A stretch of DNA of 34,450 nt from Gammaproteobacteria bacterium. Its GTDB lineage: Bacteria > Pseudomonadota > Gammaproteobacteria > SZUA-152. The position numbers were made by a program, and so were the translations under genes. Below are positions 1 to 34,450 of this stretch, piece after piece; positions within the stretch are counted from its first letter, which is position 1; each line of letters opens with the position of its first letter. Location of the stretch: assembly GCA_021648485.1 (NCBI GenBank), contig JAKISS010000028.1:1-34450 (forward strand), written 5' to 3'. The notes under the pieces are model-generated. The model made no database searches. It was given only the letters and a program-made list of their open reading frames with translations, and was not told the origin of the DNA.

Positions 1-2
1 GC

Positions 3-440
3 CAGACATTCAAACTGCCCGGCATGAAAATCCTGCAATTTGCCTTTGACGGCAACGCCGACAACCCCTACCTCCCGCACAACCACCAAACCCACAGCGT
101 CGTCTACACCGGCACCCACGACAACGATACGACCCTGTCCTGGTATGGAAACCTGTCCCGACCCGAACGCCAGCGACTAAGGGATTATCTGGGTTTTGAC
201 GTAGAAGCCAACAACATGCCCTGGCCACTGATACGCTGCGCCCTCGCCTCAGTCGCAGACATGGCAATCATACCCATGCAGGATGTACTCGGGCTCGGAG
301 AAGGAAACCGCATGAACCTGCCCGGCACCATCGACAACAATTGGCGCTGGCGCTTTCAATGGGCACAACTGCCTACAACACTGGCCGCACAACTGCACCA
401 CTTGAATGTGCTTTATGGGCGATGTGAGCATAAAGGGTGA
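3..440 (+). CDS. malQ: 4-alpha-glucanotransferase (MalQ), C-terminal part, cut by window edge
   Basis: The reading frame is open from the left edge and ends in TGA at 438-440, giving about 145 C-terminal residues. The conserved GMKILQFAF stretch, the VYTGTHDNDTT motif of the GH77 active-site region and the late NMPGTxxxNWRWR-like segment (here NLPGTIDNNWRWR) identify amylomaltase, which transfers glucan chains between maltodextrins in glycogen/maltodextrin metabolism in the cytoplasm. The first internal ATG (position 24) is not the start, because the conserved motif runs upstream of it. The rest of the gene lies outside the window. No clear terminator follows; repeat debris begins about 30 bp after the stop. 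Confidence 0.93.
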   Translation, partial: QTFKLPGMKILQFAFDGNADNPYLPHNHQTHSVVYTGTHDNDTTLSWYGNLSRPERQRLRDYLGFDVEANNMPWPLIRCALASVADMAIIPMQDVLGLGEGNRMNLPGTIDNNWRWRFQWAQLPTTLAAQLHHLNVLYGRCEHKG

Positions 441-468
441 ATGTGTATTTTTATGTGGGAATTGAGCG

Positions 469-495
469 CAACAAAAAGGACATCCATTTTAACTA
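469..495 (-). repeat. Dispersed GGACACCC-type repeat, copy 1
   Basis: Twenty-seven bases starting CAACAAAAAGGACA and ending CCATTTTAACTA recur at 643-669 with one mismatch. The reverse complement reads TAGTTAAAATGGGTGTCC, which resembles the TTAGTTTGGGTGTC repeats at 3440 and 20488. The copy sits directly against the conserved upstream block of a RAYT remnant, so it is probably an end sequence of that element. Confidence 0.75.
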
Positions 496-566
496 TTGAC
501 AATCCAACCCAACAAATCCGATACTCACCCCCAAGGAATCACACCACCGGTTAAAGGAGTTAACCA
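492..566 (+). repeat. Conserved upstream block of a RAYT-type element, copy A
   Basis: The block begins ACTATTGACAATCCAACCC and ends with the Shine-Dalgarno region TTAAAGGAGTTAACC just before an ATG. It is repeated at 3195-3267 with a few substitutions and small indels. Because the two copies share the leader but not the coding sequence beyond the ATG, they look like the 5' ends of two insertions that have lost their transposase genes. Confidence 0.75.
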
Positions 567-625
567 TGCCCAAACCCCGCTATGCCCAGGTCTCTCTGGA
601 ATTCACCCCCCTATTACCACTGCGA
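566..625 (+). pseudogene. 5' remnant of a REP-associated tyrosine transposase (RAYT / Y1 family)
   Basis: The ATG at 566 follows AAAGGAG at a good distance and encodes MPKPRYAQVSLEFTP. If one C is removed from the six-C run near 604-610, the frame continues YYHC. This gives the characteristic RAYT N-terminus (M-P-x-P-R ... S-L-x-x-T-P-Y-Y-H-C) of HUH/Y1 transposases. The sequence then leaves the family and runs into the second GGACACCC repeat, so well under a tenth of the gene remains. Frameshift and truncation are seen directly; the family assignment rests on the motif. Confidence 0.7.
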
Positions 626-642
626 CTGCGACAACAAAAAGC

Positions 643-669
643 CAACAAAAAGGACACCCATTTTAACTA
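643..669 (-). repeat. Dispersed GGACACCC-type repeat, copy 2
   Basis: This is the second copy of the 27-bp repeat at 469-495, differing at one base, in the same orientation. The two copies bracket the RAYT 5' remnant, consistent with an internal deletion that removed the transposase and left its flanks. Confidence 0.75.
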
Positions 670-815
670 CTGTATGTGAACGCATTTAACAATATGGTGT
701 TTTTTCATACAAAAACAGGGAGTTCGTAATTATGGTGCTGTTAGGGCAGTCAAGAATATAGTCTCACTCTTGTCTGCTTTTCAATTTAATGAGGCTAATT
801 ATTAGGAGAACATTT

Positions 816-1691
816 ATGAACAAGATGTCAAGCTTTCTCGCATTACTAGTTATGCTAGGGGTGCCACAAGTACTAATTGCAGCAACCGCTGTAATAAATG
901 ATGCTAATGGAACTGTTTATGAATTCAATTCACAGGTAGTACAAGACGTGGATTTGGTGCTTGTTAGCATATACGAGGTAGAAAATAGGGCACTGTATCC
1001 AGATAATATCGCAAATGTTGTAATCGAAAATGGTGGAGAAAAACCGATTGTGTTGGTTTTATCTTCATATGAACAAGTACATTGGGCTATTAATGTTACT
1101 GCTGGTGTGGAAATTAAGGAAGTCATATTGAATGGGTATTATGTACATGATTTCAGTGGAGTGAGCGCCTCAATTGTGACAAATAAAAGTGGGGTTGGTA
1201 ACTATCTTGGAGCCTGTGGTTACAGTTATCCTTATATCGGAGGAGGGTGTGACACAAATGTACTAATTGATGAAGTAGAAAACTTTACTGGTTTATCGCT
1301 TAATGTATTTGCTGGCAGTTATAAAGCAAGTGATTTTGCTATCACATCTGGTGGAACTCCACTGATTGACATTTCAAGTAATGCCGGTACTTTTATCGAA
1401 GGCGAAACCATAAATACAACTCTATCTATAAGTAATAGTGGAGGTCCAATAAATGCAGATATATGGGTAGCTCTGCAATTACCAAACGGCAGTCTCTATC
1501 ATCCTTATGGCAATCCAGCTTTAGCATGTAGTTTAATACCTTCGGGACAATTAGTTGCTGATCTACCATTGCTCAATTACACTTTTCCAGCCGGAAGTGA
1601 AGGCGAGTACATATGGTATGCGTCTATAAGTCCGTGCGATAGACCATACACTTCACACGCTAAGGATGTAGATACATTTGTCGTACAGTAG
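816..1691 (+). CDS. Exported protein of unknown function
   Basis: The gene encodes 291 residues from the ATG at 816, chosen over the in-frame ATG at 789 because AGGAGA lies 6-7 bases before it and the protein then begins with a clean signal peptide (MNKMSSFLALLVMLGVPQVLIA, cleavage near residue 22). The mature part is rich in Gly, Ser, Val and Ile, with a middle segment CGYSYPYIGGGCDTN whose two Cys could pair. The C-terminal ~115 residues look like an all-beta, Ig/CARDB-like domain with aligned strands and two more Cys. Base composition is clearly more A+T-rich than malQ or the urt genes, and the gene is isolated within repeat debris, which suggests acquisition. I do not recognise the family. 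Confidence 0.8.
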   Translation: MNKMSSFLALLVMLGVPQVLIAATAVINDANGTVYEFNSQVVQDVDLVLVSIYEVENRALYPDNIANVVIENGGEKPIVLVLSSYEQVHWAINVTAGVEIKEVILNGYYVHDFSGVSASIVTNKSGVGNYLGACGYSYPYIGGGCDTNVLIDEVENFTGLSLNVFAGSYKASDFAITSGGTPLIDISSNAGTFIEGETINTTLSISNSGGPINADIWVALQLPNGSLYHPYGNPALACSLIPSGQLVADLPLLNYTFPAGSEGEYIWYASISPCDRPYTSHAKDVDTFVVQ

Positions 1692-1751
1692 TACTCTTTA
1701 GCAAAATTCCCTAATCGGGTAGCCAAGGGCCTCTAACCCTCAGCCCCCACA

Positions 1752-1783
1752 ACACCCTGCATGCGGCTCCGCACAGGGTGTTT
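1752..1783 (+). terminator. Compound hairpin downstream of the exported-protein gene
   Basis: ACACCCTG at 1752-1759 pairs with CAGGGTGT at 1774-1781, and the inner GCGG/CCGC pair extends the stem. It ends in only three T, so it could be a terminator for the gene ending at 1691 or part of a mobile-element RNA structure. Confidence 0.45.
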
Positions 1784-1811
1784 CCCAAAGATGTTCCTAA
1801 TCAAGGAATAT

Positions 1812-1897
1812 GGGGTCAGTTCTCTCACAAAGCAACAAAGGGGTCGGAGCCCTTTAATGAGTCATTTGATGAGCCGGGTTATTAAGAGTTCTGACCC
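1812..1897. repeat. REP-like GGGTC palindrome cluster
   Basis: GGGGTCAG begins at 1812, GGGGTCGGAGCCCTTTAATG at 1840, and the inverted partner TTATTAAGAGTTCTGACCC lies at 1879-1897. The last is repeated as TTATTAAGGGCTCTGACCC at 2437-2455. The 1840 and 1879 copies face each other and can fold into a long imperfect hairpin. Such GGGTC-tipped palindromes are the kind of element mobilised by RAYT transposases, remnants of which lie nearby. Confidence 0.55.
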
Positions 1898-1943
1898 GAG
1901 TGGCACTTACTTAACTGTAAGCGATTGGCCCCATAACTAAAAA

Positions 1944-2006
1944 AGGCTGTCCTGAATGGTAAGATGGTAATCACCAAACCACCACTTACCCACCAAAGGA
2001 CAGCCT
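1944..2006 (+). promoter_or_regulatory. RBS-sequestering hairpin at the left end of the IS4 remnant
   Basis: AGGCTGTCCT at 1944-1953 is a perfect 10-base complement of AGGACAGCCT at 1997-2006, which contains the transposase Shine-Dalgarno AAAGGA (1995-2000). Inner segments GGTAAG (1958-1963) and CTTACC (1985-1990) also pair. A transcript reading in from outside would fold and hide the RBS, a strategy known from IS10 and IS50. Pairing is seen; function is inferred. Confidence 0.5.
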
Positions 2007-2008
2007 CA

Positions 2009-2443
2009 ATGAATCGTACCTGCCGCACGATAACACCTCAACAAAAACGCATTCGCCGGCACGCAACGAATAGCGACTCTTTCCGTTTTTTCAATCTTCT
2101 CACCAGTCCCGAATTGTTGGATCAGATCGAATCGCTGTTACCGGAGCATCGGGAAAGGTTGTTTCCACTGACAGAGACGCTGTCAATGTTTCTGACGCAA
2201 GCCTTGAGTGCAGATCGTTCGTGCCAACGGACAGTGAATGAGGCAGCGGTCAAACGATTAACAAGCGGGCTGCCGGATTGCAGCACGCATACCGGGGCCT
2301 ATTGCCGAGCCCTACAGCGATTACCGGTGGAAATGCCCTCGGCGCGCGTTCGCCACACCGGCCGGTTGATGGCGAGACAAACACCGGACGCGTGGCATTG
2401 GCAAGGACGACCGGTACGATTGGTGGATGGCACGGATTATTAA
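2009..2443 (+). pseudogene. IS4-family transposase, 3'-truncated
   Basis: From the ATG at 2009 (AAAGGA eight bases upstream) about 144 residues are encoded, where IS4-family transposases usually have over 400. The N-terminal segment FFNLLTSPELLDQIESLLPE, the HRERLFPLTETLSMF stretch and the final WQGRPVRLVDGT are typical. The D of VDGT is the first Asp of the DDE triad. The frame breaks immediately after VDGT, where the sequence changes into the GGGTC palindrome at 2437, so the second D and E and the right end are gone. The product cannot be catalytic. An in-frame ATG at 1964 lies inside the regulatory hairpin and is unlikely to be used. Confidence 0.85.
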
Positions 2444-2456
2444 GGGCTCTGACCCC
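2437..2456 (+). repeat. REP-like GGGTC palindrome arm truncating the IS4 gene
   Basis: TTATTAAGGGCTCTGACCCC begins within a few bases of the last recognisable transposase codon and matches the copy at 1879-1897 with two differences. The two copies are in direct orientation and flank the IS remnant. Confidence 0.55.
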
Positions 2457-2527
2457 TTAAATTTCCTGGAATATTTGACGTAATTACATTATAATTACGC
2501 TTGTCCCTAGATCGGAGAGGATGGAAA

Positions 2528-2782
2528 ATGGCTTATTTAGTTAAAATCGGAAATTCTCAAGGTATTAGAATCCCCAAGCCTTTGGTTGAGCAGGCTCACC
2601 TGGAAGGAAAAGAGCTTAAGTTACAGTTGGTTAGTGAGGGTTTGCTTATTACGCCCGAACAAGAAGCTAGAGATGGGTGGAAAGAAGCAATAGAAGGAGT
2701 CATTGCGGCTCAAGGTCAAGAAGCACTTGATAGTGAATGGCTAGATACCTCCTTAGCTTCAGATGATGAGCTGGAATGGTGA
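2528..2782 (+). CDS. MazE-like antitoxin, AbrB/SpoVT-type DNA-binding domain
   Basis: The protein has 84 residues from the ATG at 2528, preceded by GGAGAGG. The in-frame ATG at 2501 has no such site and would add residues the family lacks. The N-terminus LVKIGNSQGIRIPKPLVEQA is the swapped-hairpin AbrB fold found in MazE antitoxins, which bind their own promoter as dimers. The acidic C-terminal tail (DSEWLDTSLASDDELEW) is the usual toxin-wrapping segment. The stop codon overlaps the next start (TGATG). It should neutralise the adjacent toxin and autorepress the pair. The setting among element remnants is typical of a mobile stabilisation module. Confidence 0.9.
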   Translation: MAYLVKIGNSQGIRIPKPLVEQAHLEGKELKLQLVSEGLLITPEQEARDGWKEAIEGVIAAQGQEALDSEWLDTSLASDDELEW

Positions 2783-3099
2783 TGGTAGAACGATTTGATA
2801 TATGGCTCGTTGATCTCAACCCTACGAAGGGACGAGAAATCAATAAGACACGGCCTTGTATTGTGATATCTCCAAATGAAATGTCAGCATTGTCTACGGT
2901 ACTCATGGCTCCAATGACAACAAAGGGCTTTGAATTTCCTTGTCGTGTTAAGTGCAGATTTAAAGGGAAAAGCGGGCTTATTTTGCTTGATCAAATTAGA
3001 GCCGTAGATAAATCTAGACTAGTAAAAAAGTTGGGAATAATTAGCGCTAAAACACAGGTAGAGTTGTGTTCTTGCTTACAGGAAATGTTTGAACATTAA
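2782..3099 (+). CDS. MazF/PemK-type endoribonuclease toxin
   Basis: The gene encodes 105 residues from the ATG overlapping the antitoxin stop; an ATG two codons earlier (2776) is also possible. The motif order matches PemK/MazF: RFDIWLVDLNPTKGREINKTRP (beta hairpin plus the catalytic-region Arg), CIVIS, MAPMTTKG (the conserved Thr) and GLILLDQIRAVDKSRL. Family members cleave mRNA at short sequence motifs and form dimers neutralised by MazE-like partners. The length is normal and no key residue appears lost, so the toxin is likely intact. The cognate cleavage motif cannot be told from sequence. Confidence 0.9.
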   Translation: MVERFDIWLVDLNPTKGREINKTRPCIVISPNEMSALSTVLMAPMTTKGFEFPCRVKCRFKGKSGLILLDQIRAVDKSRLVKKLGIISAKTQVELCSCLQEMFEH

Positions 3100-3194
3100 A
3101 ACAGCTAACAAAAGAGGAAGAAAAGGGGTCATTGCTTGATATTACACTTCAGCATCGCCCTTTTCCGCTAACGGCTAAACGAGCATCCCATCTT

Positions 3195-3267
3195 ACTATT
3201 GACAATCCAACCCAACAAACCCGATACTTTCCCCGCAAGGAATCCCACTGGTTAAAGGAGTTAACCA
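3195..3267 (+). repeat. Conserved upstream block of a RAYT-type element, copy B
   Basis: This copy of 492-566 carries the same ACTATTGACAATCCAACCC opening and the same GGTTAAAGGAGTTAACCA end. It diverges exactly where copy A has its start codon, so no transposase coding sequence survives. A small hairpin (CGCTT/AAGCG, 3269-3282) follows. Confidence 0.72.
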
Positions 3268-3269
3268 GC

Positions 3270-3837
3270 GCTTAGCAAAGCGTTAGTTTTATTGTAACCG
3301 TTCACGGATTTTTGGAAATGGCAATTTCATCCGGACAGTTTAATTCGACATCGACATTAAAATAGATTGGATCATCCGGTATCAGGTAATAGTTTTGAAG
3401 TAGCCTGTAACGCTGGATTGTGATTGTTATTTTTCCTTCTTCTTAGCTTGGGTGTCTTTTTTATTCCTCTTTTTTTATTCCCTTCGATAACCATAAAAGA
3501 CCGATCAATTTTCCCTGACAGTAGATATTGAGGGGGGGCTATTTTATCCAAACCCGATTTCCGGAACGTTGCCCATTTCAACACAACATTCCGGCACTCT
3601 CATGCACAAGCCCTTCCCTCTCCCTCGCCTCCACAGCGTTACAAATTTCTTGCGCGTTTATACCACTCTTTTTCAAGAACCCCCTGCGCATTGGTATTTT
3701 TCACGTAAAACAGATCTCTTTTTGTATACTTCGCAGGTTTATGAAATAACATCGGTGCATGCGCTTCATCCTTCATCCCTATCTTCTCCTCTCAAGGGGT
3801 GAAATGCTGAAAACATTTATTAACATGATGATCACAC
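3270..3837. other. Gene-free stretch between the toxin-antitoxin/RAYT debris and the urt operon
   Basis: I find no convincing gene here: short open frames at 3372-3802 on both strands lack family features and ribosome sites. It contains the GGGTGTC repeat at 3440 and T-rich runs. A TATACT box at 3725-3730 could be a -10 element but has no good -35 partner. Confidence 0.5.
3440..3462 (+). repeat. Dispersed TTAGYTTGGGTGTC repeat, copy 1
   Basis: TTCTTAGCTTGGGTGTC followed by T6 recurs at 20488-20510 with one base changed. It is related to the reverse complement of the 469 and 643 repeats (AAAATGGGTGTCC). Confidence 0.6.
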
Positions 3838-3857
3838 TATACGTCATTTGACGTATA
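3838..3857. promoter_or_regulatory. Perfect 9+2+9 palindrome upstream of the urea-uptake operon
   Basis: TATACGTCATTTGACGTATA is perfectly self-complementary around a 2-base centre and lies about 145 bp before the porin start. Its symmetry suggests a dimeric regulator operator. It does not match the GCAC-N7-GTGC sites seen upstream of the nitrate genes, so a different regulator is implied. Confidence 0.45.
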
Positions 3858-3874
3858 CCCCTGTGCCACATGAC

Positions 3875-3941
3875 GGATTCTACCTTGCTCAGTGCGTCTA
3901 TAAACTCGGGTTATGGGAAAGCTGTCTGGGCGTGTTCCTGC
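3875..3941 (+). promoter_or_regulatory. Two weak sigma-54-like promoter candidates for the urt operon
   Basis: CGGATTCTACCTTGCT (GG 3875-3876, GC 3887-3888) and TGGGCGTGTTCCTGCTT (GG 3928-3929, GC 3940-3941) both keep the invariant GG-N10-GC spacing. Both match the -24 box poorly. Either is plausible given nitrogen control of urea uptake, but neither is strong, and no NtrC-like site was found upstream. Confidence 0.25.
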
Positions 3942-4001
3942 TTGTTTTCCCGGAACCCTTGTTTTGACCTTTAACCGGCCACTGGCCTCAGGAAATTGGA
4001 T

Positions 4002-5150
4002 ATGCAAAAGAAAAACATCGCCGGGAAGTCGCTGCTGTTGGGCAGTTTACTTGCCGCAAGTAGTGCTGCACCTGTTTTGGCTGGCGGTAAGATCGCCATT
4101 GATGATACCCGCTGGATCAGTGTAGGTGCCGGTATTCGCACCTCTATCGCTTCAGTGAGTGATGCTGCGCCCGATGGCAGCAGCAGTGCCAGTAATTTTA
4201 ATCTGGAAAATATGCGTTTGTATATTTCCGGGCAGGCAACGAAAGATTTCAAGTTTTATTTTGGCACTGACAGAATGTGGGATGGTGAATACGGTGTACT
4301 GGATGCCATTATTCAGTATGAGCCTGGTAAGGCATTCAATGTGTGGATGGGGCGTATGTTGACGCCAGCGGATCGCATTGAAATGAACGGACCGTTTTAC
4401 AGTTTGACTTGGGGCCAATACACCGTTCCCCTTTACCCGTCCGATAATGATATTGGTAACGGTGCCAATGGCGGCGCGGGTACTTATGGTCGTGACGAAG
4501 GTGTCACGGCCTGGGGTGCGCTGGGTAAGTTCCAGTACGCAGTCGGTATTTTTGATGGTTATAACGGTGATGAGAATCAGAGTGATGCACCGTTGTTCGC
4601 GGCCCGCTTTGCTTACAATCTCCTCAACATGGAAGAAAATCCTGGTTATTACACCAGCAGTACTTATTTTGGTAAAGGTGGCGATATCCTGACGCTGGCC
4701 ATTTCTGCCCAGTCGCAGGATGATGGTTATGGCACGGTTACTCAGTCGGGTTCGTTCACGGGTTATGCCATTGATGGTTTGTTTGAGAAGCCTTTGGGCG
4801 GTGGTGCGGCGGTAACAGTTGAGGCGGAATACAAGTCTTTTGAGGTGTCTACGGATGCGGCAACGCCTGTCTTTTCGATGTTTGATGGTGAGGCTTATTT
4901 TGCCAGTGCCGCTTATTTGCTCGGCAACACCGGCGGTTCAGGTATGTATCAGCCTTATGTGCGTTATACCGAAAACAGCCCTTCGGTCGGTGACAGCAGT
5001 TCACTCACTGAAGTCGGCGTGAATTACATCGTCTCCGGCCAAAACCTCAAGTTAAATCTGAACTTTACCACGGGTGATGCTAATGCCAGCGGTGCCAAAG
5101 CGGCTACCGATGTTGATGCCATTACCTTCGGTATGCAATTCCAGATTTAA
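4002..5150 (+). CDS. Outer-membrane porin linked to urea uptake
   Basis: The gene encodes 382 residues from the ATG at 4002 (GGAAA about 9 bases upstream; the in-frame TTG at 3996 is less likely). It opens with a signal peptide MQKKNIAGKSLLLGSLLAAS ending near VLAGG. The remainder alternates short polar turns rich in Gly, Asn, Ser and Asp with aromatic amphipathic strands, for example FKFYFGTDRMWDGEYG and YQPYVRYTENSPSVG. It ends in ITFGMQFQI, close to the aromatic-terminated last strand of trimeric porins. I infer a beta-barrel in the phosphate-selective/FmdC-like porin group. It sits 33 bp before urtA, so it probably lets urea or short amides cross the outer membrane. The substrate is inferred only from this context. 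Confidence 0.82.
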   Translation: MQKKNIAGKSLLLGSLLAASSAAPVLAGGKIAIDDTRWISVGAGIRTSIASVSDAAPDGSSSASNFNLENMRLYISGQATKDFKFYFGTDRMWDGEYGVLDAIIQYEPGKAFNVWMGRMLTPADRIEMNGPFYSLTWGQYTVPLYPSDNDIGNGANGGAGTYGRDEGVTAWGALGKFQYAVGIFDGYNGDENQSDAPLFAARFAYNLLNMEENPGYYTSSTYFGKGGDILTLAISAQSQDDGYGTVTQSGSFTGYAIDGLFEKPLGGGAAVTVEAEYKSFEVSTDAATPVFSMFDGEAYFASAAYLLGNTGGSGMYQPYVRYTENSPSVGDSSSLTEVGVNYIVSGQNLKLNLNFTTGDANASGAKAATDVDAITFGMQFQI

Positions 5151-5183
5151 GTTTCACTTGGATTTTAAAAAACAGGAGAGTTA

Positions 5184-6482
5184 ATGATGATAAAAACAAA
5201 ACTGAAAAAACTGGCCATTGCGGCAGCAGTCACCACGGCATCACTGGCCAGTACGGGGCTGGCCTGGGCGGAGGAGACGATCAAGGTGGGTGTGTTGCAT
5301 TCATTGTCCGGCACTATGGCCATTTCAGAAACCACTTTGAAAGATACGATGCTGATGCTCATTGAGGAGCAAAATAAAAAAGGTGGCGTGTTGGGTAAAA
5401 AGCTTGAGGCGGTGGTGGTGGATCCGGCCTCTAACTGGCCGCTGTTTGCAGAAAAGGCCCGTGAGTTGATTTCCAAAAACAAGACCGATGTGGTGTTTGG
5501 TTGCTGGACTTCTGTGTCTCGTAAATCCGTGTTGCCGGTTTTTGAGGAACTCAACAGTATTCTGTTTTACCCGGTGCAATATGAAGGTGAAGAATCTTCG
5601 AAAAACGTATTTTACACCGGTGCGGCACCGAATCAGCAGGCCGTTCCCGCTGTTGATTATTTAATGAATGATATTGGTGTTAAACGCTGGGTATTGGCCG
5701 GTACGGATTATGTATATCCACGCACCACCAACAAAATTCTTAAGGCTTATCTCATTACGAAGGGCGTTAAGGAAAAAGATATCATGATTAATTATACGCC
5801 GTTTGGTCATTCAGACTGGCAGTCGATTGTTTCTGATATTAAAAAATTCGGCAGCGCAGGCAAGAAAACGGCGGTGGTTTCTACCATTAATGGTGATGCC
5901 AATATTCCTTTCTACAAGGAGTTAGGTAACCAGGGAATTTCTGCGGAAGATATTCCGGTCATTGCTTTTTCTGTGGGTGAGGAAGAGCTTTCCGGTTTGG
6001 ATACAAAGCCGTTGGTGGGTCATTTGGCGGCATGGAATTATTTCATGAGTGTTGAATCGGATGAAAACGAGGAGTTCATTGATGCCTGGAAGGCATTCAT
6101 CAAAAACAAAGACCGTGTAACCAATGATCCTATGGAAGCGCATTATATCGGTTTTAATATGTGGGTGAAGGCGGTTGAAAAAGCCGGTACGACTGATCCT
6201 TCTGCGGTGCAGAAAGCATTAATCGGTGTCAGTGTGCCGAATCTGTCGGGCGGTTATTCGGCAATGATGCCGAATCATCACATTACCAAGCCAGTATTAA
6301 TTGGTGAGATTCAGAAGGATGGCCAGTTTGATATCGTCTGGGAGACATCGGGTCTGGTGGCGGGTGATGCCTGGTCGGATTATTTGCCGGGCTCCAAAGA
6401 TATGATTGCTGACTGGCGTTCGCCATTGTCTTGCGGTAGTTACAATGTCAAAACGAAAAAGTGCAGTGGTCAAAATTATTGA
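5184..6482 (+). CDS. urtA: Urea ABC transporter, periplasmic substrate-binding protein UrtA
   Basis: The product has 432 residues. The start is the first of two adjacent ATGs behind AGGAG. A signal peptide runs to about residue 29 (GLAWA/EE), and the mature protein starts IKVGVLHSLSGTMAISE, the standard opening of the branched-chain amino acid/amide-binding (Peripla_BP_5) family. Characteristic UrtA stretches include FGCWTSVSRKSVLPVFE, LFYPVQYEGEESS and GHLAAWNYFMS. The length is normal for UrtA. It captures urea (or short-chain amides) in the periplasm for UrtBC. It lies between the porin and urtB, with a strong hairpin in the downstream gap that may keep urtA mRNA more abundant than the membrane genes. 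Confidence 0.95.
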   Translation: MMIKTKLKKLAIAAAVTTASLASTGLAWAEETIKVGVLHSLSGTMAISETTLKDTMLMLIEEQNKKGGVLGKKLEAVVVDPASNWPLFAEKARELISKNKTDVVFGCWTSVSRKSVLPVFEELNSILFYPVQYEGEESSKNVFYTGAAPNQQAVPAVDYLMNDIGVKRWVLAGTDYVYPRTTNKILKAYLITKGVKEKDIMINYTPFGHSDWQSIVSDIKKFGSAGKKTAVVSTINGDANIPFYKELGNQGISAEDIPVIAFSVGEEELSGLDTKPLVGHLAAWNYFMSVESDENEEFIDAWKAFIKNKDRVTNDPMEAHYIGFNMWVKAVEKAGTTDPSAVQKALIGVSVPNLSGGYSAMMPNHHITKPVLIGEIQKDGQFDIVWETSGLVAGDAWSDYLPGSKDMIADWRSPLSCGSYNVKTKKCSGQNY

Positions 6483-6522
6483 TCCGTATTTTTCCTGATG
6501 TAAATAACAACAATTATCTCCC

Positions 6523-6552
6523 CCGCCATACCGACCTTCGCCGGTATGGCGG
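6523..6552 (+). terminator. Intercistronic hairpin between urtA and urtB
   Basis: CCGCCATACCG at 6523-6533 and CGGTATGGCGG at 6542-6552 form a perfect 11-bp stem with an 8-base loop. No U-run follows, so it is more likely an mRNA-stabilising or partial-attenuation structure (or a REP-like unit) than a full terminator. Confidence 0.6.
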
Positions 6553-6615
6553 TGAAGAGTTAATGAAACAGCAGTCATACTTTTGTTTTCCGGTTTATTT
6601 TAAGTGAGCGCACAC

Positions 6616-8277
6616 ATGTCGGTATCTGCACTAACAATTCCGGTGAAAAAAACCTTTTCACTATTGCTGTTTTTTTTCATGTCTTTTTTCGTGTTAATGA
6701 GCGCAGCCCAGCAGACTCTCGCCAGCGAAGTATCGGCTGAGGATTCACTGGCAGATGCCTGGAATGCTTTAAGCAAAAAAAATTATACGAAAAAGGCCAA
6801 AGCCATTGAGGTCATTACACAACAGAATCCATCGGAAGCCCGCCCTGCCCTGAAGGCTATGCTGGAAGGACAGTTGTATTATGCCAAACGCGGAAAAGCA
6901 CTGTATTTTTTAAAAGAAACGGATAACAGTTACGTATTTACGCCTTTGTTTGACGCTGATTCTGCACTGGAACCCATAGTGCAGGAAAACAGACGGGGCT
7001 TCAGAAAAGTCAAAGTCAATAATCGCCTGCGGAGTATGATTCGCCAGTTTCTCGCGGTGCTGCAACTTACACATGAAGATGCCAACATCAGGCTGTCAGC
7101 CGTGCAGGAGCTGTTAAAAAACCCGGATGCTGATGCCGCCGGACTGATGGAAAACACGGTTGAAAAGGAGACAGATGACCGGGTAGTCGCTGCCATGCGG
7201 ACGCTGCTGGCGGTCATTCAGTTGGAAAATGGTGATGAAGCTGCACAGCAGTCAGCCATTAATACCCTGGCTGACAGTCTTAATACGTCGGCCATGAATG
7301 CGCTAATGGCTTATGAGGCACCCACAAAAGCACTGCAAAACAAGGCTGAATCGGCCATTCAAAAAATTAACGACAAGCGTGATTTGTACAACAAGATGGA
7401 AACCATCTTTTTTGGTTTGAGTCTGGGCTCGGTACTGGCCCTGTCCGCCATTGGTCTCGCCATTACATTTGGTGTGATGGGCGTGATCAATATGGCCCAT
7501 GGTGAACTGATGATGATCGGTGCTTATACCACCTATGTTATTCAATTGTTAATGCCCGATAACATTGCCATGTCCATACTGGTGGCGATCCCGGCGGCGT
7601 TTATTGTCTCCGGGCTGGTGGGCATTGCCATTGAGCGAGGTGTTATTCGTCATCTTTATGGTCGTCCTCTGGAAACACTGTTAGCCACTTTTGGGGTCAG
7701 CCTGGTATTGCAACAAACGGTACGTTCCATTTTTTCTCCACTGAATCGCAGTGTGGAAACGCCGGAATGGATGTCCGGTGCCTGGCAGATTAATGAGGTG
7801 TTGGCGCTGACCTGGAACCGTCTTTACATTATCTTTTTCTGTCTGGCGGTATTTGCCGCACTCATCGCGGTGATGAAAAAAACCTCGCTGGGTTTGCAAG
7901 TGCGGGCGGTCTCACAAAACCGCACCATGGCCCGTGCCATGGGTGTGCGCTCAAAATGGGTGGATGCATTGACCTTTGGGCTGGGCTCCGGCATTGCCGG
8001 ATTGGCCGGTGTAGCCTTAAGCCTGCTGACTAATGTCGGCCCTAACCTCGGACAGGCATATATCATTGATTCCTTCATGGTGGTGGTGTTTGGCGGTGTG
8101 GGTAATTTATGGGGCACATTGATAGCGGGTATGAGTCTGGGGGTAATCAACAAACTGCTGGAGCCTTGGGCAGGAGCCGTGCTGGCAAAAATTCTGGTGT
8201 TGATATTTATCATCCTGTTTATACAGAAGCGACCTAAAGGTCTGTTCCCTCAACGTGGCCGAGCGGCGGAGGACTAA
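6616..8277 (+). CDS. urtB: Urea ABC transporter permease UrtB with N-terminal HEAT-like region
   Basis: About 553 residues are encoded from the ATG at 6616, with AAGTGAG just upstream; a GTG at 6604 would add four residues. A signal-like segment (FSLLLFFFMSFFVLMSAAQQ) is followed by ~230 residues of helical, HEAT-like sequence with recurring alpha pairs (SAVQELLKNPDADAAG, RTLLAVIQLENGDE), typical of proteobacterial UrtB. The permease follows from about residue 260: FFGLSLGSVLALSAIGLAITFGVMGVINMAHGELMMIGAY is the LivH family signature region, and GLQVRAVSQNRTMARAMGV is the cytoplasmic coupling loop. It forms the transmembrane pore with UrtC. The stop is 3 bp before urtC. Confidence 0.94.
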   Translation: MSVSALTIPVKKTFSLLLFFFMSFFVLMSAAQQTLASEVSAEDSLADAWNALSKKNYTKKAKAIEVITQQNPSEARPALKAMLEGQLYYAKRGKALYFLKETDNSYVFTPLFDADSALEPIVQENRRGFRKVKVNNRLRSMIRQFLAVLQLTHEDANIRLSAVQELLKNPDADAAGLMENTVEKETDDRVVAAMRTLLAVIQLENGDEAAQQSAINTLADSLNTSAMNALMAYEAPTKALQNKAESAIQKINDKRDLYNKMETIFFGLSLGSVLALSAIGLAITFGVMGVINMAHGELMMIGAYTTYVIQLLMPDNIAMSILVAIPAAFIVSGLVGIAIERGVIRHLYGRPLETLLATFGVSLVLQQTVRSIFSPLNRSVETPEWMSGAWQINEVLALTWNRLYIIFFCLAVFAALIAVMKKTSLGLQVRAVSQNRTMARAMGVRSKWVDALTFGLGSGIAGLAGVALSLLTNVGPNLGQAYIIDSFMVVVFGGVGNLWGTLIAGMSLGVINKLLEPWAGAVLAKILVLIFIILFIQKRPKGLFPQRGRAAED

Positions 8278-8280
8278 TCC

Positions 8281-9411
8281 ATGTTACTAATGAAAGTCCT
8301 GAAAAATGACAAACCCGGTATTTGGTTGCTGGGTATTTTGCTGGTGATCAGCATCGCCGTGCCGATTTTGAATTTACTGGTACCGGAGAGCAGCCCTTTT
8401 CATATTTCCACATATACCGTCACGCTGCTGGGTAAGTATTTGACTTATGCCCTGCTCGCGGTTTCCGCCGATCTTGTATGGGGTTATCTCGGCATTCTCA
8501 CTCTGGGTCATGCCGCCTTCTTTGCATTAGGCGGTTATGTCATGGGTATGTATCTAATGCGTCAGATTGGTGAGCGAGGCGTTTATGGTGATCCTTTGTT
8601 GCCAGACTTTATGGTTTTTTTGAGCTGGCAGGAGTTACCGTGGTTCTGGCAGGGCTTTGATCAGTTTTGGTTTGCCGCGCTGATGATTATGCTGGTTCCC
8701 GGCATTCTGGCGTATGTGTTTGGTTATCTGGCATTTCGTTCCCGTGTTACCGGCGTGTATCTGTCCATCATTACCCAGGCGCTAACTTATGCATTGATGT
8801 TGGCTTTTTTCCGTAATGAAATGGGATTTGGCGGTAACAACGGCTTGACGGACTTTAAAGATATTCTCGGGTTTGACTTGCGTGCAGACAGTACCCGCAT
8901 CGCTTTATTTCTAGCCTCGGCGGTGGCGCTGGCTATCGGTTATGTATTGAGCCGGATCATTGTCAGCTCGCGTCTGGGGCTGGCCAGTGTGGCGATTCGT
9001 GATGCTGAAAGCCGTAGTCGTTTTATTGGTTACCGGGTGGAGAATATCAAACTGTGGGTCTTTGTTTTTTCTGCCATGATGGCGGGTGTTGCGGGGGCTT
9101 TATACGTCCCACAGGTCGGCATTATCAATCCCGGTGAGTTTTCCCCGTTGAATTCCATTGAGCTGATTATCTGGGTGGCCATTGGTGGTCGCGGCACACT
9201 TTATGGTGCGGTCATTGGTGCGCTGCTCGTGAATTATTCCAAAACATACTTTACCGCTGCCTTGCCTGAAATATGGCTGTATGCACTGGGTGCAATGTTT
9301 ATACTGGTCACTCTGTATTTACCCAAAGGCATTGTCGGGTTACAACTGCAAAGTTTACGCAACCTGAGAATAGTCCGTATGGTGAGAAAAATACGGGGGG
9401 CAAAAGTATGA
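8281..9411 (+). CDS. urtC: Urea ABC transporter permease UrtC
   Basis: The product has 376 residues and starts at the ATG three bases after the urtB stop, behind GGAGGAC. It is a LivM-type permease with many hydrophobic segments. WGYLGILTLGHAAFFALGGYVMGMY is the LivM hallmark, and SSRLGLASVAIRDAESRSRFIGY is the coupling-helix region facing the ATPases. GRGTLYGAVIGALLVN and YLPKGIVGL close the family pattern. The last four bases overlap urtD (ATGA), indicating translational coupling. The length is usual for UrtC. Confidence 0.95.
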   Translation: MLLMKVLKNDKPGIWLLGILLVISIAVPILNLLVPESSPFHISTYTVTLLGKYLTYALLAVSADLVWGYLGILTLGHAAFFALGGYVMGMYLMRQIGERGVYGDPLLPDFMVFLSWQELPWFWQGFDQFWFAALMIMLVPGILAYVFGYLAFRSRVTGVYLSIITQALTYALMLAFFRNEMGFGGNNGLTDFKDILGFDLRADSTRIALFLASAVALAIGYVLSRIIVSSRLGLASVAIRDAESRSRFIGYRVENIKLWVFVFSAMMAGVAGALYVPQVGIINPGEFSPLNSIELIIWVAIGGRGTLYGAVIGALLVNYSKTYFTAALPEIWLYALGAMFILVTLYLPKGIVGLQLQSLRNLRIVRMVRKIRGAKV

Positions 9412-10238
9412 AAGCAATGCAATCATTGCGTGAGTTTTCCCGCCGTGACCGAGTGTTTGATTTTCTGGTGCAAGCCGAGCCACCTGCGCTTGATCTCAGT
9501 CATAACATCATTTTGTATCTTGAAGGCATTAATAAAAGTTTTGATGGCTTTAAGGCTATTAATGATCTTAACCTGTATATCGAAAGTGGTGAGCTGCGCT
9601 GCATTATCGGGCCCAATGGTGCCGGTAAATCCACAATGATGGATATCATCACCGGCAAAACCCGTCCGGACACCGGCCAAGCCTGGTTTGGTCAACGTCT
9701 GAATTTACTGGAAATGGATGAACCGGAAATTGCCGAGGCCGGTATCGGGCGTAAATTTCAAAAACCCACCGTGTTTGAAAACCTGAGTGTGTTTCAAAAT
9801 CTTGAACTTGCCATGTCTCAAGATAAACGTGTCTGGCCTTTGCTAATGGCGCGGCTTAACGGCGAGCAGCGTGACCTGATTGATGAGGTACTGACGACCA
9901 TTGGCCTGAATCAACTGGCCAGTGACCCGGCAGGAAAACTCTCACACGGACAAAAACAATGGCTGGAAATCGGCATGTTATTAATGCAAAAACCGGCACT
10001 GTTACTGGTGGATGAACCGGTGGCAGGCATGACGCATCAGGAAATGGATCGCACAGCGGAACTGCTCACCTCGCTGGCAGGAAAACATTCCGTGGTGGTG
10101 GTAGAACACGACATGGACTTTGTGCGCTCCATTGCACGCAAGGTGACAGTATTACATCAGGGCAGCGTACTGGCCGAAGGCAGTATGGCCGAAGTGCAAT
10201 CTGACCCGCGTGTGGTGGAGGTTTATCTCGGTGAGTAA
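9408..10238 (+). CDS. urtD: Urea ABC transporter ATP-binding protein UrtD
   Basis: The protein has 276 residues from the ATG overlapping the urtC stop; upstream extension into urtC is only an open frame. Walker A is GPNGAGKST, the ABC signature is LSHGQKQW, and Walker B is LLLVDEP with the H-loop in VVVVEHDMDFV. ITGKTRPDTG and GIGRKFQKPTVFENLSVF are characteristic of LivG/UrtD proteins. Together with UrtE it hydrolyses ATP on the cytoplasmic face to drive urea import. No motif is degraded. Confidence 0.95.
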   Translation: MKAMQSLREFSRRDRVFDFLVQAEPPALDLSHNIILYLEGINKSFDGFKAINDLNLYIESGELRCIIGPNGAGKSTMMDIITGKTRPDTGQAWFGQRLNLLEMDEPEIAEAGIGRKFQKPTVFENLSVFQNLELAMSQDKRVWPLLMARLNGEQRDLIDEVLTTIGLNQLASDPAGKLSHGQKQWLEIGMLLMQKPALLLVDEPVAGMTHQEMDRTAELLTSLAGKHSVVVVEHDMDFVRSIARKVTVLHQGSVLAEGSMAEVQSDPRVVEVYLGE

Positions 10239-10245
10239 TACAAAC

Positions 10246-10941
10246 ATGTTAACCATTCGCGGCCTTAACCAGTTTTATGGACAAAGCCACACCCTGTGGG
10301 ATATTGAACTGGATGTCAGCGAAGGAAAATGCACTTGCCTGATGGGACGAAACGGCGTTGGCAAAACCACCCTGCTCAATTGTATTATGGGTGCTTTGCC
10401 CTTGGCCTCCGGTGAAATCAATTATCAGAATAAACCGCTGCACACTCTACCCATGGAGCACCGGGCAAGACTGGGCATTGGCTATGTACCTCAAGGACGG
10501 CAAATTTTTCCCATGCTGACCGTGAAGGAAAATCTGCAAATTGGCCTGCCCGCCCGCCCGGATCGGGCCCGTCAAATACCCGCATTTATTTATGAACTGT
10601 TTCCCGTATTAAAAGAAATGCATCAACGTCGTGGTGGTGACTTATCCGGTGGCCAGCAACAGCAACTGGCGGTGGGACGTGCTTTGGTGATTGACCCCAA
10701 ACTTTTGATACTGGATGAACCCACAGAAGGTATTCAGCCTAATATTGTGGCAGAAATTGGTGACATTATCGGCAAACTCAATCGTGAAATGGGCATGACC
10801 GTTTTACTGGTAGAGCAAAAACTGCCTTTTGTGAAAAAAGTCGCGGATCAGTTTTGTATTCTCGACCGGGGACGCCCGGTGGCCAAAGGCCAGGTGGACG
10901 AACTGTCTAAAGAACTGATTAAAAAGTATTTGACCGTATGA
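10246..10941 (+). CDS. urtE: Urea ABC transporter ATP-binding protein UrtE
   Basis: The product has 231 residues from the ATG at 10246. A GTG at 10231, overlapping the urtD stop and preceded by GGAGG, is a real alternative that adds five residues. Walker A is GRNGVGKTT, the signature LSGGQQQQLAVGRAL and Walker B LLILDEPTEGIQP, followed by the H-loop in LLVEQKLPFV. The GYVPQGRQIFPMLTVKENL stretch is shared by LivF and UrtE. This is the last gene of the operon. It converges on the minus-strand nitrate operon across a ~500-bp gap with a MITE-like element and no obvious terminator. Confidence 0.95.
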   Translation: MLTIRGLNQFYGQSHTLWDIELDVSEGKCTCLMGRNGVGKTTLLNCIMGALPLASGEINYQNKPLHTLPMEHRARLGIGYVPQGRQIFPMLTVKENLQIGLPARPDRARQIPAFIYELFPVLKEMHQRRGGDLSGGQQQQLAVGRALVIDPKLLILDEPTEGIQPNIVAEIGDIIGKLNREMGMTVLLVEQKLPFVKKVADQFCILDRGRPVAKGQVDELSKELIKKYLTV

Positions 10942-11175
10942 ACCCGGCAATAGAAAAACAGGAAACAAACCTTACACGGTTAACGGGTAACATTCCAAAA
11001 CAAAATCTATCTTTGTGCTCTAAATTTTCATCATCAAAGAACCGGGTTGCGAAGTCACCATAGAACACTGATGCTGATTCCTTAAAGGTAACACCTGTTG
11101 TGGCCTAATGATGCTGCCCTGAGTGTAGCCTGACCTCCCCCTCCCTGCTCCTCTTTACTAAGGAAGAGATAACCG

Positions 11176-11360
11176 TTAAACCTAAATTTATCAGTTAAAC
11201 CGTAGCGAGAGCGACTAAGGTGCGGAAGATAAAGCGTTTTTCAGGTTATTTTGGACGAAAGCGTATCACCCATACGGTGAGTTCAACATGTTCTGAAAAA
11301 TGCTTTAGATTCTGTGCCTTAGGCGCTCGCAGTAGGTTTAACTGATTAATTTAGGTTAAA
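11176..11360. mobile_element. MITE-like 185-bp inverted-repeat element with 8-bp target duplication
   Basis: The left terminus TTAAACCTAAATTTATCAGT and the right terminus, reading inward on the other strand TTTAACCTAAATTAATCAGT, form 26-bp terminal inverted repeats with two mismatches. They are flanked exactly by the direct repeat GATAACCG at 11168-11175 and 11361-11368. The two halves remain imperfectly complementary almost to the centre, where TCACC/GGTGA closes a small hairpin. No open frame is present, so it is non-autonomous. An 8-bp duplication fits families such as IS256, IS66, ISL3, IS6 or IS1595, and I cannot choose among them. The remaining gap (10942-11167) shows nothing else. Confidence 0.8.
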
Positions 11361-11437
11361 GATAACCGAGACACCCATTATAAAAAACACAGAACTATTT
11401 GACGTGGTCTAATTGATTGATGCTTCAACACACCTCA

Positions 11438-13270
11438 TCAATGTGAATCAGGTACCACACCCACTTGAGGCATATCAGCCAGTCCTGTTTCACGGGCATG
11501 CTCTTCAAAGCCCCGGTTTTTCCAGAAAAATGCGCCCGGCATCGTGGTGGGAATCACCAGCACATAAAACAATGCGCGACTGATGATCATCATCGCCAAC
11601 ACTGAGAGTAATGTCACACTCCCCAGTATTACAGCCACTAATGGCTGGGTGATACTCGTTGCCAGTACTGCAAACAATATGAGGTTTATCAACAACAATA
11701 CATTACGCAGCACATAGGCATTGCCGAAACGGGTGCGCTGTTCAAAGTGAGAAGCAGCACCCTCTCCCCCCTGTGCCTTGAGGTCACGGGCATGAGCGAT
11801 CAAGCCGATACCTTCCAACGCAATACCTGCAAAGGCTATCCAGGCGAACTGGGGCAGTATGCTCATCATAAACTGCGCCCCGGAAACAATCCCGCCCACC
11901 AGTAAAACCAATGCAGAACCCAGCACTAATGCCGTTGCCACAAAACTGCTGCCAGTCTGCCAGTGATTCCAATAGGGACGTGCAGGAATGCGATACAGTT
12001 TATACATGTAGTAAAAGCCCACGACACCGCCGAGTATTGCGCCCAGCATCGAGGCCGTTGCCAGCCATTGGATAAACGGTAGAGTGACCAGCTCATAGTT
12101 GATTAATGCGGTGAAAAAACCATAACCCACCATACCGCCGAAAAACAAGGATACACCCGCAATTTCACGGCTCACGGGCGACAGACGCCAGTTATTAAAA
12201 CCACGATAAAAACGCATCGGTTTGCCCAGATGCATATTGAGTTTGAACATGCCGATGGCCAATACGACAAACAGGGTGATGAATAATGGCAGGAAGGCCG
12301 AAGAGGTAACTTCACTCACCGCAGACATACCCAGCCATGGCCCGAACATCAGTATCATAAAGGCACCGATGACCGTTTGTGCGCATAATGTAAAAACAAT
12401 ATGAGCATTTTCATGGGAGCCTAATAACTTGCGCCAATTCCATTGACGTTGCAACTTGCCTTTTGCTTCGTCTACCACTGGGATATATTTACCTTGTGCA
12501 TCATCACGGTGATATTTCAGCGGCATGGAATCCGGACGGCTCATTTCACGCGGCATGCTGCGTTTTTGCTGAAAGCGAATATTGGGATGAGTAATATCCG
12601 TGGAAGGAAAACCCGGAATATCCAGTTTGGCCTGATCACGGTTTTCCGGCGAATTTTCGATGACACCGAATTCCAGCGCCCCCCCCAGGCAAGCCGATAC
12701 ACAAGCAGGTTTCAAACCGACTTCCAGACGATCCACACACATGTTGCATTTCGACACTTCTCCTTTCACCGGATCAAGCTGAGGGGCATTGTAAGGACAA
12801 ACCCAGGTGCAATACCCGCAGCCAAAGCAAATATCAGGATCTTGTAACACGGCACCATATTCTGCAAATTTTGTATAGGCGCGTGTAGGGCAGCCTATCA
12901 GGCAAACGGGGTCATCACAGTGATTGCAGGCCATGGAAATGTTCATACGCTGATAGGCCGGGTATGTTCCGCCCTCAATGTAACCTACGCTGCGAAAGGC
13001 AATATGTGCAGGATTGTCATTTTTTTCGCTGCACGCGGCTTCACAGGCGTGGCAGGCAATACAATTGTCTGCGGTAAAATGAAAGCCGTGTTGTTTGTAG
13101 CGATTTGGATTATCACCAACGCTCTCATCGTTATTGATGTATAAGCTTTGACCACGCAGAGCACTGGATTTTTCCACCAGTTCGATAAATTTCCCGTGCG
13201 CATTTTTCTCGTGCGCATCCGGGTCAGAGAGAAAAGCATATTTGGGTTCATCTTCACGGACTTGAAACAT
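11438..13270 (-). CDS. Fused four-cluster ferredoxin / DmsC-like membrane anchor, probable electron donor to nitrate reductase
   Basis: The protein has 610 residues with a GGAG site before the ATG. Residues 1-200 match DmsB-type electron-transfer subunits. Four Cys quartets (C70/73/76/80, C115/118/123/127, C148/151/154/158, C175/178/190/194) should hold four [4Fe-4S] clusters. From about residue 295 to the C-terminus there are roughly eight hydrophobic helices resembling the DmsC/YnfH quinol-binding anchor. In the DMSO-reductase system these are two separate proteins; here they are one chain. The gene is last in the nirB-nirD-nasA operon, 14 bp after nasA, so I infer that it passes electrons from the quinol pool to cytoplasmic NasA. 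No Tat signal is visible on either partner. Confidence 0.85.
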   Translation of the reverse strand: MFQVREDEPKYAFLSDPDAHEKNAHGKFIELVEKSSALRGQSLYINNDESVGDNPNRYKQHGFHFTADNCIACHACEAACSEKNDNPAHIAFRSVGYIEGGTYPAYQRMNISMACNHCDDPVCLIGCPTRAYTKFAEYGAVLQDPDICFGCGYCTWVCPYNAPQLDPVKGEVSKCNMCVDRLEVGLKPACVSACLGGALEFGVIENSPENRDQAKLDIPGFPSTDITHPNIRFQQKRSMPREMSRPDSMPLKYHRDDAQGKYIPVVDEAKGKLQRQWNWRKLLGSHENAHIVFTLCAQTVIGAFMILMFGPWLGMSAVSEVTSSAFLPLFITLFVVLAIGMFKLNMHLGKPMRFYRGFNNWRLSPVSREIAGVSLFFGGMVGYGFFTALINYELVTLPFIQWLATASMLGAILGGVVGFYYMYKLYRIPARPYWNHWQTGSSFVATALVLGSALVLLVGGIVSGAQFMMSILPQFAWIAFAGIALEGIGLIAHARDLKAQGGEGAASHFEQRTRFGNAYVLRNVLLLINLILFAVLATSITQPLVAVILGSVTLLSVLAMMIISRALFYVLVIPTTMPGAFFWKNRGFEEHARETGLADMPQVGVVPDSH

Positions 13271-13284
13271 GGTTTACTCCGAAT

Positions 13285-15480
13285 TTAAAATTGACGCAGT
13301 TCAACATTCATTTTTGCAGCTTCCTGCTGATCCACATGTTCAATACGCACCGCATTCTGTTTAAAAGCGGGCTGGCGCGAATGAGGGTCAAGCAAACCCA
13401 ACGTCAACCGATTAACACAATCATGGAAATGGAAAGGAATAAACACCATGTTATGCGGCACGCGTTGTGTCAGTTGCACTAACACCACCGCATCACCCCG
13501 TTTTGAGACCACTCGCACATATGACATATGCTCCACCCCCAGTTCAGCCGCAGCATCCGGGTTCATTTCCATAAAAGGGGTCGGACTGTATTTATTACAG
13601 TTGCCCACTTTGCCGGTTTTGGTACGCGTGTGAAAATGTTCCACCAAACGCCCTGAGTTCATCCAGAAAGGGTATTCTTCATCCGGCACTTCATTGTTAT
13701 CAATAAACGGCAACGGAATCAGTTTGGCTTTGCCGTCCGCATATTGGAATCTGCCGTCCATATAGAGACGCCGGTCACCCACCGCATTGCCATTCGTGTC
13801 AACATCACCTTCCCGGCATGGCCACTGCAAACCACATTGCTCTTCCAGCTTGTCGTGACTCATGCCCGACATATCCAACAAACTGCCTTTGGACAATTCA
13901 CGCATTTCATCAAACACTGCCGACGGGGTGTCCGGAAAGACAACATCTTTACCCTGTTCAAAACGCTTGGCCATTTCGTTGATAATCCAGAGATCTGATT
14001 TCGAGTTGGCGTAAGGTTCCGTTACTTTGCGCACGATGTTCACGCGACGCTCGGTATTGGTAAAGACACCTTCTTTTTCTGCCCATACGGCAGCGGGGAA
14101 AAAGATATGGGCATACTCTGTGGTTTCCACATCACGATAAGAATCCTGCACAATGAGGCAGTCCAGTTTTTCCAGTGTCTTGCGAATCCGTGCAGTGTTT
14201 GGCATCGAGGTCATTGGGTTGGTGGCAATCAACCATAGGCCTTTAATCTGTCCCGTCTCAATCGCTGGAAAAATATCCGTTTCTGCAAGGCCACGTTTTT
14301 TGGGGAAAAACTCGGGATCAACGCCCCAGAATTTACCGATCTCTTCACGGTCTTGCGGGTTTTCCAGATAACGATAACCGGGCAGGCCCGAGCACGATGA
14401 CCACTCGCGTGTGCCCATGGCGTTGCATTGGCCGGTGATCGATAAGGAGGTACCGCCGGGTTTGCCGATGTTGCCGGTGATCAGGTTGAGATTATTAATA
14501 CCAACCACACCATCGGAGCCATGGGTAGACTGATTGATACCCATAGTCCAGATCGACATCGCCGCACCCGCCTTGCCATACAAACGTGCCACGGTACGAA
14601 TGGTGTCTTCATCAATACCGCAGATTTTTGCGGCACTGACCGGGTCATAATCTTTTACGCAGGCTTCAACGTCTTCAATGCCGTTGGTGTAGTTGTTGAT
14701 GTAATCACGATCTTCCAGACCTTCATCAAGAATGACGTGCATCAGTGCGTTCAACAGCACGACATCGGTTCCCGGTGTAATGGGTAAATGCATATCGGCA
14801 AACTGCGCAAACATGGTGACGCGGGGGTCAACCACAATTAACGGGAAGTGTCTTTTTTCGCGGGCTTCACGCATGCGCCAGTAAATAATCGGGTGCTGTT
14901 CCGGCAGGTTGGAGCCAAAGGCGATAAGGCAATTGGTACTTTCAAAGTCTTCGTAACAACCGGGTGGCCCATCAGACCCGAAGGAGCGTTTGTAGCCGGA
15001 GACGGCCGAGGCCATGCATAACGTAGTGTTGCCATCGTAGTTGTTGGTGCCAATCACAGCACGGGACAATTTGCCCAGGGCATAAAATTCTTCGGTGAGT
15101 AATTGGCCGGTGGACACAATGGCAAAGGAATCTCGGCCATATTTTTCCTGAATGCGCTGGATCTCTGCACCGGCTTTGTCCAGTGCTTTGTCCCATGTGA
15201 CGTCATGATAGTCATCGTGAATCGATCCACGAATCAGCGGTTCTTTGCCGCGACCACTGGCTTCAAAGATGTCCGCTTCAAAAATACCTTTGATGCACAG
15301 TTTGCCACGATTGACATCGGCATTACCGACACCGCGTGTGGCCACTGCTTTGTTTTTCGCATCAACGCCGACTTCGATAGAGCAACCCGTCGAGCAATAA
15401 CCACACGTCGTGTATATCCATTTTTCGACTTTCTTGTCGGCAATTTTAATCGGATTTTTCTTTTTGCGACCAAGAAGCAT
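13285..15480 (-). CDS. nasA: Assimilatory nitrate reductase, molybdopterin catalytic subunit
   Basis: The product has 731 residues. The N-terminal [4Fe-4S] motif is C26-x2-C29-x3-C33 followed by C62 in KLCIKG. TTLCMASAVSGYKRSFGSDGP places the probable molybdenum-ligand Cys at residue 155. FGSNLPEQHPIIYWRM, VVDPRVT, GINQSTHGSDGVVGINNLNL and TGKVGNCNKYSPTPFMEMNP are typical of NasA/NarB bis-MGD enzymes. It lacks a Tat leader, so it acts in the cytoplasm. It also lacks the extra C-terminal [2Fe-2S] domain found in some NasA proteins. It reduces nitrate to nitrite for NirBD, encoded just upstream. No NasB-type flavoprotein is encoded nearby; the fused ferredoxin-anchor downstream is the likely donor. 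Confidence 0.93.
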   Translation of the reverse strand: MLLGRKKKNPIKIADKKVEKWIYTTCGYCSTGCSIEVGVDAKNKAVATRGVGNADVNRGKLCIKGIFEADIFEASGRGKEPLIRGSIHDDYHDVTWDKALDKAGAEIQRIQEKYGRDSFAIVSTGQLLTEEFYALGKLSRAVIGTNNYDGNTTLCMASAVSGYKRSFGSDGPPGCYEDFESTNCLIAFGSNLPEQHPIIYWRMREAREKRHFPLIVVDPRVTMFAQFADMHLPITPGTDVVLLNALMHVILDEGLEDRDYINNYTNGIEDVEACVKDYDPVSAAKICGIDEDTIRTVARLYGKAGAAMSIWTMGINQSTHGSDGVVGINNLNLITGNIGKPGGTSLSITGQCNAMGTREWSSCSGLPGYRYLENPQDREEIGKFWGVDPEFFPKKRGLAETDIFPAIETGQIKGLWLIATNPMTSMPNTARIRKTLEKLDCLIVQDSYRDVETTEYAHIFFPAAVWAEKEGVFTNTERRVNIVRKVTEPYANSKSDLWIINEMAKRFEQGKDVVFPDTPSAVFDEMRELSKGSLLDMSGMSHDKLEEQCGLQWPCREGDVDTNGNAVGDRRLYMDGRFQYADGKAKLIPLPFIDNNEVPDEEYPFWMNSGRLVEHFHTRTKTGKVGNCNKYSPTPFMEMNPDAAAELGVEHMSYVRVVSKRGDAVVLVQLTQRVPHNMVFIPFHFHDCVNRLTLGLLDPHSRQPAFKQNAVRIEHVDQQEAAKMNVELRQF

Positions 15481-15521
15481 ATTCCACCCCGCTGCTGTTA
15501 TTAATGTCTTGCGATTAACCG

Positions 15522-15842
15522 TTAACGAGTCGCAACAAGTGACAGAAAAATTTTGCCGCCTTCAAGTTTTACCGGGTAGCTGGCCGTGCAGCCTTCATCC
15601 GGTGCCACGGCTTCACCACCATCCAGTTCGATATTCCAGTTGTGCAGCGGACAGGTCACCCGCTTGCCATGCACGATGCCTTGCGACAACGGTCCTTTTT
15701 GATGAGGACACTCATCACGCAGGGCAAAAATTTCATCGTCCACGGTACGGAACACGCCGATGTTACCTTCTGCTGTTTCTACTACCCGCGCACCTAATAC
15801 CGGAATATCGTCAATCGTGCCTATTTCAATCCAGTCTGACAT
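15522..15842 (-). CDS. nirD: Nitrite reductase (NADH) small subunit NirD, Rieske-type
   Basis: The protein has 106 residues. The Rieske fold carries intact cluster ligands, C45-P-H47 and C64-P-L-H67, in the context DECPHQKGPLSQGIVHG and TCPLHNW. This differs from enterobacterial NirD, where the ligands are lost, so a real [2Fe-2S] cluster is likely. It starts 5 bp after nirB and precedes nasA by about 40 bp, in one operon. It supports electron flow to the siroheme centre of NirB during nitrite-to-ammonium reduction. Confidence 0.93.
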   Translation of the reverse strand: MSDWIEIGTIDDIPVLGARVVETAEGNIGVFRTVDDEIFALRDECPHQKGPLSQGIVHGKRVTCPLHNWNIELDGGEAVAPDEGCTASYPVKLEGGKIFLSLVATR

Positions 15843-15847
15843 AACTA

Positions 15848-18286
15848 TTACCCTATCGTTTTCAAAGGAGTGAATTCATGTTCCGCAACACCTTCGCTGA
15901 CACGTTCTGCCCAGGGGTCAACTTGCGCGTATTTTTGTGATTCATCAAAACGTGCGGCCAATGCTGTGCGATTGTCGGCATCCTCTTCCACATATTGTTT
16001 AATGTGGGATAGACCAACACGCTCGATCCACGGTGCCGTACGTTCCAGATAATGAGCCTCTTCACGATAAAGCTGCATAAAAGCCTTGCTGTATTCGTAC
16101 ACTTCCGCTTCGGTTTCCACCTTGCACAGTAAATCGGTCACGCGCACGGTAATACCGCCGTTACCGCCCACATGTAATTCATAACCCGAGTCCACACACA
16201 CTACACCATAATCTTTGATCGTGGCCTCGGCGCAATTTCGCGGGCAACCCGATACGGCCATTTTAAACTTGTGCGGCATCCAGGAACCCCAGCTCAATCT
16301 TTCCAGTTCCACACCCAGGGAAGTGGAATCCTGCGTACCAAAACGACACCAGGTTTTACCTACACAGGTTTTTACAGTGCGTAAAGATTTACCATAGGCA
16401 TGACCGGACACCATGCCCGCCGCGTTAAGGTCTGCCCACACGGCAGGTAAATCTTCTTTTTTAATGCCAAACAAGTCGATACGCTGACCGCCAGTGACTT
16501 TCATTTCCGGTACATCAAATTTATCCACCACGTCTGCAATGGCGCGCAATTCTTTCGGGGTGGTCAGTCCGCCCCACATACGCGGCACGACGGAATAGGT
16601 GCCGTCTTTTTGAATGTTGGCGTGGGCGCGTTCATTGATGAAGCGTGACTGTGCATCGTCTTTGGCTTCTGCAGGCCAGGCGGCAATCACATAATAATTC
16701 AGCGCCGGACGACAGGAAGCACAACCATCCACGGTTTTCCATTGCAGGGAATCCATCACCCCACGAATGCTGACAAGATGCCGCTCCTTAATCGCCTGAC
16801 GCACATCGTCATGCGAATGATCTGTACATTTACACAGTGGTTTGCTGTGCGGCGCAGCCGAATAATCGCCACCCAGCGTACTGGCCAGAATTTGTTCTAC
16901 CAGACCGGTACAAGAGCCGCAGGAATTGGAAGCCTTGGTGTGTGAACGGACATCGTCTAACGTAAACAAGCCTTTTGTGGTGATGGCTTTAACGATGTCG
17001 CCCTTGCACACACCATTGCAACCGCACACTTCCATGTCGTCGCTCATGTTCGCTGCGGCGGTATTGCCACCGTGCCCCGAATCACCCAAATGCGCCTGCC
17101 CCAGCATCAAAGCAGTACGAAAATCGCTGGTATCCGTACCATCGCGCATTAACTGGAAGTACCAGGCACCGTCAACCGTGTCGCCGTACATCACCGCACC
17201 CTGAATCCTGTTGTCTTTGAGTACGATTTTTTTATAAACGCCGCGTCCGGCATCCTGCATGACAATTTCTTCTGTGGTGTCGTCGCCGACAAAGTCACCC
17301 GCTGAAAACAGATCAATGCCGGTTACTTTCAGTTTGGTGGATGTCACCGAGCCTTCGTAACGGGCAATGCCCATTTTGGCCAGATGATTGGCACAGACTT
17401 TGGCCTGCTCAAACAGGGGTGCAACCAGACCGTAGGTATCACCACGGTGCTGCACACATTCACCTACGGCATAAATTTTCGGATCATAGGTTTGCATGGT
17501 GTCATTCACTACTACACCACGTTCGCAGTGCAGGCCGACACTCTCCGCCAGTTCCATATTGGGGCGAATACCCACCGCCATCACCACCAGATCCGCCGCA
17601 ACTTCCAGCCCGTCTTTAAAGCGCACACCCTTGACGTGGTCTTCACCGGTAATCGCTTCGGTACTCGCATTCATCAAAAAATTCAGACCGCGTTCTTCCA
17701 GTGATTTTTTCAACATACCACCGGAAACCGCATCCATCTGGCGCTCCATCAGGGTGTCACCAAGATGTACCACAGTCACATGCATGCCTTGCAACATCAG
17801 TCCGTTGGCTGCTTCAAGCCCCAGCAAACCACCGCCAATGACCACGGCATGTTTGTGTTTTTTGGAGGACTCCAGCATCGCATCCACATCATAAATATCA
17901 CGGAAACTGATCACCCCCGGCAAATCATGCCCCGGCACAGGAATGATGAAAGGATTGGAGCCCGTGGCCAGTAACAAACGGTCGTACACCTCCGTAGTGC
18001 CATCTTCCGCCACCACTTTGTGATTGCGGCGATCAATGGTGCTGACCTTTTTACCTTTATGCAAAACGATGCCATTGTCTGCATACCACTGCTCGTCATT
18101 GAGCATAATGTCATCAATGGTTTTTTCACCTGCCAGCACCGGTGACAGCAAAATACGGTTATAGTTACCGTAAGGCTCCGCGCCGAACACGGTGATGTCA
18201 TACATCTCCGGTGCAATATCAAGCAATTCCTCGATGGCCCGCATGCCTGCCATGCCGTTACCAATCAGGACGAGTTTTTCTTTCAT
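15848..18286 (-). CDS. nirB: Nitrite reductase (NADH) large subunit NirB
   Basis: The product has 812 residues from the ATG at 18286, which has GGAGAAG upstream; an earlier in-frame start lacks a site. The FAD-binding GNGMAG lies at residues 9-14, and a second dinucleotide fold, VVIGGGLLGLEAANGL, should bind NADH. Two BFD-type [2Fe-2S] regions follow (CGCNGVCKGDI ... SCGSC and CKCTDHSHDDV ... GCASC). The siroheme/[4Fe-4S] domain has the Cys pairs in TCVGKTWCRFGTQDS and SGCPRNCAEA. It reduces nitrite to ammonium with six electrons from NADH in the cytoplasm. It is first in the operon, preceded by a ~75-nt leader from the predicted sigma-54 promoter. Confidence 0.95.
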   Translation of the reverse strand: MKEKLVLIGNGMAGMRAIEELLDIAPEMYDITVFGAEPYGNYNRILLSPVLAGEKTIDDIMLNDEQWYADNGIVLHKGKKVSTIDRRNHKVVAEDGTTEVYDRLLLATGSNPFIIPVPGHDLPGVISFRDIYDVDAMLESSKKHKHAVVIGGGLLGLEAANGLMLQGMHVTVVHLGDTLMERQMDAVSGGMLKKSLEERGLNFLMNASTEAITGEDHVKGVRFKDGLEVAADLVVMAVGIRPNMELAESVGLHCERGVVVNDTMQTYDPKIYAVGECVQHRGDTYGLVAPLFEQAKVCANHLAKMGIARYEGSVTSTKLKVTGIDLFSAGDFVGDDTTEEIVMQDAGRGVYKKIVLKDNRIQGAVMYGDTVDGAWYFQLMRDGTDTSDFRTALMLGQAHLGDSGHGGNTAAANMSDDMEVCGCNGVCKGDIVKAITTKGLFTLDDVRSHTKASNSCGSCTGLVEQILASTLGGDYSAAPHSKPLCKCTDHSHDDVRQAIKERHLVSIRGVMDSLQWKTVDGCASCRPALNYYVIAAWPAEAKDDAQSRFINERAHANIQKDGTYSVVPRMWGGLTTPKELRAIADVVDKFDVPEMKVTGGQRIDLFGIKKEDLPAVWADLNAAGMVSGHAYGKSLRTVKTCVGKTWCRFGTQDSTSLGVELERLSWGSWMPHKFKMAVSGCPRNCAEATIKDYGVVCVDSGYELHVGGNGGITVRVTDLLCKVETEAEVYEYSKAFMQLYREEAHYLERTAPWIERVGLSHIKQYVEEDADNRTALAARFDESQKYAQVDPWAERVSEGVAEHEFTPLKTIG

Positions 18287-18371
18287 CTGACTTCTCCGAT
18301 CACACAATTGATCTCTAATCTAAATGGGGCGTTGTACAAAACATTTTCTCTGTGCCTTTCGTCAGCGCTGT

Positions 18372-18387
18372 AGCAATTCATGTGCCA
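18372..18387 (-). promoter_or_regulatory. Sigma-54 (RpoN) promoter for nirBD-nasA operon
   Basis: On the minus strand the sequence is TGGCACATGAATTGCT, matching the -24/-12 consensus TGGCACG-N4-TTGCW at all but one position and with the exact GG-N10-GC spacing. Transcription would start near 18361, about 75 nt before the nirB ATG. The NtrC-like site centred at 18481 lies about 120 bp upstream, an optimal enhancer distance. Confidence 0.85.
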
Positions 18388-18472
18388 CACACAATAAAAT
18401 GATGTATCTTGCTGATTAATAAAAAATTATTATAAAAATACCTGATTCATATTCATTTACGCGCTCGATTAA

Positions 18473-18489
18473 CGCACTAAATTAGTGCG
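18473..18489. promoter_or_regulatory. NtrC-type binding site serving nirBD-nasA
   Basis: CGCACTAAATTAGTGCG is a perfect 8+1+8 palindrome with the GCAC-N7-GTGC spacing of NtrC sites (for comparison TGCACCA-N3-TGGTGCA). It is centred about -120 from the predicted nirB start and about -333 from the transporter start. Confidence 0.78.
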
Positions 18490-18708
18490 CGAATAAGTCG
18501 GCTGCCGCCTTGCCAGGTATCTGCTGATGCTTCTGCGGGAACAGTAAAACAACGCGGACACAACACCCCGACTGTGCAGCACAAATACTGTAACCTGATG
18601 ATTTAGTTAAACTTATACGGAATTATTGCGTTGACTTTCAGCACCTGAGGGTAACGCACACTACACACAACCGGCCAAAACCGGGCGGGATTTTAGCACA
18701 AAAAATCT

Positions 18709-18723
18709 GCACCGTGACGGTGC
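18709..18723. promoter_or_regulatory. Second NtrC-type binding site serving the nitrate transporter
   Basis: GCACCGTGACGGTGC is a perfect 7+1+7 palindrome with the same GCAC-N7-GTGC spacing. Its centre is about 98 bp upstream of the predicted sigma-54 start for the transporter. Confidence 0.72.
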
Positions 18724-18787
18724 CGGCTTTACTGCTAAAACAGGGAACAAAAGTTATTTTTCCATGAAATACAACAAGATAAATTAG

Positions 18788-18803
18788 TGGCATAGTTGTT
18801 GCT
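18788..18803 (+). promoter_or_regulatory. Sigma-54 (RpoN) promoter for the nitrate transporter
   Basis: TGGCATAGTTGTTGCT has the GG-N10-GC core, a perfect TTGCT at -12 and five matches of seven at -24. Transcription would start near 18814, about 52 nt before the ATG. A GCTGC/GCAGC hairpin (18826-18841) lies in that leader just before the RBS. Confidence 0.75.
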
Positions 18804-18865
18804 AAAGCGTTTTTGCTAAACAGTTGCTGCGCAAAAGCAGCCACAAAATTTGGAGCATCACAAGA

Positions 18866-20335
18866 ATGTCGCAGCAATTCAATATCTTCGACTTCAGTAA
18901 AGACAACATTCGCATCCTGCATTACACCTGGTTTGCGTTTTTCATGACCTTTGTCGTGTGGCTGGGGCTGGGGCCCATCATGCCCTTCATCACAGAGGCG
19001 CTCGGCCTCACCGACCAGCAAGCCAAAGTCCTGCTCATTCTCAACGTCGCCATGACCATCCCTGCCCGTATTATCGTCGGCATGCTGGTGGACAAACTCG
19101 GCCCGCGCATTATGTACACCAGCATACTGGTCAGCGGCGGAGCCATCAGCATCGCCTTTGCCTGGTCAGACAGCTATGAACAACTCGCCCTGCTGCGCTT
19201 CCTCTCCGGCTTCATCGGCGCAGGCTTTGTCGTCGGCATTCGCATGATCGGCGAATGGTTTCCCGCCAAACAAACAGGTCTCGCACAAGGTATTTACGGC
19301 GGCTGGGGTAACTTCGGAGCCGCAGGAGCAGCAGGCACCCTGCCCTTCATTGCAGCCAATATCGGCGATGCCAATGGCTGGCGCATCGCATTAACCGCCG
19401 CCAGCATCGCCGCCATTGCTTATGGCCTGCTCTACTACACCCGCGTCAGTAACACGCCCAAAGGCTCAACCTACTTCAAGCCTAAAAAAAGCGGAGCCAT
19501 GGAAATCACCAGCGGCAGTGACCTGGTGCTGTACATAGTAATGAACATCCCGCTGTTTCTGGCCCTGGGCATCCTCACCTGGAAGCTCTCCCCGGACAAC
19601 ATGGGCCTCATCGGTGAAAATACCACATGGATCATTTATGCCGCGCTGGTGGGCATTTACGGAGTGCAGGTCTGGAAAATATGGCACATCAACAGCCATG
19701 TGCTGAAAAACCCCGTGCCGGAATTGCACCGCTACAAATTCAAACAAGTGGCCATTCTCGACTGGGCCTATCTGGTCACCTTCGGCACCGAACTGGCTGT
19801 GGTTTCCATGCTCGCCATGTTTTACGTCAGCTGGTTCGATGTGCCCAAAATCACCGCCGCATTATTGGCGGGCATCTATCCCTTTATCAATTTATTCGCC
19901 CGTCCCGGTGGCGGCTGGATCAGTGACAAAATCGGTCGAAAACTCACCCTGGGCATCGTATTTACCGGCATCACCGCCAGCTTCCTGGTACTCGGGCTGG
20001 TGGAAAAAGCCTGGCCGGTGTGGCTGGTGGTGGGCATCACCATCATTGCCGGTATTTTTGCCAAAGCCGGATCAGGAGCTGTTTATGCCATGGTACCGCT
20101 GGTGCAACGCCGTATGACCGGGCAAATCGCCGGCATGGTGGGAGCCTTTGGCAACGTCGGTGCAGTGATCTTTCTCACGGTTAACTCACTGGTGGACTAT
20201 GATCAGTTTTTCCTGTTTATCGGGGCCGTATCCGGCACTGTGCTGCTGCTGATTCTTGTTTTCCTGGAAGAGCCCAAAGGGCAAACGGCAGAGATTATGC
20301 CCGACGGAACAGTGCAGATGATTGATGTGAAATGA
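18866..20335 (+). CDS. narK: NNP-family nitrate/nitrite transporter (major facilitator superfamily)
   Basis: The product has 489 residues from the ATG at 18866, with TTGGAG about 10 bases before it; a start at 18824 would lie in the leader hairpin. Twelve hydrophobic helices are evident. The two NNP signature regions are present, GIYGGWGNFGAAGAAG in helix 5 and AKAGSGAVYAMVPLVQRR with MVGAFGNVGAVIF near helix 11. The substrate-binding Arg in GFVVGIRMIGEWFP and the MFS motif DKLGPR are also visible. It imports nitrate for the divergently transcribed nasA-nirBD operon, and the shared NtrC/RpoN control region supports an assimilatory role. The symbol is by family; NasA, NrtP and NarK names are all used for such proteins. 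Confidence 0.92.
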   Translation: MSQQFNIFDFSKDNIRILHYTWFAFFMTFVVWLGLGPIMPFITEALGLTDQQAKVLLILNVAMTIPARIIVGMLVDKLGPRIMYTSILVSGGAISIAFAWSDSYEQLALLRFLSGFIGAGFVVGIRMIGEWFPAKQTGLAQGIYGGWGNFGAAGAAGTLPFIAANIGDANGWRIALTAASIAAIAYGLLYYTRVSNTPKGSTYFKPKKSGAMEITSGSDLVLYIVMNIPLFLALGILTWKLSPDNMGLIGENTTWIIYAALVGIYGVQVWKIWHINSHVLKNPVPELHRYKFKQVAILDWAYLVTFGTELAVVSMLAMFYVSWFDVPKITAALLAGIYPFINLFARPGGGWISDKIGRKLTLGIVFTGITASFLVLGLVEKAWPVWLVVGITIIAGIFAKAGSGAVYAMVPLVQRRMTGQIAGMVGAFGNVGAVIFLTVNSLVDYDQFFLFIGAVSGTVLLLILVFLEEPKGQTAEIMPDGTVQMIDVK

Positions 20336-20487
20336 GCTTGGGAAATGCGAATTCTTGCGCGTAAATCTGAATACTGGCTTTCCAATCTCATTAACGCCTA
20401 TTTTTCTGCCTCACCACTCAACAACATCCCTGAAATAACAGGCAGCGCTGGAGATTTTTGTAGTTTGGTTTGAATTCCAGTCAGTCT

Positions 20488-20510
20488 TTCTTAGTTTGGG
20501 TGTCTTTTTT
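20488..20510 (+). repeat. Dispersed TTAGYTTGGGTGTC repeat, copy 2
   Basis: TTCTTAGTTTGGGTGTC plus T6 matches 3440-3462 with one difference. The copies are 17 kb apart, so this is a genome-dispersed unit rather than a local duplication. Confidence 0.6.
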
Positions 20511-20530
20511 TGCTTATTTTTTTGCTTAGT

Positions 20531-20555
20531 GGCGCAAACAGGATGCGCCTTATTT
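20531..20555 (+). terminator. Possible terminator of the nitrate transporter gene
   Basis: GGCGCA at 20531-20536 pairs with TGCGCC at 20544-20549 and is followed by TTATTT. It lies nearly 200 bp past the stop codon and the stem is short. Confidence 0.4.
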
Positions 20556-20829
20556 GTTGGTGTCAGTGGCACAATGAAGAATCCCTGCTACAAGTCTGTT
20601 GTCACTCGGATTCAGCTCGGCGGTGCCCGGTGTCGTAACCACTAAGTGTCTAGTGTCGCAAAAAGCACAACGCTTTCTTTGCGTCCCCTGCGCCTTTACA
20701 ATCTTGGCGTTAAATGCTCATTTTTTTGAAACGAGGCATTTTTAGCACTTGATTCACACTAAAGAACCCTTTCTTTCTGCCGCTACCCGGCAAAGATATT
20801 GACCCCACAATCACCCAAAAGGATTGGAC

Positions 20830-22254
20830 ATGGCAAATGCAGACATCGGCCTCATCGGCTTGGCGGTAATGGGACAAAACCTGGTACTGAACATGGCGGA
20901 TCACGGTTTTACCGTTGCCGTGTACAATCGTACCACGGCAAAAGTAGACGATTTCACCGCCGGATCGGCGGCAGGAAAATCCATTATCGGCACTCACTCT
21001 CTTAAAGAGTTTTGCCAGTCACTGAAAGCCCCCCGGCGTATTATGCTAATGGTGAAGGCAGGCAGCCCGGTGGATGATTTTATCGAATTACTGAAACCGC
21101 ATCTCGATGAAGGCGACATTATTATCGACGGCGGTAATTCTCTGTACACGGATACCCAGCGGAGAGTTGATACACTTGCCAGTCAAGGTCTGCGTTTTTT
21201 GGGCGTGGGCGTCTCCGGTGGTGAAGAAGGTGCGCGTCACGGCCCGTCATTAATGCCGGGTGGCGATCCGTCAGCCTGGCCCGCCGTAAAAGATATTTTT
21301 CAGGCCATCTCCGCTAAAGTGGATGGTGAAGCCTGTTGCCAATGGATGGGTGAAGGCGGTGCGGGCCATTATGTAAAAATGGTACACAACGGTATCGAAT
21401 ACGGCGACATGCAACTGATTTGTGAGGCTTACCAGTTGTTGCGTGAAGGCCTGAGCGTTCCCTTTGAGGATTTACAGGGCATTTTCACTCAATGGAATGA
21501 AGGTGTACTGGATTCTTACCTCATCGAAATCACCCGCGATATTCTCGGTGTGCGTGACGATGACGGCGAACCTTTGGTGGATAAGGTGCTGGACACTGCC
21601 GGGCAAAAAGGCACCGGCAAATGGACCGGCATTAATGCACTGGAAAGCGGTATCCCGCTCACGCTGATTGGTGAAGCGGTGTTTGCCCGTTTTCTCTCGG
21701 CGCTGAAAGACCAGCGTGTGCAGGCTTCGGCACAATTGCGAGGCCCGGAGTCCGGCACAAACGATGCGCCCCCCTACATGACTCAGGACATTCACGATGC
21801 CTTGTATGCCTCAAAAATTATTTCTTATGCGCAGGGTTTCATGCTGCTGGCCAGTACCTCGGAGGAAAAGGGCTGGAATCTCAACTATGGCAATATCGCC
21901 TTGGTATGGCGCGGTGGCTGTATTATTCGCAGCCGCTTTCTCGACAATATCAAACAAGCATTTGAAACCAACCCCACATTAAGCAACTTGCTGTTAGATG
22001 ATTTTTTCCGTGATGCCGTTCATGCGTCACAAACGGGCTGGCGCAGGGCTGTGCAGTTTGCCGTGGGCGCGGGAATCCCCGCTCCCGCCTTTTCCTCGGC
22101 ACTGGCCTTTTATGACGGTTATCGTTCGCCCACCCTCCCCGCCAATCTGTTGCAGGCACAGCGGGATTATTTCGGCGCACACACTTACGAACGTATCGAC
22201 AAGCCACGGGGTGAAGTGTTCCACAGCGACTGGTCAGGGAAGCAACCATCATGA
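20830..22254 (+). CDS. gnd: 6-phosphogluconate dehydrogenase, decarboxylating
   Basis: The product has 474 residues from the ATG at 20830 (AAAGGA upstream; the TTG two codons earlier is unlikely). The N-terminal Rossmann motif is [21 protein letters not shown] with NRT for NADP binding. The active-site segment [19 protein letters not shown] and [20 protein letters not shown] contain the catalytic Lys and Asn. The C-terminal tail [10 protein letters not shown] packs into the partner subunit, as in the long dimeric enzymes. It oxidises 6-phosphogluconate to ribulose 5-phosphate and CO2, making NADPH. The stop overlaps zwf by four bases (ATGA), so the two are coupled. The step between them, 6-phosphogluconolactonase, is not encoded here. 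Confidence 0.96.
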
Positions 22255-23735
22255 ATGAACCTTGTACTTATATTATTTTTGGCGCTACGGGTAATCTTTC
22301 CCGTCTCAAGCTCATGCCGGCGCTGTATCACCTTGAAGCCGAAGGACGGCTGCCTGATGGCACCATGATCATGGCCGTTGGTCGTCGTGCAATGGACAAC
22401 TCCGGCTGGCTGGATGAATTACGTGGCATGCTGGTAGACAAGGCACGCGGAGGACTGGATGAAAGTGTGTTTCAGCGTTTCAGTGCGCGCATGCAATATC
22501 ACCGGGGTGATTTAAACGAGGAAACGCTCTACAAAGGTATTCGCACCACCATTGAAAATGACAGCAATTTCTCAAAAAACTGTGCCATTTACATGGCCCT
22601 GCAACCGGCACAGTTCGGGGTGGTCATCGATAAACTCGCCGAAGCAGAATTACTTAACGAGGCACATGGCTGGCGACGCATTATTATCGAAAAACCCTTT
22701 GGTTATGATCAGGACAGCGCGCAAATGCTGGAGAAACGCCTGCACCGGCATTTGCGCGAAGAACAGATTTATCGCATTGATCACTACCTGGGCAAAGGTA
22801 CCGTGCAGAATATTCTGGTTTTCCGCTTTGCCAATGTGATGCTGGAACCGCTGTGGAATCGAAATTACATTGATCATGTGCAGATCACCCATTCAGAAAC
22901 AATGGGCATTGGTGGACGGGGTGATTATTACGATCACTCCGGCGCACTGCGCGACATGATCCAAAGCCACCTTATACAATTGTTAACTCTGGTGGCCATG
23001 GAGCCCCCTGCGGCCATGGACGCGGAATCACTGCGTGATGAAAAGGTCAAGGTGCTCAAGGCTATTCGCCCTATTCCTACCAGCGCTGTGCATGCACAAT
23101 CCTTTCGTGCGCAATACGGCAATGGTCTCATCGACGGTCAGGCCGTTCCCGGCTATCTGGAAGAAGATAACATAGCCGAGCATTCCACTACGGAAACCTA
23201 CGCGGCGATGAAGCTGTACATTGATAACTGGCGCTGGCGCGACGTGCCCTTTTACTTGCGCACAGGGAAACGTATGGCAGAAACCAAATCTGCCATCAGC
23301 ATTCGTTTCAAGCAACCCCCGCAACATTTGTTTCGCAACACGCCCGTCGAACAAATGAAACCGGACTGGGTGATCATTGGCATTCAGCCCAAAGAATGCC
23401 TGCGCATCGAAATGCAGGTGAAAGAACCCGGGCCCAGCATGAAAACACGCACGATCAGCCTGGATGCCAGCCTGCGCACGGAGGATGAAAAATCCTATGA
23501 CGCTTACGAAGATTTATTGCTGGATGTCATCAAGGGTGATCAAAGCCAATTCCTGCGCTTTGATGAGGTGAATGGTGCCTGGAAAGTGGTCGATCCTGTG
23601 TTGCGTGTATGGGCCACCGAGCGTGATTACATTCCCACCTACCCGGCGGGCACCTGGGGGCCGCAGGAAACACGGCGTTTGTTTGAGCGTGAAGATCAGT
23701 TTTGGCGGCATTCGCTGGAACCGGATGCTGAATAA
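22251..23735 (+). CDS. zwf: Glucose-6-phosphate dehydrogenase
   Basis: The product has 494 residues, starting inside the gnd stop. [19 protein letters not shown] is the coenzyme-binding loop, with Asn where most have Asp (GxxGDL), and keeps the Lys of the KL pair. IIIEKPFG and [19 protein letters not shown] are the substrate-binding and catalytic-His regions. The usual acidic or polar residue after DHYLGK is Gly here, so the protein departs from the classic signature D-H-Y-L-G-K-[EQK]. [22 protein letters not shown] and AMEPP are conserved. It converts glucose 6-phosphate to 6-phosphogluconolactone with NAD(P)+. The length is normal and the catalytic His is intact, so activity is expected. 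Confidence 0.94.
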
Positions 23736-23745
23736 AAATAAACTA

Positions 23746-23765
23746 CCCTGTAGCAAGCTGCGGGG
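23746..23765 (+). terminator. Stem-loop after zwf
   Basis: CCCTGTAGC and GCTGCGGGG pair over nine positions including G-U pairs, with a two-base nominal loop, 11 bp past the zwf stop. No T-run follows, so termination here is uncertain. Confidence 0.35.
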
Positions 23766-23963
23766 AGTTGAGCCCAAAAGGATTTAAGAAAACCGAAAGA
23801 TATTCAAACCTGTTTATCCATAAGCCTACTTTTTTAGGCGAGATATTGAGTTTTTGCGCTCTATCTTTATTCTCTAAACTCTCTGTCGATAACAGGACTG
23901 TTTTGGAGCGCTCGGCCAGTCTGTTAGTTGGGTTGTACTAAGTGCTGTATATTTTTCTCAGCT

Positions 23964-25742
23964 TCAGGGCAGTTGGTCCGGGGCTGGCGGTATAGCTGGA
24001 GCGCTGATGGTGCGAGATAGCTCATAACCACCATCCGGAATACTCGACTGACCGCTATCTCCGCAGCCATTGGCCGTTTCCCAGGTATTGTCGTCATAAC
24101 AAGTCAGCCCCCAACCAGCAAAGTTGACATCTCGATTCGGTGGGCCACCACCGTTACCACCAGACATATCCGTCACATTACCTGAAACCAGCACATAGCG
24201 AATCACTTCCGCTGACTGCGCATTAGATGGGGCAATAGAAATGCGGGAGGCATTATTGATACTGTCCGGCGTGCCCAGATAGACATCCTTGATCGCCACA
24301 TAGCGATCTTCGTAAACGTTGGCTTCCCCACCATCAGCATCGGCGGAGCTTCTTCTCACCCTCTCCAGCAGCATATCACCCGCATAATAACCTTCCGGGC
24401 GCAGAGTAATGCCATGTTTATTGCCATTGGTGCCAATGTGATCACCATTAATATCGCTGTGTAAAACGGCGACGCGGGATGAACATTCGATTCGCAGGTT
24501 ATGTTCAAACGCCACCCCTAGAGTGACATCGATTACACCCAGAAAACTCACACAACTGTTCGGCAAAAGCCCTATGTTAAGACCCGGAATCACATGACGT
24601 GAACCGATAATGTCAAGACTGGAAAAATACAACCCTTTTGGCAGCGGCACATTAGCACAATTCAAAGCGCTATTATTGGAACAATAATTGGCGTTCTCCA
24701 TGATCACTTGGCCACCACCAGTAAGCGAGGTTTCATAATCCATGTCGAGGTTATGTAAAGTAATATCCTCAAACGTCATGCCAAGGCGCAGTTCAGGCAA
24801 ACGCAATTCAGTGAGCGTGATATTCCTGATCCAAAATGATGTTTCAATAGCTTGCGCCTGAGCATCGTTTACCAGCAGGTCGTTACAGCCAGTGTCGGCA
24901 CCGATAACAAATTGGGCGGATAATTCAGCCTTTGCGTTACCTGGACCGAAGGTACCAAGGTAGATATTTTCACGGTCATAGCCAATACAAATTCGCGGCG
25001 GTTGCGCACTGCCGAATACTTCACCCCTACGCAATAAATAACGTGTGTTGGAATTCCATTCATTGTGCAGAGGCAGAGTATTCGATGTAACCTCATCAGC
25101 TCCATCCGGACAGCCATCGAAATTCCCACTCACGGAATAGCAAATGGTGTCCGTGCCTGGGAAGGTCTCGCTGGCCGCTTGCACCGTGATAGTGGCTGCG
25201 GCCTTAACCCAGTCGCCAGCAGCATTTTGCAGACTTACCGCCGGGTGATAAATACAAGTACCCACTTCGCATTTATAGGTGTGCATACCTAAAGGTGTAT
25301 TGGTATCAGTTTCTCGACTCGCACCACTGTCGGGGAGACGCCCAGACAAAAAGTACTGGGCTCCTTTTTCAAAACGGCCTTCCCGTTCATCGGCCTGGTT
25401 ATCGTCATAATCCCAGTAAATGCCAGTGTCAGTAAACGGATTAACTGACATACTGTCTTGCACAGCATCGACAGAGAATACAACCGGGCACGGTGACGTA
25501 CATTCTGTGCGGGAGACTCTGAGTATGTCCAACGTTAAGCTGCCACCACTGGTGAATGTCAGGTTGCCTTGATCACTGTCAAGGCTGTTGCTGTTGCCAC
25601 CACCACAGCCCGTCACCAACAACACCAGGCACACCCCGATAACTTTGCCAATAATAGGATGGTAACTATCCAACATGCGGTCAAGCAGTTTCTGTCGCAG
25701 AAGATAATGGTGTAACTGATTGTTCAAAATATATCGATTCAT
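23964..25742 (-). CDS. Putative lipoprotein with PKD-like and beta-helix-like regions
   Basis: The product has 592 residues from the ATG at 25742, which has AGGGA upstream. The lipobox LVTGC puts the lipidated Cys at residue 46, unusually deep. An internal Met at 23 would give a normal leader but has no ribosome site. After a Gly/Asn/Ser-rich linker come about 120 residues with PKD-like features (FTDTGIYWDYDDNQ ... GMHTYKCEV). The central region (about 290-530) has recurring short strands and turns (ITLTELRLPELRLGMTFEDITLHNLDM, MLLERVRRSS, YVAIKDVYLG), suggesting a right-handed parallel beta-helix, a fold used for binding or cleaving polysaccharide. No catalytic residues can be assigned. It is the last gene of the minus-strand exported-protein series. 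Confidence 0.75.
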   Translation of the reverse strand: MNRYILNNQLHHYLLRQKLLDRMLDSYHPIIGKVIGVCLVLLVTGCGGGNSNSLDSDQGNLTFTSGGSLTLDILRVSRTECTSPCPVVFSVDAVQDSMSVNPFTDTGIYWDYDDNQADEREGRFEKGAQYFLSGRLPDSGASRETDTNTPLGMHTYKCEVGTCIYHPAVSLQNAAGDWVKAAATITVQAASETFPGTDTICYSVSGNFDGCPDGADEVTSNTLPLHNEWNSNTRYLLRRGEVFGSAQPPRICIGYDRENIYLGTFGPGNAKAELSAQFVIGADTGCNDLLVNDAQAQAIETSFWIRNITLTELRLPELRLGMTFEDITLHNLDMDYETSLTGGGQVIMENANYCSNNSALNCANVPLPKGLYFSSLDIIGSRHVIPGLNIGLLPNSCVSFLGVIDVTLGVAFEHNLRIECSSRVAVLHSDINGDHIGTNGNKHGITLRPEGYYAGDMLLERVRRSSADADGGEANVYEDRYVAIKDVYLGTPDSINNASRISIAPSNAQSAEVIRYVLVSGNVTDMSGGNGGGPPNRDVNFAGWGLTCYDDNTWETANGCGDSGQSSIPDGGYELSRTISAPAIPPAPDQLP

Positions 25743-25756
25743 CGCATTATCCCTGT

Positions 25757-25789
25757 TATGAATACCTCTAAAAACGAGAGGTATTCATA
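25757..25789 (-). terminator. Perfect 13-bp hairpin between two lipoprotein genes
   Basis: TATGAATACCTCT at 25757-25769 and AGAGGTATTCATA at 25777-25789 form a perfect stem with a seven-base loop. It lies after the RCC1 gene stop and 15 bp before the next start codon, with no T-run. It may be an intercistronic processing signal, an attenuator or an operator. Confidence 0.55.
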
Positions 25790-25848
25790 GTGCCCTTATT
25801 CATGTTGACCTAAATCATGCCTCAGCAAACAGAAAACCCCGATGAAAG

Positions 25849-27675
25849 CTACCGGTAGTCCACCTCACCCAAAATCGAGCTTGATACGGGTTCAGTATTT
25901 CCCCGTCCCAATTGACCTACGTCGTTGTTCCCCCAGCAATAAACCGTTTGATCATGCATGAGCGCACAAGAAAATCCACCTCCAGAGGCGATATAAATAG
26001 ATCGTTTCCCATCAAAATCAAGGTTGCCTCCGGCCGAGGCTGGCTCATCATCACCAATAGTGTCTGTGTTTCCATAACCAATCCCGAAGGCCGAGGCTCC
26101 CCAACACTTAGCGTTTCCATTCGCCAGGCTGACACAAGTTCCTGCACCACCAGTGGCAATATTAGTGATGTCACCTCCACCATAGGGAACCGCCCCAAAA
26201 TCGCTTGCAAGTTCGTCGTCGCCGAGGTTTTCAGTATTACCATGACCCAGCTGACCGCTGCCCCCTGCCCCCCAACAATCCAAGGCCCCAGCAGACATGG
26301 CACAGGTGTGGAGATGTCCCGAAGAAATTTCGTAAGTTGAGCCACCATTCAAAGTAACAAATGGAAAATTTACTGGCGTTTCTCCCTCTTGATCACCGGG
26401 ATAAGCCTCGTACTGAGCGTAATCGGCTTCCCAGCCAATTTGTCCTTGGGTATCTGCTCCCCAGCATTTGACTTGACCGGATACGAGAAGGGCGCAAGTG
26501 AATCCACTACCCGTACTGACTTGTTTGACAGGTGCCCCAATATCAACCGGTCCAACTGAATCTGGATGTTCGTTATCACCGATATCATCCTTATTCCCAT
26601 ACCCAAGCTGCCCAAACTCGTTATTGCCCCAACAATAGAGGTTTCCTGTAACGGAAACGGCACAAGTATGACTACCACTGGTTGAAACTTGAATCGATAG
26701 CTCGGGTAAATTGACTCTAGCTTGCGCAAAAGTTTGCAGGTTTGTGTGGCCCTGGCCTGTAACCCCATCGTGCCCACGCCCCCAACAGAGGACGGCTCCG
26801 CTATGACGAAGAGCACAGCTTGTGCCACCTCCGGCAGATACTTGAATCAGGCCACTAATAGCTCCTCCCTCAGCGGCGGTTTCGTCGTCACCGATATTTT
26901 CACTTGAAGTACCTAATTGAAAAAAAGCATTGCTTCCCCAGCAACGCATTAAGCCGTTATCCATGATCAGGCAAGCATGTCGATCTCCTGCCGCAAATTT
27001 TTCGGGGTTAATACACGTTGAAAGAACATCCAACCCATCGCCTTCGTTATCATGTCTGATGCTGTCGCAGTAATAAGGATTACGACTGGCAGGGTTGGTT
27101 GGATCCGTTTCGTTACCATCAACGAGGCCATTTCGATTCAGGTCTTCCTGCCCGTCTAATATACCGTCATCATCGGAGTCGGGATCGTCACTCTTTGTTC
27201 CCACGAGAATCTCAAGAGTGTCGGGGTAGCCATCTTCGTCAGCATCGAGGGAGAAGATGATCTCCGTTGTTGCTGATTGTGAGAGACCGTCTTCGTTGGT
27301 GCATGTGATGGTATAGGTGGTTGACTCAGTCGGCGTGACTTCGGTGTTTCCGGCACTGGGCAAAACCGCAAGCTCCTGACCCTCACCCCCAAGATCAGGG
27401 AGGGGTATTTCTTCTGAAAGAGAGGGAAACAATGCAACGCCCCCTTCACCACCACTAAAGAAAACGCCGGGGATGGTGCAACTGGATGCTCCTTCAGCGC
27501 TCCAGGAAAGAATCGCCATTTCGTTGGCCAAAATAATGGCGGGAGAAGCGGAAAACTCGATCGTTATAGTCGGTGTTTCAGTATTTTGCTGATCCGGGCT
27601 GGCCGATTGTCCGCTACAAGCCATCATGCCCATAGAAAGCATTGCTAGGACTATAATATATATCGAATTTCTCAT
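25849..27675 (-). CDS. RCC1-repeat lipoprotein with thrombospondin-type-3-like calcium repeats
   Basis: The product has 608 residues from the ATG at 27675 (AAAGAG upstream; a GTG three codons earlier is an alternative). The leader ends in MMAC, with Cys20 as the likely lipidation site. Residues ~35-145 look like an Ig-type domain (ILSWSAEGASSCTIP ... TTYTITCTN). Residues ~150-200 hold Asp-rich repeats, DADEDGYPDTLE, DDPDSDDDGILDGQED and LNRNGLVDGNETDP, of the TSP3/calcium-loop type. Seven repeats ending in CWG follow (e.g. CAVSVTGNLYCWGNNEFGQLG), matching the RCC1 blade and predicting one seven-bladed propeller. The Cys pairs in each blade suit an extracytoplasmic, disulfide-bonded protein. 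Four blades carry an NTxxIGDDE-like loop. The ligand is unknown. Confidence 0.85.
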   Translation of the reverse strand: MRNSIYIIVLAMLSMGMMACSGQSASPDQQNTETPTITIEFSASPAIILANEMAILSWSAEGASSCTIPGVFFSGGEGGVALFPSLSEEIPLPDLGGEGQELAVLPSAGNTEVTPTESTTYTITCTNEDGLSQSATTEIIFSLDADEDGYPDTLEILVGTKSDDPDSDDDGILDGQEDLNRNGLVDGNETDPTNPASRNPYYCDSIRHDNEGDGLDVLSTCINPEKFAAGDRHACLIMDNGLMRCWGSNAFFQLGTSSENIGDDETAAEGGAISGLIQVSAGGGTSCALRHSGAVLCWGRGHDGVTGQGHTNLQTFAQARVNLPELSIQVSTSGSHTCAVSVTGNLYCWGNNEFGQLGYGNKDDIGDNEHPDSVGPVDIGAPVKQVSTGSGFTCALLVSGQVKCWGADTQGQIGWEADYAQYEAYPGDQEGETPVNFPFVTLNGGSTYEISSGHLHTCAMSAGALDCWGAGGSGQLGHGNTENLGDDELASDFGAVPYGGGDITNIATGGAGTCVSLANGNAKCWGASAFGIGYGNTDTIGDDEPASAGGNLDFDGKRSIYIASGGGFSCALMHDQTVYCWGNNDVGQLGRGNTEPVSSSILGEVDYR

Positions 27676-27953
27676 TTTGATCACTCTTTAATTAGTTCCT
27701 GAATTTTATGCAGGAAATATGCATTTTTTCTTTGGCCAAGATTTGAATGTGTCGCTACCTCGTGACCAATTTCCTGGCATCCCTGCCAAAAATTGACTCG
27801 CCTACGCGACAACTGATTCCTTTTGCCCCGACTGTCCTGCGTCCATCACGGCTCCGCACAACATCGTCCCTCGTTGCATTACGAATATGCAGACGGCGTG
27901 GCCTATCGGCGACTAATCGCCCTCGCTTTGCTCTCCATGGCGATCAGCGAAAG
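27676..27953. other. Gap upstream of the RCC1 gene with a GC-rich insert
   Basis: Positions about 27770-27960 are noticeably more GC-rich than the genes on both sides, and both strands show overlapping open frames without recognisable features. It may be a decayed inserted fragment. The promoter of the RCC1 gene, if separate, should lie between 27690 and 27760, but I see no clear boxes. Confidence 0.35.
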
Positions 27954-28448
27954 TTATGGGCCTGGAGGAAAACAAGTAGCACCATTCGGTGCCCCCGTGC
28001 CGGGCTCGTAGCTGGTTGGCGTAACATTGCCACCCAAAGCAGTACAGGTCGCAATCATATCATTACAAGAATTTACACCGTTACAGGTAGTATCTGCTGC
28101 AGGGTTAGAAGATCTGGAGCCTAGATTTCTTTTGCTGACACCACCAGTGCGGGCCGATTCACGGACTGCTTGCACCGCTGGTAAGAGTAAACCCTGTCTT
28201 TCACTGCGGGCACCTTGCGATGACAACGCACCTGCACCAGATGCGGTAGACCTTTGAATGGGCGCGGGATGCCCTGCTTTCGAGCACGATCTGGCGTTCA
28301 TCGCCAGGCTATTTTTAGAGCTATCCACCTCGATAATTTTGCCATTTCCACAAACTACCGAAATAGGTTTTCCCGCATAAACCTGCTGGCTGACACTCAA
28401 CGTAGCAACTACACAAATTGCACTCAACACCAAAGTAAATTTTTCCAT
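27954..28448 (-). CDS. Small secreted Cys-containing protein, unknown function
   Basis: The product has 164 residues, with GAGGG seven bases before the ATG. A signal peptide MEKFTLVLSAICVVATLSVS ends near QVYA/GK (residue 25). The mature part opens with SVVCGNGKIIEVDSS, has a basic, low-complexity middle (about 60-115) rich in Ser, Arg, Gly and Ala, and finishes with a Cys cluster: TTCNGVNSCNDMIATCTALGG and a last Cys six residues before the C-terminus. The terminal segment could be a small disulfide-stabilised domain. It lies between the HELSH-protein pair and the RCC1 lipoprotein on the same strand. I do not recognise the family. Confidence 0.7.
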   Translation of the reverse strand: MEKFTLVLSAICVVATLSVSQQVYAGKPISVVCGNGKIIEVDSSKNSLAMNARSCSKAGHPAPIQRSTASGAGALSSQGARSERQGLLLPAVQAVRESARTGGVSKRNLGSRSSNPAADTTCNGVNSCNDMIATCTALGGNVTPTSYEPGTGAPNGATCFPPGP

Positions 28449-28613
28449 AAGACAACCCTCTTGTAATGTTATTTAACTTCCACTTAAGTCGTGAAGACAC
28501 TGACTTATGTTCAATTTATTTCAGGTATCGTGCAAAAAAGTACAGCTCTGACAGCTATCCTTAAGAAAGCATATCGGCTTGCCGGTAAATCATCTGAAAT
28601 TTTATCGCGCAAA

Positions 28614-30566
28614 TCACCGTTCCTCATTTTTTGGGGCTTGTTCTTTAATATCTGGCAAAAATAATACTGGATCACCCACCTTCCACGGCGGTTGAACTTT
28701 TTTGGTTCGATTGATCACCACTTTACCCTTCACACACTCAACAACACGTTGCTGGCCAGATTGATTAATAACCGTGTTTTTAGGGAGGCCATTTTGTTTG
28801 CAGCGATCACCAACGTTGCCTCTTAAGAGGGTTGCTTTTGTGCTATGACGACTGCCTGTTTGATTGGACCGAACGGATGCAATCGTCGCATTTTCCAGAG
28901 GAACAGTGCGCGACAGGTTGCTAGATTGTTGATTGGTAGCCTCATTGAAGTCACTGTCAGTCAGCACTCTACCTTGCTGTTGCCTGACGTGGCTTAATTC
29001 ATGCCTCAGTAATTGCAATGGCTTTTTATCTGGCACCAGCTCTCCATCAGGCCGAAGACCGGTATTAATAACGGGTGTACGATTGTCATTTTCGCGACTG
29101 AATGGTGAATTTCCTTTTAATGACGTAGGCGCACCACCACCGCCGGTGTGGTCTGGGAGTGCACCTAATGTGCTGCTGCCGAGCAGGCCCGGACTAACAC
29201 TCGGATATCCACAACTAATGACATAAGGCTGTTTTGGTATAGATTTAATAACCTCGGAGTCAGAATTGGTAATGCGCAGGCCATAATTCAAGGTTTGTGT
29301 TTTCAACGCATTCGACGGTGTGCCACCATTCAGTGACAAGGTATTACTCGCTGATGGCCAGGTGAGTTTAATTCTCTTTTGTTGCGTAGCACTTTGATCA
29401 GCAGATAAATTAATCGGCATAACATAGAGATCAGATAGCGCAGAACCCATTATCAACATGTTCCCATTGACGGGATATCCTGCGTTGATATGTCCTGTAA
29501 GGATTGCATGAGTTGGGCATAGCTGCCCGCCAATAGCGATGGTTTCCGTTTTGTCTGCGCTGACCGACAGATCCAAATCAAGAGTTTGCGTTTGTTGTAA
29601 CGGCAAAGCGTCAACACAATCTATCGAAAAAGATTCAGCTTCACTCGTATAAGTTTCGCCATCGATATCGACCTCTAAAAAAATATTACCGCCATCAATA
29701 GTAGTGGGCAACCTGTCAGTGTAATCAAATACGAACATACCACCGTTTATCGGATTGGCAGTTCTTTCCCACCATCTACTATAGGCTATAGTAGAACCTG
29801 CCTGGTATTTAAAACGATACTGGAGCTGTGCCTGACTGTTATTGGAACGAAGTGTATAAAGCTCATAGTTTGTACGAAACTCGCCAGTAATACCGAGTTT
29901 GCAAGTACCATCCTGACCCGTAATGGGCAATAGTGATAGCTGCGATTCGGTTACCCGTAATTTAGACTGATAACCTGTCGCCTCGCACAACGCTTTTATT
30001 GGCAAATCAGTTGTATCATAAATGATGTCGTTAAACCCCGCTCCCCCAGTGCAATGGTAATACACCTGCACACGCTGACCCGAAAAAAATTGACCCGCAA
30101 TAAAGTTTGAATTAAATACCTGGTCATGGCTTTGGTCTTGCAGAAGACCTACAGCCTCAAGATTACACGCATCAATCAAACGACTATAATCTTCTCTAAA
30201 GTCGACACGAATAGTGTGGGCCTCCCATTGGTTGCCATTATTTCCGGTTAAGCTGCGATTATTACCTGAAACGGGTATATCCAGTATCGTCTGACCATTT
30301 ATAGAGAGTCGAAATGCCCCTAATTTAGCGATTGTAGAAGGACAACGCCCCCTGACCTCAACCTCATAGTCATAGATTTCTGAGCGACTTCTATTGTATT
30401 TTATTTTAGATGGATCATCAGAATACACCTGCCCCACTGGAATAAATGAATTTGGCTTGACCTTAACTTGAAAGGACTCAACGCTGAGGTCTTGCTGAGA
30501 GTCCTCTGCTAAAGCGAGGTTGGACATCATCGCAAGCACTACAAGAACTGACAGATTAATTCTCAT
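28614..30566 (-). CDS. Secreted HELSH-motif protein, paralogue 2 of a tandem pair
   Basis: The product has 650 residues from the ATG at 30566 (AAAGG upstream; a longer frame to 30620 lacks a site and buries the leader). The signal peptide ends near NLALA/ED. Three regions are shared with the upstream paralogue: the entry FQVKVKPNS, the VSGNNRSLTGNNG...AHTI block (100-119), and a C-terminal module from about 463. That module has STLGALPDHTGGGGAP, SPFSREND, NTGLRPDGELV, KPLQLLRHELSHVRQQ (HExxH at 522-526) and a final RGNVGD.C...QSGQQRVVECVKGKVVI. HExxH is the zinc-protease motif, but no third ligand is obvious. Paired Cys along the middle suit an exported fold. Function unknown; host- or surface-directed activity is only a guess. 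Confidence 0.8.
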   Translation of the reverse strand: MRINLSVLVVLAMMSNLALAEDSQQDLSVESFQVKVKPNSFIPVGQVYSDDPSKIKYNRSRSEIYDYEVEVRGRCPSTIAKLGAFRLSINGQTILDIPVSGNNRSLTGNNGNQWEAHTIRVDFREDYSRLIDACNLEAVGLLQDQSHDQVFNSNFIAGQFFSGQRVQVYYHCTGGAGFNDIIYDTTDLPIKALCEATGYQSKLRVTESQLSLLPITGQDGTCKLGITGEFRTNYELYTLRSNNSQAQLQYRFKYQAGSTIAYSRWWERTANPINGGMFVFDYTDRLPTTIDGGNIFLEVDIDGETYTSEAESFSIDCVDALPLQQTQTLDLDLSVSADKTETIAIGGQLCPTHAILTGHINAGYPVNGNMLIMGSALSDLYVMPINLSADQSATQQKRIKLTWPSASNTLSLNGGTPSNALKTQTLNYGLRITNSDSEVIKSIPKQPYVISCGYPSVSPGLLGSSTLGALPDHTGGGGAPTSLKGNSPFSRENDNRTPVINTGLRPDGELVPDKKPLQLLRHELSHVRQQQGRVLTDSDFNEATNQQSSNLSRTVPLENATIASVRSNQTGSRHSTKATLLRGNVGDRCKQNGLPKNTVINQSGQQRVVECVKGKVVINRTKKVQPPWKVGDPVLFLPDIKEQAPKNEER

Positions 30567-30647
30567 AAGTATAAACCTTTTTCGATATCGAGCATTCCTT
30601 ATTAACCAGAACAGAGCCACAATTCTCCCAACTTACATTTTTCATGG

Positions 30648-32663
30648 CTACTGGGCTTTTTTAGTTCGCTTGATTACCACTTTACCTTTCACACATTCAA
30701 CAACACGTTGTTGACCAGATTGCTTGATAACCGCGTTTTTAGGGAAGCGACTTTGTTTGCAGTGGTCGCCCACGTTGCCTCTAAAAAGTATTGTTTTTGT
30801 GTTATGGCTACCTATTTGACTGGACAGGATCGGCGCAATTGTGGCATTTTCCAGTGGAATGGTGTGTGCCTGGTGCCCAGATTGTTGATTGGCAAACCGA
30901 TCATTTTCAATCCTGGCACTCTCTGCCCCCCCACTTGTTTGAAACCTTTTTACACCAGCCCCTTTTAAATCCCGTTTTTTGGTTTCATTTTCATTCGTTT
31001 CTTTACTGATCATTGTTGGATAAGGCGTTGGCACCGGTCCAACCGGCACATTTTTGTGCTGGCTTTGCTGCGCGGTGTGGCTTAATTCATGCTTGAGTAA
31101 TTGTAATGGCTTTCTCGCCTGCACCAGCTCCCCATCAGATCGAAGACCGGTATTAACGGGTTTACGATTGTCGCTCTCGCGACTGAAGGGGGATCTTCCT
31201 GTTAACGCCGTAGGCGCACCACCACCACCGGTGTGGTCAGGAACCATACCCAAAGTGCTACTGCCTGGCAGGTTGGGGTTTACTTGCGGCCAGCGACAAT
31301 GGAAGGTATATGATTTCTGCCCAGTGGTGGCTATCATTTCGTTATCAACATCCATCAAACTCATTCCTTGAGTAATCATAATACGCCGTAAAACAGGTTC
31401 AGAATTATCACCGATGACTTGCAGGTTACCCAAGGTACTGGGAAATTCTACCTCTCTAATACGAAAGAACTTTTTATTCTCACCGATATTTAAATCATAG
31501 GGCATGGTTTCTGACTGGTAAGCACTTGAGCCACTCCCAATAAATATCGCATGCCCTTCAATAGACGAGCCTGCGATAACACGACCCTTTATCAGCACAT
31601 TTTTGGGACATATTTGCCCTTTTATAAGCTGTGTTTCCTTAACAACCACATTGAGTGAAAGCTGAGGAGGGATTTCCGTTTGAAATGAATTCGTTGCCGG
31701 GTCTTCACACCGCATCGTGTAGGTTTTCCAATCCGATTGAAAATCATGACTTACCCCTGTCAAGCGTATACTACCCGCTTCATCATCATAAGGGTTATTA
31801 TCAATAGTATAGGTATGGGAAAACATTGCTGTTTTTGCTTGATCGGTGGTCACTGACTTTATATCACTCTTCCTGCCATTCGTATGTTCATATTGAAATT
31901 GAACGTCAGTATTGGCTAGATTCGTTTTAATAACCCCTGAAAGGGTTATTTTACATGTACCTGAGAATTGACTGACCTGCTCACTAATAGTGAGATGAGA
32001 CTCCTCAACCGCCACAACGATGCCGACAGTATTACTTGCTGTTGGTAAAGGCTTTACGTAGCCGGTAGGTTCACAAAGCACCCGTACCGGTAAAGCCACA
32101 ACAGCTTCTTCGGTAAGGTAATTCGAATTGTCACTCACATTAATGCTTAAACCCGCCCTAAATAATGAAGACGCTTGATCAATTACAATAGACCGTTGTT
32201 TATTTAGCGCCTGGGTCATCGTCAACCCCCCAGATAAATCTTCTTCAACCGCATTGTTGCAAGCATCAATATAGGGCTGCATGTTACCAAAATCACTCAA
32301 CGCGATGGTATGCGCGGCCCATTTATGACCATTATTACCCGTTAAACTACGGTTATCGCCTGATACCCCAATAGTATAGTTTTGTTGAAAACCATCTGTT
32401 GCACCGTATCGAATTCGTGCCTGCTCAATGCGATAGCCGCTCAATGATTCATTCAAGGTAAGTTGACCCCGAACCTCCACCATCCACTGGTTAATATTGA
32501 CTTCGGCAACACTATACGTTTCCAAATTCCCGCTAGCGACAACATGAATACTTGCCATCTCACTATTCGGTTTTACTTTTATTTGAAAGGGCTGATAACT
32601 GGCTTTGACTGAAAATGAAAGTAACAGTCCAATTGAACCCAGTACGACAAAAAATATTTTCAT
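30648..32663 (-). CDS. Secreted HELSH-motif protein, paralogue 1 of a tandem pair
   Basis: The product has 671 residues from the ATG at 32663, with AAGGA eight bases before it. The signal peptide ends near SVKA/SY. Overall order matches the downstream paralogue: FQIKVKPNS, VSGDNRSLTGNNGHKWAAHTI, a divergent middle with spaced Cys, then the conserved PGSSTLGMVPDHTGGGGAP block, KPLQLLKHELSHTAQQ (HELSH at 525-529) and the C-terminal GNVGDHCKQ...QSGQQRVVECVKGKVVI. About 50 extra residues (Pro, Lys and Asn-rich) follow the HELSH helix here. The C-terminal modules are far more alike than the N-terminal halves, at DNA level too. It starts 23 bp after the subtilase stop, so the three are probably one transcript. 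Confidence 0.8.
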   Translation of the reverse strand: MKIFFVVLGSIGLLLSFSVKASYQPFQIKVKPNSEMASIHVVASGNLETYSVAEVNINQWMVEVRGQLTLNESLSGYRIEQARIRYGATDGFQQNYTIGVSGDNRSLTGNNGHKWAAHTIALSDFGNMQPYIDACNNAVEEDLSGGLTMTQALNKQRSIVIDQASSLFRAGLSINVSDNSNYLTEEAVVALPVRVLCEPTGYVKPLPTASNTVGIVVAVEESHLTISEQVSQFSGTCKITLSGVIKTNLANTDVQFQYEHTNGRKSDIKSVTTDQAKTAMFSHTYTIDNNPYDDEAGSIRLTGVSHDFQSDWKTYTMRCEDPATNSFQTEIPPQLSLNVVVKETQLIKGQICPKNVLIKGRVIAGSSIEGHAIFIGSGSSAYQSETMPYDLNIGENKKFFRIREVEFPSTLGNLQVIGDNSEPVLRRIMITQGMSLMDVDNEMIATTGQKSYTFHCRWPQVNPNLPGSSTLGMVPDHTGGGGAPTALTGRSPFSRESDNRKPVNTGLRSDGELVQARKPLQLLKHELSHTAQQSQHKNVPVGPVPTPYPTMISKETNENETKKRDLKGAGVKRFQTSGGAESARIENDRFANQQSGHQAHTIPLENATIAPILSSQIGSHNTKTILFRGNVGDHCKQSRFPKNAVIKQSGQQRVVECVKGKVVIKRTKKAQ

Positions 32664-32686
32664 GCTATTAATCCTTACTTCATTTA

Positions 32687-34381
32687 TTATCGGCACAGAT
32701 CGTGAACTAATATCAGACCCCAGCCAAAGTGCTTATCTTTGCCTGACTCACCTAGATCACGAACGGTATTTTTCAATGAGTCGTTCGTACTTACATTATT
32801 GTTCAATAAAGCGTAACTGGCCAAAACGATGGGCGCAGCAAAAGAACTACCTGACAGATACCGTCCATCGCCTTTTTCGTTAAGCAACCATAGATCAACG
32901 CCTGGGGCAGAAAAGTCGATATAGTCGCCTTGTATTTTTTTAGAGAATGGTTTACCACCAGCATCGATGGCTCTCACCGCAATCACACCTTCCTGTGCCG
33001 CCGGATAGAGTGGCTCATCTTGTTCATCAATTCCAGCAGCAGAAACAACAACAATCCCTTTTTCAAGTACACGACCAATAGCGATTTCAACAGCCAGATT
33101 GTGAGGGCCACCAAAGCTTAAGTTAATGACTGTCACCTGCTCTTCAACCATCCAGTTTAGAGCCGCAATAATTAACTCGGCAGTTGTGTCCACCTGATTT
33201 TCAGCCCGCTCTCTAAAAATACCCGCTGAATACACCGTTGCGTTGGGCAATAATCCTGGAATATTTCGTTGGGCGCTACCTAAAAGCAAGCTGGCAACCG
33301 CAGTGCCATGATTCATTTTTGCGGGTTTGACACCCTGGCTCAGCAACGACTTATGTTTAATATTTTTCTGCTCAATCAACGCTATTTGAGCAATTCCGGT
33401 ATCAATAATGCCTAGCTTACGTCTGGGCTGACAATCGCGATGCACCTCTGTCCATCCCAACATATCGTACACCCAGTTTTTAGAATCCAGTGTTGATCGA
33501 GAGTCGGCATCCAACAATTTATAACGATGATTAAAATCGACCCACAACTCAGGGGCGCTCTCACGTAATTGCTGCACGACATCTGCCGTTGTATATTCCC
33601 CTGGAATGTGTAAAACAGTGACGACTAATTGAAGGCTGCGATAATTACTGCGGCGTTTAACACGAATATTGTACTGTTGTACAAATTGCGCCAATGCTGT
33701 CGCTTCATCAAGCGTTGCTGTCACAACAACCACTTCATTGGGTTCCATCGCTTTGGACTTTGCTACATTTTTATTAGTCTCCAGATCCACGCTGGGCGGT
33801 GCGCCTAAACCATTCAAATTCATTGTTTGCACGGGTGCCGGGCGCTGCTGGAATGGCCCAAGCCTGCTAACCACGGGAACGTCAGGCTTACTCTCTTCCG
33901 GCTGCGTACTATTTGGATTGGCTGTTAATGTTGTTCTGTGCGGTGTTGGTGGGGTTGGTGGGGGTGTTTTAAAAACAGGGGTTATTTGCTTAACGGTATC
34001 ACACAGTACAATACGTTTATCACGATTACTGACCCAACGGGCACCCTCTACAATACCGAGAATGTAAGAGTGACTTTTACCCAACTTTAATGCTGTTGGT
34101 AATTGGGCAGAAATTTCACTGTCACTCCATTGTTTAATTTGAGTAATAACGTGTCGTTTTGCACCTGCTTGTAGCACCAATTTTTTTGTGGGTGAGGTTT
34201 TACCAAAGCCCTTACCCATTACGCCAATATACTCGCCAATATCATAACAGCTGGTTTTATTAAGTTTTTTTATAACAACCCCATTTTTTGCATTTGCGTT
34301 AATGCTTAACAGCTGCAATATGACAAATACAGCAAACATTTTGATGCAATAGACGAGGTTATTCTTGCGTAGCTTCAGCAT
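32687..34381 (-). CDS. Subtilisin-like (S8) serine protease with N-terminal beta-sandwich-like region; oxyanion Asn replaced
   Basis: The product has 564 residues. A basic n-region and hydrophobic stretch (MFAVFVILQLLSINANA, to about 31) indicate export. Residues ~33-130 look IPT/TIG-like (YDIGEYIGVMGKGFG ... SEISAQLP) and are followed by a Pro/Thr linker. About 215-290 resembles an inhibitor-type propeptide (EVVVVTATLDEATALAQ ... LWVDFNHRYKL). The catalytic triad is D327 (GIIDTG), H358 (NHGTAVASLLLG) and S513 (GSSFAAP). The usual AAGN segment reads SAAGIDEQ, placing Ile451 where the oxyanion-hole Asn is expected, so catalysis may be weak or altered. Being first of the subtilase/HELSH trio, it could process the paralogues. 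The start overlaps an upstream frame. Confidence 0.88.
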   Translation of the reverse strand: MLKLRKNNLVYCIKMFAVFVILQLLSINANAKNGVVIKKLNKTSCYDIGEYIGVMGKGFGKTSPTKKLVLQAGAKRHVITQIKQWSDSEISAQLPTALKLGKSHSYILGIVEGARWVSNRDKRIVLCDTVKQITPVFKTPPPTPPTPHRTTLTANPNSTQPEESKPDVPVVSRLGPFQQRPAPVQTMNLNGLGAPPSVDLETNKNVAKSKAMEPNEVVVVTATLDEATALAQFVQQYNIRVKRRSNYRSLQLVVTVLHIPGEYTTADVVQQLRESAPELWVDFNHRYKLLDADSRSTLDSKNWVYDMLGWTEVHRDCQPRRKLGIIDTGIAQIALIEQKNIKHKSLLSQGVKPAKMNHGTAVASLLLGSAQRNIPGLLPNATVYSAGIFRERAENQVDTTAELIIAALNWMVEEQVTVINLSFGGPHNLAVEIAIGRVLEKGIVVVSAAGIDEQDEPLYPAAQEGVIAVRAIDAGGKPFSKKIQGDYIDFSAPGVDLWLLNEKGDGRYLSGSSFAAPIVLASYALLNNNVSTNDSLKNTVRDLGESGKDKHFGWGLILVHDLCR

Positions 34382-34450
34382 ATTGGACTAACCCGCTCAC
34401 TTTTAAGCTCGCAATGGCCGATTGTCTGTCTTCAAAATAAATATGATAAA
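34359..34450 (-). CDS. C-terminal end of an unknown gene, cut by window edge
   Basis: One minus-strand frame is open from the right edge and ends in TAA at 34361-34359, giving 29 residues beginning YHIYFEDRQSAIASLKVSG. The composition looks protein-like, and the frame overlaps the subtilase start by 23 bp, as in a translationally coupled operon. Too little is present to assign a family, and chance openness cannot be excluded. Confidence 0.45.
   Translation of the reverse strand, partial: YHIYFEDRQSAIASLKVSGLVQYAEATQE

Follow-up and report, generated by a model that had tools for sequence, protein, structure and literature searches.

The DNA analysed here, referred to as the window, is a stretch of 34,450 nucleotides from a gammaproteobacterial assembly (3.13 Mb, 102 contigs, 86% complete). 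On its minus strand lies nirB, encoding the large subunit of assimilatory nitrite reductase (15848..18286; TIGR02374, 951 bits against a cut-off of 578). The ATG at 18286 was taken as its start on the basis of the sequence and the orthologues; the listed open frame starts at the TTG at 18307. Downstream of nirB on the same strand are nirD, encoding the small subunit (15522..15842; TIGR02378, 87.3 bits against a cut-off of 74.65), a molybdopterin oxidoreductase gene (13285..15480), and a gene whose product combines a ferredoxin-type part with a membrane anchor of the DmsC type (11438..13270; Pfam Fer4_11 and DmsC). The molybdopterin oxidoreductase matched the Fdh-alpha and NasC models best, both under their curated cut-offs, and judging by its position, it is probably the catalytic subunit of assimilatory nitrate reductase. 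The position of the ferredoxin/DmsC protein makes it a possible electron partner of this enzyme, and such a fusion beside nitrate reductase suggests a quinol-linked reductase. Among 80 related loci, a nasA hit was found in 40 and the start of the ferredoxin/DmsC protein in 8, each time truncated where the fetched stretch ended.

On the plus strand, the gene for a NarK-family nitrate/nitrite transporter of the MFS type (18866..20335; TIGR00886, 292.8 bits, E 3.7e-87, below the curated cut-off of 311.7), here called narK, is followed by gnd and zwf. Beyond the nirB block, the region 3996-10941 holds an ExtI-like porin match (below cut-off) and then urtABCDE for a urea ABC transporter, which is another nitrogen-scavenging set. 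The rest of the window includes a group II intron match (1714-1783, minus strand; 43.9 bits, cut-off 40), a PemK/MazF-like toxin of a type II toxin-antitoxin system (2776-3099), and a run of large minus-strand frames (23964-34381), three of which matched no NCBIfam or Pfam model, together with an RCC1-repeat protein and a subtilase.

Promoter and enhancer elements between nirB and narK

A gap of 579 bp separates the nirB ATG (18286, minus strand) from the narK ATG (18866, plus strand). Two predicted sigma-54 promoters, both exact matches to the strict consensus TGGCAY-N5-TTGCW, were found in this gap: one facing nirB (TGGCACATGAATTGCT, 18372-18387, minus strand) and one facing narK (TGGCATAGTTGTTGCT, 18788-18803, plus strand). 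When the GC of the -12 element was taken as positions -13/-12, the predicted transcription starts were 18361 and 18814, respectively. The NtrC consensus is GCAC-N7-GTGC, and two candidate enhancers of this type match it exactly. The centre of UAS1 (GCACTAAATTAGTGC, 18474-18488) lies 120 bp ahead of the predicted nirB start, and that of UAS2 (GCACCGTGACGGTGC, 18709-18723) lies 98 bp ahead of the predicted narK start; both palindromes are perfect but for the central base. Pattern searches of the 34-kb window found no exact match to either consensus apart from these four sites.

An earlier note on this DNA had described two GG-N10-GC sites on opposite strands and two GCAC-N7-GTGC palindromes, each placed 98-120 bp ahead of a predicted start. 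Both promoter sites proved to carry the full strict consensus, the palindromes were found where the note had placed them (its 17-bp form of UAS1 spans 18473-18489), and the distances, recomputed from the palindrome centres, were right. Its picture of the promoters was correct as to these four elements and overlooked the IHF-like sites described below.

Classical NtrC enhancers, such as that of glnA, carry two sites, although this is not required of every NtrC enhancer. In the window, no second adjacent activator site accompanies either promoter, each having one strong palindrome; one-mismatch palindromes are present at 18563 and 18696 and are not generally kept among relatives. No sigma-70-like promoter was found by a scan of 18200-18950.

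The four elements are real and beyond chance. Among 5000 dinucleotide shuffles of the 579-bp gap, at least one GCAC-N7-GTGC appeared in 92 and at least two in 1, and at least one strict sigma-54 site appeared in 23. Control sequence from these loci, in 1581 pieces of 480 bp, contained a strict sigma-54 site in 26 cases and an exact palindrome in 38. Across the 3.13-Mb assembly, strict sigma-54 sites numbered 22 (7 with the reversed control pattern) and GCAC-N7-GTGC sites 71 (37 with the control pattern). With matrices derived from orthologues, the window excluded, the gap sites took the top two places in the window, leading the third by 9 to 11 bits, a ranking that arises partly by construction because the matrix seeds were chosen with the same consensus.

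Conservation across orthologous gaps

Orthologous gaps were collected from 104 sequences with a strong NarK match, that is, the window and 103 loci, one of which is the window's own stretch again; the collection scan retained the best 80 of 207 relatives, and two loci below the score filter (L031 and L032) were left out. A divergent nirB at 100-1000 bp was present in 71 of the 104, which collapsed to 54 distinct gaps because many genomes had entered by two routes. The other 33 comprised 30 without nirB in the fetched stretch, two with longer gaps (L058 and L080) and one with nirB on the same strand (L085). Sixteen distinct gaps, including that of the window, belong to the window's own family, in which 20 of 24 genomes have a narK match; four of these 20 (G001, G007, G014 and G022) gave no gap. 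The remaining 38 gaps are referred to as the other gaps, and some of them may be close kin because the family is unassigned for most.

The earlier note had named loss of the four elements from orthologous intergenic regions as a finding that would refute it; within the family, every one of the 16 distinct gaps, that of the window among them, retained all four. The family alignment is poor beyond close kin except at these elements and at the bases preceding the nirB start, which stand out. The best sigma-54 hit on both sides retained GG-N10-GC in 53 of the 54 gaps (16/16 in the family and 37/38 elsewhere), and the strict consensus was present on both sides in 9/16 family gaps and 17/38 others. 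Exact palindromes were distributed differently outside the family: 27 of the 38 other gaps had one, one had two, one had three and nine had none, these nine still keeping nirB and narK. Thus, an enhancer of its own for each direction is a trait of the window's family.

On the NarK tree, the two-enhancer family gaps required three label changes versus a mean of 14 after shuffling, and none of 500 shuffles was as low. Therefore, they cluster on the tree, though not as one clean clade; a single gain followed by losses or by transfer of the transporter would fit. Locus L109, counted among the other gaps, sits on a long branch inside the two-enhancer group, and since it has three exact palindromes, one of them 91 bp before the narK promoter, it may be a further two-enhancer case.

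Spacing of enhancers and promoters

The distance from UAS1 to the nirB promoter was 100-104 bp (sd 1.3) and that from UAS2 to the narK promoter 78-79 bp (sd 0.5) in all 16 family gaps. The distance between the two palindromes, on the other hand, ranged from 52 bp (in L024) to 275 bp (sd 66) as the gap length ranged from 423 to 613 bp. Because the palindrome-promoter spacing is nearly fixed while the palindrome-palindrome spacing varies, each enhancer appears to be tied to its own promoter, and the simplest reading of these distances is that each keeps its position with respect to its promoter and not with respect to the other enhancer.

In the window, one palindrome-promoter spacing exceeds the other by 22 bp, roughly two turns of the helix. 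Among the other gaps, the nirB-side distances not exceeding 150 bp were 77, 87-89, 95, 99-102, 110-114, 120, 125 and 142-143 bp. With lineages collapsed by hand from the tree, the nirB-side distances up to 150 bp (n=18) gave R 0.49 at a period of 10.5 bp (P 0.012) and 0.52 at 11 bp (P 0.006), and those up to 400 bp (n=24) gave 0.43 (P 0.009) and 0.39 (P 0.027). The narK-side control distances (n=8 and 23) showed no periodicity at 10.5 bp (P 0.30 and 0.54). The best period in the first-pass run was 11.4, not 10.5, and the nirB-side periodicity near the helical repeat is suggestive only.

IHF-like sites

Sites resembling the IHF consensus WATCARNNNNTTR were sought between each enhancer and its promoter. 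On the nirB side, AATCAGCAAGATA (18405..18417, minus strand) matches 8 of 9 consensus bases and could be bound by IHF; before the narK promoter, ATACAACAAGATA (18769..18781, plus strand) is a weak match with 6 of 9. An 8/9 match 29-31 bp before the nirB sigma-54 element was present in all 16 family gaps, this being the best of six offsets in an AT-rich stretch where other offsets also score high in the family (-34 nearly equals -30). The narK-side match, 19-20 bp before the sigma-54 element, had 6-9 of the 9 bases across the 16 gaps. In 40 gaps, the mean best nirB-side score was 7.75 versus 7.03 for shuffled sequences, and none of 100 shuffle sets was as high; in 26 gaps, the narK-side score was equalled by 6 of 100 sets, a marginal result. 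The nirB-side score of the window alone is unremarkable (shuffle p 0.46), and the signal is weak in the 38 other gaps. The genome encodes five HU/IHF-family proteins. As far as sequence goes, IHF help is likely for the nirB promoter and possible for the narK promoter.

Regulators in the genome and other candidate targets

NtrC was found in the same genome with 746.6 bits (cut-off 558.6), the only protein above the NtrC cut-off. Directly upstream of ntrC lies a gene for an NtrB-like kinase, so named from its sequence and position, and RpoN gave one match (496.4 bits against a cut-off of 277.35). The NtrC DNA-binding domain is Salmonella-like; its sole match among solved structures at E 1e-5 was 1ntc (E 3e-19), with which the helix-turn-helix agrees closely apart from alanines in 1ntc, an engineered mutant. 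The earlier note had named NtrC and RpoN from consensus sequences, and the presence of NtrC with an 1ntc-like domain, the NtrB-like kinase and RpoN argues for that assignment.

Around most of the 22 strict sigma-54 sites of the assembly and a few of its palindromes, the pairing of such a site with an exact palindrome at enhancer spacing was not seen again. Upstream of the urea set at 3996-10941, there was neither an exact NtrC palindrome nor a strict sigma-54 site. The genome has five P-II-family matches. The P-II gene on contig C6 has a single GCAC-N7-GTGC beside it, which falls within the reading frame upstream, and a near-consensus sigma-54 site was not detected there. The P-II gene on contig C59 has a near-consensus site, TGGCACAGTCGATGCT (10/11; L148:1864-1879, minus strand), approximately 200 bp ahead and no exact NtrC palindrome upstream. 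A palindrome identical to UAS1 is present at C34:62450, in a gap without a strict sigma-54 site. Separately, the identical word GCACAAAAAACGTGC was noted at no fewer than five places among the matches listed (at least C21:22117, C25:5359, C40:16743, C46:3649 and C55:14618); perhaps it is a dispersed repeat or the site of another regulator.

Proposed regulation and alternative explanations

The gap is very probably a divergent, co-activated NtrC/sigma-54 control region for nitrate and nitrite assimilation with one chief enhancer per promoter. We infer that under nitrogen limitation, NtrB would phosphorylate NtrC, and phosphorylated NtrC would bind both palindromes and oligomerise. The DNA would then loop, probably with IHF bending it between enhancer and promoter, and NtrC would remodel the sigma-54 polymerase waiting at each promoter, so that transcription would begin at the predicted starts. 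UAS1 would chiefly drive nirB and UAS2 chiefly narK, and nirBD with nitrate reductase would be turned on together with the nitrate transporter. The earlier note had spoken of a nested divergent switch. The divergent NtrC/RpoN pair is supported, but no toggle is expected; because both promoters should fire together, "switch" has to be read as co-activation.

The genome contains nine strong (E 6.2e-38 or better) and three weak sigma-54 activator domains, and the palindromes might be bound by one of these activators instead of NtrC, with everything else unchanged. This is improbable: the genes concerned are nitrogen-assimilation genes, the NtrC DNA-binding domain matches 1ntc, and in 62 orthologous palindromes, picked by their GCAC/GTGC arms, the inner bases then learned (C/T, A, three free positions, T, G/A) fit the NtrC consensus. 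UAS1 alone might also serve as a shared enhancer for both promoters, UAS2 being a helper or dispensable. One enhancer can probably serve two promoters, since exactly one exact palindrome is present in 27 of the 38 other gaps and both promoter cores in 37; in the family, however, no feature found was as rigid as the spacing of UAS2 (sd 0.5 bp in 16 gaps), such rigidity is unexpected of a dispensable site, and we consider this arrangement unlikely for the window. As for UAS2 itself, a scan flagged GCACCGTCACGGTGC with the tail AGATTTTTTG as a minus-strand hairpin followed by a T-run, on which reading UAS2 would be an intrinsic terminator and no enhancer. This explanation was rejected as highly improbable because the inner stem and the T-run are not conserved: relatives keep the GCAC/GTGC arms and the 78-79 bp spacing but lose the inner pairs (e.g., GCACCGAGAAAGTGC) and the T-run. 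Furthermore, the only minus-strand frame of at least 90 aa there (18638-19021) crosses the hairpin, antisense to narK.

In Pseudomonas, Azotobacter and Klebsiella, nitrate-responsive antitermination through NasT or NasR is added to nitrogen control, and nitrate might gate expression here in the same way, through the leaders. ANTAR proteins over cut-off are indeed encoded by 4 of the 24 family genomes, with one more below cut-off: in G010 and G015, the protein has the size of NasT and a NasS-like (NMT1_2) protein is in the same stretch; in G012, it adjoins a pyridine-nucleotide oxidoreductase; and in G018, it carries a NIT nitrate-sensing domain, as in NasR. Nevertheless, ANTAR proteins over cut-off were found in 1 of the 20 family genomes with a narK match versus 3 of the 4 without, no ANTAR antiterminator of the NasT/NasR type was matched at E 0.1 in the window's own, 86%-complete genome, and a simple scan found no terminator hairpin in the predicted leaders of 75 and 52 bases (18286-18361 and 18814-18866). 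Gating by nitrate is thus scarcely probable, and, within the limits of an 86%-complete genome, the co-activated nirB/narK region may be under the control of nitrogen status alone. A structured RNA was also considered for the gap and rejected: the only Rfam match in the window at the gathering threshold was the group II intron at 1714-1783, mid-gap sequence is not conserved among relatives, and the palindromes of L024 are only 52 bp apart.

Comparison with known systems

The comparison supports the view that nitrate assimilation is wired to NtrC and sigma-54 in these mostly uncultured gammaproteobacteria. Of greater interest than the region by itself is the comparative series, whose 54 orthologous regions allow rules of enhancer placement to be read: the distance from enhancer to promoter is fixed, the distance between enhancers is free, and distances tend to change by roughly one turn of the helix. 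Tentatively, the gaps might also form an evolutionary series in which the window's family added to an older shared enhancer a second one reserved for the transporter, nirB-side distances stepped by about one helical turn, and nitrate-specific antitermination was dropped, leaving nitrogen status alone in control; this broader history is somewhat less likely than not.

In Klebsiella, nifH and nifJ have a divergent pair of sigma-54 promoters with upstream NifA enhancers. The divergent pair is like that described here, whereas the NifA sites and the nitrogen-fixation genes are not.

The divergent nirB/narK layout with paired enhancers was not met in the literature searched, part of which was available only as partial text, and this does not prove its absence from print. 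In an ntrC mutant of Burkholderia cenocepacia, nitrate could not be used, and nirB, nitrate reductase and a nitrate transporter were expressed at lower levels (PMC5491218); in an ntrC mutant of Pseudomonas stutzeri, nitrate use was lost and nas expression was lowered (PMC8443478). As far as the accessible text of these papers goes, the regulator NtrC and the kinds of enzyme and transporter genes are the same as proposed here, P. stutzeri differs in also having NasT, and a divergent nirB/narK layout with paired enhancers is described for neither species (PMC8443478, PMC5491218). For the natural sigma-54 enhancers of Vibrio qrr, the available part of the report describes spacing tolerant of helical-repeat steps and proposes helical-repeat indels as an evolutionary fingerprint of enhancers; that system differs in its activator, LuxO, and in its qrr genes (PMC4740811).

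The closest demonstrated parallel found, going by the accessible part of its description, is orp1/orp2 of Desulfovibrio vulgaris, where divergent sigma-54 promoters have palindromic activator sites at -131 and -88, IHF sites lie between activator site and promoter, and both operons are expressed together (PMC3897727). The divergent sigma-54 pair and the palindromes are shared with the nirB/narK gap, and the IHF sites have candidate counterparts there. In contrast, the activator is DVU2106, not NtrC, the genes are thought to act in septum positioning, and control was shown by experiment, whereas that of nirB/narK is predicted from sequence (PMC3897727). The nirB/narK region belongs to a kind of bacterial control region that is already known, of which it is a well-preserved example, and does not represent a new kind.
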